A stretch of 55,180 nucleotides of DNA from contig CALJDG010000007.1 of NCBI GenBank assembly GCA_938023865.1, positions 1-55,180 of the forward strand. Reading direction: 5' to 3'. Source of the stretch: an uncultured archaeon. GTDB lineage: Archaea; Thermoproteota; Bathyarchaeia; Bathyarchaeales; Bathycorpusculaceae. Both the position numbers and the translations under genes were made by a program. The notes beneath the pieces are model-generated. The model saw only the letters and a program-made list of their open reading frames with translations. It ran no database searches and was not told where the DNA came from. Within the stretch, counting starts at the first letter, position 1. Every line of letters starts with the position of its first letter. Positions 1-55,180 of this stretch are shown in pieces.

Positions 1-1425
1 TTAGATTAGTGGTTTCAGTTTGATTTTTCTTGTTTGGTTTTCTACTTTTACTTGTATGTTTTGTAGTTGTGTTTTTGGTTTTATTCCGTATAGGAAGATG
101 GCTCCGTTGATTTGGCATATTTTGAGGTGCATGTTGGCTAAAGCTGCTAGTTGCTCAGCTACTTCTACGGTTGGTCTGACTATGTTTATTCTTAGGTCTT
201 CATAGTTTCTTGTCCTTGCTATGTCTTCGCCTAAAATTTTTAGTGTCTCTTTTTGGCCGTAAATGTATTCTAGGGTGTCGTATCCAACTACTGTTAGGAC
301 AGGTTTGTTCGTGCTTTCCCTTAATTCTGTTATTGCATCCCAGAATCTTTTCATATCCTCAACTATAAACTCTCCTCTTAATGGCAAAACATATTGAGGA
401 ACCTTCAGCGCCTCGCCAGACACTCTAAAGTCAGCTACCTTAAGTTTTCGCTGTATGACTTCGTTGTTTACATGGGGTTCAATAATTTTTTCAATGGCTT
501 GAGCGCTTAATCCTTGAGGAGGAATTACGGCAACACCATAGTCTTGGTTTAGAAATTTGCATATTGTTGGGGCTATTAGGCGTTCTAATGGGAATGCAAC
601 GTCCTTCTCTATTTCAATAAGTTCAAAGCTTCCTTTAACGAATGTTTTACCGATCAACCGGTCTAGGTCGCCTATTCCTGTGGAGAAGTGGTCCTTTCCA
701 TGCGGGATAATTTCGTATTTCCCATATGTTTCGAAAATTTCAGGCTTGGCTGGTGGAAAAACGTGAAAACCGTTGTCCAATGTAAAGGTAAGCAGTGGAT
801 TAAGAACCCTTGTCCCCCTAAGTTTTATTACTTCTAATTCTCTCAGGAGTCTTTCATCGTAAAACCTTCTTTTAAGCAGTATAACTCCGTCAACAACGAA
901 TTCCTCCAAGCCGATGCCTATGGACTTATTTCCAACAGGAACTTCAACAATCATCAATGTTGTGCATTCTGTTTTTCGGATAAGCTTCCCTAAAATCGTA
1001 TGCAACATAGTTCTAACATCTATCTTCTCAGCATAGGCCTGAGATATTGCGGTGATAGGGTCGATGACAAGTCTTTTCGCCTCCAACTCGTAAATCTTCT
1101 CTAAAACCATTTTTATGGACTCTGAAGGAACAGCCTTCTTACCAGTAATCATCTCCAAAAAGGCAAATCGTCCTTCAGACTCCAATTTTTCAAAATCGAA
1201 GCCAAAACCTCGCATATACTCATAGAAATTCTTGCGGCTCTCGCCAAAACTTACATAAATGGCGTTTTCGTCGTGGCTGGTCATGCCTTTATAGAGAAAT
1301 TGGGCTGAAAGGATCGTTTTACCAGTGCCTGGATTGCCGCAAACAAGAATTACGCTTCCCTTTGGAAAACCGCCTTCAATCAAGGCGTCAAGGCCGTCAA
1401 TTCCGGATGAAACCCTCTCAACCAT
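1..1425 (-). CDS. KaiC-like RecA-superfamily ATPase, two-domain
   Basis: This 474-aa protein is complete; its stop is formed by the first three bases of the window. The N-terminal half is a KaiC/RadA-like ATPase with Walker A GNPGTGKT at residues 30-37 and a hydrophobic strand ending in a probable Walker B aspartate (RLVIDPITA, near residue 120). The second half starts again like a KaiC domain (STGIGDLDRLIG, near residue 248) but where a P-loop should follow there is only FVKGSFELIEIEKDVAF, so domain 2 looks catalytically dead. Archaeal KaiC-like proteins are signalling or regulatory ATPases without a circadian role. It is the second gene of a two-gene operon, one base after the 126-aa gene upstream. 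The substrate or partner is unknown. Confidence 0.85.
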   Translation of the reverse strand: MVERVSSGIDGLDALIEGGFPKGSVILVCGNPGTGKTILSAQFLYKGMTSHDENAIYVSFGESRKNFYEYMRGFGFDFEKLESEGRFAFLEMITGKKAVPSESIKMVLEKIYELEAKRLVIDPITAISQAYAEKIDVRTMLHTILGKLIRKTECTTLMIVEVPVGNKSIGIGLEEFVVDGVILLKRRFYDERLLRELEVIKLRGTRVLNPLLTFTLDNGFHVFPPAKPEIFETYGKYEIIPHGKDHFSTGIGDLDRLIGKTFVKGSFELIEIEKDVAFPLERLIAPTICKFLNQDYGVAVIPPQGLSAQAIEKIIEPHVNNEVIQRKLKVADFRVSGEALKVPQYVLPLRGEFIVEDMKRFWDAITELRESTNKPVLTVVGYDTLEYIYGQKETLKILGEDIARTRNYEDLRINIVRPTVEVAEQLAALANMHLKICQINGAIFLYGIKPKTQLQNIQVKVENQTRKIKLKPLI

Positions 1426-1426
1426 T

Positions 1427-1807
1427 CTATTTCACCTTGCGGAAACCTTTCCCAGCATGGAACTCAGCCAATTCTTTCAACAGCGTGTGCAACTCTTCCA
1501 CCGATTTAGGGTCATCGCTACGCATAAGACTTGAAATTTTCTCGGAGTCAACATTCATACCGCCCCCTTTTCTAACGCCTCTCACTAAAAGAGTTATAAG
1601 AACTCTTGTCCCCTCGCCGAAGATTTTCTCCAACTCCTCATAAACAGTTTTTGGGCTCTCCCAAAAAACCTCAAAGGGATCCCGTCTAAACTTACTCCTT
1701 AAAACAAACAATATCGCCTCACCAGCAGATTCAGAAAGCGAAGAACCTACAGCCTCCTCAAACATCCTCCGTAAAAAACCAAGAACAACATTCTTCTCAT
1801 CATTCAC
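1427..1807 (-). CDS. Hypothetical protein in KaiC operon
   Basis: This 126-aa, soluble, mainly helical protein has no membrane segment and no motif I can name with confidence. It contains a Gly-rich turn (VRGVRKGGGMNVD) near residue 80 and a charged helical C-terminus. Its stop is one base from the KaiC-like start, so the two are almost certainly co-translated and may form a partner pair. It vaguely recalls small helical proteins found beside archaeal KaiC homologues, but I do not assign a family. The ATG at 1807 is followed by an uninterrupted frame with codon use like its neighbour. Confidence 0.65.
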   Translation of the reverse strand: MNDEKNVVLGFLRRMFEEAVGSSLSESAGEAILFVLRSKFRRDPFEVFWESPKTVYEELEKIFGEGTRVLITLLVRGVRKGGGMNVDSEKISSLMRSDDPKSVEELHTLLKELAEFHAGKGFRKVK

Positions 1808-1913
1808 CGTGAAATCAACCCTCCCAGGAATGTAAAAACTAACCCCAACGATACAAAATTTATTATAAAAATTGAACTTATAAATTTTAAGGATACCCCA
1901 TTACAGATCATTA

Positions 1914-1937
1914 TTCTGTTAGTCACTGATAAACGAA
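1914..1937 (-). repeat. 24-bp interrupted palindrome, diverged copy (site 5)
   Basis: On the plus strand this reads TTCTGTTA, 8 bases, then TAAACGAA. The reverse complement ends in GAC-TAACAGAA, matching the better half of the sites at 47462, 49783 and 51994. It keeps the 8-8-8 geometry but one arm has two changes. It lies in the intergenic region upstream of the KaiC operon and 21 bp from the 27-bp repeat. Confidence 0.5.
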
Positions 1938-1958
1938 AATGAGGCAATATTATCGTTA

Positions 1959-1985
1959 AAAATAGAAAAAGAGGGGATTTGCGGG
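1959..1985 (+). repeat. 27-bp dispersed repeat, copy A
   Basis: This A-rich then G-rich 27-bp sequence (contains AAAAAGAGGGGATTTGCGGG) is identical to the reverse complement of 33591-33617, which lies just upstream of the split tyrosine recombinase. It is intergenic here, between the KaiC operon and rpoD. The match is perfect over 27 bases and then decays (GGAGAT against AGAAAT). Confidence 0.85.
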
Positions 1986-2104
1986 GGAGATCTCCATCTG
2001 CTATGCTAAAAACCTTTTCTTTATACTGCACACTTTCGGATAGCTGTTAAGCTCCATAATTACTCTTGACATGCACGAAAAGAATTTGCGACGTAATCGC
2101 CAAG

Positions 2105-2112
2105 TTTATATT
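2105..2112 (+). promoter_or_regulatory. Candidate TATA box for the rpoD operon
   Basis: TTTATATT lies about 65-72 bp upstream of the rpoD GTG start, in the only long A/T-rich stretch near it. Initiation about 25 bp downstream would leave a leader of roughly 40 nt. It is called from position and composition only. Confidence 0.4.
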
Positions 2113-2176
2113 GCCCACTAATATTCTATTCAACGGCACCCTATCGGTTTAAACTCTTAATGGGGCGTCCTTGTAA

Positions 2177-2983
2177 GTGGAAGTAGAGGTGCTTGAAAAA
2201 GACGACAGGAACTTAAGCTTGCTAATTAGAGGAGTTGACACTCCGTTTATTAATGCTTTAAGGAGGAACGTCATTGCTGAAGTTCCTTGTATGGCCATAG
2301 ATGATGTTGTAATCGTTGAGAATTCTTCCGTTTTCCATGATGAAATCATAGCTCATAGACTTGGATTAATTCCTTTAAAAACCGACCTTGACAGCTACAA
2401 CCTTCCAGAAGAGTGCTCATGTAAAAGTGAGTTTGGCTGCAACCTTTGCAGGGTTACACTGACGCTAGATAAAGAGGCGACGGAAGGAATGGTAACGGTT
2501 TATTCGGGCGAGCTTGTCTCCGAGAACCCAAATATTGTTCCTGTCAGCGACAAAATACCAATAATTAAGCTCGCAAAGGGGCAGAAGTTAAGGCTCGAGG
2601 CTTATGCAAGACTTGGGAAAGGGAAGAACCACGCCAAGTGGCAGCCAGTTTCGCTATGTTCATACAAATATCTGCCACAAATAAAAATAAAGAGTGAAAG
2701 CTGTGATGCATGCGGGAAATGCATAGAAATATGCCCAAGAAAGGTTTTGGCGAAGCGCGAAGGAAAGATAGAAGTCCGCAACTTAGTAGCTTGCACATTA
2801 TGTCGAGATTGTGTTGACGTTTGCCCGAAAAAACCGCCAGCATTAGAGGTTAACTGGGAGAAAAACGCCTTCATATTCAACGTTGAGTCAACAGGTGTTC
2901 TTTCACCAGAAAGAATCATCGTGGAAGCTGTAAAAATTTTGGATAAAGATCTTAAAGAGCTTGCAAAACAAATTGAGGTGTAA
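2177..2983 (+). CDS. rpoD: RNA polymerase subunit D (Rpb3-like) with two [4Fe-4S] motifs
   Basis: This 268-aa subunit D is the alpha/Rpb3 homologue that dimerises with subunit L in RNA polymerase assembly. The N-terminal dimerisation domain has the signature around NALRRNVIAEVPCMAIDDV. A ferredoxin-like insert carries two intact cluster motifs: Cys176-x2-179-x2-182-x3-186 and Cys206-x2-209-x2-212-x3-216. Many archaeal RpoD proteins have lost one or both clusters, so this is the full form. The start is GTG at 2177, because an in-frame TAA lies one codon upstream. It is the first gene of the long core operon; rpl18e follows 4 bp after its stop. Confidence 0.96.
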   Translation: MEVEVLEKDDRNLSLLIRGVDTPFINALRRNVIAEVPCMAIDDVVIVENSSVFHDEIIAHRLGLIPLKTDLDSYNLPEECSCKSEFGCNLCRVTLTLDKEATEGMVTVYSGELVSENPNIVPVSDKIPIIKLAKGQKLRLEAYARLGKGKNHAKWQPVSLCSYKYLPQIKIKSESCDACGKCIEICPRKVLAKREGKIEVRNLVACTLCRDCVDVCPKKPPALEVNWEKNAFIFNVESTGVLSPERIIVEAVKILDKDLKELAKQIEV

Positions 2984-2987
2984 AAAC

Positions 2988-3350
2988 TTGAAGAAAGTTA
3001 AGGCGACAAACCCAGAGCTCGTTAAAACTATTCGTTTCTTGAAAAAGCAGGGCAGAGACAATAAGGCAAAAATTTGGGGAAGCATAGCTGAACTTTTGGC
3101 AAAGTCCAGAAGAAAGCGCATAGCCGTAAATGTTAGTCGTTTGAACAGATATACGGAGAAAAACGAAACGATAATTGTTCCAGGTAAAGTGCTAGGCGCT
3201 GGCGAGATAAATCATCCGATAACCGTTGCAGCCCTCTCATTTTCACAAAAAGCCAAAGAAAAAATAAAGAGAACCAGAGGAAAATGCCTATCAATAATCG
3301 AACTTGCAAGGAAAAATCCGAAGGGCTCAAGGGTTAAGATTATAGGGTGA
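2988..3350 (+). CDS. rpl18e: Ribosomal protein L18e
   Basis: This is the 120-aa large-subunit protein L18e, recognised from NPELVKTIRFLKKQ near the N-terminus and GEINHPITVAALSFS in the middle. I choose TTG at 2988 (MKKVKATNPELV), because GAGGTG at the very end of rpoD sits 7 bases upstream as a ribosome binding site. The frame is open to an ATG at 2961 inside rpoD, but that would add nine atypical residues. It lies in the standard archaeal position between rpoD and rpl13. Confidence 0.95.
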   Translation: MKKVKATNPELVKTIRFLKKQGRDNKAKIWGSIAELLAKSRRKRIAVNVSRLNRYTEKNETIIVPGKVLGAGEINHPITVAALSFSQKAKEKIKRTRGKCLSIIELARKNPKGSRVKIIG

Positions 3351-3354
3351 TTAA

Positions 3355-3792
3355 ATGCAGCTGGAAAGTGGTTACAAAGTTATTAACGCTGATGGTCTTA
3401 TACTTGGAAGAATGGCAAGCATAATTGCTAAACGCTTATTAAAAGGCGAGAAAATAGCTGTGGTAAATGTTGAAAAAGCCGTGATATCCGGCAAAAAGAA
3501 AAGTAAAGTTGGAGAGGCAAAAGAATTTCTTGAAATTGGACATCCAGGTAAAGGCCCTATGCATCAAAGGAGACCAGACAGAATCCTTAGAAGAACTATC
3601 AGAGGGATGCTTCCATATAAACAGCCCAAGGGCAAGCAAGCCTACAAAAGGCTCAGGGTTTTTATAGGGGTCCCAGATGAGCTTAAAAATCAAGAGATGG
3701 AAACCATAGAGGAAGCCCAAGCCAAAAAGTTAACTTGCCCCTATTTTACGCTTGGAGAGCTTGCAAAAGAAATAGGTTGGAAGGGTGGATAA
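3355..3792 (+). CDS. rpl13: Ribosomal protein L13
   Basis: This 145-aa protein has the L13 hallmarks: [23 protein letters not shown] at the N-terminus, [20 protein letters not shown] in the middle, and a C-terminal helix ending at the usual length. It starts with ATG 4 bp after the rpl18e stop. Its last bases hold the GGGTGG ribosome binding site for rps9. It is co-transcribed in the rpoD operon. Confidence 0.96.
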
Positions 3793-3793
3793 G

Positions 3794-4204
3794 ATGCCAG
3801 CTAAAAGGGTTCTTGTGGTTTGTGGTAAAAGAAAGACAGCTGTGGCACGTGCCGTTGTTAAGCCCGGCATAGGAAGAATAAGAATCAATATGACACCACT
3901 GGAGATTTATCAGCCTGAAGTTGCACGACAAAAAATAATGGAGCCGCTCATACAAGCTGGCGACGAAGTTTGGAAACAGCTAGATATAGACATTAAGGTT
4001 TCAGGTGGAGGTTACATGGGACAAGCTGAGGCAGCTAGAATGGCGCTTGCAAACGCTTTGTTAAAATGGACGAAGAGCACGCAACTGCGCACTTTGTTCA
4101 CCGAATACGACAGAACGATGATTGTGGGCGACCCCAGAAGGAAAGAGCCTAAGAAGTTTGGTGGTCCAGGCGCAAGGGCAAGGGATCAGAAAAGCTACAG
4201 ATGA
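3794..4204 (+). CDS. rps9: Ribosomal protein S9
   Basis: This is small-subunit protein S9 of about 136 aa, with [16 protein letters not shown] at the N-terminus, [21 protein letters not shown] in the middle and the basic C-terminal tail RARDQKSYR, which reaches the P-site tRNA in known ribosomes. I choose ATG 3794 over the in-frame GTG 3785 because the GGGTGG motif overlaps that GTG and is well spaced for the ATG. It begins immediately after the rpl13 stop. Confidence 0.95.
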
Positions 4205-4222
4205 CAGGAGGTTAAGCCAAAA

Positions 4223-4462
4223 TTGATTATACCTATACGATGTTTCACATGCGGCAAGTTAATTGGTGACAAATGGGAGGAGTTCGCCAGAAGAGTTAAA
4301 ATGGGAGAAAATGCGGGCGATGTTTTGGACAGTTTAGGAGTAAAGCGGTACTGTTGTAGACGTATGCTTCTTTCCCATGTGGAAATCATTGATGAAGTTT
4401 TACGCTTCTACGAAGAAGCAGAAAAGAGAAGAGAAGCCAGAATGCAGTACTATCAACAGTAA
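4223..4462 (+). CDS. rpoN: RNA polymerase subunit N (Rpb10-like)
   Basis: This 79-aa zinc-binding subunit has Cys7-x2-Cys10 (RCFTCG) and the adjacent pair Cys44-Cys45 (YCCRRM), the diagnostic Rpb10 pattern. The TTG start at 4223 is preceded by GGAGGTTA at 4207-4214. It is slightly longer than the usual 65-75 aa through a charged C-terminal helix. The gene between rpoN and eno in many archaea, rpoK, is absent here. Confidence 0.95.
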
Positions 4463-4475
4463 GGAGCCATAGTAA

Positions 4476-5729
4476 ATGTCGACAGTTATTGAGGATGTAA
4501 TCGCGAGGAAAGTTTTCAACAGTCGAGGAGAAGAAACGATAGAAGTTGACGTTATTACCACATCCGGTTTTGGAAGAGCCTCGGCTCCAGCTGGGGAAAG
4601 CCGAGGAAGAGCCGAAGTTGTTTATTATCCACAAGGTGGGGTAGACGAAGCAATTAGAAAAGTTGAAGAACTTATATCTCCAGAACTTGTTGGATTTAAC
4701 GCTGACTTTCAAGAGGAAATTGATAAAACCCTACATAAAATAGATAACACGAGAAATTTTAGAATTATTGGTGGGAATACAGCCTTTGCGGTTTCCTTGG
4801 CAAACGCTGAAGCTGCCGCAAACTCTTATGGTTTACCTCTCTTCCAATATTTGGGTGGCTATGCGGCCCATGAACTTCCCTATCCGCTTGGAAACATCAT
4901 CAGCGGCGGAAAGCATACCAGTGGAAAATCTCCCGATGTGCAAGAGTTTCTAGCCATTCCTTACGGTGCTGACTCTTTTCTGGAGGCGGCAACAGCCAAT
5001 GTACAGATCCACAGCAAGGTTAAGGAAGTTTTAAGGAAAAAGGATAAACTTTTCAGTAGTGGCAGAAGCGACGAGGGAGCATGGGTTGCAAACATAACAG
5101 ACTTAGAAGCCTTTGAAATTATGGCTTCAACATGCGAAAAAGTTAGCAACGAATTGGGTTTCAAATGCGGTTTCGGTATTGATGTCGCAGCTTCATCTTT
5201 CTGGAACGCTAAAAAGAAGAAATATGTGTATGAACGAAATGAAAAAGAGTTGGGCCCAGGGGAACAGTTAGAATTTATACAGCAGCTTATAGAAAAGTAT
5301 CATTTGGTTTATGTGGAAGACCCCTTTCACGAAGAAGATTATGAAAGTTTTGCAGAACTTACAAAAAAGGTTAAGAACTGTCTTATTTGCGGCGACGACT
5401 TGTTTGCTACAAACAACGAAAGATTAACACATGGGATCAGGATGCGTGCAACTAATGCCATAATAATTAAAGTGAACCAAGTGGGCACGCTCACGGATGC
5501 TTTAGACACCATTGAAACTGCAAAAAGAGCTGGATACGTGCCAGTAATGTCTCACCGTTCAGGCGATACATGCGATTGGCACATCGCGCATTTAGCTGTT
5601 GCGTTCAAATGTCCCATCATCAAAACTGGTGTGGTGGAGGGGGCACGAGTAGCAAAAATAAACGAGTTGCTGAGGATTGAGGAGTTTCTCGGAGAGAGAG
5701 CTAAAATGGCTGAACTCCACATTTCATAA
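4476..5729 (+). CDS. eno: Enolase
   Basis: This 417-aa enolase (2-phosphoglycerate to phosphoenolpyruvate) has the N-terminal IARKVFNSRGEETIEVDV, the SGGKHTSGKSPDVQEFL loop, metal ligands in VYVEDPFHEEDYE and ICGDDLFATN, and the catalytic-lysine and serine region IIIKVNQVGTLTDAL...VMSHRSGDT. The length is normal. ATG 4476 follows GGAG by a short spacer and sits 13 bp after rpoN. Placement of eno within the RNA polymerase/ribosomal protein operon is a conserved archaeal feature. Confidence 0.96.
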   Translation: MSTVIEDVIARKVFNSRGEETIEVDVITTSGFGRASAPAGESRGRAEVVYYPQGGVDEAIRKVEELISPELVGFNADFQEEIDKTLHKIDNTRNFRIIGGNTAFAVSLANAEAAANSYGLPLFQYLGGYAAHELPYPLGNIISGGKHTSGKSPDVQEFLAIPYGADSFLEAATANVQIHSKVKEVLRKKDKLFSSGRSDEGAWVANITDLEAFEIMASTCEKVSNELGFKCGFGIDVAASSFWNAKKKKYVYERNEKELGPGEQLEFIQQLIEKYHLVYVEDPFHEEDYESFAELTKKVKNCLICGDDLFATNNERLTHGIRMRATNAIIIKVNQVGTLTDALDTIETAKRAGYVPVMSHRSGDTCDWHIAHLAVAFKCPIIKTGVVEGARVAKINELLRIEEFLGERAKMAELHIS

Positions 5730-5744
5730 TGGAGTGAAACGGAT

Positions 5745-6428
5745 TTGGCTGAAAAAAATAGGGAAGAAGCAAAAAAGGGAAATTTTGAAGAAGAAACAAG
5801 CGTAAGTACAGAAGAAGAGCTTTTATTGCCGCGGGACACACTTCTTTCGGCTGGAATACACATTGGAACTAGAATGAAGACTAGGGACATGGAACAATTC
5901 ATATACCGTGTTAGACCCGACGGTTTATTTGTCCTAGATGTCAAAAAGACCGATGAGCGCATAAGAGTTGCAGCCAAATTCTTGGCAAGATTTGAACCTT
6001 CAAGAATAGCTGCTTCAGCTGCAAGGTTATATGCACAGGAACCAGCGAAAAAGTTCTGTGAGGCGATTGGCGCAACCCCAATTGTTGGACGTTTTATCCC
6101 CGGACTGCTTTCTAACCCGCTTTATCCTAATCGTATTGAACCGAATGTATTGATAGTTTCAGACCCTAGGGCGGATTCCCAAGCAGTGAAAGAGGCCGCC
6201 TCCGTAGGCGTTCCAGTCATAGCCTTATGCAGCACTGACAACGATTTCTCCGGGGTTGACCTAATAATACCTACAAATAATAAAGGCAGAAGAGCCCTAG
6301 CAGTCATTTATTGGCTTCTTGCAAGGCAAGTTTTACGTGAACGAGGAGAGCTTCCGCCAGATAAAGAGATGCCATTAACCATTGAAGATTTTGAGGCTAA
6401 AATATCAAAAGAGGAAGAGGAGAGCTAA
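5745..6428 (+). CDS. rps2: Ribosomal protein S2
   Basis: This 227-aa protein is archaeal S2: LSAGIHIGTRMKTRDMEQFIYRVRPDGLFVLDVKKTDERI at the start of the fold, then RFIPGLLSNP, NVLIVSDPRADSQAVKEA and PTNNKGRRALAVIYWLLARQVLRERG. A charged, low-complexity N-terminal extension (about 25 residues, Glu/Lys rich) precedes the conserved fold. The start is TTG 5745 with GGAGTGAAA upstream. Enolase ends 15 bp before it and the MEMO gene starts 6 bp after it. Confidence 0.95.
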   Translation: MAEKNREEAKKGNFEEETSVSTEEELLLPRDTLLSAGIHIGTRMKTRDMEQFIYRVRPDGLFVLDVKKTDERIRVAAKFLARFEPSRIAASAARLYAQEPAKKFCEAIGATPIVGRFIPGLLSNPLYPNRIEPNVLIVSDPRADSQAVKEAASVGVPVIALCSTDNDFSGVDLIIPTNNKGRRALAVIYWLLARQVLRERGELPPDKEMPLTIEDFEAKISKEEEES

Positions 6429-6434
6429 CTAGGA

Positions 6435-7283
6435 ATGGTGAAGATTCGGCTTCCAAGCCAGGCTGGAGCCTTCTACGCTGGAAGAGCCGAATTGTTAAAG
6501 AGGCAGATTGAGGAGTGCTTTTTGCATGAGTTGGGGCCAGGAAAAATCCCAAAGGTTGTTGAAGGGAAGAGGCGCATAGTCGGCTTTGTTTGCCCCCATG
6601 CAGGATACATGTATTCTGGACCGGTGGCAGCTCACGCCTATTATAATTTGGCTTCTGATGGTAAGCCAGACACAGTCGTGCTTTTTGGCCCAAACCACAC
6701 TGGTTATGGTAGCCCCTTGGCTGTGATGAATGAGGGCTTTTGGCGCACTCCGCTCGGAGACGTTGAAGTAGACGGAGAAACAGCCAACAAGATCGTTAAG
6801 GAAGCTCGCATTGTTGACGTTGATGATTCCGCCCATCGATATGAACATTCCATTGAGGTGCAGCTTCCATTCCTGCAATACCTTTATGGCTCAGCGTTTA
6901 AAATTGTGCCTATATGCTTTCTGATGCAGGATCTGCGCTCTTCAAAAGAAATTGGACAAGCTGTTGCAAGCGTTTTGGCTGGAAAAAACGCCTTAATTAT
7001 AGCTTCCTCAGACATGACCCACTACGAACCTCAAAAAGCTGCTGAAAAGAAGGATATGGCGTCGCTTAAGGCTGTTGAGGCTATGGATGAGGAGCGCTTC
7101 TATTCCATAATTGAAGAGCATAGAATTACTGCTTGCGGTTACGGTCCCATAATTGCCCTTATTACCGCTGCAAAGGCTTTGGAGGCAAGAGAGGCAAAAT
7201 TATTATGTTACAAGACTAGTGGAGATGTTACTGGCGACTATTCAGCCGTTGTCGGATACGCTGCCGTGCAATTCACAAAATAG
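6435..7283 (+). CDS. MEMO1/AmmeMemoRadiSam-type protein
   Basis: This 282-aa MEMO-family protein is structurally related to extradiol dioxygenases. Metal-site-like histidines are visible in VCPHAGYMYSGPVAAHAYY, FGPNHTGYG, HRYEHSIEVQLPFLQYLYG and IASSDMTHYE, and the conserved CGYGPI motif lies near residue 237. The biochemical role in archaea is not established. In many archaea the gene sits between rps2 and mevalonate kinase, exactly as here, so genomic context supports the call as strongly as the motifs. Confidence 0.92.
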   Translation: MVKIRLPSQAGAFYAGRAELLKRQIEECFLHELGPGKIPKVVEGKRRIVGFVCPHAGYMYSGPVAAHAYYNLASDGKPDTVVLFGPNHTGYGSPLAVMNEGFWRTPLGDVEVDGETANKIVKEARIVDVDDSAHRYEHSIEVQLPFLQYLYGSAFKIVPICFLMQDLRSSKEIGQAVASVLAGKNALIIASSDMTHYEPQKAAEKKDMASLKAVEAMDEERFYSIIEEHRITACGYGPIIALITAAKALEAREAKLLCYKTSGDVTGDYSAVVGYAAVQFTK

Positions 7284-7292
7284 TGGTTTAGA

Positions 7293-8276
7293 ATGGGAGT
7301 TATCGCTTCGGCTCCCGCGAAAATAATACTTTTCGGAGAACACTTCGTGGTCTACGGCGAACCCGCCATAGTCCTAGCAATAGACAAAAGAGCCTACGCA
7401 AAAGCGGACTTGCGCTTGGATAAGAGGATTTTCCTACGTTCTTTAAACATGAACGTAGCCGGGTATTTTGAAGATGAAAACTTTAAGGTAGAAGAGGGAA
7501 ACCCGAAAGAGGCAAAAATGAAGCTTGAACCACTTAAATGCGCAGTAGAAAAGGTTCTAGAGATTTCGAGCGAGAAAGTAGGCTTAAACATAGAGGTTAA
7601 CTCAACGGTGCCCGTTGCCGCTGGTTTAGGATCTTCAGCGGCTGTAGCTGCCGCTGTGGTTGCCGCCGTCGGCGCCCTATTAAATGTTAAGTTGTCGAAG
7701 GAGGATGTTTTCCGCATGGCCTATGATGCTGAAAAAATCATGCATGGCACTCCTTCAGGCATTGACCCAGCAATATCAACTTTCGGAGGCGCAATGCTTT
7801 TCCAAATAGATACTGGATTTAAGCCTCTTGACGTTAAAACGGATATACCTATTGTTATTGGTAATACTGGTGTTGAAAGGTCAACGCGAAGCCAAGTTGC
7901 GAAAGTTCGAAGTTTGCGGGACCGTTATCCACAGATTGTTGATCCTATGATGAGGGCTGCTCGCGAAATAGTATTAAGAGCCATCGAAGCCTTAAAAGAT
8001 GGAGACTTAAAAACCACTGGAGAATTGATGGACATAAACCATGCATTGCTTTATGGATTAGGAGTTTCAGACGAGTCTTTAGAGTGGCTTATCAATGCTG
8101 CCCGCAAGGCAGGTGCGCTAGGCGCGAAACTGACCGGTGCGGGAGGTGGTGGATGCATGATAGCCCTTGCAAACAAAGATAGTATTAGAAATGTTCTAGA
8201 AGCTGTGCAGAGGGCTGGAGGAAACGCCTTCTTAGCGAAAAAAACGAATGAGGGGGTTAGAATTGAGCCTGTCTAG
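7293..8276 (+). CDS. mvk: Mevalonate kinase
   Basis: This 327-aa GHMP kinase phosphorylates mevalonate, the first dedicated step of archaeal lipid synthesis here. Motifs are APAKIILFGEHFVVYGEPAI at the N-terminus, the ATP-binding loop VPVAAGLGSSAAVAAA (Gly111-Ser115 region), GTPSGIDPAISTFGG, and the C-terminal KLTGAGGGGCMIAL. The length is typical. It begins 9 bp after the MEMO gene and overlaps the start of the next kinase gene, consistent with translational coupling of the isoprenoid genes. Confidence 0.96.
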   Translation: MGVIASAPAKIILFGEHFVVYGEPAIVLAIDKRAYAKADLRLDKRIFLRSLNMNVAGYFEDENFKVEEGNPKEAKMKLEPLKCAVEKVLEISSEKVGLNIEVNSTVPVAAGLGSSAAVAAAVVAAVGALLNVKLSKEDVFRMAYDAEKIMHGTPSGIDPAISTFGGAMLFQIDTGFKPLDVKTDIPIVIGNTGVERSTRSQVAKVRSLRDRYPQIVDPMMRAAREIVLRAIEALKDGDLKTTGELMDINHALLYGLGVSDESLEWLINAARKAGALGAKLTGAGGGGCMIALANKDSIRNVLEAVQRAGGNAFLAKKTNEGVRIEPV

Positions 8277-9063
8277 ACCAACTGTTCTAAAGATAGGCGG
8301 CTCCGTTATAACAGACAAAAACAAAGAACTAGGAGTTCAAATGGAAGTCATAAGCAGAATAGCAGATGAAATACTGGAGGCAAACACTAAAAATTTAGTG
8401 ATTGTGCATGGCGGCGGAAGTTTCGGCCACCCGGTCGCAGAAAAACACGCAGTAAAAGAGGGGTTCACAGAGGAGTCCCAAATAATAGGTTTTGCAGAAA
8501 CCCACCACGTCATGACTGTGCTTAACGGGCTTTTCATGGACGCCTTAATATGGCGCGGCATTCCAGCAGTAAGCATTACGCCCTCTTCATGTATAATGAC
8601 GCAGAATGGCAGAATAACACATTTTGAGGATTCTACACTAAAACACCTAATGAAAATGGGTTTTATTCCAGTTCTTTATGGAGATGCTGTCTTTGACACA
8701 ACATTGGGCTTTACGATATTGTCTGGAGATCAGCTTGTCGCTTTCTTAGCCATGCGGTTTAACGCAAAAAATATCGTGGTCGGAGTTGATGTGAATGGAT
8801 TATACGACGCTGACCCAAAGACAAACGAGAAAGCCAAAATGTTTGACCATCTAACTTTAGCGGAACTTAGAAATGTCCAGAAACTTTTGGGCGGGTCGAA
8901 CGCATGCGATGTCACTGGTGGGATGGCAAATAAAATCACTGAGCTTATACCTGCTATAGAGCATGGAATCCCTGTCTTAATGGTTAATGCTACAAAGCCC
9001 AAGAATATCTATAAGGCCCTTAAGGGGGAACAGGTTAGGGGTACACTTATAGAGAAGGAATAA
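8263..9063 (+). CDS. ipk: Isopentenyl phosphate kinase
   Basis: This amino-acid-kinase-fold protein is about 266 aa. KIGGSVITDK at the N-terminus, VHGGGSFGHPVAEKHAV (with the catalytic-type histidine) and the DVNGLYDADPK loop fit isopentenyl phosphate kinase, which makes IPP in the archaeal mevalonate pathway. I place the start at TTG 8263, preceded by GAGGGGG at 8250-8256; an in-frame ATG at 8248 would add five residues. It overlaps the mvk end by 14 bp. No classical phosphomevalonate kinase or diphosphomevalonate decarboxylase is in the window. Confidence 0.92.
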   Translation: MSLSRPTVLKIGGSVITDKNKELGVQMEVISRIADEILEANTKNLVIVHGGGSFGHPVAEKHAVKEGFTEESQIIGFAETHHVMTVLNGLFMDALIWRGIPAVSITPSSCIMTQNGRITHFEDSTLKHLMKMGFIPVLYGDAVFDTTLGFTILSGDQLVAFLAMRFNAKNIVVGVDVNGLYDADPKTNEKAKMFDHLTLAELRNVQKLLGGSNACDVTGGMANKITELIPAIEHGIPVLMVNATKPKNIYKALKGEQVRGTLIEKE

Positions 9064-9065
9064 GT

Positions 9066-10175
9066 TTGGCTGAAAAAACAAAGCAGCGTAAAGCAAACCA
9101 CATCCGCATAGCAGCGACCCACAATGTTCAAGCAAAAAATATTACAACAGGATTTGAAGACGTGTACTTCGTTCACAGAGCCTTACCGGAAATCAATAAG
9201 GACGGGATAAATCTTTCAACAAAGATCTTCAACCACAAGTTTTCAGCGCCAATAATAGTAAGCGCCATAACTGGTGGAACAAGTGAGGCCAGAAAAATCA
9301 ACGCTACAATAGCCACAGTTGTTGAGGAATTCGGATTAGGAATGGGCGTTGGAAGCCAAAGGGCAGCGCTGGAAGACCAAAGACTGGAGAAAACCTTCGC
9401 AGTAGTCAGAAAAAGGGCGCCAACAGCCTTTTTAATGGCAAATATAGGCGGAATTCAATTAGCTAAAGGATACAGCATTAAAGAAGCAAGGAAAGCTATA
9501 GAAATGATCGACGCTGATGCCTTGGCCATTCACCTAAACCCCCTCCAAGAGGCGGTGCAACCAGAAGGGGAAACCAGCTTCAAGGGAGTCCTAGAAAAAG
9601 TAGGCGAAATTGCCAAAGAACTTGATAAACCAGTGATTGTAAAGGAAACAGGGGCAGGTATAGCCGCTGAGGAAGCAAAAAAGCTTGAAGCTGTAGGCGT
9701 TGAAGGCATAGATGTGAGTGGTGCAGGTGGCACAAGTTTTGCTGCAGTGGAGTATTATCGGGCAAAGAATAAAAGAAACTCTTACAACTGCAGATTGGGC
9801 GAGGTTTTTTGGGATTGGGGTATTCCAACAGCGGTAAGTATAGTTGAAGTTACGCAAGCGGTAAGCATCCCAATTATAGCCTCTGGCGGGGTGCGCAGCG
9901 GATTAGATGCCGCTAAAGCTCTGTCCTTGGGAGCAAGCCTAGTGGCCATTGCGCAACCAGTTTTGCAAACGGCTATCGAAGGCGTTAGAGAAACGAAGAA
10001 AGTATTGCATATGCTAATAGAAGAGCTTAGAAACGCCATGTTTCTCGTTGGAGCAGAAAACGCTCAACAATTACATAAAGTGCCCCTCGTAATTGTTGGG
10101 AAAACGGCCGAATGGCTGAGGCTGAGGGGCTTTAACTTAGAAGTTTATGCAAGGAGAGGTGAAAGCCAACCTTGA
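9066..10175 (+). CDS. fni: Isopentenyl-diphosphate delta-isomerase, type II (FMN)
   Basis: This 369-aa type II isomerase interconverts IPP and DMAPP using reduced FMN. Motifs include RKANHIRIAATHNVQ, FSAPIIVSAITGGT, GVGSQRAALED, HLNPLQEAVQPEGE, VDVSGAGGTSFAAVEYYRA-type residues (here IDVSGAGGTSF) and IIASGGVRSGLDAAKALSLGA for phosphate/FMN binding. TTG 9066 follows two bases after the ipk stop. The gene then overlaps the prenyltransferase by 4 bp. Confidence 0.96.
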   Translation: MAEKTKQRKANHIRIAATHNVQAKNITTGFEDVYFVHRALPEINKDGINLSTKIFNHKFSAPIIVSAITGGTSEARKINATIATVVEEFGLGMGVGSQRAALEDQRLEKTFAVVRKRAPTAFLMANIGGIQLAKGYSIKEARKAIEMIDADALAIHLNPLQEAVQPEGETSFKGVLEKVGEIAKELDKPVIVKETGAGIAAEEAKKLEAVGVEGIDVSGAGGTSFAAVEYYRAKNKRNSYNCRLGEVFWDWGIPTAVSIVEVTQAVSIPIIASGGVRSGLDAAKALSLGASLVAIAQPVLQTAIEGVRETKKVLHMLIEELRNAMFLVGAENAQQLHKVPLVIVGKTAEWLRLRGFNLEVYARRGESQP

Positions 10176-11248
10176 GCTTTAGTATTGAGAGGCTTCTTGA
10201 AGAAAAGGCAGCTGCCATAAACAAGGCTATTGAAAAGTATATCCCGAGAATTTTCTCAAAAGATGCAGTCATCTTCAAAGTAAGCCCGCCGAGGTACGCA
10301 CATAACATTGAAGCAATAAACAAAGCTGTGGTTGAACCGATTTGGGAGTTTCTAGATAGAGGCGGAAAAAGGTGGCGCCCAGCTCTCTTCTTGCTCATAT
10401 GCGAGGCTTTAGGTAAAAACCCTGAGGATTACGTGGACTATGCGATAATTCCAGAAGTTGTACACAACGGAACGCTAATGATAGACGACATCGAAGATGC
10501 CTCTGAATTCCGCAGAGGCAAGCCTTGCACCTACAAAATTTATGGCTTAGATATAGCCATAAACGCTGGAAACACTATGTACTACCTTCCACTTTTGCCA
10601 TTAATGAAAAATCGTAAAAGTCTAAGCTCCGAGAAGCTTGTGAAAATTTATGAAATTTACGTGCAGGAGATGATAAACCTCAGCTTAGGACAAGCCATGG
10701 ACATAGCTTGGCACCGGGGCCTAGCAAACGCCGACCAGTTAGAAGAAGAAAATTACTTGCAGATGTGCGCGTACAAAACTGGAACCTTGGCGAGAATGGC
10801 CGCTAAAATCGCGGCTGTGATGGCTGACGCCCCTGACGAACTTGTTGAAAAGCTGGGTCATTTTGCAGAAAGCATAGGAATAGCCTTCCAAATACAGGAT
10901 GATGTTTTGGATTTGACTGGGGAGGAGTTCGCCGAGAGAAAGGGTGGAATGGGACAAGACATAACAGAGGGAAAACGCACTCTTATAGTGATTCATACGT
11001 TGAATGTGGCAAATTCTAAGGACAGAAAAAAGCTTATTGAAATTTTAAAGATACATACCTCAGACCAAAAGTTGAGAGATGAGGCAATAGCAATAATACA
11101 AAAGTATGGCTCAATCGAGTATGCAAAAAACTTTGCCAAGAAAATTGTTGAGGAAAGCTGGAAAGAGGTAGAAAAACTTCTTCCAGAATCGGAGGCTAAG
11201 GAAAAGTTAAACGCCTTTGCAAGATTCCTCATCGAGAGGAAAATCTGA
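10172..11248 (+). CDS. Geranylgeranyl diphosphate synthase (polyprenyl synthetase)
   Basis: This 358-aa trans-prenyltransferase makes the C20 (or longer) chain for archaeal lipids. The first aspartate-rich motif is Asp105-Asp106-x2-Asp109 (MIDDIEDASEFRRGKP), and the second is Asp243-Asp244-x2-Asp247 (IQDDVLDLTG), followed by KGGMGQDITEGKRT. TTG 10172 overlaps the fni stop and is preceded by GGAGAGGTGA. The residues before the first motif (HNGTLM) are not bulky, which suggests a product of C20 or more, but chain length cannot be fixed by eye. Confidence 0.93.
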   Translation: MSFSIERLLEEKAAAINKAIEKYIPRIFSKDAVIFKVSPPRYAHNIEAINKAVVEPIWEFLDRGGKRWRPALFLLICEALGKNPEDYVDYAIIPEVVHNGTLMIDDIEDASEFRRGKPCTYKIYGLDIAINAGNTMYYLPLLPLMKNRKSLSSEKLVKIYEIYVQEMINLSLGQAMDIAWHRGLANADQLEEENYLQMCAYKTGTLARMAAKIAAVMADAPDELVEKLGHFAESIGIAFQIQDDVLDLTGEEFAERKGGMGQDITEGKRTLIVIHTLNVANSKDRKKLIEILKIHTSDQKLRDEAIAIIQKYGSIEYAKNFAKKIVEESWKEVEKLLPESEAKEKLNAFARFLIERKI

Positions 11249-11264
11249 AGCGCCGTGTTAAGCC

Positions 11265-13022
11265 TTGAGTCAAATTAGAAATGACACAGAATTAAAGGAG
11301 ACTATTCGAAAGTTCGCGTTATTAAACGCCATAAAGCATGATGGAAAAGCCCAGACAGCACCAGTTTTAGGGAAGGTCTTAGCCGAAAACCCAGAACTAC
11401 GAACTATAGCAAAGGATCTAACAGTCCTTGTAAAAGAGATTATCGATGAGGTCAACAGTTTTCCGCTGAGCGACCAAATGCGAATTTTAGAGGAAAGATG
11501 GCCGGAAACCCTTGCAAAAGAGAAGGTTGAAGAAGAGAAAAAGCTTCCTCCACTACCAAACGTTGACAAGTACCGGGAAGTTGTTACACGTTTCTCGCCA
11601 AATCCAGACTGTGTTTTGCATTTGGGCTCTGCCAGAGCTATAGTACTGTGCTATGAATATGCCCGCATGTATGATGGCAAGTTTATTTTACGCTTTGAGG
11701 ACACCGACCCTAAACTGAAAAGGCCTGTTATAGAGTTTTATGACAGAATTAGAGAGGACTTGGAATGGCTTGAATGCAAACCGGATGAAGAGTACATCCA
11801 AAGCGACAGAATTCCCATATATTATGAATACGCGGAAAAGCTGCTAGGAGATGGTAATGCCTACGTATGTACATGCCAACCGCAAGCCTTTAGAGAAAAA
11901 GTGCTAACCCAGAAGCCTTGCCCATGTCGCGACTCACCGCCAGAGGAGCATCTTAAAAGATGGCATCGCATGCTGGAAGGCTTATACAAGGAAGGCGATG
12001 CGGTAGTACGAATTAAAACAGACTTAACCCATTCAAACCCAGCAGTTAGAGATTGGCCAGCTCTACGCGTAATAGACATCGAAAAATATCCACATCCACG
12101 AGTTGGGGCAAAATATCGTGTTTGGCCTCTTTACAATTTTGCATGCGGATTAGATGACCATTTAATGGGCGTGACTCACATAATTCGTGGTAAAGAACAC
12201 TTGACAAACATGGTCAGGCAGGAGTATATGTATAGGCATCTGGGTTGGCGCTATCCGGAGGCAATCCATTACGGTAGACTGAAGATTAAGGGTGCACATT
12301 TAAGCAAGTCGAAAATCGTTCAAGGGATAAGGGAAGGCTTGTACAGGGGATGGGATGATCCAAGACTGGCAACGTTTGCAGCTTTAAGAAGACGTGGGAT
12401 AACCCCAGGAGCCATCAAGAGGCTCATAGCTGATGTCGGCCCGAAAACCTCCGATGTCGTTTTAAGCTGGGAGAACCTTTACGCTTTTAATCGCAAGATA
12501 TTAGATCCAAAAGTGAATAGATACTTTTTCGTGCCAAATCCAGTTCAGCTTTTGGTTAGGCACATTCCACGAACATTTAAAGTTGGGCTTCGTTTACATC
12601 CAGAATATCAAGAAAGAGGTTTCAAAGAATACATCATAAGACCCTCCGAGCCTGATGGCGAAGCCCTATTTTGGATTTCAAAGATGGATATGAAAGATTT
12701 GGCTACTGGAAGGATCGTTCGTCTTATGGAGTTATTTAATATGAAGATCGAACGTGTGGAAGCCTTTTCTGTTGAGGCAGCATTCGAAAGCGAGTCTTAT
12801 GAAGATGCTAAAAAGGGTGATGCCCCTCTGATTCATTGGGTGCCGATAGGGATGGATATGCCTTGTCAAGTGGTAATGCCAGACGCCACCATAACTGAGG
12901 GAATAGCCGAGAAAGCATGTAAAGACTTAAAGCCAAACGATATTGTTCAGTTCGAAAGATTCGGCTTCGTCAGAATAGATGCAGTTGACGCAAAAATCAC
13001 AGCATATTACGCGCATAAATAG
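11265..13022 (+). CDS. gltX: Glutamyl-tRNA synthetase (archaeal type)
   Basis: This 585-aa class I synthetase belongs to the archaeal/eukaryotic GluRS-GlnRS group. There is an approximately 100-residue N-terminal extension, then the HIGH-equivalent RFSPNPDCVLHLGSARA, FEDTDPK, and the KMSKS-equivalent HLSKSK near residue 347, followed by the beta-barrel anticodon-binding half. Archaeal enzymes of this type are usually non-discriminating and feed Glu-tRNA(Gln) to GatDE. The start is TTG 11265, 16 bp after the prenyltransferase stop. Confidence 0.94.
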   Translation: MSQIRNDTELKETIRKFALLNAIKHDGKAQTAPVLGKVLAENPELRTIAKDLTVLVKEIIDEVNSFPLSDQMRILEERWPETLAKEKVEEEKKLPPLPNVDKYREVVTRFSPNPDCVLHLGSARAIVLCYEYARMYDGKFILRFEDTDPKLKRPVIEFYDRIREDLEWLECKPDEEYIQSDRIPIYYEYAEKLLGDGNAYVCTCQPQAFREKVLTQKPCPCRDSPPEEHLKRWHRMLEGLYKEGDAVVRIKTDLTHSNPAVRDWPALRVIDIEKYPHPRVGAKYRVWPLYNFACGLDDHLMGVTHIIRGKEHLTNMVRQEYMYRHLGWRYPEAIHYGRLKIKGAHLSKSKIVQGIREGLYRGWDDPRLATFAALRRRGITPGAIKRLIADVGPKTSDVVLSWENLYAFNRKILDPKVNRYFFVPNPVQLLVRHIPRTFKVGLRLHPEYQERGFKEYIIRPSEPDGEALFWISKMDMKDLATGRIVRLMELFNMKIERVEAFSVEAAFESESYEDAKKGDAPLIHWVPIGMDMPCQVVMPDATITEGIAEKACKDLKPNDIVQFERFGFVRIDAVDAKITAYYAHK

Positions 13023-13034
13023 GGAGGACGCTGG

Positions 13035-13343
13035 ATGCGTAAGCAGAATAAAGTTGTTTTGTGGCCAATATACTTCGATTCAACAAAAACTAGGGGGGAT
13101 GGGAGAAAAATACCGAAAAGCTTGGCTGTGCCCTCTCCCAAAATCACAGAGCTTAAAGAAGCCGTGGAAAAGCTTGGGTTCGTATGTGAACTCGTGGCGA
13201 ATGCAAGTTATCCTAAGACGCCTTGGCTTAAAACTGGCATGCTCTTAGTGGCAAGAGAAGAGGCGAAAAATCAGTTACTTAAGAAAATTGCAAGGCAGTT
13301 GCAAAAAATTCGCAGCGTAACGGTTGCTGCGAAATCTGTTTAG
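13035..13343 (+). CDS. srp19: Signal recognition particle 19 kDa protein
   Basis: This 102-aa SRP19 binds the tips of 7S RNA helices 6 and 8 and promotes SRP54 binding. It is recognised by VLWPIYFDSTKTRGDGRKIPKSLAVPSPKITEL, the core SRP19 signature, and a basic C-terminal helix. ATG 13035 is preceded by GGAGGA. It is the last gene of the plus-strand core operon. Its stop lies only 2 bp from the stop of convergent rps8e, leaving no room for a separate terminator. Confidence 0.94.
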   Translation: MRKQNKVVLWPIYFDSTKTRGDGRKIPKSLAVPSPKITELKEAVEKLGFVCELVANASYPKTPWLKTGMLLVAREEAKNQLLKKIARQLQKIRSVTVAAKSV

Positions 13344-13345
13344 GC

Positions 13346-13744
13346 TTAGCTTACCTCTTCTTCACCTATTAAAACTGCGTTTATAACACCGTTTTGGCCA
13401 GGTCTGGATGTTACACGTGCTAAGCCTAGCGACGTTTCTATTATGGCGCCCTTTGTTATTACGCCCCTCCTGTCGTAGTCGACGTTCGCTGGGTTTTTGA
13501 CAACTCGCAGGATTTCAGCTTTTCCCGTTTTACCAGTTTTTAAGTCTGTTACACACGCGTATTTTTCGCTTAAAACTTTTATTTTTATGTTGCCGCCCCT
13601 TCTTCGCTCGATTTTTCTTTTAGGCTCGCCTAAAACTGTTTCCACAGGGAATGAGCCTTGCTCAAATTTTCTTTTACCACGGTACGGTCGTCTTTTTCCT
13701 CCCGTGGGTTTCCTCTTGTGCAAATCGCCGTGCCAAACAGACAT
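13346..13744 (-). CDS. rps8e: Ribosomal protein S8e
   Basis: This 132-aa small-subunit S8e has the N-terminal WHGDLHKRKPTGGKRRPYRGKRKFE, the central RRGGNIKIKVLSEKYACVTD and the C-terminal NVDYDRRGVITKGAIIET...TSRPGQNGVINAVLI. It is typical of archaeal S8e in length and motif order. It is transcribed away from the scp-smc genes' upstream side and converges on srp19. Confidence 0.96.
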   Translation of the reverse strand: MSVWHGDLHKRKPTGGKRRPYRGKRKFEQGSFPVETVLGEPKRKIERRRGGNIKIKVLSEKYACVTDLKTGKTGKAEILRVVKNPANVDYDRRGVITKGAIIETSLGLARVTSRPGQNGVINAVLIGEEEVS

Positions 13745-13830
13745 TTTAATCCTCTCTTTTCAGTGTTAGTGCCTTTAAGCTTGTTCACTATCACGCTAAT
13801 TTGCATATAAACCTATCCGTTTCAAAAGGG

Positions 13831-14436
13831 CTAGCCGTTTAAAGTTGAGCTTTGTGCGACGTCTTCTAGAGCTTTTTCACCTTCAAGAATCTTTTTCAAT
13901 TCCCTCTTCATGGTTGGTATGTCGTGGCTTAGACCAAAATAATCTGCAAAATAGTCTGTTGTCTTCAAAATGGAGACGCGCCCTTTACGTTCCACGGTAA
14001 CTAAACCCATTTCTTTTAGCAGTTTAATATGCCCATAGGCGTGATGACCCCGAACCTCAACAACCCGTTTTTGTGAGAGTGGTTGTCTTAAGGCTATGTA
14101 AGAAAGCGTTTTTAACGGTCCAGATGAGAGCAGCGGCCTCTTGACAAGCTTTCGAACATGTGGTGTAAATTCTGCTTTAAGTTGCAAAACGAATCGCTCA
14201 TCCTTCAATTCGAGTATCTCAAGGGCTGTGTTCCTTTTGGTATATTCTTGTGCCAGCATTTTTACAAGCTTTTTAGCCTTATTCTTTGAACGAGTTTTTA
14301 GAACTGAACATAGCTCTGAAAGATGCAGGGGGCGACCAGCAACATACAATGCAGCCTCGACCAATGCAAGATCGCTAACTGTTTTTTCCTGTCTAGTTTG
14401 TGAACTTTCTTCTGCATTATTATGTTGGGTTTTCAT
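13831..14436 (-). CDS. scpB: Segregation and condensation protein ScpB
   Basis: This 201-aa winged-helix kleisin-interacting protein has an N-terminal wHTH (LALVEAALYVAGRPLHLSEL) and a second wHTH (ALRQPLSQKRVVEVRGHHAYGHIKLLKEMGLVTVERKGR). It works with ScpA and SMC in chromosome organisation. Its start overlaps the end of scpA by 17 bp. It is the last gene of smc-scpA-scpB. Confidence 0.9.
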   Translation of the reverse strand: MKTQHNNAEESSQTRQEKTVSDLALVEAALYVAGRPLHLSELCSVLKTRSKNKAKKLVKMLAQEYTKRNTALEILELKDERFVLQLKAEFTPHVRKLVKRPLLSSGPLKTLSYIALRQPLSQKRVVEVRGHHAYGHIKLLKEMGLVTVERKGRVSILKTTDYFADYFGLSHDIPTMKRELKKILEGEKALEDVAQSSTLNG

Positions 14437-15115
14437 TTCTTGCAGCGTTTGCTCCCCCTACAGTTATGTATATTTCTTCCATCTCTTCGTCTTGCCAAAG
14501 GCTTACTTTTCCCTCTTGAGCCAAGAAGAGTAGAAGAATAAAGGTGCGTATGGCTTCTAGGCGCGCTAATCCCTTGATTATGGTTGAGAACTGGATTATT
14601 CCAGCACCCTTCACCATTTCAAAGAGGGACCTGTAAAGCCTTTCCATTTGAAGCTCAATTTCCATAAGATAATAGTCTATTTGTGGGAAAATTTCAGAAG
14701 GCCTTGGTAAAATAGGTTCGGCCGGAGCTTTTTCTAGACGGAAGAGCGTTTCACCCTTTAAAACGTCATCTAGCACTTCTAAAAGGTGGCGTATGGTTGT
14801 CGATGTTAGCTCGTGCCTCAGCGGCAGAAAAAGCGGCGGTGGGATGATGTCCAATGGAGCTTTTGGCGGTGATGGCGGCTCCTCAAGTTTTAGGAGAAGC
14901 TTCGACTTCATTAGATATATAAGGGCTGAGGAATCCAGGGCTACGCCTGACGCCCTAAAATCAATTTGTCCGGTTCTCTCCATTTCTTCGAGGAAAGTCG
15001 TCAACAGATATGCTATATTTATGTTCCACGGGGTAAGTTTCTCGAGTTTGTGAAACTCGAAGAGAATATTCCAAGGAGGACGAAGATAGAAGGGCTTTTT
15101 GACTACTACAGTCAT
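14420..15115 (-). CDS. scpA: Segregation and condensation protein ScpA (kleisin)
   Basis: This 231-aa kleisin links the SMC heads. The N-terminal region (FEFHKLEKLTPWNINIAYLLTTFLEEMERTGQIDFRASGVALDSSALIYLMKSKLLL) matches the ScpA family, and a C-terminal winged-helix-like segment (ARLEAIRTFILLLFLAQEGKVSLWQDEEMEEIYI) follows. A Pro-rich linker is near residues 78-95. It starts 1 bp after the smc stop. Confidence 0.92.
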   Translation of the reverse strand: MTVVVKKPFYLRPPWNILFEFHKLEKLTPWNINIAYLLTTFLEEMERTGQIDFRASGVALDSSALIYLMKSKLLLKLEEPPSPPKAPLDIIPPPLFLPLRHELTSTTIRHLLEVLDDVLKGETLFRLEKAPAEPILPRPSEIFPQIDYYLMEIELQMERLYRSLFEMVKGAGIIQFSTIIKGLARLEAIRTFILLLFLAQEGKVSLWQDEEMEEIYITVGGANAARNENPT

Positions 15116-15116
15116 T

Positions 15117-18100
15117 TTAGGTTGGCACCTCTAGAAACTTGGCTGAAACAACATATGATACGCCGTTACGTCCGTAAATACCATAAACCCTCTGGGCTTT
15201 GTTGATCATCTCAGGCTTTAACGTTATTACAATAAATTGGGCTTTCTCCGATTCCTCAAACAAGACGTCAGCAAGCCTTGACACGTGGAAGGGGTCTAAA
15301 TGCGCGTCAATCTCGTCTAATATATAAAAGGATGCTGGTGTGAAGTCCTTTATAGCGAAGAGGAAGGCTACAGCTGCCACTGATCGTTCGCCGCCGCTAG
15401 CGCCGCTGACGACGATTGAGGGCTTATTAGGGAATTGGACAATCATGTCTATGCCGCCATAAAAGGGCTCTCCGGAATTCTCCAAAATTAGGTTAGCTGC
15501 CCCGCCCCCAGTAAGTTTTGAGAAGTACTTTCGTAGGTTTTGGTTTATCTTTTCAAAGGCCTCCATGAACACTTTGTGCTTTTTGTTTTCAATTTCTTCC
15601 ATGAACTTGAGGATAGCTTGCTTCTCCATCTCAAGTTCATTCATCCTTAAAGAGAGTTCTTTATAACGAGAAATTTGCTCAGCATAATGGGAAAGGGCAA
15701 GCTGGTTAACGCCGCTTATCTGTTCCAGTTCAAATTGGAGCATCTGCAAGGAGGCTTCAGCCTCTTCAACTTCATTGGCCGTGACTTCTAAAGGTTTTTC
15801 GTAGCCAAACTGTCTAAGCTGATTCTGCCACTGTTCCATCTGTATTATGGAGGTCTGGATGTTCAGTTGGTACTGGTTTAGCAGTCGGTCGATTTCCTCA
15901 TATTCAGCTTCGATTTTGCGGAGTTCCTTGTCTATTTCGTCTATTTGGTTTGAGAATTTTTGAGCCTCCTCCTTTGCTGATAAGACAGATTTTGATAGTT
16001 CAATGCGGCTTTTTTCCAGCTCTGCCAGTTCTTGCTTTAATTTTTCCCTTTCTTGGAGTGCATCCTCAACTTCACCTTCGACTTTTCGCAGTTGTTGTTC
16101 AACCTTTGCAAGTTGAATTCTGGCATTTTTGTAGCCCACCCTTAAAACATTGTCAAACTGTGATTGAAGTGTTAAAATTTCTGTTTGCACAGCTCCAAGC
16201 TTCTGTCTTAACGTGTTTATTTCTTCTGCTAATTTTTCACGTCTAACTTCCATTTCTTGAATGTTTGCAGGGTCAACCTTACGCCTTAGGCTAGCCAACT
16301 CCCTTTGAAGTTTGCTTATCTCTTTTTGTGATGCACTTCTCTCAGCCCTATAAGTCCATATTTTTGCCTTTTCAGCCTCGATTTCGCCTTCAACACGTTT
16401 AATGCTGGATTCTATTCTTTTAACGTTTGATTTTGTTCTTTTTATACTTATTTTCACGCGGGAAACTTCCCTATCAAGCGTTGTAATGGCATCTGATAAG
16501 CGAGCAATTTCAACACGGGTTCTGTCTATTTCCTCTTCAAGAGCTGCTATATCGCTTCCACGTTTAGAAAGGTGCTGCTGTAAAGCTCTAACAGCCTCGT
16601 CTAGACTTTTTATTGCAGCCTCGCTTGGTATTATGGCAGAAAAGTCTATTGGTGCACGATAATACCCACTTTCTAAGGCGCCGCCAGGCTCAAATAAGTC
16701 GCCGTTCACTGTGACTACACGGTAGCCTTTGCTCGAAAGTTCGAAGGCTGATTTGTCTTCTGGAACAACAAGAGTGTCGCCCAAAACAAAGTAAACAGCT
16801 GGCTCATACTGTTTGGTGCACTTTACAAATGAGAAAGCGGCGCCGCTAACATTTCCGCCCTCTGGAACTTTTATTGGTTTTGCAGCTGAAACTGCTTCTA
16901 GAGGTATTATTTTTATCCTTCCAAGCTTCATTCTGCGAAGGGTTTCTGTGCATGTGAAAGCCGCGTCAAAGTCTTTGACAATTAAGGCGTCCAGCCATCC
17001 TCCGGCCGCAACTTCGATCGCTTGCTGATAAGTCTTGTCAATTTTGATTAAGTTTCGCAGACGCCCGTAAACGCCCCGAATAACGCCTAACTCGCCAAGC
17101 TCCTCTATGCTTTTTAAGGCTTTTTCTTCTGCAGCAACAGTTTCTGCGAGCTCCCTTTGTGTTGCAAACTCCACAACGGCTTCTCGGGCTGATTCAGCTA
17201 TTTTTCCAGCTTCCATTATCTCCCGCTCTATTGCTTCTTTTTGGGCTATGCGGCGTTCAAGAATGCGCTCCAGATTTTTTAGCTGCGTTTTTTGCTCTTT
17301 CTGAACTTTTATCAGTTCTGCCATTGATTTTCCAAGCTCGCTAAGGGTTGAGGCAAACCTTTCTTTCCGCTCATTCAAGTCCCTAAGTCTTCTTTCCCGG
17401 ATTTTGATGGTTGTTTGGCTTTTGGCGTGTTCGGACCTAAAAAAGGCCAGCCGCTTATAATCTCTGTCGAGTTGGAGCTCTATTTCGCGGATTTTTTTAC
17501 CGTTTTCGCTTATACCCTCCAAAACTTGAGCCGCCTCTTGTGCAAGTGTGTCATGTTCCGCTTGTTTAGAGTTAATTTGGCTCATCATGCGTTCATATTC
17601 GTTTCTTAAGCGCCTAATTTTCAGCCGGTTTTCGCGGATTTCGTTGCGTATCGACTGGTATTGCTGGAGGCTGTTTTCTCTAACCCTCTTTAACGCTTCT
17701 AGGCTTGTTTTTCCAGAGCTTATTTTGGTGGCTAGTTCCGTGAGCTTTGATTTTAGTTCACCTATCTTCATTTGTACCTTGAAAACCTGCGAGCCGCCTT
17801 CTTCAACAATTTCTGAACTTAGTTTACGCCATTCGCCCTCGATCTCTCTGCGCTTCTGCCTGTAATGGTCACGGAGCGCTCTAATCTTGTCTAGTCTGCT
17901 TTTAATTTTCTCAGCTTGAATGGAGTCTTTCTTAATCTTTTCTTGTATTAGTGCTATGTCGTGAGAAAGCTTAACAGCCTCAAACTTTTTTATCTCATTT
18001 TTTATAAAGTTGTACCGCAACAGTTCATTGCGTTCCCTCTCCAAGTCTTCAACTCGCCTTTGAACCTCGTCTATTCTCCCCATGGCGGTGCGGATGGAAA

Positions 18101-18665
18101 TGTCTGCAGCCCTAAGCTTTTCTTCGGCTTCGGCTTTCTCTGCGTCGTATTGAGCTATCCCAACGAGGTCCTCAATTATTTTCCGCCTTTCCATTGGAGA
18201 GATATCTGTTAGACGAGTTATAGTGCCCTGCAATACTATGTTTTGGCTTGTGGAACTTACACCCGCCATTGAGAGAATTTCCATTATATGAACTCTTGAA
18301 ATTCGCCTTCCATTAAGCCTATAAACTGACTGCCCGTTTCTGTAGACCTCGCGGGATATTGTGACGGTCGCCGTGTCGACCGGTATACGCCCATCAGAGT
18401 TGTCAAATTGTATAACGACCTTTGCCATCTTCGACCTTTCCAATTCGGCTTTCTCTGAACCGTGGAAAATGAGTTTTGCAGCATTCTCCGCCCGTAGCCG
18501 CTTAGTGCTTAATTCGCCTAGGGCGAACAAAACAGCGTCAACAATATTCGTTTTCCCGCTTCCATTCGGGCCCGTTATGGCGGTAAAACCCTTATCTAGG
18601 CCTATTCTCGCCGTCTGCCCGAAGGATTTGAAACCTTTTATTTCTATTTTTTTGATATAGGGCAT
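15117..18665 (-). CDS. smc: Chromosome segregation ATPase SMC
   Basis: This 1182-aa SMC is of full length. Walker A GPNGSGKT is at residues 32-39. Long coiled coils run about 170-490 and 690-1010, interrupted by a hinge near residues 520-670 (GVIRGVYGRLRNLIKIDKTYQQAIEVAAGG). The C-terminal head has the ABC signature SGASGGERSVAAVAF and Walker B SFYILDEIDAHLD. The ATPase dimer loops DNA together with ScpA and ScpB, encoded immediately downstream. Confidence 0.97.
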   Translation of the reverse strand: MPYIKKIEIKGFKSFGQTARIGLDKGFTAITGPNGSGKTNIVDAVLFALGELSTKRLRAENAAKLIFHGSEKAELERSKMAKVVIQFDNSDGRIPVDTATVTISREVYRNGQSVYRLNGRRISRVHIMEILSMAGVSSTSQNIVLQGTITRLTDISPMERRKIIEDLVGIAQYDAEKAEAEEKLRAADISIRTAMGRIDEVQRRVEDLERERNELLRYNFIKNEIKKFEAVKLSHDIALIQEKIKKDSIQAEKIKSRLDKIRALRDHYRQKRREIEGEWRKLSSEIVEEGGSQVFKVQMKIGELKSKLTELATKISSGKTSLEALKRVRENSLQQYQSIRNEIRENRLKIRRLRNEYERMMSQINSKQAEHDTLAQEAAQVLEGISENGKKIREIELQLDRDYKRLAFFRSEHAKSQTTIKIRERRLRDLNERKERFASTLSELGKSMAELIKVQKEQKTQLKNLERILERRIAQKEAIEREIMEAGKIAESAREAVVEFATQRELAETVAAEEKALKSIEELGELGVIRGVYGRLRNLIKIDKTYQQAIEVAAGGWLDALIVKDFDAAFTCTETLRRMKLGRIKIIPLEAVSAAKPIKVPEGGNVSGAAFSFVKCTKQYEPAVYFVLGDTLVVPEDKSAFELSSKGYRVVTVNGDLFEPGGALESGYYRAPIDFSAIIPSEAAIKSLDEAVRALQQHLSKRGSDIAALEEEIDRTRVEIARLSDAITTLDREVSRVKISIKRTKSNVKRIESSIKRVEGEIEAEKAKIWTYRAERSASQKEISKLQRELASLRRKVDPANIQEMEVRREKLAEEINTLRQKLGAVQTEILTLQSQFDNVLRVGYKNARIQLAKVEQQLRKVEGEVEDALQEREKLKQELAELEKSRIELSKSVLSAKEEAQKFSNQIDEIDKELRKIEAEYEEIDRLLNQYQLNIQTSIIQMEQWQNQLRQFGYEKPLEVTANEVEEAEASLQMLQFELEQISGVNQLALSHYAEQISRYKELSLRMNELEMEKQAILKFMEEIENKKHKVFMEAFEKINQNLRKYFSKLTGGGAANLILENSGEPFYGGIDMIVQFPNKPSIVVSGASGGERSVAAVAFLFAIKDFTPASFYILDEIDAHLDPFHVSRLADVLFEESEKAQFIVITLKPEMINKAQRVYGIYGRNGVSYVVSAKFLEVPT

Positions 18666-18781
18666 TAAGTTAAGCCCTCACTCAAGATGAAACTTTGAAT
18701 ACCATATTTGGAGAGTTTTCTCTGTAATTGCGCTATAAAGGTTTGCATCCTTATGTTTTAACGATTATGCACTTTTTAACG

Positions 18782-19297
18782 CTACTTTTCGGGCTTATAA
18801 CTATATTTTGTAGCCATTTTCTTGACAAAATCCTTTATGCGTTCATTGTCACCGTAAACAATTAAGCAGCCGTCACTTTGCACCTCAAACGAAAGGTTCG
18901 ATTCTCCAGCCAAGGTTTTCAAAGCTTCTATGGGCATCTCCTTTGAGGGTCTAATGCGTAACCAGCGTTGGTCTCTTGGCATCCCGGGGACAAATCTTTT
19001 TTCCTTTTCTTCCTCATCGAAAACTTTTCTGCTGGCTTCTTCAAGCTTTTTAATCCACGCCTCAACGTATTTGTCGCCGAACTTTTGCCCCTCTGTTATG
19101 AGGTAAGCCTCAACATTGTTTAGGCATTCCTCAATTTTTTGGCTTGTTTCAAGACGTGCAGGGTCAGCCTTTAAAACATTGATTAATGTTCTTGCACATT
19201 TTAAATCGTTAAAAATGTCTGCTGGAACCGAGACACCACTCTTCTTTAGATCTGTAATCATCTCTTCTAAAACTTTCCATACAGCCAAATAACCCAA
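18782..19297 (-). CDS. DUF2096-like archaeal protein
   Basis: This 171-aa soluble protein has an N-terminal helical half (VWKVLEEMITDLKKSGVSVPADIFNDLKCARTLINVLKADP) and a C-terminal alpha/beta half ending in VQSDGCLIVYGDNERIKDFVKKMATKY. The pattern resembles the archaeal uncharacterised family DUF2096, recognised from memory. The function is unknown. It lies 116 bp upstream of smc on the same strand and may share its transcript, but the gap leaves room for a separate smc promoter. Confidence 0.75.
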   Translation of the reverse strand: MGYLAVWKVLEEMITDLKKSGVSVPADIFNDLKCARTLINVLKADPARLETSQKIEECLNNVEAYLITEGQKFGDKYVEAWIKKLEEASRKVFDEEEKEKRFVPGMPRDQRWLRIRPSKEMPIEALKTLAGESNLSFEVQSDGCLIVYGDNERIKDFVKKMATKYSYKPEK

Positions 19298-19380
19298 TGT
19301 TCCACCAATCTTTAATTATTCTAATTTTGAACTATAAAAGGCGTGTTTATTAAGCACCATACAATAATGATAAAAAGTTG

Positions 19381-19803
19381 TTATACTCTTCTCCCTCTTC
19401 TTCCGCCTGGCCTACGTGTTCCATCATGTGGTATGGGCGTGACCTCTTCTATTCTTCCTATACGGAATCCAGCTCTGGCTAGGGCTCTTATGGCTGCCTG
19501 GGCACCTGGTCCTGGCGTTCTTGGCCCTGGTCCGCCTGGCGCTCTGACTTTTATGTGAATGGCTGTTATTCCCTTGTCCTTGGCTATTTCCGCTGCTGCC
19601 GAGGCTGCCCTCATTGCGGCGTATGGCGATGACTCTAATCTATCGGCTTTCACAAACATTCCACCTGAGGTTCTGGCTATAGTTTCTGCTCCTGAAAGGT
19701 CTGTAATGTGAACGATTGTGTTATTGTAGGAGCTATATATGTGGACTACGCCCCATTTTTCAGTTTTTTTCGTTGTGGTTGTTCCGCTTGCACCTGTGCT
19801 CAT
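19381..19803 (-). CDS. rps11: Ribosomal protein S11
   Basis: This 140-aa S11 has [50 protein letters not shown] and a basic Gly/Arg-rich tail ([15 protein letters not shown]). In most archaea rpoD follows rps11 directly; here rps11 ends the transcript and rpoD is 17 kb away on the other strand. It starts 1 bp after the rps4 stop. Confidence 0.96.
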
Positions 19804-19804
19804 T

Positions 19805-20374
19805 CTATTTTTCTCTCTCCCTTCCAGTTTTCTTTACAGTTTGTGCCTTGGAGGTGACAGCTATCATTTGACGCATTGGGTGGCTTGGATTTGCCAAGGG
19901 GCTATCTGGTGCGTAAGCAATTTTCTCCTCATCCTCTCGTGTCACAAGATAGCTAGGAACCGTTACACGTTGGTCGCCTATTACTATGTGTCCATGGGTT
20001 ATTAGCTGTCTAGCATGATAAACTGATCTGGCTAGTCCTTTTCTGAAGATTACTGTTTGGAGACGTCTTTCAAGTATATCCTCAACCGTTAGGTCCAAAA
20101 CGTCGTCTAAAACTGCTGCTTCGTGAATTATTCCAAGCTTCTTTAAGCGTGATAATAGCTCCTTTTCCATTTTATTCCTCTCTTCGGGCGCCTTACCTAT
20201 GAGGGAGCGGGCTATACCCCTAAATTTTGAAAGCATGGTTTTATGGCGCCACAACTCACGCTTATTCCTCAAGCCATACTGCCCCAAAAGTTTAAGCTCT
20301 TCTTGGAGGACATCCGTTCGCCACGGGAAACGCGGAGTTTCATACTTCTTTTTTTGTTTTTTAGGGTCTCCCAT
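19805..20374 (-). CDS. rps4: Ribosomal protein S4
   Basis: This 189-aa archaeal S4 has [38 protein letters not shown] at the N-terminus and an S4 RNA-binding domain ([44 protein letters not shown]). A Lys/Arg-rich C-terminus follows. It lies between rps13 (2 bp upstream) and rps11 in the conserved archaeal order. Confidence 0.96.
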
Positions 20375-20376
20375 GG

Positions 20377-20871
20377 CTACTTGCCACCGCCTCCAGGCTT
20401 TGCGGCAGCCTTCTTCTTTACCCCAACGGCTTTGCCCTTTCTCCCTGTTGTTCGTGTACTTTGCCCTCTAACCTTTAATCCATAAGCATGCCGGTATCCC
20501 CGCCAAGACCTCAGCTCCTTCATTTTCTCTATATCCATTTTTGTCCTGAGGAGTAAGTCGGCACTAATTAGGTGCATGTCCTTCCCGGTTTCCAAATCCT
20601 TCCGCCTGTTTAACATCCAGCTGGGCAGTCCGTATTTTGTCGGTTCTTTGATAATTTCCTCTACTTTTTCAACTTCCGCCTCGTTTAAGAAGCCAGCCCT
20701 TATGTTTGGATCTATTCCAGCTTTTTTGAGTATGGCCTTGGCTAGGCTTAGGCTTATGCCCCTAATCTTTCTCAGGGCATAAGGCACCTTCAAAGTGCCA
20801 TCTACATCAGTATCCGTTATTCTCAGTATGTGACGGAATTCTCTGGCTGTTTGGCTTGACATTCTATACAT
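20377..20871 (-). CDS. rps13: Ribosomal protein S13
   Basis: This S13 of 161-164 aa has HILRITDTDVDGTLKVPYALRKIRGISLSLAKAILKKAGID (helix-two-turn-helix) and SWRGYRHAYGLKVRGQSTRTTGRKG near the C-terminus. Two starts are possible: ATG 20871, with AGGAAA about 7 bp upstream, or ATG 20862 (MSSQTAREFRHI). It is the first gene of the rps13-rps4-rps11 transcript, behind a good TATA box. Confidence 0.95.
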   Translation of the reverse strand: MYRMSSQTAREFRHILRITDTDVDGTLKVPYALRKIRGISLSLAKAILKKAGIDPNIRAGFLNEAEVEKVEEIIKEPTKYGLPSWMLNRRKDLETGKDMHLISADLLLRTKMDIEKMKELRSWRGYRHAYGLKVRGQSTRTTGRKGKAVGVKKKAAAKPGGGGK

Positions 20872-20906
20872 CCGTTTCCTGTTTGCAAACTAGAAGTTAA
20901 TCATAT

Positions 20907-20916
20907 TTTATTTAAA
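20907..20916 (-). promoter_or_regulatory. TATA box for rps13-rps4-rps11
   Basis: On the minus strand GAAAG precedes TTTAAATAAA, a good BRE/TATA combination 36-45 bp upstream of the rps13 start. Initiation about 25 bp downstream leaves a short leader with an AGGAAA ribosome binding site. Confidence 0.5.
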
Positions 20917-20984
20917 CTTTCCTAGTCTTATGGAACCGAAAAACACTTAACGAGACCTTTGGAAAGCATTTAACTGGGCTGAAA

Positions 20985-21326
20985 ATGAGCGGAACAATGC
21001 TTGAAGACGCTGTTTCAGAAGCCTTCCGAAAGGGAGGCTTCATAGTTTTTACAAGGCAAAACCACTGCGATGTTTTGGCTGTAAAGCCCGACATGAGTCT
21101 AGCTTACCTTGTAGAATGCAAAGATTACGCCTTATCCAAAAAACAACAAGTTTTGGCTGTCCGGGAGCTAAACCGCAATTACACACATGCATTAGAGCTC
21201 TTAATAAAACAGCATCTATGTCCTCAGAAAATACTGAAGGTTCTCGTCGCCAGAGGATTTGCTTACCAATCTAGAGGTATATTGCAGTATACCCCAAAAA
21301 CTTTTATTGAGCATATTTCCTCGTGA
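20985..21326 (+). CDS. PD-(D/E)XK nuclease-fold protein (Hjc/Mrr-like)
   Basis: This 113-aa protein has an N-terminal helix with a conserved-type Glu (MLEDAVSEAFRKGGF), then an Asp in the first core strand (HCDVLAVKPDM) and VECKD, together the E...D...ExK active-site pattern of restriction-endonuclease-fold enzymes. Size and layout suit a Holliday-junction resolvase-like or Mrr-like archaeal nuclease. I cannot separate these two by eye. It is monocistronic and divergent from rps13 with a 113-bp gap. Confidence 0.7.
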   Translation: MSGTMLEDAVSEAFRKGGFIVFTRQNHCDVLAVKPDMSLAYLVECKDYALSKKQQVLAVRELNRNYTHALELLIKQHLCPQKILKVLVARGFAYQSRGILQYTPKTFIEHISS

Positions 21327-22032
21327 GAAGCAAGGTGAAACTCAAGAATCAGTTTTCCTTGTAATGAATCTGATGTTTGCTAAAAATAGGGCTTAAACAG
21401 TCAAAGCGCTTCTTAAGCCTTTGGTTTGACTATCTTCGCCAGAGAAAATTGTTTAGATTTGGCGCAAACATTTTGAAAATTAAGCATAAAATAGCGATGC
21501 ATCCACAAGTTTACTATTTTGCGCTAGGGCAAGGCGTTCAGAAGTCATAGCGTGGACAATCCGAATTTAGTCACTTTAAAGCTTGAAAAAGCTTAAAATG
21601 TAAGAGAAGCCCAAAAGCCGTGATAAATACCTACATATCGTTAAATGGTAGGAGTGATCAAAACCCCATTAGCCATTACGATTCTCTTTACTTCTAAGGG
21701 TAGTTTATACATGTTCATCGATTTCCTAAAGAAAGACGCTTTCAATCAAACGAAAATCCCAATAAAAGGTGAAGACAAAATGCAGAGATATGTTTTGCAG
21801 GAAGACATCAAAGAGTATATAATTTAAAAGAAATAAAAAGAAGCAACTTGTATGTTATTTCTCCGATTTTCTTACCTGTAAAATATCTTACTGCCTTGCG
21901 CTCTAAAGACGTGTGGAAGAATTAAAAGAGCGCGAAATTACAAAGTTCAATAAACACCATTACATTAAAAAACTACGTTCAACCAAATTTTGTTAAGAAA
22001 ATTTAAGGGCTATGGACAAAGGAGACGTCAAA
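21327..22032. other. 706-bp intergenic region
   Basis: This is A/T-rich sequence between the nuclease gene and the convergent acyl-CoA ligase. It contains two interleaved 7-bp inverted pairs at 21389-21431 (GGCTTAA/TTAAGCC and AGTCAAA/TTTGACT in the order a-b-a'-b'). There is also a short AAAATAG/CTATTTT pair near 21490-21525 and one doubtful 60-codon frame. No tRNA, repeat array or convincing gene was seen. Confidence 0.5.
21645..21827 (+). CDS. Doubtful small ORF
   Basis: A 60-codon frame in the long intergenic region (contains SLYMFIDFLKKDAF and ends QEDIKEYII). It has no family match I recognise, no strong ribosome binding site before its ATG, and no partner genes. The charged C-terminal half looks protein-like, so it could be a remnant or a real small gene, but a chance frame is equally likely. 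Confidence 0.2.
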   Translation: MVGVIKTPLAITILFTSKGSLYMFIDFLKKDAFNQTKIPIKGEDKMQRYVLQEDIKEYII

Positions 22033-23739
22033 CTAAAAGTTTGTGCAGTATTCTTCACCCTTTTCTGCCATTTTAGCCATTTCTTCTTCCCTAAGCTTTC
22101 TTTTGAAAACCTTCATTACGTGGGTTAGGGGTAAATCCTTCCTAAATTCGACGGATTTTGGCACGGCGTAGGATGGAAGTCTATCTTTGCAGTAATTAAT
22201 TATTTCTTCGGTTGCAACTTTACCTTCATATTCGGGTTTCAATGTTATGAAAGCCTTAACTCTTTCGCTTCCAGGTCGTTCAGGGTCAGGAACGCCTATG
22301 ACTGCTGCAAGTGCGACGGCTTGATGTTCATGTAAAATATCCTCTACAATCCTTGAATAAACTTTTATTCCAGACACGTTAATCATGTCTTTTATACGGT
22401 CAACTATGTAGAAGTATCCGTCTTCGTCCATTTTTGCAACGTCGCCGGTCGCAAGCCAGCCATCTTTTAAACCGCTGCCAGGATTAGGCCAGTAGCCCTT
22501 CATAATTTGTGGGCCTCGGATGTAGAGTTCGCCAGTTTCGCCTATAGGGACCTCTTCTTCTGTATCGGGATCCACGATTTTGGCCTCCGTATCTGGAACC
22601 GGTACCCCAATTGATCTTTTTACCTTAGTCATAAACCCGGTGACTTTTGAAAATGCTGATAGATTTAGGTGGGTGGTTGGACTTGCCTCTGTTAAGCCAT
22701 AACCTTCACCCACAGGCACACCAATTTTTTTCTCTATTTTTTCAGCAACTTCAGGCGGGAGCGGTGCTGCGCCAGAATACAAAAAGATCGGCATTCTTGG
22801 CAATTCTTTGTCAAGTAATAACATAAAGTGTGTGGGAACGCCAACAACCATAAAGGGCCGATATTTTTTGATTAATTCAACCATTTTGTCGATGTCTCTA
22901 GGATCAGTTAATATTGTGCGGAGTGCCCAAGCAATACTTGCGTGCAAAATTCCATGCCCAAATTGATGGAAAAGTGGAACACAAATCAGAATTGACGATT
23001 TGCCTTTTAACGCTACTTCTAGAGGTTTCATCATCCATAAAACTTGAAGCGCATTAGTGGTGAGATTGTAATGCGTTAACATAACTCCTTTAGGTACTCC
23101 GGTTGTTCCCCCTGTAAACGGTAACAGCGCTAGATCCTCTGCGGGGCTTATTTCGGTTTGGGGAGGGTTGGACTCATAATTTTCAAGCAGCTCCTCCAAA
23201 TAGTAGGCCCCATTTACTTCCTTTATATCAGGCGTAGAATAATCAGGGTACACTGGCACGTGTGTAAATATTATATTTTTAATTTTTGTCTTGGTTTTTA
23301 TCATGTTGACAAGTTCAAGGCGTTTATATGAGCATATTACTGTATGGGCTTCTGATTCCCCTATTTCATATAATAAATCTGAAGTTTTATGGGCCACACT
23401 TATGGGGACGTGGGCTGCTCCTAGTTTCATTATCGCATAATCGCTTACTATGAATTGTGGGCTGTTTGGAAGGATTGTCGCGACTTTGTCGCCTTTTTTC
23501 ACGCCTAAATCTGCAAGCGCTGTAGCCAGTTTATCGACTTTAAGTTTTAACTCGGCGTAAGTCATTTGTTTATCGAGGTAAATGCATGCTGTTTGATGTG
23601 GAAATCTAGCCGCCGAATCTTCTAAAAACTTGTACACCGGTATTTTGGGGTACGGCTCTAGGGTTTTCGGTAATTTATAAGGTCCGATGAAATAGCTTTT
23701 TAGCCAAGGCCTGTCTGCATAAGCCATTTTACTGGTCAA
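22033..23739 (-). CDS. Acyl-CoA ligase (AMP-forming, FadD-like)
   Basis: This 568-aa ANL-superfamily enzyme activates a carboxylic acid through an acyl-adenylate to the CoA thioester. The P-loop-like motif LLPFTGGTTGVPKGVMLTHYN lies near residues 205-225, the A5 motif is GEGYGLTEASP, the hinge-region motif is TGDVAKMDEDGYFYIVDRIKDMI, and the C-terminal lysine region is KVFKRKLREEE. The length suits medium- or long-chain ligases. It lies 25 bp downstream of the AOR gene on the same strand, so an aldehyde-to-acid-to-acyl-CoA relay is plausible. Confidence 0.9.
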   Translation of the reverse strand: MTSKMAYADRPWLKSYFIGPYKLPKTLEPYPKIPVYKFLEDSAARFPHQTACIYLDKQMTYAELKLKVDKLATALADLGVKKGDKVATILPNSPQFIVSDYAIMKLGAAHVPISVAHKTSDLLYEIGESEAHTVICSYKRLELVNMIKTKTKIKNIIFTHVPVYPDYSTPDIKEVNGAYYLEELLENYESNPPQTEISPAEDLALLPFTGGTTGVPKGVMLTHYNLTTNALQVLWMMKPLEVALKGKSSILICVPLFHQFGHGILHASIAWALRTILTDPRDIDKMVELIKKYRPFMVVGVPTHFMLLLDKELPRMPIFLYSGAAPLPPEVAEKIEKKIGVPVGEGYGLTEASPTTHLNLSAFSKVTGFMTKVKRSIGVPVPDTEAKIVDPDTEEEVPIGETGELYIRGPQIMKGYWPNPGSGLKDGWLATGDVAKMDEDGYFYIVDRIKDMINVSGIKVYSRIVEDILHEHQAVALAAVIGVPDPERPGSERVKAFITLKPEYEGKVATEEIINYCKDRLPSYAVPKSVEFRKDLPLTHVMKVFKRKLREEEMAKMAEKGEEYCTNF

Positions 23740-23764
23740 TATTTATCACAAGACTACGTGGTTA

Positions 23765-25633
23765 TTAAATTTCTTTGATAATCCATTCTAATCCGAGTTC
23801 TTTAAGTTTCTCTGGTTTAGGCCGGCCGTTCTCATCCCATCCTCTATACTTGTAATAGGCATCTAAGAGCGGTTCAAGGTTCACCACTTGTCCTTTTGCT
23901 GGGCCTTCAGGCAATGGCTCTTCTAGTAACCGTTTCGGAAGTGTGTCATCCGCTCTTGTCAAGCCTTCTCTCACGTTAAAAGCTCTTTCCAAGTTGTAAA
24001 TTCTCTCACCTGTTTTCCTGAAATCCGCTGCGGTGAATTCCCAGCCGGTGAGACTTGAAATTAATGCTGCCCAGTCCTCCGCCGTCAAAACCATTCCCAT
24101 GAATTTGCAGGCTCCAATGGCATCAAAAACTGCCAACGCATCTTCCATATCTTTAACCACCTTGGCGGTTTCAGGTATTTCTTGGAGTATATCTCCTACA
24201 TCGCTTTGTTCAACAATAAGATATGGTGTTGAGAGGAAGGTTGGTCCTTCCACATAAGCCGTGATGTGGCAACCTCCACGATTTGCCGTTGCATAAGCTA
24301 GTCCTGTTAGCTTAGCAGCTCTCGGGTCATAGGCTGGCAATTCCAACCCCTTAACGTGCATTGCAAATCTTTCAGACCCTTTGTTCAATTTTTCAGAGAC
24401 AGCTTTTGTCCCTTCAGCTAATAGGTTTCCGATTCCATCCCTCTTAGCTATTTTTTGCACAAGCTCTATCATGACATTTGGGTCGCCAAATTTAATCTCC
24501 AATCCACCCGTATCCTTTTTTGTCAGTATTCCCTTTTCATAACACTCCATAGCAAAAGCTATTGTGCTTCCAGCGGATATTACATCAAGGCCATATTCGT
24601 TGCATAGGAAATGTGCATATGTGATCGCTTCTAAATCATCAATTTCGCACATCCCTCCAAAAGATCCGAGAGACTCATACTCTGGCCCTTCACCACTCCC
24701 AGCATATGGAGCAGTTTTATTTTCACTCAATCTTCCACAGGCAATGGGGCAAGCAAAGCAAGCTTTCCTCTCCGTCAGTATCTTCTCTACGATTGCTGTC
24801 CCGCTTATGTTGTCAGCGCCTCGAAAAACTCCAGTCTGCCAATTTCTCGTCGGGAATCCACCTCGGACATTTACCAAATCTAAAACAGCAGCTGTCCCAT
24901 AAACTTCAAGCGACATTTTTAGTAAACTTTCATTTACCCAGTCATACCTCTTTTTGGTCTCTTCCCTGAAAGCTTCTTCATTTGCAACCCTGACTTTCAT
25001 GGTTCCTTTCGAGGCGATGGCCTTTAACCGTTTGGAGCCCATAACAGCACCCATCCCGCATCTTCCAGCCGCTCGCCCCCAGTTAGGCTTTTCCGCATCA
25101 TTTATGATAGCTGCATATTTTACCATGTTTTCTCCAGCAATTCCTATACAAGCTACTTTGAAATCTTCTCCAAGCTCCTTTTTTATTAGCCTCGTAGTTT
25201 CTGATGTACTCTTGCCCCAAAGATGCTTTGCGTCTTTAAGTTCCGCCCTTCCATCATCCGTCACAAGGTATACGGGACTCGGCGAAACTCCCTCGAATAT
25301 TACGCCATCAAAACCTGATCGTTTAAAAGCAGTGCCCCAAAAACCAGCCGCGTTAGCCTGTCCCCATAAACCAGTAAGAGGCGATTTTGAAACAACTGTG
25401 TATCTACCAGTACTTGGAGACGGGGTCCCTGTTAAAGGCCCAGTCATGAAAATCAGCTTATTGGCCGGGCCTAAAGGATCCACTCCTTTTCCAACCTCGT
25501 CAAAGAGATATTTGGTTGCTAACCCGCTACCGCCCAAAAACATTTTAAGCGTATTTTCGTCCGGGAACTCTTCTGTTATTTTCCCCGTAGACAAATTTAC
25601 CCTGAGAATTTTCCCCATATAACCGCAGAGCAT
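23765..25633 (-). CDS. Aldehyde:ferredoxin oxidoreductase (tungsten)
   Basis: This 622-aa AOR-family enzyme oxidises aldehydes to acids with ferredoxin as acceptor. The N-terminal domain has GKILRVNLSTGKITEE and GGSGLATKYLFDEV, and there is a tungstopterin-binding region (SKSPLTGLWGQANAAGFWGTAFKRSGFDGVIFEG, RCGMGAVMGSKRLKAI). The [4Fe-4S] ligands are CFACPIACGR and the later Cys in IGACKFMGM. ATG 25633 gives MLCGYMGKI; an internal Met six residues in is an alternative start. It probably forms an operon with the ligase downstream. Confidence 0.94.
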   Translation of the reverse strand: MLCGYMGKILRVNLSTGKITEEFPDENTLKMFLGGSGLATKYLFDEVGKGVDPLGPANKLIFMTGPLTGTPSPSTGRYTVVSKSPLTGLWGQANAAGFWGTAFKRSGFDGVIFEGVSPSPVYLVTDDGRAELKDAKHLWGKSTSETTRLIKKELGEDFKVACIGIAGENMVKYAAIINDAEKPNWGRAAGRCGMGAVMGSKRLKAIASKGTMKVRVANEEAFREETKKRYDWVNESLLKMSLEVYGTAAVLDLVNVRGGFPTRNWQTGVFRGADNISGTAIVEKILTERKACFACPIACGRLSENKTAPYAGSGEGPEYESLGSFGGMCEIDDLEAITYAHFLCNEYGLDVISAGSTIAFAMECYEKGILTKKDTGGLEIKFGDPNVMIELVQKIAKRDGIGNLLAEGTKAVSEKLNKGSERFAMHVKGLELPAYDPRAAKLTGLAYATANRGGCHITAYVEGPTFLSTPYLIVEQSDVGDILQEIPETAKVVKDMEDALAVFDAIGACKFMGMVLTAEDWAALISSLTGWEFTAADFRKTGERIYNLERAFNVREGLTRADDTLPKRLLEEPLPEGPAKGQVVNLEPLLDAYYKYRGWDENGRPKPEKLKELGLEWIIKEI

Positions 25634-25782
25634 AGAACCACCACCATAAAGTTTAGAGCGAAATAGATTTAATTCTTACCCCATAATATTTTAGCTATTT
25701 CTACCATAGGTCTTGGGGCAGCGACTTTGCAAAAATTTTTAACTATATTAGACGGGTTTTAAACTTCGCGGGGTTGGGTTGT

Positions 25783-26205
25783 ATGACTGGGAATAAAACG
25801 AGTTTGTTTTCTAGGGTCGACCAAATTGGGGTCGTTGTTAGGGATGTTGAGAAAGCCGCGAGAATGTATGAAAAGGTATTGAAGCAGGAGCCATTACCGC
25901 CTATAGAATTTAAAACAAATAATGTGAAACTAAGGATAGTGTTCTTCCAGCTGGGCGAAGTACAGCTAGAACTAATCCAAGTCCTAGAAGGTGAAAACAT
26001 TCATACAAAATTTCTAAAAGAGAAGGGTGAGGGCCTTCACCATCTTGGTTTCTTTGTTAAGAATTTAGAGGAAGAGTTAACTGTTTTAGAGAAGAGCGGC
26101 ATAAAAGTTCTGTGGAGAGGTGAAGCTCTTGGAGTTGCAAAATTCGCTTACCTTGATACTGAAAAATTTTTGGGCGTAAACCTTGAATTAATTCAGTTTG
26201 GTTAA
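25783..26205 (+). CDS. VOC-family protein, methylmalonyl-CoA epimerase-like
   Basis: This protein of about 140 aa has two beta-alpha-beta-beta-beta modules typical of the vicinal oxygen chelate fold: VDQIGVVVRDVEKAARMYEKVL and LHHLGFFVKNLEEELTVLEKSGI. Metal-ligand-like residues are present (Gln in VDQIG, Glu in VQLELIQ, His in LHHLGFF, Glu in NLELIQ). The resemblance to methylmalonyl-CoA epimerase or a lactoylglutathione-lyase-like enzyme is good, but the substrate is open. I choose ATG 25783 (MTGNKTSLF); an in-frame TTG at 25774 is possible. It is divergent from AOR. Confidence 0.8.
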   Translation: MTGNKTSLFSRVDQIGVVVRDVEKAARMYEKVLKQEPLPPIEFKTNNVKLRIVFFQLGEVQLELIQVLEGENIHTKFLKEKGEGLHHLGFFVKNLEEELTVLEKSGIKVLWRGEALGVAKFAYLDTEKFLGVNLELIQFG

Positions 26206-26224
26206 GATTGTTGGATTGGTATAA

Positions 26225-26699
26225 GATGCGGGCTTTAGCTTCCGGATGCGGCGAAATGGGAAATGTGGCTATAAAAGACTTGGTTGGGTATGGCGAATTT
26301 GACGAAGTTATCATCGGCGATCTAGATGTGAAAAAAGCTGAAAAATCGTTAAAGAGTTAAGTGTTGATAAAATAGTAGTTTCCACAAAGCATGTTGATGT
26401 TAATGATTCAAAGAGACTTATTGACTTGATGAGCGGGGTTGATGTTGTGATGAGCCGCGTGGAGGCCATTTTACAAGTTTGCGTTACCGATTGTAAAGGC
26501 TGCCATAAAGGCGAAAGTGAAATTTGTTGACATATGTGACGATTATGAGATAACAACTAAGGTCTTAGACCTTGACAACGACGCAAAGGATGCGGGTATA
26601 ACCGTTATTAGCGGTTTAGGGGTTTCTCCTAGTGCGACTAACATTTTAGGCTAATCAGCCGTTGAAATGTTCGAACGCAAACAACGACTCTTCAAATAA
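26225..26699 (+). pseudogene. Decayed saccharopine-dehydrogenase-like gene
   Basis: From ATG 26225 one frame gives an N-terminal Rossmann segment (IGDLDVKKAEK). The reading then shifts to a second frame (VDKIVVSTKHVDVND...LIDLMSGVDVVMS) and a third (LPIVKAAIKAKVKFVDICDDYE...GLGVSPSATNILG) before a stop, with no C-terminal domain. The pieces collinearly match the family of the intact gene at 30248-31438 (compare FVDICDDYE with FVDINDDYD). At least two frameshifts and a truncation make it a pseudogene. Confidence 0.85.
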
Positions 26700-26745
26700 T
26701 CGGTGAAAATTATAAGGTAGAAAGCGTCACTATTATAGGGTCTTT

Positions 26746-28506
26746 ATGGCTCGTTTAACAGGCGGAGAAGTTTTGAAACGCTGCCTCGTACAAGAGGGCG
26801 TTCGTTACGTATTCGGCGTTCCAGGAGATCAGCTTTACCCGTTGTTGGACGCTATTTACAAAGACAAGCGTATCGATTTTATAACCATGCGCCATGAAGC
26901 TGCGGCTGCTCATGCCGCTGACGCTTGGGCTCGAGCGACCGGGCAACCTGGAGTATGCCTCGGCACGGTTGGTCCTGGAGCTGCAAACCTTATTGGTGGG
27001 GTTTATCCGGCGTTTTCAGACGGTATACCAATAGTTGTCATTACCGCCCAGAATCAGACTTGGCGTTCTTATCCAGATCAAGGAGCCCAACAGGGTTTAG
27101 ATCAGCTTATGCTTTTTAAGGCTGTTACTAAGTGGAACGCTGTAGTTTCCAGTTGGAAACGTATTCCAGAACTCACCCAATGGGCATTCAGGATGGCTAC
27201 TTCTGGGAGACCGGGACCTGTTCAATTGGATTTTCCATCCGATGTTTTATTCCAGACTGGTGAGGAAACGGATATTGAAATTTTGCCCCCGCAAAATTAT
27301 AGGGCTTCCGTGGGAACTGTTGGGGACCCGGCGATCATTGAAAAAGCTGCAAAAATGCTTGCTGATGCTAAGATGCCTCTCATTCACGCCGGGGGTGGCG
27401 TTCTTAGGTCAAATGCCTCGAAGGAGCTCATTGTTTTGGCTGAATATCTTCAAGCTCCAGTTACCACATCTCTTAGCACTAGGGGCGCAATTCCAGAGGA
27501 TCACCCGTTATGTCTTATTCCAGCGGCCCCTGGAAATGGGGCTATTGTAGCTCAAGCAGAGGCTGACGTGGTTCTACTGGTTGGCTGCAGGCTTGGAGCC
27601 TTAGACATGTGGGGTAAGCCGCCCGCTTGGGGTGAACCACCAAGGCAAAAAATCATTCAAATCGATATTTCAGCGGACATGATAGGTTTAAACCGACCTG
27701 TGAATTTGAGTATAGTTGGTGACGCAAAACCAACGCTTAAGGCATTATTAGAGGCCATAAAGCGATATACTCCTCCGAGGAAGGAGAATCCGCTCCTTCA
27801 AGATTATAAACGTTTAGAAAAAATGTGGCTTGATAATTTTGAAGAGCTGTCTAGATTGGACACTGTGCCAATTCATCCGCTACGCGTTGTTAGAGAAGTT
27901 AGGGAGTTTTTTCCGAGGGATGCCATTACTGTTGTTGATGGTGGAAACACTGCTGTCTGGTGTTTTTACCTTAATAGAGTTTATGAATCGAACACTTTCA
28001 TTAGCTGTGTAAGCGGCGATTCTGGACATCTGGGTGCAGGCATACCATATGCTATTGCGGCTAAACTCGCCTATCCGTCAAGGCAAGTTTACTGTATTAC
28101 TGGTGACGGAGCCTTCGGCTTAAACATTCAAGATCTCGAGACTGCCAGTCGTCTTAAACTGCCGATTGTGTTCGTTGTTTTGAATGATTGCGCTTGGGGA
28201 ATGATTAGAACTGGCCAAACGTTGTATTATTCAAAGAGATACATCGGCGTCGAATTATCAGATATACGTTATGACGAAATTGCAAGAGGGATGAACTGTT
28301 ACGGTGAAAGAATCGTCGAGCCTGAACAGATAAGGCCAGCGTTGGAAAGGGCCGTTCTATCTGGAAAGCCAGCTGTTTTGGACGTAAAGGTTGATAGGGA
28401 GGCCATACCACCAGACTTTGTTGTTCTAGCTTCAATATGGCTTGAGGGATGCGAACTTCCAGAGGAAGAGAAAGCGGTTAAAGAAGTAGTTCCGCAGATT
28501 GCATAA
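26746..28506 (+). CDS. Thiamine-diphosphate-dependent enzyme (acetolactate synthase-like)
   Basis: This 586-aa ThDP enzyme has the three standard domains. The N-terminal Pyr domain has the activating glutamate in RHEAAAAHAADAWARATG, a central domain follows (LIHAGGGVLRSNASKEL), and the C-terminal PP domain has the ThDP/Mg motif GDGAFGLNIQDLETASR...VLNDCAWGM. The fold family includes acetolactate synthase, sulfoacetaldehyde acetyltransferase, oxalyl-CoA decarboxylase and 2-hydroxyacyl-CoA lyase, and I cannot choose between them. No small regulatory IlvN-like subunit lies beside it, and its neighbours are catabolic, which favours a lyase role. Confidence 0.88.
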   Translation: MARLTGGEVLKRCLVQEGVRYVFGVPGDQLYPLLDAIYKDKRIDFITMRHEAAAAHAADAWARATGQPGVCLGTVGPGAANLIGGVYPAFSDGIPIVVITAQNQTWRSYPDQGAQQGLDQLMLFKAVTKWNAVVSSWKRIPELTQWAFRMATSGRPGPVQLDFPSDVLFQTGEETDIEILPPQNYRASVGTVGDPAIIEKAAKMLADAKMPLIHAGGGVLRSNASKELIVLAEYLQAPVTTSLSTRGAIPEDHPLCLIPAAPGNGAIVAQAEADVVLLVGCRLGALDMWGKPPAWGEPPRQKIIQIDISADMIGLNRPVNLSIVGDAKPTLKALLEAIKRYTPPRKENPLLQDYKRLEKMWLDNFEELSRLDTVPIHPLRVVREVREFFPRDAITVVDGGNTAVWCFYLNRVYESNTFISCVSGDSGHLGAGIPYAIAAKLAYPSRQVYCITGDGAFGLNIQDLETASRLKLPIVFVVLNDCAWGMIRTGQTLYYSKRYIGVELSDIRYDEIARGMNCYGERIVEPEQIRPALERAVLSGKPAVLDVKVDREAIPPDFVVLASIWLEGCELPEEEKAVKEVVPQIA

Positions 28507-28522
28507 TTATCGGCTTTACGGA

Positions 28523-28534
28523 TTTTTTCTTTTT
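28523..28534 (+). terminator. T-rich candidate terminator
   Basis: A run of Ts interrupted once by C lies 17-28 bp after the stop of the ThDP enzyme, within the 69-bp gap before the convergent alcohol dehydrogenase. Archaeal termination commonly needs only such T tracts. Confidence 0.4.
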
Positions 28535-28575
28535 CAGCTTAAAGAAATGGGGAAGGCGGAAGGCTTTTAAACGCT

Positions 28576-29742
28576 TCAAAAGTCTATGGTTTTTCCTTCA
28601 TAAGCGTAAATGAAAAGCTTTCTATAATCTTCGGCTGTTGGAACTCTCGGGCTTGATATTGTTCCTGTGGATGCTATAGCCCTTTCAACAAGGTCTTCCA
28701 AATTACTTTGTAAATTCTCCCAATCTATTCCTAATTCTTTAATTGAGATCGGTTCGTTGACTTCTTTGAAAAGGTTCTTTAGTGCTTGCATGAATTTTTC
28801 TAGGGCTTCTTCATCCGTCTCCGCTTTAATTCCTATGGCATTTGCGAGGGGTCTAAACCTATCCATTGCTGCTTTAGCCATGTATTCCATCGCGCATATT
28901 AATACGGCGGCAACGCTTCTGCCATGTGGAATCTTGAACAGAGCGCCTAGTGCGTGGCCCATGGCGTGGGCTACACATATTTGTGAGTTGCTGAAGGCCA
29001 GTCCAGCCATTGTTGCTGCATAATGCATTTTCTCTTTTGCTTCTTTATCTTGGTTGTTTTTGTAGGATCTTGGAAGATATTTGAGTATGGTTTGTATTGC
29101 GCTTATGGCTAGGCTGTCTGAAAAGTTGTTTCGCCATTGTGAAATGTAGGCTTCTAAACCATTAATTAACGCGTCCATCCCAGTGTCAGCCACGAGGCTT
29201 TTCGGCATCGACAAGGGGAGTTGAGGGTCAAGTATTACTATGTCAGCTACTAATTCTCTCGAGGCAAGCTCCATTTTTCTTCTCTCAGCTTTATTGGTGA
29301 TAACAACAGCCCATGTAGCTTCTGAACCTGTCCCGCTTGTCGTTGGAATTGTTATCAGCCTCGCTTTCTTTCTTAAACCAAGGGTTAACAGCGGGCTTAT
29401 TTCCTCAACCTGGATGTCCGGCCTTTCATAGAGAACCCATGAGGCCTTCGCTACGTCGATGCAGCTCCCCCCGCCTAAACCGACAATCCAATCCGGATTA
29501 AATTGCTTGGCGTGCCCAGCACAGTTAACAACGGTTTCTTTAGAGGGCTCCGGCTCAACTTCATCGAAAATCTCTACGCCGAACTTTGCTTCCTTTAGAT
29601 AATTTGCAACTTTTTCAACAATGCCCAAACTTTTAATTACTTTGTCCGTTATTATGAGTGCTCTTCTTCCTTCAATAGTCTTCAAATGTTCTAGGGCATC
29701 TTCTCCAAACACTATCGATTTTGGCGAAGTGAACTCCCACAT
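28576..29742 (-). CDS. Iron-containing alcohol dehydrogenase
   Basis: This 388-aa group III dehydrogenase has the nucleotide-binding GLGGGSCIDVAKA, the PTTSGTGSEATWAVVIT motif, and metal-binding histidines in ICVAHAMGHALGALFKIPHGRSVA. It would interconvert an alcohol and an aldehyde with NAD(P)H, or reduce a semialdehyde. It is the last gene of a minus-strand set running from 33021. With the AOR nearby, aldehyde chemistry is a shared theme of this region. Confidence 0.92.
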   Translation of the reverse strand: MWEFTSPKSIVFGEDALEHLKTIEGRRALIITDKVIKSLGIVEKVANYLKEAKFGVEIFDEVEPEPSKETVVNCAGHAKQFNPDWIVGLGGGSCIDVAKASWVLYERPDIQVEEISPLLTLGLRKKARLITIPTTSGTGSEATWAVVITNKAERRKMELASRELVADIVILDPQLPLSMPKSLVADTGMDALINGLEAYISQWRNNFSDSLAISAIQTILKYLPRSYKNNQDKEAKEKMHYAATMAGLAFSNSQICVAHAMGHALGALFKIPHGRSVAAVLICAMEYMAKAAMDRFRPLANAIGIKAETDEEALEKFMQALKNLFKEVNEPISIKELGIDWENLQSNLEDLVERAIASTGTISSPRVPTAEDYRKLFIYAYEGKTIDF

Positions 29743-29755
29743 GAAATCTTAGCCT

Positions 29756-30166
29756 CTAAATGAACTCGGAGGGAATCTTGCTCGCGGTTTTCACGAGCTC
29801 TGAAGCTGCCTTTGTATAGCGCATAACTTTTGCCATATTTCCTGAAAGCTTAAACTTCCGCATGAGCAAGCTCTGAATTGGGTCAAGTTGACCCATTATC
29901 AGCTTCTTCCAGTTTGAATATGGCCCTTCATAAACAAAAGCGGCTTTTTTAGCCTCCCTGTTTGGTACCATGTAGGCGTCTCGGCATTTACCATGCCAAA
30001 GATCCACATAAAAAACCATTTCCCTATCTAAGCCCTCGTCAGGCGTTACAATAAAAAGAAAGTCGCCTTCCCAGTCTTTTGCGGCTTCCTCGTAAGCTTT
30101 GTTTTTATTAAGCTCTTCTTTAAAAGCCTTAATCCACTCTTCGCTTGGAAACTTAAACTTTTCCAT
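29756..30166 (-). CDS. SCP-2 sterol-transfer-like small protein
   Basis: This protein of about 136 aa begins MEKFKFPSEEWIKAFKEEL at ATG 30166. The frame continues upstream to 30223 but that extension looks non-coding. The pattern (KDWEGDFLFIVTPDEG...MVFYVDLWHGKCRDAYMV...FVYEGPYSNWKKLIMGQLDPIQSLLMRKFKLSGNMAKVMRY) matches SCP-2/PksG-type lipid-binding domains, in which a hydrophobic tunnel binds acyl or steroid ligands. It sits 13 bp upstream of the alcohol dehydrogenase, suggesting it carries a hydrophobic intermediate of this pathway. Confidence 0.78.
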   Translation of the reverse strand: MEKFKFPSEEWIKAFKEELNKNKAYEEAAKDWEGDFLFIVTPDEGLDREMVFYVDLWHGKCRDAYMVPNREAKKAAFVYEGPYSNWKKLIMGQLDPIQSLLMRKFKLSGNMAKVMRYTKAASELVKTASKIPSEFI

Positions 30167-30247
30167 ACAAACCACAAACAAATTTTCTAATGCAGCAAAT
30201 ATAAGAATTGCGCGCCTCTGCACATATAGCTGCTTACTTCATTCTGG

Positions 30248-31438
30248 TCATAAGATGTCCATTTTTGTTTCGACCAGATCTATTTTGATGTCTTTTTTGA
30301 TTTCGCCAAGAAGCTTTTCAATACTTATCACGCCTGCTTCTGGTGGATAAACTCCTCCATCAGCTTTTTTAGCTTTTGTAAGCTCCAAGGCAGCAAGCGC
30401 TGCTGGCAGGGCTGTGGCTTTAGAAGCATCTTTACAAGCTATACCGTATTTAATAATATGCTCCTTGCCATCTTTAACGCCTTTAACAACTACTGCTAAA
30501 CCTACTCCTGTTAGCGCGAAATCGCCTAAGCGTTCATAAAGAGGAGCAATTGACTTTTCCGCTTCTTCAGGCGGCGTTATTTCAGAAAGTGCTAAAGTAA
30601 TGGCTACCGCGATGTCTCTTGCTTTAAATATATGTCCACCTATCCTGACTTCTTTATGGCTTGTAAGCCCTAACGTTGAGAAAACTTTTGCTACATCGTT
30701 TAAGTCTGAGGGCCAAACTCCCCCTTTATTGCATACATTTTTAACTTTGATGTAGCGGGGTATTGTGATTGGTTCCGGATGGCCTGCGTTAGCAACTTCC
30801 CATATTCCTATTGGTTTCGGGAATTCGAAGTGCTCTGGCTCTGAAAGCGCCTTAACCCTAACCCACTCTCCATTCTTATATGTTGGAATCATCCCAGTTA
30901 TTGCGTGAAAATAATGGTCTACAATAGCTGGGCCCATTGTTGGGTCTAAGGCTGTCCAAACCCAATAAGTTCCAATTTCATAAACTTCTTCAAGCTTTTG
31001 TGCGCCATAATGGGCTAAAAGGTTTGTTATTCCAGGGGTGGCCCCCATTCCTATGATGGCTGTAACTTTCCGTTTCTGCGCTTCTTCGTGAAGTCTTAAG
31101 GCCTCTTCTGTGGCATCATAATCGTCATTTATATCCACGAAATTGACTCCGGCTCTTAAAGCCGCCTTTAAAACGGATACACCAAACTTATGAAAGGGGC
31201 CTAATGCGCTAACAGCCACGTCGAAACCTTTTAGGGAATTAACCAATAAATCCTCGGCCGTTGCATCAACCTGTAAAACTTTCACGTTCCCGCCGACCAT
31301 TTCCGCTGTGTCTTTAGCTTTTTCGATATTTTTATCGGCGATCGTTATCTCTAAATTTGGATTAAGGTTGCAAAGCTCAGAAACTATTACAGAGCCTATA
31401 TGGCCGGCTCCTCCGAGAACAATTATTTTTGTTGGCAT
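30248..31438 (-). CDS. Saccharopine-dehydrogenase-like oxidoreductase
   Basis: This 396-aa protein has an N-terminal Rossmann domain (IIVLGGAGHIGSVIVSELC) and the saccharopine dehydrogenase/LOR family layout, including DVAVSALGPFHKFGVSVLKAALRAGVNFVDINDDYD and IIGMGATPGITNLLAHYGAQ. Members act on amino-acid derivatives, homospermidine or lipid substrates, so the substrate cannot be read from sequence. It lies 82 bp upstream of the SCP-2 gene and 84 bp downstream of a PLP decarboxylase, all on one strand. A decayed relative lies at 26225. Confidence 0.85.
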   Translation of the reverse strand: MPTKIIVLGGAGHIGSVIVSELCNLNPNLEITIADKNIEKAKDTAEMVGGNVKVLQVDATAEDLLVNSLKGFDVAVSALGPFHKFGVSVLKAALRAGVNFVDINDDYDATEEALRLHEEAQKRKVTAIIGMGATPGITNLLAHYGAQKLEEVYEIGTYWVWTALDPTMGPAIVDHYFHAITGMIPTYKNGEWVRVKALSEPEHFEFPKPIGIWEVANAGHPEPITIPRYIKVKNVCNKGGVWPSDLNDVAKVFSTLGLTSHKEVRIGGHIFKARDIAVAITLALSEITPPEEAEKSIAPLYERLGDFALTGVGLAVVVKGVKDGKEHIIKYGIACKDASKATALPAALAALELTKAKKADGGVYPPEAGVISIEKLLGEIKKDIKIDLVETKMDIL

Positions 31439-31521
31439 GAGAAATAGTTTAAGCGAAACAGTTATAAATATTCCGTGCTAGTGCAATTCCTGAAAGAGTA
31501 CATGCAGCGTTTCCGTTTCAG

Positions 31522-33021
31522 TTATACACCTCTCCTGAACATCTCTATCACAACGTAGTTCGCAAGGAGTTCTGCCATCTCAGGCGGAATCGAGGCTAAT
31601 AGCTGAAAAATTGAACCCATCTCCTTTGGAAATCCCTTCTCAAGCCCAAGCGCCTGAAGAATTTTTTCTCCTTGAGCCTCGAGGATTTTTTCTGCTTCAA
31701 CGAAGAGCTTTGAAAGGGTTGCAATATCCATCTCTCCTGGTGAGAGCATGCTTAAAGCGACACTGAAAATTTCAAGCATGTTCTCAACTTCGCTTTCTGG
31801 GAGTTCTTTCAAGGTTTCAGTGCACTCTTTTAAATCTGCGATCATGAGATCCGCAAGCTCTTCATGAATCGGATTAATTGTCAAATGAAGGCTTGGCGGT
31901 ATATTCATGTTCACGATCCCCTTCTGAGGAAGTAAAAACCATCCCTTCTTTGTCATTTCATCCGAGACTTTGAAAATGTTTGTTTTAGATGTGAAGGCAG
32001 CGATCACAGAAGGTTCACCCATGACGCTGTAACCTGCCTCTCTGAACCCCTTTACTATCTTATTTTTCGCTGAAACTATTTTTCTTGCAAGATCTAGGTA
32101 GCCATCCTCGCCGAGGAAGTGCATCGTAGCCCATGCTGCAGCTAAAAGAGCCTCGGAGCGAGAAGACAAAACTGCAGGGTTTACAATCGGATAACCCGGC
32201 CATTTCAAATTGGAGAATTGAGAGAACATTTTATGGAACTTCTTTCTGAAAAGCACAACTGAAGCGCCTATGGGAGTATAAGCGTATTTATGCGGATCCA
32301 TTGAAATTGAAGAAACCCCCTCAATCTCAAAGTTGAAGTCTGGAATTTTTTCGCCGAGCCTCTTCATGTACGGAAGCACAAATCCACCAACACATGCGTC
32401 AACGTGAAGCCATATGCCCTTATCAACTGCAATTTCCGCAAGATCTTTTATGGGATCTATGGTGCCGAAAGGCCAGTTAGGAGCCGAGCCGACAATCATT
32501 GCAGTATCATCTGTTACTGCTTCACTGATTGCCTTAGGATCCGCAGTAAAAGTTTCTTCATTTATTCTGACTCTTTTAACCCTCAATCCCATATATTCAG
32601 CTGCTTTATCGTAGCAGGGATGCCCCGTGACCGGCATAACTATTTCGGGAATCGTGATCAAACCCCTTTTAAGTAAGAAACTGTCTCTTGCTGATTTCAC
32701 TGCAAGGAAAACGCTTTCAGTTCCACCGAAGGTAAAGGTTCCCACAACCTGTTCATCGCCGTTCACCAAGGATGCTGCGTAGTCAATTATGTCTTTCTCC
32801 ATCCTTATCATGCTTGGAAACTCGGTGAAGTCGAGCATGTTTTTAAATGCAAACATCTTAAATGCTTCAAACGCAACCGTACGTAACTGTTCAATTCCGG
32901 GCTCAAATGCAATTGTAAAAAGCCTTCCACTATAAGGATCGAGATCATCTACGGCATAGTCTCTCAGCCTTCGAAGAATTTCTTCCATGCTCAAACCTTT
33001 CTTAGGAAAAATTCCATTCAT
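31522..33021 (-). CDS. PLP-dependent group II decarboxylase / S1P-lyase-like
   Basis: This 499-aa fold-type I PLP enzyme has the Schiff-base lysine in SISMDPHKYAYTPIGAS and a cofactor-binding DACVGGF. FGGTESVFLAVKSARD at the N-terminal side is typical of sphingosine-1-phosphate lyase and related glutamate/aspartate decarboxylases. About 90 C-terminal residues form an additional helical segment (LPESEVENMLEIFSVALSML...FRRGV) beyond the usual fold. ATG 33021 has GGGGGAG upstream. The substrate is unknown; it heads a four-gene minus-strand set. Confidence 0.88.
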   Translation of the reverse strand: MNGIFPKKGLSMEEILRRLRDYAVDDLDPYSGRLFTIAFEPGIEQLRTVAFEAFKMFAFKNMLDFTEFPSMIRMEKDIIDYAASLVNGDEQVVGTFTFGGTESVFLAVKSARDSFLLKRGLITIPEIVMPVTGHPCYDKAAEYMGLRVKRVRINEETFTADPKAISEAVTDDTAMIVGSAPNWPFGTIDPIKDLAEIAVDKGIWLHVDACVGGFVLPYMKRLGEKIPDFNFEIEGVSSISMDPHKYAYTPIGASVVLFRKKFHKMFSQFSNLKWPGYPIVNPAVLSSRSEALLAAAWATMHFLGEDGYLDLARKIVSAKNKIVKGFREAGYSVMGEPSVIAAFTSKTNIFKVSDEMTKKGWFLLPQKGIVNMNIPPSLHLTINPIHEELADLMIADLKECTETLKELPESEVENMLEIFSVALSMLSPGEMDIATLSKLFVEAEKILEAQGEKILQALGLEKGFPKEMGSIFQLLASIPPEMAELLANYVVIEMFRRGV

Positions 33022-33056
33022 AGATAAACTCCCCCTTTCATATGAATGAACCTAAA

Positions 33057-33065
33057 ATATATAAA
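33057..33065 (-). promoter_or_regulatory. TATA box for the decarboxylase gene set
   Basis: The minus strand reads TTTATATAT inside a longer A/T tract, 36-44 bp upstream of the decarboxylase ATG, with a strong GGGGGAG ribosome binding site between. Spacing fits an archaeal promoter with a short leader. Confidence 0.55.
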
Positions 33066-33590
33066 AATTTGCGCGCCATTGGATTCTGATATAAAACAGT
33101 CTAAGAGAAAATTATGAAGAACTTTATGTACTTTTAATTTTTTATAAGGCCTTTTATGAAAATTTTACTTTATATGATGCAAGGTAGCAGCTCCACCTTC
33201 GTTCAACCATCCTGACCTTCGAGGTTTTTCCAAGGCTGCCTTTATAACTAACTAACTTTTGCTGCGTCGCAATTATTTTGCAGTGGGTTCTGCAAAAGAA
33301 TACGATATCACTGTAGAGCGATCATAACAAATTATTTCGTGCGGTCGATAATTAAGTCGCGTTTAGTTAAAAGTGCCTGATATGATATTCGCCGACTTTT
33401 TTAAACGGCAAACTGTTGAGACATGTATCATTGTCATTACGACCATTCCGTTTTATACTCTGGGGCTGAATTAAAACGCGTTCGCTAGAAAGACAAACTG
33501 GAATTCCCCCGTAAACGCTTGTGAAAATTTAGACTATACTCTCCAGAAATATGACTTAAATCGTAATATAAACCAAATGTGGCGATTTCT
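33066..33590. other. Intergenic region before the defence island
   Basis: About 525 bp without a convincing gene. A candidate TATA (TTTATAT, near 33170) precedes an 8-bp pair AAGGTAGC (33181-33188) and GCTGCCTT (33235-33242), the latter preceded by direct copies of ACCTTCG; a small RNA is possible but not supported further. The rest looks like decayed sequence. It marks the junction between the metabolic region and the recombinase/defence island. Confidence 0.4.
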
Positions 33591-33617
33591 CCCGCAAATC
33601 CCCTCTTTTTCTATTTT
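33591..33617 (-). repeat. 27-bp dispersed repeat, copy B
   Basis: This is the exact reverse complement of 1959-1985. It ends 11 bp before the GTG start of the first recombinase frame, so it could be a recombinase recognition or control site, or part of the mobile element's end. Confidence 0.85.
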
Positions 33618-33628
33618 CGTTTTGTTAG

Positions 33629-33997
33629 GTGTTTCTCGTGTTTTTTGAGTTTGATTCTGAAGTTTTAGAGTTTCTTTCTGTCTTGAAGCTTGGGACGCGT
33701 AATGTTTATGGTTGTGGTTTGGAGGCTTTTCAAGAGTTTTACTCATGCCAAGGTTCTATAAAGGATTTCTTGGATCGTGTAGAAGAGGATAGGCTTTTGC
33801 CAAGAATCCAGAGGAAGCGTGTAGACCGCGTGACGCTTAACAACTTTGTGGCTTGGCTTCAGAACAGCTATTCGCCGAAGACTGTGAGGAGTTATGTTGG
33901 TGCTGTTCAAAGCTTAACCAAATACTATGACATTCCAATAAGCCTACGTTACGTGCGACTGCCTCCAGCCCAGCCAGTTAATAAGAAGCATCCATGA
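33629..33997 (+). CDS. Tyrosine recombinase, N-terminal part (split gene)
   Basis: This 122-aa frame contains the core-binding (SAM-like) domain of a tyrosine recombinase: LGTRNVYGCGLEAFQEFYSCQGSIKDFLDRV and TLNNFVAWLQNSYSPKTVRSYVGAVQSLTKYYDIP. It stops with TGA overlapping the ATG of the catalytic part in the -1 frame. Joined, the two would make a normal recombinase of about 310 aa, so this is a frameshifted gene, a coupled split gene, or a sequencing error. GTG 33629 is the first start; GTG 33638 is possible. Confidence 0.7.
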   Translation: MFLVFFEFDSEVLEFLSVLKLGTRNVYGCGLEAFQEFYSCQGSIKDFLDRVEEDRLLPRIQRKRVDRVTLNNFVAWLQNSYSPKTVRSYVGAVQSLTKYYDIPISLRYVRLPPAQPVNKKHP

Positions 33998-34566
33998 CAA
34001 TTGAGGAAGTGGGCAAGTTTGTAGGTACGATGGAAAAATCAGTTTATAAGAGCATTGCAGCCTCAATTGTTCAAAGCGGTCTAAGCCTCTCAGATCTTTT
34101 AGCCTTAAAATACTGCGACATAAAAGAAGAGTTTGAAAAGGGCATAACGCCTATATGCCTTAACCTAACAAGGAAGAAAACTGGCATAACTTTTATAACG
34201 TTCTTGGGCACCTGGTCCGTGGAGCTGCTTAAGAATTATTTGGCTGATCAGAAATTGAATGATGAGACACCAGTTTATGACGTATCCTCGAGGGTTGTGC
34301 ACGCCTACTTTCGCAAAATCGCTCAAAAATTTGCTAACAATTTTAAAGGCAGAAATCCATATAGCCCCCATTCGCTTAGGGCGGCTTTTCGCACATTTCT
34401 AAGCGATCGTAAGCTTGATCCGCTATACATAGAGTTTTGGATGGGCCATAAAACACCGGAACAGCAAAGCGCCTACATAATCAAAAGCAGAGAAAGCTGG
34501 CGCCAAACATACAAAGAGCAAGCAGAACCATGGCTAACACCACCACAATACATAAACAGCATTTAG
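33994..34566 (+). CDS. Tyrosine recombinase, catalytic part (split gene)
   Basis: This 190-aa catalytic domain shares an ATGA overlap with the N-terminal part. The catalytic box HSLRAAFRTFL (H-x2-R), the WMGHKTPEQQSAYI segment (second His and nucleophilic Tyr) are present. The first catalytic arginine, expected in TGLRxSEL, is replaced: the sequence is SGLSLSDLLALKY. So either this subgroup uses a different residue or the enzyme is inactive. It lies immediately before the defence operon. Confidence 0.75.
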   Translation: MTIEEVGKFVGTMEKSVYKSIAASIVQSGLSLSDLLALKYCDIKEEFEKGITPICLNLTRKKTGITFITFLGTWSVELLKNYLADQKLNDETPVYDVSSRVVHAYFRKIAQKFANNFKGRNPYSPHSLRAAFRTFLSDRKLDPLYIEFWMGHKTPEQQSAYIIKSRESWRQTYKEQAEPWLTPPQYINSI

Positions 34567-34643
34567 CTGCAATTAAAGGAAGAAACATACGCTAAAGGCT
34601 ACAGAATGTGGTTGTGAGAAGAATGAATTAAAAGTTTTATGGG

Positions 34644-34710
34644 TTATATATTTGTAATACTGAAAAAATTTAAAGGCTTTGGATAATTTATTTTTAGTTA
34701 CTGTATAAGG
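34644..34710 (+). promoter_or_regulatory. Promoter region of the six-gene defence operon
   Basis: Two TATA-like boxes are present: TTATATATTT at 34644-34653 and GTATAAGG at 34703-34710. The second, 30-37 bp before the TTG start, fits initiation just upstream of the gene. Between them AAAGGCTTT...GGATAAT resembles the sequence upstream of dndC on the other strand. Confidence 0.4.
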
Positions 34711-34739
34711 CTTTACCGTTCTTAGTTAGGTGTTAACAG

Positions 34740-36815
34740 TTGAGTTTCCAAGAGCTAGAGCTGAAATCAGATTATGATTCTGAAGATGATGACATTTTAA
34801 ATGATTTTTACATTCCAGTTCTAGCGAGGTCCAAACGATATTGTAGACTGGCTGGTTTTTTCTCATCTAGTACTTTCGCAGTTGCAGCGAAGGGAATTGC
34901 GCCGTTTATACAAAATGGTGGCACTATGAAATTAATTGTAGGAGCTACATTACAGAAATCCGATGTAGAAGCTATAAAGCTTGGACATGAAAATCCAGAA
35001 AAAATACTCTCCGAAATTATGTTAACGCAACTTGAGGATATTTATGAAGAATTAATTAGAGATCATGTTAGGGCGTTGGCATGGCTTGTTGCTAGAAATC
35101 AGCTTGAGATTAAAGTTGCAATAGTAGTTGATGAGGCTGGTTATCCATTGGACCAAGATGCTGCCATGAAGACAGGGATATTTCATCAAAAAGTTGGTAT
35201 TCTTGAAGATAGTGAGGGAAATGTCATATCTTTTAGTGGTTCGATAAATGAGTCAGCAACGTCTTGGGAAAGTAATATTGAAGAGTTTAAAGTTTTTAGA
35301 AGCTGGATAGATGGAGAGAAAGATCATTTAATTGCTGATAAGTTAAAGTTTGAGAAATATTGGTTTGGTAAAACCAGTAGAGTAAAGATAATGGATGTCC
35401 CATCAGCCGTTCGTGAATGTCTTATTCGGATAGCTCCTAATGATATAAGTGAACTCAAATTAGAAAGGTTTTATCGAAAACCCCTGCTCAGAGATTATCA
35501 AGCTAAAGCAATTTCATTATGGATGGAAAATGGGAATAAAGGAATTTTTGAAATGGCTACAGGTACCGGGAAAACGTATGCCGCCATAGGATGCATCATG
35601 GAGCTTCTTAAGGATGAAAAAAAGCTCTTTGTTGTGATAGCATGCCCGTTTACACACTTAATTAAGCAATGGAAAGATAATTTAGTGAAGTTTGGTTTAT
35701 CTGGGTATGAAGTTTTTGGTGCTTTTGTTGGTTGGGAAGATAGACTGGCAAATGTTGTTTTCGATTTCAACAGCGGATTACATGACAATGTTATAGTAGT
35801 AACAACACACGATACTTTTGCCAATGACAAATTTATTAAAATTGTTGAAAAAGTGAAGAGTAAATGTCTCCTTATCGTAGATGAAGTACATGGTATAGGG
35901 TCCCCTGAGAGACGGAAAGGTCTACTTGACAAGTATCAGTTTAGGCTTGGATTAAGCGCAACTCCGATTAGATGGTTTGATGAGGAAGGCACATCGCTTA
36001 TTTTTAACTTCTTTAACAAAGTAGTGTTTGACTTTCCCCTTCAACAAGCAATTGAAAAGGGTTTTCTGTGTAGATATGAGTATCGTCCGTTTCTCGTCGA
36101 ACTTACCGCTGATGAATTGGAGGAATATAGAAAACTAACTAAAAAAATATCCGCTGAATATGTTAGAGCTAAAACTGATAAAGAGAAAAATGAGCTTTTC
36201 AAATTATACTGTATACTTAGACATCGAGTTATTGTAAATGCTTCGATGAAATATACAGTCCTTAATGAAATACTTGACGAGTTAAAAGATATTAAACATT
36301 GTCTTATCTACTGCTCTCCTCAACAAATAGATATGGTACAAGAAATTCTCAACAAAAGGGGGATAATCCAACACAAGTTTACCGCTGAAGAGGATGTTAA
36401 GGAAAGAAAGATATTGCTTGATTCTTTTGCTCAAGGAGTTTACAGGATTCTAGTGGCGATGAAGTGTTTAGATGAAGGGGTGGATGTGCCTTCGACGAGA
36501 ATAGCGGTCATGATGGCGAGTTCTACGAACCCTAGAGAGTTTATTCAAAGACGTGGTAGAATATTAAGACCTTTCAGAGGTAAAGAAAAAGCAATAATAT
36601 ACGATATAATTGTGGTTCCTGACTTATCAGGACGGATTGACCCTGTGCTTTTTGATCTTGAGGCAAAAATTTTGCAAAGTGAGATAAGGAGGTATGTAGA
36701 ATTCGCTAATTCTGCCATAAATTGTGGAGAGGCTTATCTCAAAATATTAGACCTTGCTTCCAAATATCATATTAAATTGGAGGATCATTATGGCGACTCC
36801 CAGATTACGAATTAG
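34740..36815 (+). CDS. PLD-like domain fused to SF2 helicase (defence)
   Basis: This 691-aa protein has an N-terminal phospholipase-D-like domain with one HxK motif (His149-Gln150-Lys151) followed by FSGSINES, as in PLD-type nucleases. Then comes a superfamily 2 helicase: LRDYQAKAI Q-motif region, Walker A ATGTGKT (273-279), DEVH (381-384), SAT (406-408) and motif VI QRRGR (603-607). Such fusions act on DNA in restriction and DISARM-like systems. The start is TTG 34740 after TTAGGTG. It is the first gene of a six-gene operon convergent with dndCDEA and is its best nuclease candidate. The single HxK suggests it would need dimerisation to cut. Confidence 0.85.
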   Translation: MSFQELELKSDYDSEDDDILNDFYIPVLARSKRYCRLAGFFSSSTFAVAAKGIAPFIQNGGTMKLIVGATLQKSDVEAIKLGHENPEKILSEIMLTQLEDIYEELIRDHVRALAWLVARNQLEIKVAIVVDEAGYPLDQDAAMKTGIFHQKVGILEDSEGNVISFSGSINESATSWESNIEEFKVFRSWIDGEKDHLIADKLKFEKYWFGKTSRVKIMDVPSAVRECLIRIAPNDISELKLERFYRKPLLRDYQAKAISLWMENGNKGIFEMATGTGKTYAAIGCIMELLKDEKKLFVVIACPFTHLIKQWKDNLVKFGLSGYEVFGAFVGWEDRLANVVFDFNSGLHDNVIVVTTHDTFANDKFIKIVEKVKSKCLLIVDEVHGIGSPERRKGLLDKYQFRLGLSATPIRWFDEEGTSLIFNFFNKVVFDFPLQQAIEKGFLCRYEYRPFLVELTADELEEYRKLTKKISAEYVRAKTDKEKNELFKLYCILRHRVIVNASMKYTVLNEILDELKDIKHCLIYCSPQQIDMVQEILNKRGIIQHKFTAEEDVKERKILLDSFAQGVYRILVAMKCLDEGVDVPSTRIAVMMASSTNPREFIQRRGRILRPFRGKEKAIIYDIIVVPDLSGRIDPVLFDLEAKILQSEIRRYVEFANSAINCGEAYLKILDLASKYHIKLEDHYGDSQITN

Positions 36816-36990
36816 TAAGAAAATTCTTGAGGAAATAGATGCACAAATCGAAGATGAAATTGTTAGAGAACTTGCTAAAAACTTTTTACAGTTTGAACTC
36901 GAGAATTGGAGAATTGAAAAGCTTCATTTTAAAGATTTTTTCACTAATCAGCTTAGCATATATTGTAGAAGAAGGATGCAAAAGCCATGA
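36790..36990 (+). CDS. 66-aa protein in defence operon
   Basis: ATG 36790 is preceded by GGAGG and overlaps the helicase gene by 26 bp. The product is helical and charged (LRISKKILEEIDAQIEDEIVRELAKNFLQFELENWR) with a basic end (YCRRRMQKP). The frame is open further upstream to 36754, but that start lacks a ribosome binding site. Its TGA overlaps the next ATG. The tight overlaps on both sides argue it is a genuine component, perhaps an adaptor between the helicase and the ATPase. No catalytic motif is visible. Confidence 0.7.
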   Translation: MATPRLRISKKILEEIDAQIEDEIVRELAKNFLQFELENWRIEKLHFKDFFTNQLSIYCRRRMQKP

Positions 36991-38966
36991 AAATCCAATG
37001 CATAGAACTTGAGAATTATCGCCAATACCGTGGAAAGGTTACGGTCGAGTTATCTTGTGATTCTGGTAGAAATATTACTGTTATTCAGGGTGTGAATGGT
37101 TCTGGTAAGACGAACATGTTGAATGCTGTTAATTGGTGTCTTTACGGCCGAGAAGAGCATCTTAGCAAATATGATACAAAAAAGCAGCCAATTATTAATG
37201 ATGCAGAATTACGTGAATTACCAGCTGGGCAGAGGATCAGCGCGCGAGTAACCCTAAAAATGATAGACGAAAAAGATAATGATCGCTTCTATCAATTTGA
37301 ACGAAGTATAGGAGCTAAAAAGGATATTAGTGACAGGATAATTTTTGATAGAGATTCTGAATTTCACGCTTTCATGCAAATAGGAAGGGACATTCAAGAA
37401 ATACGGGAAACTGAAATGTTAATAAACAGAATTTTGCCTCACGGTGTTAAAAGTTTCTTTTTCTTCGACGGCGAGCGTTTAGACGAATTTTTTAAAGAAG
37501 AAAAGTCAGAAAAAGTTCGTGAGGCTATTTTTGATGTATCCCAATTGTATCTGTTGGATCGCACAATAGAACATCTCGAAAAAACCGTTTCTTCAATACG
37601 AGGAGAAGTAAAAGGAGAAAGCCCAAGAGTAGATGAAATACAGGAGAAAATTAGAGCAATTGAGGGCGGTTTAGAAAGTAGCCGACAGGAGAAAAAGGAG
37701 AAGGAAGAGAAGCTTCGCAATATTAGAAGCAACATTACAGAGATAGAGAACAAACTTAAAGATTGTAGCGAATCTGTTGTTAGAGCGTTGCAGCGTCAAA
37801 GAGAGAGTCTGGAAGGTCGTTTAGAGATAATTGAAAAGAACATTGGAAAGATCAAAGAACAGATCACTGATAACATTTTAGAAATTGGTCCCCTAATTTA
37901 CTGTCTTCCGGCTGTGAATGATGCTATTATTCAAATCGATCAAAAGGCCGAAAAGGGTGAAATTCCTCCAAATATAAGGCATACATTTGTAAAGGAACTA
38001 CTAGAGAGAGGAAAATGTATCTGTGGCACTAATACTAAGGTTAACAGCGAAGCAAGGTATAGACTTGAGGAGTTGCTGAAAAAAGCTAGAATATCTGAGA
38101 TTTACGAGGAAATAATCGAACTTAAATACGTTCTGAAGCCTATAAAAGACCGTGTTGTGAAGTTTTCGGAAGAACAAAATGCTTTAAGGAAAAGTATCTC
38201 GTCTTTAGAAGAAGAAAAAACCAAAATTAAAAGCGAGTTGCAAGAAGTAAGTACAAGATTGAAGGGAATAAATGTTGAAGAGATTACAAATTTAGAGATT
38301 ACCCGAAACCAGCTTAGGCGAGAGGAAGAGGGACTAATAAGAGATATCGGAGTGCTTGATCAAAGGATTGCAAACGCTCGGATGATGTTGGATAAGCTTC
38401 AGAAAGAGTTGAATGATGAACTTAGAAAGTCTAAGAAGTTTATGGAAATTAATGAAAAACTGAATTTAGCGACTCAAACACTTAATGCATTAGGAGCAAT
38501 TAGGCAAAAACTAATTGATGATATTCGAAACACTATTCAGAATAAAACACGAGAGTATTTCTTACGGTTAATTTGGAAAAAAGAAACATATGACACTGTA
38601 CTTATCGGCGAAGACTATGGCATTTCTGTTATCAATAAGCTTGGATCAGAATGTTTAGGGACTCTGTCGGCTGGCGAAAGACAGATTCTGGCTCTTTCTT
38701 TCTTAGCTGCTCTTCGGGAAGTTTCAGGATTTGACGCTCCTATAATAATTGATACACCGCTTGGTCGCATATCTAAGGAGCATAAAGAAAGCATCGCTGA
38801 ATTGTTACCAGAATTTTTGAAGGATGCTCAAGTTACTTTGTTCATGACTGATGAAGAATATACTTCTCGCGTGAGACAATTAATTTTGCGAAAGGTTGGA
38901 AGAGAATACGAACTTTGTTATGATGAAAGTAGATCTCAAACGAGGGTGGAGCAATATGGCAAGTGA
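36987..38966 (+). CDS. DndD-like SMC/Rad50-type ATPase (effector module)
   Basis: This 659-aa ATPase has Walker A GVNGSGKT (35-42), a long coiled coil from about 200 to 500 and a C-terminal head with LSAGERQILALSFLAAL and IIIDTPLGRISKEH. A CxC at Cys344/Cys346 (GKCICGTN) near the coil apex recalls the zinc hook of Rad50. The SFFFFDGERLDEFF motif near residue 155 is shared with the dndD product encoded nearby. It is therefore a second DndD-type ATPase, in the putative effector operon instead of the modification operon. Genes overlap on both sides. Confidence 0.85.
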   Translation: MKIQCIELENYRQYRGKVTVELSCDSGRNITVIQGVNGSGKTNMLNAVNWCLYGREEHLSKYDTKKQPIINDAELRELPAGQRISARVTLKMIDEKDNDRFYQFERSIGAKKDISDRIIFDRDSEFHAFMQIGRDIQEIRETEMLINRILPHGVKSFFFFDGERLDEFFKEEKSEKVREAIFDVSQLYLLDRTIEHLEKTVSSIRGEVKGESPRVDEIQEKIRAIEGGLESSRQEKKEKEEKLRNIRSNITEIENKLKDCSESVVRALQRQRESLEGRLEIIEKNIGKIKEQITDNILEIGPLIYCLPAVNDAIIQIDQKAEKGEIPPNIRHTFVKELLERGKCICGTNTKVNSEARYRLEELLKKARISEIYEEIIELKYVLKPIKDRVVKFSEEQNALRKSISSLEEEKTKIKSELQEVSTRLKGINVEEITNLEITRNQLRREEEGLIRDIGVLDQRIANARMMLDKLQKELNDELRKSKKFMEINEKLNLATQTLNALGAIRQKLIDDIRNTIQNKTREYFLRLIWKKETYDTVLIGEDYGISVINKLGSECLGTLSAGERQILALSFLAALREVSGFDAPIIIDTPLGRISKEHKESIAELLPEFLKDAQVTLFMTDEEYTSRVRQLILRKVGREYELCYDESRSQTRVEQYGK

Positions 38967-39867
38967 AAAATATTTTCCAAGAGATTTGGCTCTTGATGCT
39001 AAAAATCACGAGAAGTTTAAGGAGTTAGTAGAAAGTGATTTGGCACGGGCACTTTCGCCGTTTTACAAGAAAACTATGAAGGATGTGTTTATGTATGCTC
39101 TTGGTATAGGATTCTTCGATCATAAGAGGTTAAAGTTGCAAAAGAAAGTTGGAACAATACCATTAAGAACTTTGAGCCCTAGCGATATTGCGCTGATAAA
39201 AGCAATAGCAGTGGTTGAAAAGGGGAGCCTAGATGTACTTCACGGTGAAAATATTAAAGAAGTTTTTGAAATTGCTGAGGAGTATGCTAACGGGGGAATA
39301 ACTACCCTCTATAACATGATTTTTGGGGATGAGGCAGGAGATGTCGATAAGAGAATGGAACAACATCTTAGGGAAATCCTAGAAACTCAAGTAGTAGAGT
39401 CAACTAGCAAACCTAGCGTTAAGTCTTACAGCGAAATTCTAAAAGATTTTGAAAATGAACTAAGATCATTTATTCAAAGTAAATTGGAAGAGGAAATTGG
39501 CAAGAATTGGTGGAAGCAAGCCATACCGCCGGATGTTCAACAAAGATGTGAAGAAAGGAGGGAGAATCGAGAAAAACTTCCATGGATGGGTGATGAAGAG
39601 TACACGCTTATTTGCTATGCTGATTTCAATGACTATTTTAAGATAATAACACGCCGAGATAATTGGAAGAAAATTTTCAGTAGATACTTCATTGATGAAG
39701 CTTGGATAAAGACCAAGTTAGTTTTAGAATTAGCACCCATTAGGAACGATATTGCGCACAATAGAGAACTAACTGCCGAAAAAGTTCAAAAATTGCAAAT
39801 ATCAACTCAAGAAATCCTGCGATGCATCCGAAAAACTGCTTCTGGCGATATAGAAGGAGATTATTGA
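38956..39867 (+). CDS. HEPN (Swt1-like) protein with Dnd-associated-type N-terminal domain
   Basis: This protein of about 303 aa begins at ATG 38956 (RBS GGTGGA); an earlier in-frame start at 38896 would lie well inside the ATPase gene. The C-terminal domain ends with LAPIRNDIAHNREL, an Rx4H motif (Arg263, His268) of HEPN ribonucleases and Swt1-type domains. The N-terminal half (KDVFMYALGIGF...IAVVEKGSLDVL...EIAEEYANGGITTLYNMIFG) resembles small proteins annotated as Dnd-system-associated, from memory. It is a plausible RNase or toxin effector, or a structural HEPN adaptor. Confidence 0.7.
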   Translation: MASEKYFPRDLALDAKNHEKFKELVESDLARALSPFYKKTMKDVFMYALGIGFFDHKRLKLQKKVGTIPLRTLSPSDIALIKAIAVVEKGSLDVLHGENIKEVFEIAEEYANGGITTLYNMIFGDEAGDVDKRMEQHLREILETQVVESTSKPSVKSYSEILKDFENELRSFIQSKLEEEIGKNWWKQAIPPDVQQRCEERRENREKLPWMGDEEYTLICYADFNDYFKIITRRDNWKKIFSRYFIDEAWIKTKLVLELAPIRNDIAHNRELTAEKVQKLQISTQEILRCIRKTASGDIEGDY

Positions 39868-39959
39868 CTTGGCAGCACCTATTTTTTGCTTAAAAAGTAT
39901 TTGTCTGCTTCCAATGATCATTACCCAAGTTTTCACAAATTTATTGAGTGGCAATAAAA

Positions 39960-40562
39960 ATGGCATATCAAACACAACCTCAACCTTCGAGGAGAATTTT
40001 GCGGTCAAACTGTGGTAGATGTAATGCAGATATATACATTGACGTTACAGATTTTGAACCCAACATCACTATAACGAATAACTACAGATGTAGAAGTGGG
40101 CATGAAGTAACAGTGTCTGTCAGAAATGGAAGAATAATTCTAATAACTCCTTCGACTATTGAAAGCGATATTGATGATTACCCAGATGTTCCTTTGCAGA
40201 TGAAGATGCTAATAAAAGAGGCATACAAGTGCTCTGCGGCTGACGCACCTGTAGCTGGTGCATGTGTAATCAGGCGTTTGCTTGATGAGTTACTTTACGA
40301 ACTAGGTTTTACCCAAAGATATCTAGGACAGAAAATAACCGAATTTGAGACTAGATGCAACAATGATCAGAACTTCCGAACTAGACATGAGACCCTATTC
40401 CGCCGATTAGAAGTATTCCGAACGATAGCCAACCTTTCGGGGTATCATGCTCATGCCCAAGAAAGACCTATAGTTAACGTAATAAAATCTGAATTTGAGG
40501 AATACTTGCATGTTGTTGAAGGAGCAATAAAAGAGAGATGGCCGAATAGGAGAAATCTATGA
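39960..40562 (+). CDS. Zinc-ribbon / DUF4145-like protein
   Basis: This 200-aa protein has a short zinc-finger-like N-terminus: Cys18-x2-Cys21 and Cys44-x3-His48. The C-terminal helical domain (KEAYKCSAADAPVAGACVIRRLLDELLYELG...ANLSGYHAHAQE) looks like DUF4145, a HEPN-related fold common in defence genes. ATG 39960 has GAGTGG upstream; GTG 39948 is also in frame. It is separated from the previous gene by 92 bp, the only gap in the operon, and overlaps the next gene by 4 bp. Confidence 0.7.
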   Translation: MAYQTQPQPSRRILRSNCGRCNADIYIDVTDFEPNITITNNYRCRSGHEVTVSVRNGRIILITPSTIESDIDDYPDVPLQMKMLIKEAYKCSAADAPVAGACVIRRLLDELLYELGFTQRYLGQKITEFETRCNNDQNFRTRHETLFRRLEVFRTIANLSGYHAHAQERPIVNVIKSEFEEYLHVVEGAIKERWPNRRNL

Positions 40563-42208
40563 TGCAAAGTGAAACAAAGGAAGTTTTCATAAAACAAATT
40601 GATATGATGGTGGCTGCAAAAATAATACAATTGGTAGCATCAGGAATATACAGGACACCAGCAAATGCATTGAAAGAATTGATAAGCAACTCATTCGATG
40701 CTGATGCTACAAAAGTGGACGTTCTTATCGACATTGATGAAAATAACGAAAGGGTTAATTCGATAATCATCAAGGATAATGGGCTGGGCATTAATCCTAG
40801 TGATTTTGCTTTTTCCATGACACATATTGGGGTAAGCTTAAAAAAAATGGAGGGGGCTACGACTGAAAAAGGAAGACCCATAATTGGTAGAATAGGAATT
40901 GGTCTGCTTTCTGTAGGACAAGCCACAAATAAGTTCGAATTTTTATCGGCTACTCGTGAGGGTGTAGGAATGAGAGCAGAAGTAGATTTGAGCCCTTATT
41001 ATGAGGCAATAACAATGACCGAGTCATTGGACACTTTGAAGATTGGTAATATAAAGTTATTTCAGTTCGAAAATCCGTCCAGAGAAACATATACTAAAGT
41101 AACTTTAAGAGAGTTAAAGGAGCCATTTGTTCGTGGTCTTGTGGGGAAGACTGGCTCCAGAGAAAATTTTGATTTTCAAAAAAATCCATCATATAAAGAG
41201 TTTGTAGAATGGTTGGATAAAAAGCAGGTAAAACGTTTAGACGAGATCTCACCATTTAACAGGTTTATGTTTGAGCTTGGACTTTTGACTCCCGTTCGCT
41301 ATCTTGCCGAAGGGCCCGTTAGAGGCGTAGAAACTCCAATATTGTTGAAGATTAAAGAAAGACTGGAAAACTATAATTTCCATGTATACGTTAACGGAGT
41401 AGAGATTTTTAAACCTATATTATTCCCGCATATTTCTGAGTTGCAGCGCCTAGGGAAGGATGGATACAAGGTCTATGAAAAAGAGTTCGATCTTGATATA
41501 AATGGAAGAAAAGTAAGTGCCAAGTGCTATTATTATCATCAGGACATAAGAATAATCCCTTATGAATTACGCGGTTTACTAATTAGAGTAAAAAATGTAG
41601 GAATAGGAACGTATGAGAACAATTTTTCAAAGATAGCCAGTGAAAGTCCTGTAGTTTTACATCAATTAACCGGAGAACTTTATGTTGACGAAGGGTTAGA
41701 CGCTGCACTAAACATCGACAGAAACAGTTTCTTTGAATCCGACGACGCATATCAGAGACTATGGTTAGAAGTTTTAGCATGGGTGAATCCTGAACAACTT
41801 CCAAGTGAAGCGTTAAAGTTTATTAAGCCTACAGCAAATCCTGTAAGTCGAGATATACGTCGAAGGCTAGACAAGATTAGGGAAGAAAAAAAGAAAGAAA
41901 GAGCTAAAGAGATAAGAGAAATATTTATCAGAAAAATTGCAAAAATAGTTTCAATGGCAGGATATCCCACCATTTCTCTTCCTGAACTAAAGATATTAAT
42001 TATTCCAAAGTCGAAAATCGAAATGGACATTAAACCCGAAAGAACATGTATAACTGTAGTTTTGGATCGAAAGTACCCGGAGACAATTCAAAATGCTTTA
42101 ATACTGTTTCTTGCGGCACAAAAAATAGCCATTATCTCTTCTAAAAATTCCCTTCGGGAATTCGAACGTATTTTCACCGCGATCATAAAGGAAGTAGGTT
42201 TAATCTAA
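40559..42208 (+). CDS. GHKL (Hsp90/MutL/MORC-like) ATPase (defence)
   Basis: This 549-aa protein has an N-terminal Bergerat-fold ATPase: N-box ELISNSFDADAT (40-51), G1 DNGLGI (73-78) and G2 GRPIIGRIGIGLLS (105-118). A transducer-like middle region and a C-terminal charged helical segment (IRRRLDKIREEKKKERAKEIREI) follow. There is no histidine-kinase phosphoacceptor domain. Such ATPases act as ATP-driven clamps in DNA repair and appear in antiphage loci. It is the last gene of the operon, converging on dndA with a 76-bp gap. Confidence 0.82.
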   Translation: MMQSETKEVFIKQIDMMVAAKIIQLVASGIYRTPANALKELISNSFDADATKVDVLIDIDENNERVNSIIIKDNGLGINPSDFAFSMTHIGVSLKKMEGATTEKGRPIIGRIGIGLLSVGQATNKFEFLSATREGVGMRAEVDLSPYYEAITMTESLDTLKIGNIKLFQFENPSRETYTKVTLRELKEPFVRGLVGKTGSRENFDFQKNPSYKEFVEWLDKKQVKRLDEISPFNRFMFELGLLTPVRYLAEGPVRGVETPILLKIKERLENYNFHVYVNGVEIFKPILFPHISELQRLGKDGYKVYEKEFDLDINGRKVSAKCYYYHQDIRIIPYELRGLLIRVKNVGIGTYENNFSKIASESPVVLHQLTGELYVDEGLDAALNIDRNSFFESDDAYQRLWLEVLAWVNPEQLPSEALKFIKPTANPVSRDIRRRLDKIREEKKKERAKEIREIFIRKIAKIVSMAGYPTISLPELKILIIPKSKIEMDIKPERTCITVVLDRKYPETIQNALILFLAAQKIAIISSKNSLREFERIFTAIIKEVGLI

Positions 42209-42284
42209 AATATTTCACTTGTAATTGCCAAGTTTTTAGAATAAATTAGTTTTAATATAGCGGTGTTAATTTTCGTAAATAATT

Positions 42285-43451
42285 TTAGAAACGTAATTTT
42301 ATTTTGCGTAATTTATTTACAGCTTGGAATATAAACTCTGTTGCAAATATGATTTCTTCTTCTGTGTTGAATCTAGAAAACCCAAGTCTAATTGCAGTAT
42401 GTGCTCTCTCAGGGTTTAAACCTAAAGCCATGATAACATGTGAAGGTTCTACGTTCAATGTCGTGCATGCAGATCCAGAGGAGAGGGCCAATTTTGAGCA
42501 CACAGCGCGTATCAAAGCTTTATTTTCAACCCCTTCAAAAGACACGTTCAGATTATGACTCAATCTTTTATCCGGATGCCCATTTAATTCTACTGGGCTA
42601 CTTTTTTCTCTAAAAACGTCCCACATATACTTTCTCCATCGATCAAATCTCTTGTTCTCTTCACCCATTTCCTTCACTGCAATTTCAAAAGCCTTACCAA
42701 ATCCAACAATGCCCGGCACATTAAGGGTGCCTGACCTTATTCCTTGCTCATGCCCGCCACCATGGATTATCGGAAAAGGCTTAGCATTAAGATTTGAATG
42801 TCTAACATATAAAGCGCCAACACCTTTGGGCCCGTACATTTTATGAGCTGAAATAGACATAAGATCTACGTTCAATTTTTCAACATCTAATGGAATATGC
42901 CCCGCCGCCTGAGCCGCGTCCGTATGAAAGAGAACACCATACTTTTTTGCAATTTCTCCAATATTATGAATTGGAGCAATAGTTCCAATTTCATTATTGG
43001 CGGTCATAACGGAAATTAGAATTGTCTTTTCACAGATAGCTTCCTCAAGTTTCTTTAAATCCACCATGCCAAATTTATCAACAGGCACATATGTAACACG
43101 TTTACCCATTTTCTCCAAGTGTTTGCACACATCTAATACGGACTTGTGTTCAGTAACACAAGTGACAATATGATCGCCTTTAGCAGCATGCTTTTCGGCA
43201 ATTCCCAGTATTGCTATGTTGTTGGATTCAGTAGCACCGCTTGTGAATATTATGTCTTCAGGTTTTGCATTAATACATCTTGCAATCTTTTTGCGAGCGT
43301 TTTCAACCGCCTCAGAAGCTTCAGACCCGTACAAATGATCAATACTAGAAGCATTACCAAATCGTTCAGTAAAATAGGGAAGCATCTCCTCAAGAACACG
43401 CGGATCTAATGGCGTTGTAGCTTGAGAGTCCAAATATATTGGAAATTTCAT
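42285..43451 (-). CDS. dndA: Cysteine desulfurase, DndA/IscS type
   Basis: This 388-aa class V aminotransferase-fold PLP enzyme releases sulfur from cysteine as an enzyme persulfide. Motifs are FTSGATESNNIAI, HTDAAQAAGHIPLDV, the Schiff-base lysine in SISAHKMYGPKGVGAL, and the catalytic cysteine in LSSGSACTTLNVEPSHV. It supplies sulfur for DNA phosphorothioation. Its ATG overlaps the dndE stop by 4 bp, so it is dedicated to the dnd operon (order C-D-E-A), although IscS functions elsewhere cannot be excluded. Confidence 0.93.
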   Translation of the reverse strand: MKFPIYLDSQATTPLDPRVLEEMLPYFTERFGNASSIDHLYGSEASEAVENARKKIARCINAKPEDIIFTSGATESNNIAILGIAEKHAAKGDHIVTCVTEHKSVLDVCKHLEKMGKRVTYVPVDKFGMVDLKKLEEAICEKTILISVMTANNEIGTIAPIHNIGEIAKKYGVLFHTDAAQAAGHIPLDVEKLNVDLMSISAHKMYGPKGVGALYVRHSNLNAKPFPIIHGGGHEQGIRSGTLNVPGIVGFGKAFEIAVKEMGEENKRFDRWRKYMWDVFREKSSPVELNGHPDKRLSHNLNVSFEGVENKALIRAVCSKLALSSGSACTTLNVEPSHVIMALGLNPERAHTAIRLGFSRFNTEEEIIFATEFIFQAVNKLRKIKLRF

Positions 43452-43828
43452 TTCGGTTTCTTCCCCGTATTGGGTAATAACTCATAAAAATCCATTAGAT
43501 CCTTAACCTTTTGAAAAAGCATTATTGCACCCCGATTAAGATGTGCCCTAAACTGAGGCAAAAGATCTCTTTTGTAATCTAAACCGTCGAGTAGTAACCT
43601 CTCCTTCAACAACGCAATGAAAAATTTATCCCATTCTCCCGTTAACGTATAACGGTTAAATTCCTGTCCATTTTCATCATAATCATTCGGATCCGGTACA
43701 GAGGGTTCACTTAGAGAAAGACAAAAACCTATCCTGCATAAAATATTTGGTGTAAGTCCTGTCCGACCCTTAAGTATAGACAGACGCACCGTTGCGATCT
43801 TACTGATTCTTATTCTATTGAAGCTCAT
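43448..43828 (-). CDS. dndE: DNA sulfur modification protein DndE
   Basis: This 126-aa DndE starts at ATG 43828 (MSFNRIRISKIATVRLS), with GGGAGG upstream inside dndD; the longer open frame to 43924 adds unrelated basic residues. Family hallmarks are LKGRTGLTPNILCRIGFCLSLSEP, GQEFNRYTLTGEWD, FIALLKERL and AHLNRGAIMLFQKVKDL. DndE is a DNA-binding, nick-associated component of the phosphorothioation complex. It overlaps dndD by 14 bp and dndA by 4 bp. Confidence 0.92.
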   Translation of the reverse strand: MSFNRIRISKIATVRLSILKGRTGLTPNILCRIGFCLSLSEPSVPDPNDYDENGQEFNRYTLTGEWDKFFIALLKERLLLDGLDYKRDLLPQFRAHLNRGAIMLFQKVKDLMDFYELLPNTGKKPK

Positions 43829-45854
43829 ATGCAGGTAAAACCTCCCTATTCTCGAAATAGCCCTCTTTGATAAGTGATGTCTTCTGAATTTCATCATATT
43901 CAAGAAGATACGCTTTTGAAACATATTTTTTCAGTACATCAAAAGCTGTTGCGCCTATCTCTGTATCGGTAGAAAAAACTATAACTTGATGGGAAGCGTT
44001 TGAAAAGAAACGTTCCACAATATTTCGCCTATGTTCTTCATCCAACCTTCCCAATGGAGTGTCAATAATAAAAGGAATCGGGCGTCCAGAAGATCGAGCT
44101 AAAGCCCAGCACAACGATACAGCGTATATCTGCCTTTCTCCAGCAGATAGCGTACTCGCTGGGATGAGTACGCCATCACGGTCCACTAAATTGACATTAA
44201 AAGTCAGCGGATCAACATTCACCTTTTGAATAAAATACTTCTTGTTAAACAAAAGGTTGAAGCACTGAAGAAAATTCTGTGAAAATTCGGCTACTTTCTC
44301 TTCACGGAGGACGGTCAAATATTCTTCCATTGCATTTTGGGCTTTTTCTACAAGAACTAACTTTTCTTTTATATTCTCATTTTTAATTTTTTCCTCAATG
44401 CTCTTTTTCAACTCTCTCATAACATGATTAAGTTCATTCTTAATTTGCCGCGCCTTTTCTTCAAGAGAATAAAGCTTCTCTTGGAATTTACCAAGTTTTT
44501 CATGAAGCTCTCCTAATCTGCGAATAAGTGGATGCATTACATCATCCGACGGAACACTAAACAAAAATTTCTCAATTCTTTGGCGGGTTCTAACCAACTT
44601 CTCTAGCTTTGAAGATAGTTGCATCAGACGCGAAGGAACATCATTTAACGCTGATTCAATCCATTTTAACATTTCATCTCTCTCAACCGAAGAGAGAGGA
44701 TGAATGATCTCTTTACAAGAATTATTAGCCAATTTAAATTTATTTTTCAATTCGCCCAAAACGATTCGCACAACTTTCGATCCATCCTCTGGCGACATCC
44801 CTAACGATTCCCACAATGAAGAAAGCTTAATACCTTGCATCAACTCGTCTAAAGCCAAATTAAGAAAGCTTATTGCAGCAACCTTTTGTTGTTCTCTTTC
44901 TTCCTCGATTAGGCGCTTTCTGAGAGCTTGACAAAGGTCTGGAGCATAGGCAAAAGGAAGTAAATTAGAACATAAGGTACGAATCTGGTCTTTGATATTT
45001 TCAATTTCTTCATCTATGCTTTTCTTTTGTGCTTTAAGTTTTTCACGTTTACTTGCAAAACTTCCACCTTCCATAGCAATCTTTATTTCTTGATCCTCTA
45101 TTGCCATCTGAATCTGGTTTATTTTCTTTTTAAACAATTCTTGTTTTGCGAGTGTGCCGTTTAACCTGTTTTCTAATAACTTCTTTCTCTTTTCACACTC
45201 TTGGATTTTGGACTCAATCTTATTGTTTATAGCCTTAGCCTTTCGCGAAGCATATATTTTAATGTCAGACCGGAGGCGTTCAACTATATCTATTCCTAAC
45301 AGTGAATTTATAGAGGTCAAAATATATTCGTTCTCATTTCTTTCTTTTGCAAGCTTTTGAATATGCTCGCCATCGAAGAAGAAAAATTTTGAGATTCTCG
45401 GCGGAAGTAATTCCATTAGGAAGTCTTGCCATTGATCTTCGTCTATATCCTCTAAGACCTTACCATTCTGTTCTATCCTGAGTTCTTCAACAAACTGAGA
45501 AGAAAGATGTCTCCAAGATCTTTTAACAAAGTAGTTATTAACGTGTCCTAACTTTGCATAATCAAATTCAACCGCTACTGAAGCGTATTGTGCTGGCTCG
45601 CCATCAGCGTACCGATAAAATTTTTGATTTATATATTTAGCATATGCTTGACTTGACAGTATCTTGCCCTTGAAAAACCTTCCATATAGACAAATCTTAA
45701 TTGCCTCAAAAAGTGTTGTCTTTCCAGTGCCATTTTTTCCGCCTATTATTACGAGGGGTTTAAAATCATTCGATGCATCATTTACGTCCAAATTTAGACA
45801 TAACTTTCCTTTGAAGGGCCCAAAATTTTCTACTTCTAACCGTTTAAACATCAT
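43815..45854 (-). CDS. dndD: DNA sulfur modification ATPase DndD
   Basis: This 679-aa SMC/RecN-like ATPase has Walker A GGKNGTGKT (38-46), KFFFFDGEHIQKL near residue 165, coiled coil from about 210 to 520, and the C-terminal signature LSAGERQIYAVSLCWAL with Walker B PFIIDTPLGRLDEEHRRNI. DndD couples ATP hydrolysis to DNA structural change for sulfur insertion. It overlaps dndC by 4 bp. It has a relative encoded on the other strand at 36987, with the same FFFFDGE motif. Confidence 0.93.
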   Translation of the reverse strand: MMFKRLEVENFGPFKGKLCLNLDVNDASNDFKPLVIIGGKNGTGKTTLFEAIKICLYGRFFKGKILSSQAYAKYINQKFYRYADGEPAQYASVAVEFDYAKLGHVNNYFVKRSWRHLSSQFVEELRIEQNGKVLEDIDEDQWQDFLMELLPPRISKFFFFDGEHIQKLAKERNENEYILTSINSLLGIDIVERLRSDIKIYASRKAKAINNKIESKIQECEKRKKLLENRLNGTLAKQELFKKKINQIQMAIEDQEIKIAMEGGSFASKREKLKAQKKSIDEEIENIKDQIRTLCSNLLPFAYAPDLCQALRKRLIEEEREQQKVAAISFLNLALDELMQGIKLSSLWESLGMSPEDGSKVVRIVLGELKNKFKLANNSCKEIIHPLSSVERDEMLKWIESALNDVPSRLMQLSSKLEKLVRTRQRIEKFLFSVPSDDVMHPLIRRLGELHEKLGKFQEKLYSLEEKARQIKNELNHVMRELKKSIEEKIKNENIKEKLVLVEKAQNAMEEYLTVLREEKVAEFSQNFLQCFNLLFNKKYFIQKVNVDPLTFNVNLVDRDGVLIPASTLSAGERQIYAVSLCWALARSSGRPIPFIIDTPLGRLDEEHRRNIVERFFSNASHQVIVFSTDTEIGATAFDVLKKYVSKAYLLEYDEIQKTSLIKEGYFENREVLPAYELQ

Positions 45855-47269
45855 TTTCTAATCCCGTTCGCATTACTTAAAAGCAACTCTTCCTCTGTTC
45901 TCCACTCTTCGAAGAGAATTTGGTCTATTCTGTTATATATATGGGCGCGCTTTTCCATACCTTGTGTTTGGAGTTCCGCGTCTAAGAGCTTCATTAGGAG
46001 TTGCATTGGAATATCATGTTTCTTACATACTTCTACAAGTAAAGATTTCTCCTTTGAGGAAAAAGCGACATCATCAGAAATCCAATCCAACTCTTCGCCA
46101 GTAACTTCTCGGTAGATTTTTGGAACAGAATCTTCCCAGTCACCTCTCTCAGTTCTCCAGATCCGCCTTATCTCCCGCAACTCTTCAGAAAGTATCAATT
46201 GGATATTTGGGTCTGGTCCTTCCTTTCTGACGCGCATTTGAGCATTTAAAACCATCCTTAACAATTCCTTACAAAATTCAAGTTTATAAGGCCCCCTTGA
46301 AATAATGCCAGAACCATCACTTTTGAATGAAACAAATCCTTGCCTCCTTTTATATTCACGATAAAGTGGTTTTAGCTTCGGATCTTGAGTTGAAGCTAAT
46401 AAGTTACGTATTTCTAACAATGGCATCAGCCACTCTTCGCCAGAATTGATAAGCGCACTTATGGACTTGTCTTTTGTTACAACCGTGCAAACCCAACAGC
46501 CAAAACGAGAGTTTCCACATGATTGGGTCGTATCATCAATAACAAGAGGGCACTCCCCTTGAGCAGTTTGATATAACGCCACTAAATCTCTATTATTACA
46601 CCCCCATGGCGATGGCACTTGCAAAAGGTAATACCAAACATCGTCTGTAGACCAATCTCGAATAGGAGTATACACATACGCTCTCGGAAATTTAGAATGC
46701 CTAGATAATACAGAATTTGGAATCTGATACAAACTCATAACCTGTGCTCTTGTTGCACTTTCCTGACGACGGACACCTAAAACCAGAACCACCTCACCAT
46801 ACTTTGATAACTTTTCCTGAATAAATCTGTTCGATGGCTGAATCTTAAGACGGTCAGTACACCATCTAAAGCGTTGCTGTGGAGCAGCGTAACCACGACC
46901 AATTAAATTAACCCAAAAGCTCTGAGTTATAAGAGGCCTTAATTTTTCAGTTTTGAATGGCATTTTTTCCCTAAACGAAACGTCATCTATTCTTTTCAAG
47001 GTTCGATTAATAAAATCCACCATAACTGGAGTTTCAACTAGTGTATCAGAAGATATGACATAAACCAATTTTTGGCGTTTCTCGACCGGTAACTCTTTGA
47101 GGGCATACCATACTAATTGAAGAACAGTTGTAGAATCTTTACCACCACTATAACCTATAACCCATGGTCTATTCTCAGCAAGATATATTTGCTGAATCTC
47201 GTCATGTATATCTTGTAAACTTTTTTTCTCAAAAACTGAAGCAGCTGTTTTGTTGTTTAGTTTTCTCAT
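45851..47269 (-). CDS. dndC: DNA phosphorothioation sulfurtransferase DndC
   Basis: This 472-aa PAPS-reductase-like PP-loop ATPase has SGGKDS at residues 41-46, QRFRWCTDRLKI and SCGNSRFGCWVCTVV, which supply the cysteines for the 4Fe-4S cluster. TPIRDWSTDDVWYYLL is typical of DndC. It adenylates the DNA backbone for sulfur transfer. It is the first gene of dndCDEA. An A/T tract at 47297-47307 could be its TATA region, giving a very short leader. No dndB regulator lies beside it. Confidence 0.95.
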   Translation of the reverse strand: MRKLNNKTAASVFEKKSLQDIHDEIQQIYLAENRPWVIGYSGGKDSTTVLQLVWYALKELPVEKRQKLVYVISSDTLVETPVMVDFINRTLKRIDDVSFREKMPFKTEKLRPLITQSFWVNLIGRGYAAPQQRFRWCTDRLKIQPSNRFIQEKLSKYGEVVLVLGVRRQESATRAQVMSLYQIPNSVLSRHSKFPRAYVYTPIRDWSTDDVWYYLLQVPSPWGCNNRDLVALYQTAQGECPLVIDDTTQSCGNSRFGCWVCTVVTKDKSISALINSGEEWLMPLLEIRNLLASTQDPKLKPLYREYKRRQGFVSFKSDGSGIISRGPYKLEFCKELLRMVLNAQMRVRKEGPDPNIQLILSEELREIRRIWRTERGDWEDSVPKIYREVTGEELDWISDDVAFSSKEKSLLVEVCKKHDIPMQLLMKLLDAELQTQGMEKRAHIYNRIDQILFEEWRTEEELLLSNANGIRK

Positions 47270-47461
47270 ACATTCTACATTATCCCATAAAAGCCTTTTA
47301 ATTTTTGCTTTATGCAGAATATCGGAACTGTAATATGTGAACAGAGTGATTGCACCATTAGTTTACAAAAAATTTTGGCAATTTAACGCGAAGCGGATTT
47401 ATACTTTTCATTGAGATGATCTTCAAAATGTCGCCTATGATCATCTTCCCAGCGAGTTTTC

Positions 47462-47485
47462 TTCCGTTAACAGCGACTAACAGAA
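47462..47485 (+). repeat. 24-bp interrupted palindrome (site 1)
   Basis: TTCCGTTA, 8 bases ending CGAC, TAACAGAA. It lies between the dnd operon and the surface-protein gene and shares exact 8-8-8 geometry with sites at 49783, 51994 and 54462. Confidence 0.75.
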
Positions 47486-47561
47486 ATTGGGCGTATTTAT
47501 TCTCGTTTAAAATCTGATTACATCAATAAAATATAATGTTGATAAAAAGGCTCGTAACGGT

Positions 47562-47584
47562 AACATTTTATATTCAAAAATGTT
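47562..47584 (+). promoter_or_regulatory. Operator-like palindrome over the surface-protein promoter
   Basis: AACATTTT at 47562-47569 and AAAATGTT at 47577-47584 form a perfect 8-bp inverted pair with a 7-bp centre. It overlaps both TATA-like boxes (47566-47574 and 47583-47590) of the gene starting at 47605, a position where a bound repressor would block initiation. Confidence 0.5.
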
Positions 47585-47604
47585 TATATTATCTGTAGGA
47601 AGCG

Positions 47605-49752
47605 ATGCCATCAATTAATGGAAGAAAATATCATGCGTTAATTCTTACACTACTGCTAGCGGTAGTATTAGTTAATTTGCAAATGATAAACTTTTTTCAA
47701 CTGGTGAGAGCGGATTATACGTTAAGTGAAACCATATACATACGTGCTGACGGAAGTATATTTCCCGAAGACGCGCCGATATCGACAATCGACAACATCA
47801 TTTACACTTTGACTGATAACATAACTGTAAACGGACCTCCATATGATGGTCTAGTTGTTGAGAGAAATAATGTCATTATTGATGGAGTAAGGCGTACCTT
47901 AAAAGCGGGGGAATGGAGAGGTTGGGGCATAACCCTTAAAGGAAGCAATATAACACTAAAAAATATAAGTATCGAAAACTTCGCTGCTGGTGTTTACATA
48001 CTTGGATCTGCAAATATTGTTCAAGGATGCAATATAGCAAGCTATCGTGGGATTGAAATTCTTTCTCAGAACAATAGAATAATTGATAACAACATAAAAT
48101 GTGGAGTTTATCTCCTTGGTTCCTCAAACAATAACATTATTGCAAACAGGGTGGCAGGAACATACTCCATTTATCTCCATCAAGCGTGTAACAACACCAT
48201 TGTTGGAAATACTTTAAGAGGCAGCGTAAGTATATCCTTTAATTCTTCAGGAAACATGATTTACCATAACAATTTCAGTATACAACTCGCAAACATCTAC
48301 GTGACCGGGAAAAACATCTGGGATAACGGCTATCCGTCAGGAGGAAACTATTGGGACAACTATAATGGCACCGACATATATCGCGGTCCAAAGCAGAACG
48401 AACCAGGGAGTGACGGTATAGGTGACAAGCCTTACGTTATTAATGCCGACAACATAGACCGCTATCCATTGATGAATCCTTATGGGGTTTCTCAACCCCC
48501 AAAATATACCTTGACAATCACAACAACTGTTGGAGGAACAACAGACCCTGCTCCTGGAACATACAGTTACACGGTTAACTCAACAATTCAGGTCATAGCG
48601 ATTCCAGAAGCAAATTTCACGTTTGAGCGTTGGGAACTGGATGGCGTCAATGTAGGTTCAGCCAATCCTATAAGCATTTTTATGAACAAAAGCTATACTC
48701 TACACGCCATTTTCTCACGTCCACGCGAGCCTACTGCCGAATTTTACGTGCAGAGCCCATATATGCCAATACATGCTGGAACACCGGTAACTTTCAACGC
48801 GTCTTCCTCACTTCATGGCTGGAACGGTACCCACGCAATGCCCATAATAGAGTATCGCTGGAACTTCGGAGATGGTAACATTACATCAACACATGAGCCG
48901 GTGCTGACCCATATTTATATGAAGCCGGGGACATTTAATGTCACCTTGACGGTGATTGATAGTGCAGGCTTGAACTCTTCAACTTCCAAGAACCTTTTTG
49001 TAATTATGCCTACAATTATTTCGATTTCAACAAGCTCGCCACCCACGTTGGTAGGCTTCAAAGTGGAAATATACGGAACCTTAAGTGACCTTTATGGAAA
49101 CGGTCTAAAAAACCAAACAGTAGTTATTTACTACACTTTCCTTGGAGTGGACACGTGGATTCCCATCTCCTCAGACATAACAGATAATAATGGTCATTAC
49201 CGCATAGAGTGGATTCCTCAAGCAACTGGATACTTCACACTCAAAGCTTCTTGGGCTGGGAATACAACCCATATTGGAGCAACCAGCACCGTAACCTTGA
49301 ACTCCTTGTCCTATGCGAATCAATACGTTTTTACCGTTGAATCCAACAGCACAATTTCAGCGTTATCCTTCAACACCACAGATAACACACTAAGTTTTAA
49401 CTCAAGCGGACCTAAAGGCACAACAGGCTATGTTAAAGTCACCATCGCAAAAAGCCTAGTAACGAATCCCCAAAACATTAAGGTATTTATCGACGGTATT
49501 CCGACCGAATACGTAATAACTTCCACCAGCAACTCTTGGCTCTTAACCTTTACCCATATGCATAGTGCACGTAGAATAATGATAATGATGGGTCAAGCAT
49601 CCCAATCTTTCTTTGAAAACCCATTCGGAAGTGTGACAATATACGCGACGCTTATTGTAGCAATCATAATTCTCATCATTTTTTCTATAAATAAGAAAAT
49701 GAGAAAGCACCCTCGCGACAAGAAAACAAAATTTAGTTCACTTAAACACTAA
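47605..49752 (+). CDS. Secreted, membrane-anchored beta-helix / PKD surface protein
   Basis: This 715-aa protein has a signal sequence (hydrophobic residues 11-31, likely cut after VRA at 36). A right-handed parallel beta-helix of NosD/PbH1 type follows (about 60-235, repeats such as NRIIDNNIKCGVYLLGSSNNNIIANRV). Then come an InlB-B-like repeat (YTLTITTTVGGTTDPAPGT...NFTFERWELDG, about 305-370), a PKD domain (YRWNFGDGNITSTHEPVLTHIYMKPGTFNVTLTVID, about 395-470) and an Ig-like domain. It ends in one transmembrane helix (about 672-692) and a basic tail. There are many Asn-x-Ser/Thr sequons. A cell-surface adhesin or glycan-binding role is inferred. ATG 47605 has TAGGAAG upstream. Confidence 0.85.
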   Translation: MPSINGRKYHALILTLLLAVVLVNLQMINFFQLVRADYTLSETIYIRADGSIFPEDAPISTIDNIIYTLTDNITVNGPPYDGLVVERNNVIIDGVRRTLKAGEWRGWGITLKGSNITLKNISIENFAAGVYILGSANIVQGCNIASYRGIEILSQNNRIIDNNIKCGVYLLGSSNNNIIANRVAGTYSIYLHQACNNTIVGNTLRGSVSISFNSSGNMIYHNNFSIQLANIYVTGKNIWDNGYPSGGNYWDNYNGTDIYRGPKQNEPGSDGIGDKPYVINADNIDRYPLMNPYGVSQPPKYTLTITTTVGGTTDPAPGTYSYTVNSTIQVIAIPEANFTFERWELDGVNVGSANPISIFMNKSYTLHAIFSRPREPTAEFYVQSPYMPIHAGTPVTFNASSSLHGWNGTHAMPIIEYRWNFGDGNITSTHEPVLTHIYMKPGTFNVTLTVIDSAGLNSSTSKNLFVIMPTIISISTSSPPTLVGFKVEIYGTLSDLYGNGLKNQTVVIYYTFLGVDTWIPISSDITDNNGHYRIEWIPQATGYFTLKASWAGNTTHIGATSTVTLNSLSYANQYVFTVESNSTISALSFNTTDNTLSFNSSGPKGTTGYVKVTIAKSLVTNPQNIKVFIDGIPTEYVITSTSNSWLLTFTHMHSARRIMIMMGQASQSFFENPFGSVTIYATLIVAIIILIIFSINKKMRKHPRDKKTKFSSLKH

Positions 49753-49782
49753 AAGAAGAATAATGGAAACTTTCTTTAATTC

Positions 49783-49806
49783 TTCTGTTAACGATGACTA
49801 ACGGAA
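49783..49806 (+). repeat. 24-bp interrupted palindrome (site 2)
   Basis: TTCTGTTA, 8 bases ending TGAC, TAACGGAA. It is located between the convergent ends of the surface-protein gene (31 bp away) and the ThiF-like gene (46 bp away). Confidence 0.75.
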
Positions 49807-49851
49807 CGTTAGTGATAATTAATTAGTTGCCTAGTGGCACGTAATAGCTTT

Positions 49852-50613
49852 CTATAGACTTTCCCATAATTCTATAAATATTGGTTCTGGCGCTTTTTTT
49901 ATTGGCTCGCCTGAAAGCCATTTTACAATTCCGGTAACAGCTAAGGATGCAGTTAAATAATTTGTGACTCCAAGTTGTGGTCCTGCCAAACTTGTGCTGG
50001 TTAAAAATTTTTTGCCGAGTTTTTTGAAAAGTTTTGAAAATATGGGTGGAGGTTCTGAAACAGTTTTTTGAAATAAGGTCAAGTAGAAAATGTTTCCCTT
50101 TAATTGACCGCCGACAACATCCTCGATCCTTACAGAGTCGGGTGTGAAAATCAAAATATATCCTCCCCAAGCGGGGTTCATTGGAAAAATCACGGGCTTT
50201 CCTTTATTTTGTGCGTAAGAGTTGACAAAATACATTATTTCATCTGGATCAGCCATATTTATGATGACATCTGATCTGTCGATTAGCTCTTTTGCTAATT
50301 TTTTATCTTTCAAAAAATTTGGGTGTGTTTCAATCTTCGATTTTGGGTTAATCTCTTTAATCATTGAAGCTAGTGCTTCAGCTTTATTTTGACCTATATG
50401 TGTAAGTCTAAAGGCTTGACGGTTTAGGTTGTTGACCTCTACGTTATCACCGTCGACTAAGATGAAATTTTCAAAACCTGTGCGTGCTGCCAAAAGTCCA
50501 ATTTGACTGCCTAAACCGCATCCCACAAGAAGAAGTCTGCATTCTTTGATTTTTTGTTGAAGCTTTTTAGAAATGAATCCTCTATTCCTTAAGACTAACT
50601 CTTCATACTTCAT
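49852..50613 (-). CDS. ThiF/MoeB/E1-like adenylating enzyme
   Basis: This 253-aa protein has the E1-like Rossmann nucleotide loop (LLLVGCGLGSQIGLLAARTG, residues 27-46), the Asp and Arg/Asn motif VDGDNVEVNNLNRQAFRL, and INMADPDEIMYFVN. Usual ThiF-family CxxC zinc pairs are not visible, and no ThiS/MoaD-like small protein is encoded nearby. E1-like enzymes adenylate a C-terminal carboxylate or an amino-acid side chain. It is 35 bp downstream of the MFS gene on the same strand and lies next to two PaaK-like adenylating enzymes, which suggests a small-molecule modification pathway. Confidence 0.85.
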   Translation of the reverse strand: MKYEELVLRNRGFISKKLQQKIKECRLLLVGCGLGSQIGLLAARTGFENFILVDGDNVEVNNLNRQAFRLTHIGQNKAEALASMIKEINPKSKIETHPNFLKDKKLAKELIDRSDVIINMADPDEIMYFVNSYAQNKGKPVIFPMNPAWGGYILIFTPDSVRIEDVVGGQLKGNIFYLTLFQKTVSEPPPIFSKLFKKLGKKFLTSTSLAGPQLGVTNYLTASLAVTGIVKWLSGEPIKKAPEPIFIELWESL

Positions 50614-50648
50614 GTTTAATGATTAGAGTTTCATGAATATTTTAATTT

Positions 50649-51893
50649 TTAATATTTTACCATGTTGTTTGCATTTTCGGATTGTTTAGCCTTGATCGGT
50701 TCATAAAGTTTCATGAAGGGTAATATTAGGTTACATACAACTGTAAGTGGAATCAAAGCGAGTAGTATTGCAACAAAAGAATCAGTCAAAGGTGTAATAA
50801 ATGATATTAACATTAAGCCAATACCTGCTGAGAAATTGCTTATGGAAGCAAAAATAGAAAACATTGTTGCCCCAATTTCAGGTGGCGATAACTCCATCAT
50901 AAGTCGTAACTGAGCTACATTTTGAGGGCCAGTCAATACCCCAAGAATTATGGCAAAGGCAAACAACCATGTGATGCTTTGCAAGAAACCAAATGAAAAT
51001 AAAAATACACCGCCCACGGCAAGCATATTTGCAATATAATTCGCTTTTCTTGTTCCTATAATGTCAGAAAACTTACCCATTATGATGCATCCTAAAAATG
51101 TGCCTAAATTCATTAACGAAACGCACCATCCCATCTGAACAGTATCAATTTTTAAATAATCCAAAAGAAAGGGGCCAAATATTACGCCCAATGCTCCAAC
51201 AGTCCAGCTAATAAATAGGTATATTATGCCTAACCATATTTCTCTTTTTTTAGCAACGGCTTTCAGTTTCGCCAAGTTCGGGAGTCTTTCTTTTGTTATC
51301 TTAGGTTCTTTTATTAAAACACCTGAAAGCGACATGAGCGTTGCCATCGCACCGATAATTAAAACTGTGTTGCCCCACCCAAATAGTCCAGAAATAAAGG
51401 CGGTTGTTATACCGCCTAAGGCTGCTCCCAGAGCTCTTCCTCCCCAAGCCACTCCTTGCATTAAACCCATTTTATCTGGTGGCGTAACGTCTATAGTTAA
51501 TCCATCGAGACTTCCATCAGCCATGACCCAGCAAAACAACGATATGATAATCATTCCAATCCATAAAACACCATATGTGGATATTGAAGAAAGAACGCCA
51601 AATGAGATGGCAAACAATATTGCAGAAATAGCCATATAAGGGCGTCTACGTCCATAGCGACCAATAGGAAACTTATCGCTTATCCAAATGATGCCCATTT
51701 TCAAATATGTCGGCGACATCAAAAGAGCATAAACCAACGAAATAGTATCCGGTGGAAGGTTAAATACATCAGCCACATAAACAGAAGTATAAACTGTTAA
51801 CCCGGACATGTAAAAACCTTGCAAAGCGTAAAAAACAAATACAACATCAGGAAACCACGGTCGCCAAACTTCTTTCCAGCTCATGTTTCTCAC
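50649..51893 (-). CDS. MFS transporter
   Basis: This 414-aa integral membrane protein has about 12 hydrophobic helices. The loop motif after helix 2 (ISDKFPIGRYGRRRPYMAIS) and the equivalent in the second half (GKFSDIIGTRKANY) are MFS motif A variants. It resembles the sugar/cation GPH-type group by general pattern but the substrate is unknown. It probably forms an operon with the ThiF-like gene. Met4 (51884) is an alternative start. Confidence 0.88.
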   Translation of the reverse strand: MRNMSWKEVWRPWFPDVVFVFYALQGFYMSGLTVYTSVYVADVFNLPPDTISLVYALLMSPTYLKMGIIWISDKFPIGRYGRRRPYMAISAILFAISFGVLSSISTYGVLWIGMIIISLFCWVMADGSLDGLTIDVTPPDKMGLMQGVAWGGRALGAALGGITTAFISGLFGWGNTVLIIGAMATLMSLSGVLIKEPKITKERLPNLAKLKAVAKKREIWLGIIYLFISWTVGALGVIFGPFLLDYLKIDTVQMGWCVSLMNLGTFLGCIIMGKFSDIIGTRKANYIANMLAVGGVFLFSFGFLQSITWLFAFAIILGVLTGPQNVAQLRLMMELSPPEIGATMFSIFASISNFSAGIGLMLISFITPLTDSFVAILLALIPLTVVCNLILPFMKLYEPIKAKQSENANNMVKY

Positions 51894-51993
51894 AACTTAA
51901 ATCCTTGATTTTATATGTGACCTACAAATTGAAAATACTCCATTTTATTACAATAAATAATTTTGCAATCTTGAACGTGCTAACTTTCTTACT

Positions 51994-52017
51994 TTCTGTT
52001 AGGAGACACTAACAGAA
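51994..52017 (+). repeat. 24-bp interrupted palindrome (site 3, perfect)
   Basis: TTCTGTTA, 8 bases ending ACAC, TAACAGAA: all eight arm positions pair. It lies 8 bp beyond the stop of the PaaK-like gene and about 100 bp upstream of the MFS gene. Confidence 0.8.
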
Positions 52018-52024
52018 TTTTGTT

Positions 52025-53053
52025 TTAGAGGGTTGATGTTTTTGTTTTTCTTTGGGGGTTTCTTATTCCGTTCCATGGGTAGTTGTCTGTTGGCTGGGTT
52101 TTTTCTGCTGTTTCGTTGTTTTCTTTTAGCACTAGGAAGAGGTCTTTTCGTGCTATGATGAATAGTGGGTTGCCTTTTTCGCCATGTTTTGCTATTTCGC
52201 CGTCTTCTTTGATTACCGTGAATATTGCGTAGGGGAAGGCTGGGTAATAGTCTAGGTTGCCGTTGATGTATATGCCTAGTGCGTCTCCGAAGGCGAAGTA
52301 GCCGTATGATGGAATTACGTGTTTGAATTTTTGGGTTAGAAGCTTGTGGTTTTGAGGCGTATAGCCTAAACCGCTTGTCATAACCGCCTTAATGTTTCTT
52401 TTTTCGCCGAAGAATGTTTCGAAGGAGGCAAGCATCATCCATGCGGAGCGTATAAAATTGATTTCTTCGTCATTTTCTAGGAAACGTCTTGTCTTCTCGA
52501 TTTCTGGAGCAAAATATTCGTTGACAACCCTTATCAGCTCTTCTGTTCCTTTGCAGGCTGCGTTTTCAATAATTGGCTTTAATCCTTCCACCCTTAAACC
52601 CACAAAGTATGGGGTTCCACCAGACAACTGCACAAACCTTTCATTAACATCCTTATAAACGCTTGAAGGCCCATGAATTACGGCGTTCCCCATTCTAAAG
52701 CCGATTTTACCAAAATAATAATGGAGGTATTCCGCCTGTTTCTGAATATAATCTTCACTCCATAAACAGTATTTTTGCGGTCCAGTGGTGCCAGAAGAAA
52801 AAGAACACTTAACGCCAGATAAGCCCTTTGGTTTAAAATTCATCCACCCAGTTCTAAGGAGGTTTTGATCAACCTCAAACTCCGAAAGGTTATGCAATGT
52901 CTCATCCAAGTTGTTGCAGATAACCTCATCAATCACGTGCGGGCTTAACCTTCTCCGCCAGTATGGCGTCTCCCTAAAATGAAAGTTTAATACTTCAAGC
53001 AAATATGCTTCAAAGTCAATCTTCCTATCCTCGTACGGAATGTAAAACTGCAT
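52025..53053 (-). CDS. PaaK-like adenylate-forming enzyme, short form
   Basis: This 342-aa enzyme resembles phenylacetate-CoA ligase/LuxE-type proteins. The adenylate-binding loop CSFSSGTTGPQKYCLW is near residues 84-98, and VIPSYGYFAFGD corresponds to the A5-type motif. The protein ends in an Asn/Thr/Lys-rich tail (ENNETAEKTQPTDNYPWNGIRN) without the usual C-terminal subdomain. Canonical PaaK is about 430 aa, so it is truncated or specialised for adenylation only. It is divergent from the second PaaK-like gene with 72 bp between. Confidence 0.75.
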   Translation of the reverse strand: MQFYIPYEDRKIDFEAYLLEVLNFHFRETPYWRRRLSPHVIDEVICNNLDETLHNLSEFEVDQNLLRTGWMNFKPKGLSGVKCSFSSGTTGPQKYCLWSEDYIQKQAEYLHYYFGKIGFRMGNAVIHGPSSVYKDVNERFVQLSGGTPYFVGLRVEGLKPIIENAACKGTEELIRVVNEYFAPEIEKTRRFLENDEEINFIRSAWMMLASFETFFGEKRNIKAVMTSGLGYTPQNHKLLTQKFKHVIPSYGYFAFGDALGIYINGNLDYYPAFPYAIFTVIKEDGEIAKHGEKGNPLFIIARKDLFLVLKENNETAEKTQPTDNYPWNGIRNPQRKTKTSTL

Positions 53054-53125
53054 AATAGAGGATAATTCCGCAAAATTTTAAAACTTTTCCATCAAGAAAA
53101 ATCAGCATACAGGAGTCCTCCCAAC

Positions 53126-54436
53126 ATGGCCATCCCAAAAGAAGAAGTAAACAAGAGAATAAGACATGTCGTAAGCCTCTCCAAAGAAATCCCATGGTAT
53201 GCAAGAAAATATAAAGAATTGGGAATAGACCCCGACAAAATAAAAAGTCCAGAAGATCTGCTCAAAGCCTACCAAAAAGGATTGCATACAACTCCTGCTG
53301 ATTTGCCTGAATTAGTTTATTATAAGCATCCGGAAGCTAGAGGACCTTTTTATACTTCTGGAACTACAGGAAAACCAAAAGAAATTTGGTTAAATCCTGA
53401 TGATGAGAAAAGAATTATACCTCAATTTGAAAGATGTTTTAAAAGAGTCTTAACATCTGCTAGTAAAGTTCTAAATTGTCTTCCAAAAGAACCAGCTATT
53501 TCAGGCTATATGACAAATATTACGCTTTCTGCATTGGGTTCTAATTTTCAGCATATTCCAGCACAAGAAATAAGAGAAAATGTTGAGAGATTTTTAAAAA
53601 AATATAAAGAATTTAACCCAACTCATCTTATGGGCTTAACAACATTTGCGTATAGGTTGCCCCTTCTATTCAACTCGTTGAGAATCGAAAATGTAGACTT
53701 AGCACTTGAACATGTACTTGTTGGAGCAGAACCTTCTAGTATCGAAAGGAGAAAAACTATTGGTGAAGAACTGAGTTCAATGGTATATGATGTTTACGCT
53801 TCTTCTGAAAATGGTATGATAGCCTATGAGGCGCAACCATTTACCGATGAGCATCTAGTGACTTATCCAGAAACTTTAGTATTTGTAGTTAAAGATAAGA
53901 ATGAAATTTCAGAAGGGGATATAGGTGATGTTATAGTTACTAATCTTTATGACCCTTCTGAAAGGCCGAAACCGTGCCTGATACTTTTAAATTATAAAAT
54001 AGGAGATCAGGCAAGATGTATAAAGAAACATGACGGAATTGTAACAGCCATTAGTAGCATAAGAAGAGAGGTTGCTTATCTTGCTGGTGCAAAGTTGGAT
54101 CCTACTGAGATTGAGGCGTGTATTGAGGAGCTGGGAGAATATAAAAAAGAGCTGACCGGCGAATATTGCATTATCAATTATTATGATAAAGAAAGAAGGG
54201 CTGTTGGGGAGATAAGAATAGAAAGTAAGAAGAGGTTAGAAGAACGCGATAAAGAATTAATAGGTAAGAGTTTAAGAGAGAAGATCTATTCAATTAACAT
54301 TCCTGTCAAGACATCAGTTGAAATTACAGGAGATGCGAAACTTTTAATAAATGTGACAGATCCGGGCGAACTCTATAAAGGGTACGAGCACTATATTAAG
54401 CCTGGAAAACCAAAAAGACTAATCACGCTATCATAA
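53126..54436 (+). CDS. PaaK-like adenylate-forming enzyme, full length
   Basis: This 436-aa ANL-type protein has an N-terminal helical region (RIRHVVSLSKEIPWYARKYKELGI), the adenylate loop GPFYTSGTTGKPKEIWL near residues 73-89, VYDVYASSENGMIAYE, and a C-terminal subdomain (DPTEIEACIEEL...EYCIINYYDKERRAVGEIRIE). It is related to phenylacetate-CoA ligases and coenzyme F390 synthetases; the acid substrate is unknown. Base composition is noticeably more A/T-rich (many AGA, ATA, AAA codons) than the core operon, suggesting transfer. ATG 53126 has an upstream GGAG. Confidence 0.82.
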   Translation: MAIPKEEVNKRIRHVVSLSKEIPWYARKYKELGIDPDKIKSPEDLLKAYQKGLHTTPADLPELVYYKHPEARGPFYTSGTTGKPKEIWLNPDDEKRIIPQFERCFKRVLTSASKVLNCLPKEPAISGYMTNITLSALGSNFQHIPAQEIRENVERFLKKYKEFNPTHLMGLTTFAYRLPLLFNSLRIENVDLALEHVLVGAEPSSIERRKTIGEELSSMVYDVYASSENGMIAYEAQPFTDEHLVTYPETLVFVVKDKNEISEGDIGDVIVTNLYDPSERPKPCLILLNYKIGDQARCIKKHDGIVTAISSIRREVAYLAGAKLDPTEIEACIEELGEYKKELTGEYCIINYYDKERRAVGEIRIESKKRLEERDKELIGKSLREKIYSINIPVKTSVEITGDAKLLINVTDPGELYKGYEHYIKPGKPKRLITLS

Positions 54437-54461
54437 ACTACCCCTGTATTTTCTTAAAATC

Positions 54462-54485
54462 TTCTGTTAGTAACGTCTAAAGGAA
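54462..54485 (+). repeat. 24-bp interrupted palindrome (site 4, imperfect)
   Basis: TTCTGTTA, 8 bases ending CGTC, TAAAGGAA. It lies 26 bp after the stop of the full-length PaaK-like gene. The right arm has one transversion relative to TAACRGAA. Confidence 0.6.
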
Positions 54486-54617
54486 CATCTTGCTCCTTCC
54501 AATTTCGGTTTTATTCGCGTGTTTGATAAGGATAGAGAAACATCCATTTTGAGACAGTTAATTTGGGTATAAATCAAACTCTATTTTTGATTTGCAAAGA
54601 AAAATTAAGCTTTCGTG

Positions 54618-54655
54618 AATTGTCTGTCCAAAAGATGGGAAGAAGACAGACAATT
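54618..54655. repeat. 11-bp perfect inverted repeat (hairpin)
   Basis: AATTGTCTGTC at 54618-54628 pairs perfectly with GACAGACAATT at 54645-54655 around a purine-rich 16-base loop. No long T tract follows on either strand, so a simple terminator is unlikely. It could be an RNA structure, operator or remnant of an element end. Confidence 0.6.
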
Positions 54656-54941
54656 GCCGCTGCGCGAAAAAGCCCATAAGCTTAAATTTGTTGTTCAAAA
54701 TTTCAGCCAACATAACATAAACGAAACAGATGTGCCTGTGTAGACCTTAGAAATTTCAAATGTCGTCACCTGTAATTTTACGCTGCCGACATTTAAACCG
54801 GGCCGTAACAGAATACTAAATTGGGAGAGGTGTTTCCGACGGATGAGGAAATAGATGAGTTCTTGTCTGCGGGTAATATAACGGTTATTTTCCTATTAGA
54901 AACGTAACTTTGGGTGGTGAAATGGCTAAACGCGTGTTGAT

Positions 54942-55180
54942 TTATGTTTGGTTGAGTGGTTCCCTGAAATCACATTTTTCAATGTTGCCATATGCACAGT
55001 TTTGACATGTTCCAAGGAAAATTCTCTCTGCAAATTTTGTGCACCAGACAATTTTCGCTTTTTCTCCGGTGAAGGTTTTAGGTGTTTCCGGAGCTTTTCT
55101 GTACTGTAACCTTTGAATTGGCTCTGGCTTCTTTTCGCCTAATTCCTCCCATGTTACAAATTCCAGCCCGTTTTTGCCGA
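54942..55180 (-). CDS. Partial gene, Cys-rich C-terminus
   Basis: An open minus-strand frame runs off the right edge and ends with TAA at 54942-54944, giving 78 C-terminal residues. The end has four cysteines in IVWCTKFAERIFLGTCQNCAYGNIEKCDF, a pattern that could bind zinc or an Fe-S cluster. The frame is too short to identify the family. Confidence 0.55.
   Translation of the reverse strand, partial: GKNGLEFVTWEELGEKKPEPIQRLQYRKAPETPKTFTGEKAKIVWCTKFAERIFLGTCQNCAYGNIEKCDFREPLNQT

Follow-up and report, generated by a model that had tools for sequence, protein, structure and literature searches.

The 24-bp interrupted palindromes that punctuate this stretch of archaeal DNA very probably serve a chromosomal gene-cassette platform as its recombination sites, in which the identity of a short core sets which gene blocks are swapped and keeps them in order. 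The window, by which we mean the whole analysed stretch of 55,180 nucleotides, belongs to an archaeal draft genome of 1.65 Mb, assembled into 115 contigs. A first-pass annotation of the window had described sites at 47462, 49783, 51994 and 54462 and a weaker copy at 1914, and all five were recovered at these coordinates, three as perfect matches, 54462 with one mismatch and 1914 with two. The intervals of 2321, 2211 and 2468 bp between the four main sites held when the coordinates were rechecked, and the gene positions confirm that these sites part the surface-protein block, the ThiF-MFS block and the PaaK pair. Each site consists of near-symmetric arms of about 9-11 bp around a 6-bp core, 24 bp in all. 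Five matches with up to three mismatches are found in the window against 1.09 expected, a number never reached by any shuffle. Genome-wide the motif likewise clearly exceeds chance, contrary to the refuting outcome named in that annotation, with 37 sites at up to two mismatches and 0 for a reversed control pattern. The array in the window spans 34558-54485 and comprises sites A, B, C, D and E, headed by a split XerA-like recombinase gene:

1914..1937, - strand: imperfect B, core CAGTGA; two mismatches; member of another array
33629..34566, + strand: Int322, XerA-like tyrosine recombinase gene, in two overlapping frames (33629-33997 and 33994-34566)
34558..34581, + strand: site A, AGCATTTAG CTGCAA TTAAAGGAA; perfect A core, three arm mismatches; absent from the first-pass annotation
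34740..47269: A-B module, Dnd-Pbe DNA phosphorothioation defence island (PADLOC)
34740..36815: PbeA (PADLOC, E=1e-236)
36987..38966: PbeC (PADLOC, E=4e-160)
38896..39867: PDC-M34B, in the A-B module
40559..42208: HATPase-like gene, in the A-B module
42285..43451: DndA (PADLOC, E=5e-165)
43448..43924: DndE (PADLOC, E=2e-50)
43815..45854: DndD (PADLOC, E=5e-211)
45851..47269: DndC (PADLOC, E=1e-194)
47462..47485, + strand: site B, TTCCGTTAA CAGCGA CTAACAGAA; perfect match, between divergent gene starts
47605..49752, + strand: B-C module, secreted PKD-domain surface protein of 715 aa (PKD, E=5e-16)
49783..49806, + strand: site C, TTCTGTTAA CGATGA CTAACGGAA; perfect match, convergent 3' position
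49852..51893, - strand: C-D module, ThiF-family protein (ThiF, E=1e-35) and MFS transporter (MFS_1, E=5e-32)
51994..52017, + strand: site D, TTCTGTTAG GAGACA CTAACAGAA; perfect match
52025..54436, both strands: D-E module, two divergently transcribed genes
52025..53053: gene of the D-E module without a Pfam match
53126..54436: PaaK-like AMP-binding enzyme of the D-E module (AMP-binding, E=1.5e-10)
54462..54485, + strand: site E, TTCTGTTAG TAACGT CTAAAGGAA; one mismatch

The cores fall into a small number of discrete classes. Among 101 perfect-arm sites, chosen on arm match alone from the loci analysed, 93 have a core no more than one base away from one of six words, A CTGCAA, B CAGCGA, C CGATGA, D GAGACA, E TAACGT and F CACCTC, where 5.4% would be expected for random 6-mers; note that the classes were read from the same data, so that the effect size is meaningful here and an exact probability is not. 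The spacers of the sites at 47462, 49783, 51994 and 54462 do differ, as had been noted, but they are the B, C, D and E members of this recurring set, and the polarity ascribed to the sites is real but has its source in the core word. Neighbouring sites within 20 kb have the same orientation in 91 cases and different orientations in 4. Among co-oriented neighbours the order A to B to C to D to E is followed in 78 ascending steps, with 6 equal and 7 descending, while 10,000 label shuffles gave a mean of 36.4 and a maximum of 51 ascending steps. Four of the seven descending steps lead from E to B or C, at the junction of the end of one array with the start of the next. Ordered sites are present in at least seven genera, and identical cores also occur in other families and classes of the phylum. 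Complete A-B-C-D-E arrays were found on G008:C1, on G120:C12 and in the window, the latter two with a weaker A. The ordered spacer code, the start of the array at 34558 by the recombinase gene and the recurrence in other genera and families had all been missed in the first pass.

The sites are unevenly distributed. Perfect-arm sites number 24 in the genome of the window but are lacking in several near-complete relatives. Of 163 genomes of the order, about a dozen account for most of the sites, and the control pattern has almost no matches. Arrays occur on contigs of up to 1.46 Mb, that is, of chromosome size.

When sites of the same class at different loci are compared, it is common for one flank to be nearly the same right up to the site and for the opposite flank to show no relation. 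Across all loci analysed, homology ends within a 24-bp site 43 times, against 2.5 expected and a maximum of 7 in 200 trials, and it ends no more than 10 bp from a site 92 times, against 4.8 expected. Pairs that share the left flank have few mismatches in the left arm and many in the right, the reverse is true for pairs that share the right flank, and the cores are near-identical. Arm variants thus travel with their flanks, which places the crossover within the 6-bp core or at its edge. Whole blocks behave in the same manner: a B-C block of about 747 bp is 98.4% identical between G001:C3 and G010:C2 with unrelated outer flanks on both sides, and the G001:C3 block is 88% identical to that of G120:C12, again without homology in the outer flanks. 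At a single locus with differing arrays, 9.4 kb at 97.4% identity stop at site B, after which the arrays diverge. At a conserved locus, an FrhB/CBS gene after Mrp-type antiporter genes, G001, G008 and G010 carry different arrays from B onwards; in 15 of the 19 genomes with this neighbouring gene there is no site within the flank examined (about 1.5 kb). As all data are metagenome-assembled genomes, the cross-genus identities of 97-99.9% may include cases of mis-binning. Even then, a rearrangement between near-identical sequences is still a rearrangement at the sites.

Homologous or microhomology recombination at short repeats could in principle yield such patterns without a dedicated enzyme, given that the sites are repeats and that breakpoints require shared sequence alone. 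The arms, however, are alike across classes, and cross-class events should then be common, yet of 43 pairs that share one flank only 7 are of different class and 36 are of the same class, where chance predicts 19% same-class pairs. With the adjacent recombinase genes also left unexplained, we regard this route as very unlikely. Class fidelity is nevertheless not absolute, as evidenced by these seven cross-class pairs and by the inverted C core at G120:C15:3751.

The sites are intergenic, as the first-pass annotation had proposed to check, with 128 of 132 outside and only 4 inside an open reading frame, although open reading frames make up about 80% of the sequence. Its statement that three sites lie 8-31 bp from stop codons is likewise correct: 49783 and 54462 start 31 and 26 bp past + strand stops, and gene 52025-53053 on the - strand has its stop codon 8 bp from the end of 51994. 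The operators and RNA hairpins that it had offered as alternatives fare less well, as both leave the breakpoints, the co-segregation of the arms and the adjacency of recombinase genes unexplained. Palindromes bound by a transcription factor as the operators of one regulon would be intergenic and have similar arms, as observed, but the discrete cores in fixed order, the constant orientation, the breaks of homology at the sites and a convergent 3' location such as that of 49783 do not follow from this explanation, and we consider it extremely unlikely; as a sole explanation it is contradicted by the breakpoint and arm co-segregation data. Hairpins or terminators near gene ends would be in line with the 9-bp stem and 6-nt loop that a site forms when read in this way, and with the proximity of several sites to stop codons. 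Nevertheless, site 47462 lies between divergent starts, array order and orientation are independent of gene direction, and the DNA breakpoints are located in what would be the loop, which renders this alternative hardly credible.

The sites, their discrete cores and order, the breakpoints at the sites, the co-segregation of the arms and the gene adjacency are read directly from the sequence. They strongly support another option of the first-pass annotation, that of recombinase core sites similar in concept to pdif modules, with homology breaking at the sites, arms that co-segregate and XerA-like genes that abut the first site. In the cassette exchange that we propose, one recombinase would bind both arms and the 6-bp core would be the overlap for strand exchange, such that matching cores are required: an A site would recombine with another A, a B with another B, and likewise for the rest. 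A block between two unlike sites would not loop out by itself and would be stable in place, but could be exchanged for another block if both of its boundaries pair with those of a second array, in a recombinase-mediated cassette exchange. Alternatively, circles might insert at a single site and leave duplicated classes behind, and the D..D, C..C and B..B duplicates that we observed fit this route. If only like sites recombine and all of them point one way, the A-B-C-D-E order would be kept no matter which genes the blocks hold. Two XerA-like tyrosine recombinases, Int322 and Int438, are the probable enzymes; their genes are found directly before the first site and would themselves be the exchangeable block to its left. 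Catalysis by these two proteins, the intermediates and the vehicle of transfer are parts of the scheme that we infer. Viral contigs scanned for all five cores yielded 0-3 matches each and none with two classes, so that viruses are not an evident carrier.

Int438 (438 aa) has a site A 11-523 bp from the 3' end of its gene in 12 copies; three further copies lack site A, and one more has too little downstream DNA to judge. For Int322 (322 aa), A or B is found at -9 to +56 bp of the 3' end in 8 of 10 copies, and nearly all copies with at least 50% identity come from genomes that carry sites. In the window, site A overlaps the 3' end of the recombinase gene, which terminates within the site, and no F-like site was found upstream of the gene. 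The window copy is 76-82% identical to the intact 322-aa homologue at G010:C9:184532-185497, and its frame 33994-34566 matches PF00589 (Phage_integrase, E=1.7e-8), but the gene is split and its product is probably inactive. Int322 matches PF00589 with E=1e-7. Int438 has no Pfam match, but it retains the conserved catalytic residues R148, R270, H297 and Y305, its profile finds XerA 4a8e with E=2e-4, and its predicted fold matches 4a8e (Foldseek probability 1.00) and other tyrosine recombinases, albeit in a modest model with a pLDDT of 72. Int322 by its PF00589 match and Int438 by residues and predicted fold are assigned to the tyrosine recombinase superfamily, and both resemble archaeal XerA. 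They match only Xer-type NCBIfam models, and these weakly, with 54.3 and 40.8 against a XerA cut-off of 220 bits, and neither matches the integron-integrase subfamily models of NCBIfam. Close copies are absent from the array-bearing genomes G004, G112 and G008, the last of which has only homologues of 30-44%, and many copies, including that of the window, are broken. Another recombinase may therefore act on the arrays. A role of this kind for the Zn-ribbon integrases that lie close to some E sites (G010, G008) was weighed and set aside because their placement is inconsistent.

A host XerA that acts in trans on dif-like sites would make the blocks an archaeal counterpart of the Acinetobacter dif modules, with the chromosome-dimer resolvase as the acting enzyme. 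The geometry of arm, 6 bp and arm does resemble dif (PMC8371274), Int322 and Int438 themselves resemble XerA most, and many arrays have no adjacent recombinase. However, the curated XerA cut-off is not reached by any gene in 41 relatives, two dedicated recombinase families adjoin the first site, and the near-complete, array-less genomes G014, G036 and G118 are devoid of any such site, so that the arms are not the dif of this lineage. We consider a host XerA unlikely, if less so than the alternatives discussed above, and retain exchange by dedicated recombinases as the preferred reading.

In comparison to known systems, the archaeal arrays work like dif modules and integrons, while the defining features of both are absent or were not seen. 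Acinetobacter Rep_3 plasmids carry dif modules with pdif sites whose 6-bp spacers must be identical or nearly identical for shuffling, and exchange of a single module between matching spacers has been proposed; the XerC and XerD halves of a site differ, orientation alternates from site to site (C and D modules), and the sites are plasmid-borne and depend on the host XerCD (PMC13141974). Modules bounded by sites with 6-bp spacers and exchanged at matching spacers are found here as well, but the archaeal arms are near-symmetric and uniformly oriented, the arrays reside on chromosome-sized contigs with XerA-like genes at their head, and the cores are an ordered set common to several genera. As in integrons, including archaeal ones, a recombinase gene by the first site is followed by unrelated genes split by sites, and the many arrays without a recombinase are reminiscent of CALINs (PMC9668308). 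Int322 and Int438 are nonetheless not recognized as integron integrases, and the sites, being symmetric palindromes of 24 bp with a 6-bp core inside which the exchange maps, appear unlike attC, which folds as a single strand between cassettes. Each boundary moreover has its own core and a fixed place, and the modules hold genes in both orientations and reach 13 kb. Archaeal XerA cuts at the ends of a 6-nt spacer, and its dif site has inverted arms around a 6-bp core but is single copy with one core (PMC8371274), as opposed to the dozens of sites and about six cores found here. Engineered orthogonal lox exchange (PMC10850332) similarly combines one enzyme with several mutually incompatible cores and matching-only exchange; the archaeal system occurs in nature, keeps five or more cores in a conserved order and would use a different enzyme.

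No described archaeal system of this sort was found in the literature searched, with most subscription journals outside its coverage. Whether the arrays form a categorically new, addressed transfer platform is a question on which we are evenly divided. In that reading a small shared code of 6-bp cores, with A to E joined through F and the recombinase block to give a cyclic F-Int-A-B-C-D-E unit, would let different archaeal genera and perhaps phyla swap blocks slot by slot with the order retained, and the recombinase would itself be one slot. The cassette exchange proposed above would in any case be a natural, ordered and overlap-specified DNA assembly akin to synthetic-biology parts with matching ends, and a platform by which Bathyarchaeia, and perhaps neighbouring archaea of hot springs, pass on defence, surface and metabolic genes. 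It would explain how unrelated blocks are swapped without loss of the rest of the array, let a simple search predict where cassettes begin and end in these uncultured genomes, and provide genome engineering with recombinases that have several ready-made, mutually incompatible sites.

The two outermost of the sites first reported in the window also show one-sided homology. The right flank of site E at 54462 is common to E sites on G002:C15 and G002:C2, in a relative of the same genus, while the left flank is not. The copy at 1914 is real and weaker, as had been reported, but is part of another array as an imperfect B in opposite orientation; its right flank is 92% identical to that of the B site at G002:C46:5986, and its left flank is unrelated.

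By hand count, about a third of the sites in the window genome lie less than 1 kb from a contig end, against an expectation of about 14%; these sites are located on its contigs C5, C7, C10, C20, C21, C34, C70, C81 and C93. The excess suggests strain variation at the arrays. In the window itself, the A-B slot is occupied by one 12.9-kb block, a Dnd-Pbe DNA phosphorothioation defence system (34740-47269).

In the related genome G001, a decayed D site that retains the right arm alone (contig C2; about 14160-14185 of the fetched stretch L064) forms the junction of two blocks that genome G010 has apart. The same stretch, at 516-9918, is 97.4% identical across 9.4 kb to positions 10599-20000 of L070, a locus from a distinct genus, reflecting either recent transfer or mis-binning. 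A site in G120 (contig C15; L175, 3751-3774) carries an inverted C core between symmetric arms, with the B and D sites beside it in normal orientation.

Arrays also adjoin one another. An E and a B site are spaced 44-52 bp apart at 1223924/1223976 in G001 (contig C1) and at 312687/312731 in G010 (contig C2), and these close pairs are cargo-free joins of successive arrays. G010 further contains two convergent pairs of Zn-ribbon tyrosine integrases, one at an E site and the other less than 8 kb from an E site:

L068, 6872-9294: convergent pair, 414 and 346 aa
L069, 16659-19281: convergent pair, 417 and 410 aa

To the right of E, both G008 (contig C1, 928038-936834) and G004 (contig C52, 7078-10236) have an extra palindrome with a different core and a protein of about 170 aa whose N-terminus is ribbon-helix-helix-like and which has no curated match. 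Near it lies a Zn-ribbon tyrosine integrase in G008 and an AEP-type primase in G004. This region is a plasmid-like backbone, which may be either the vehicle of the arrays or a neighbour.

Relatives of the XerA-like recombinase Int438, each with a downstream A-type site, were found in L215, L225, L226 and L229, from metagenome-assembled genomes labelled Nitrososphaeria, Brockarchaeota and Aenigmatarchaeota, indicating either a broader distribution or binning error.
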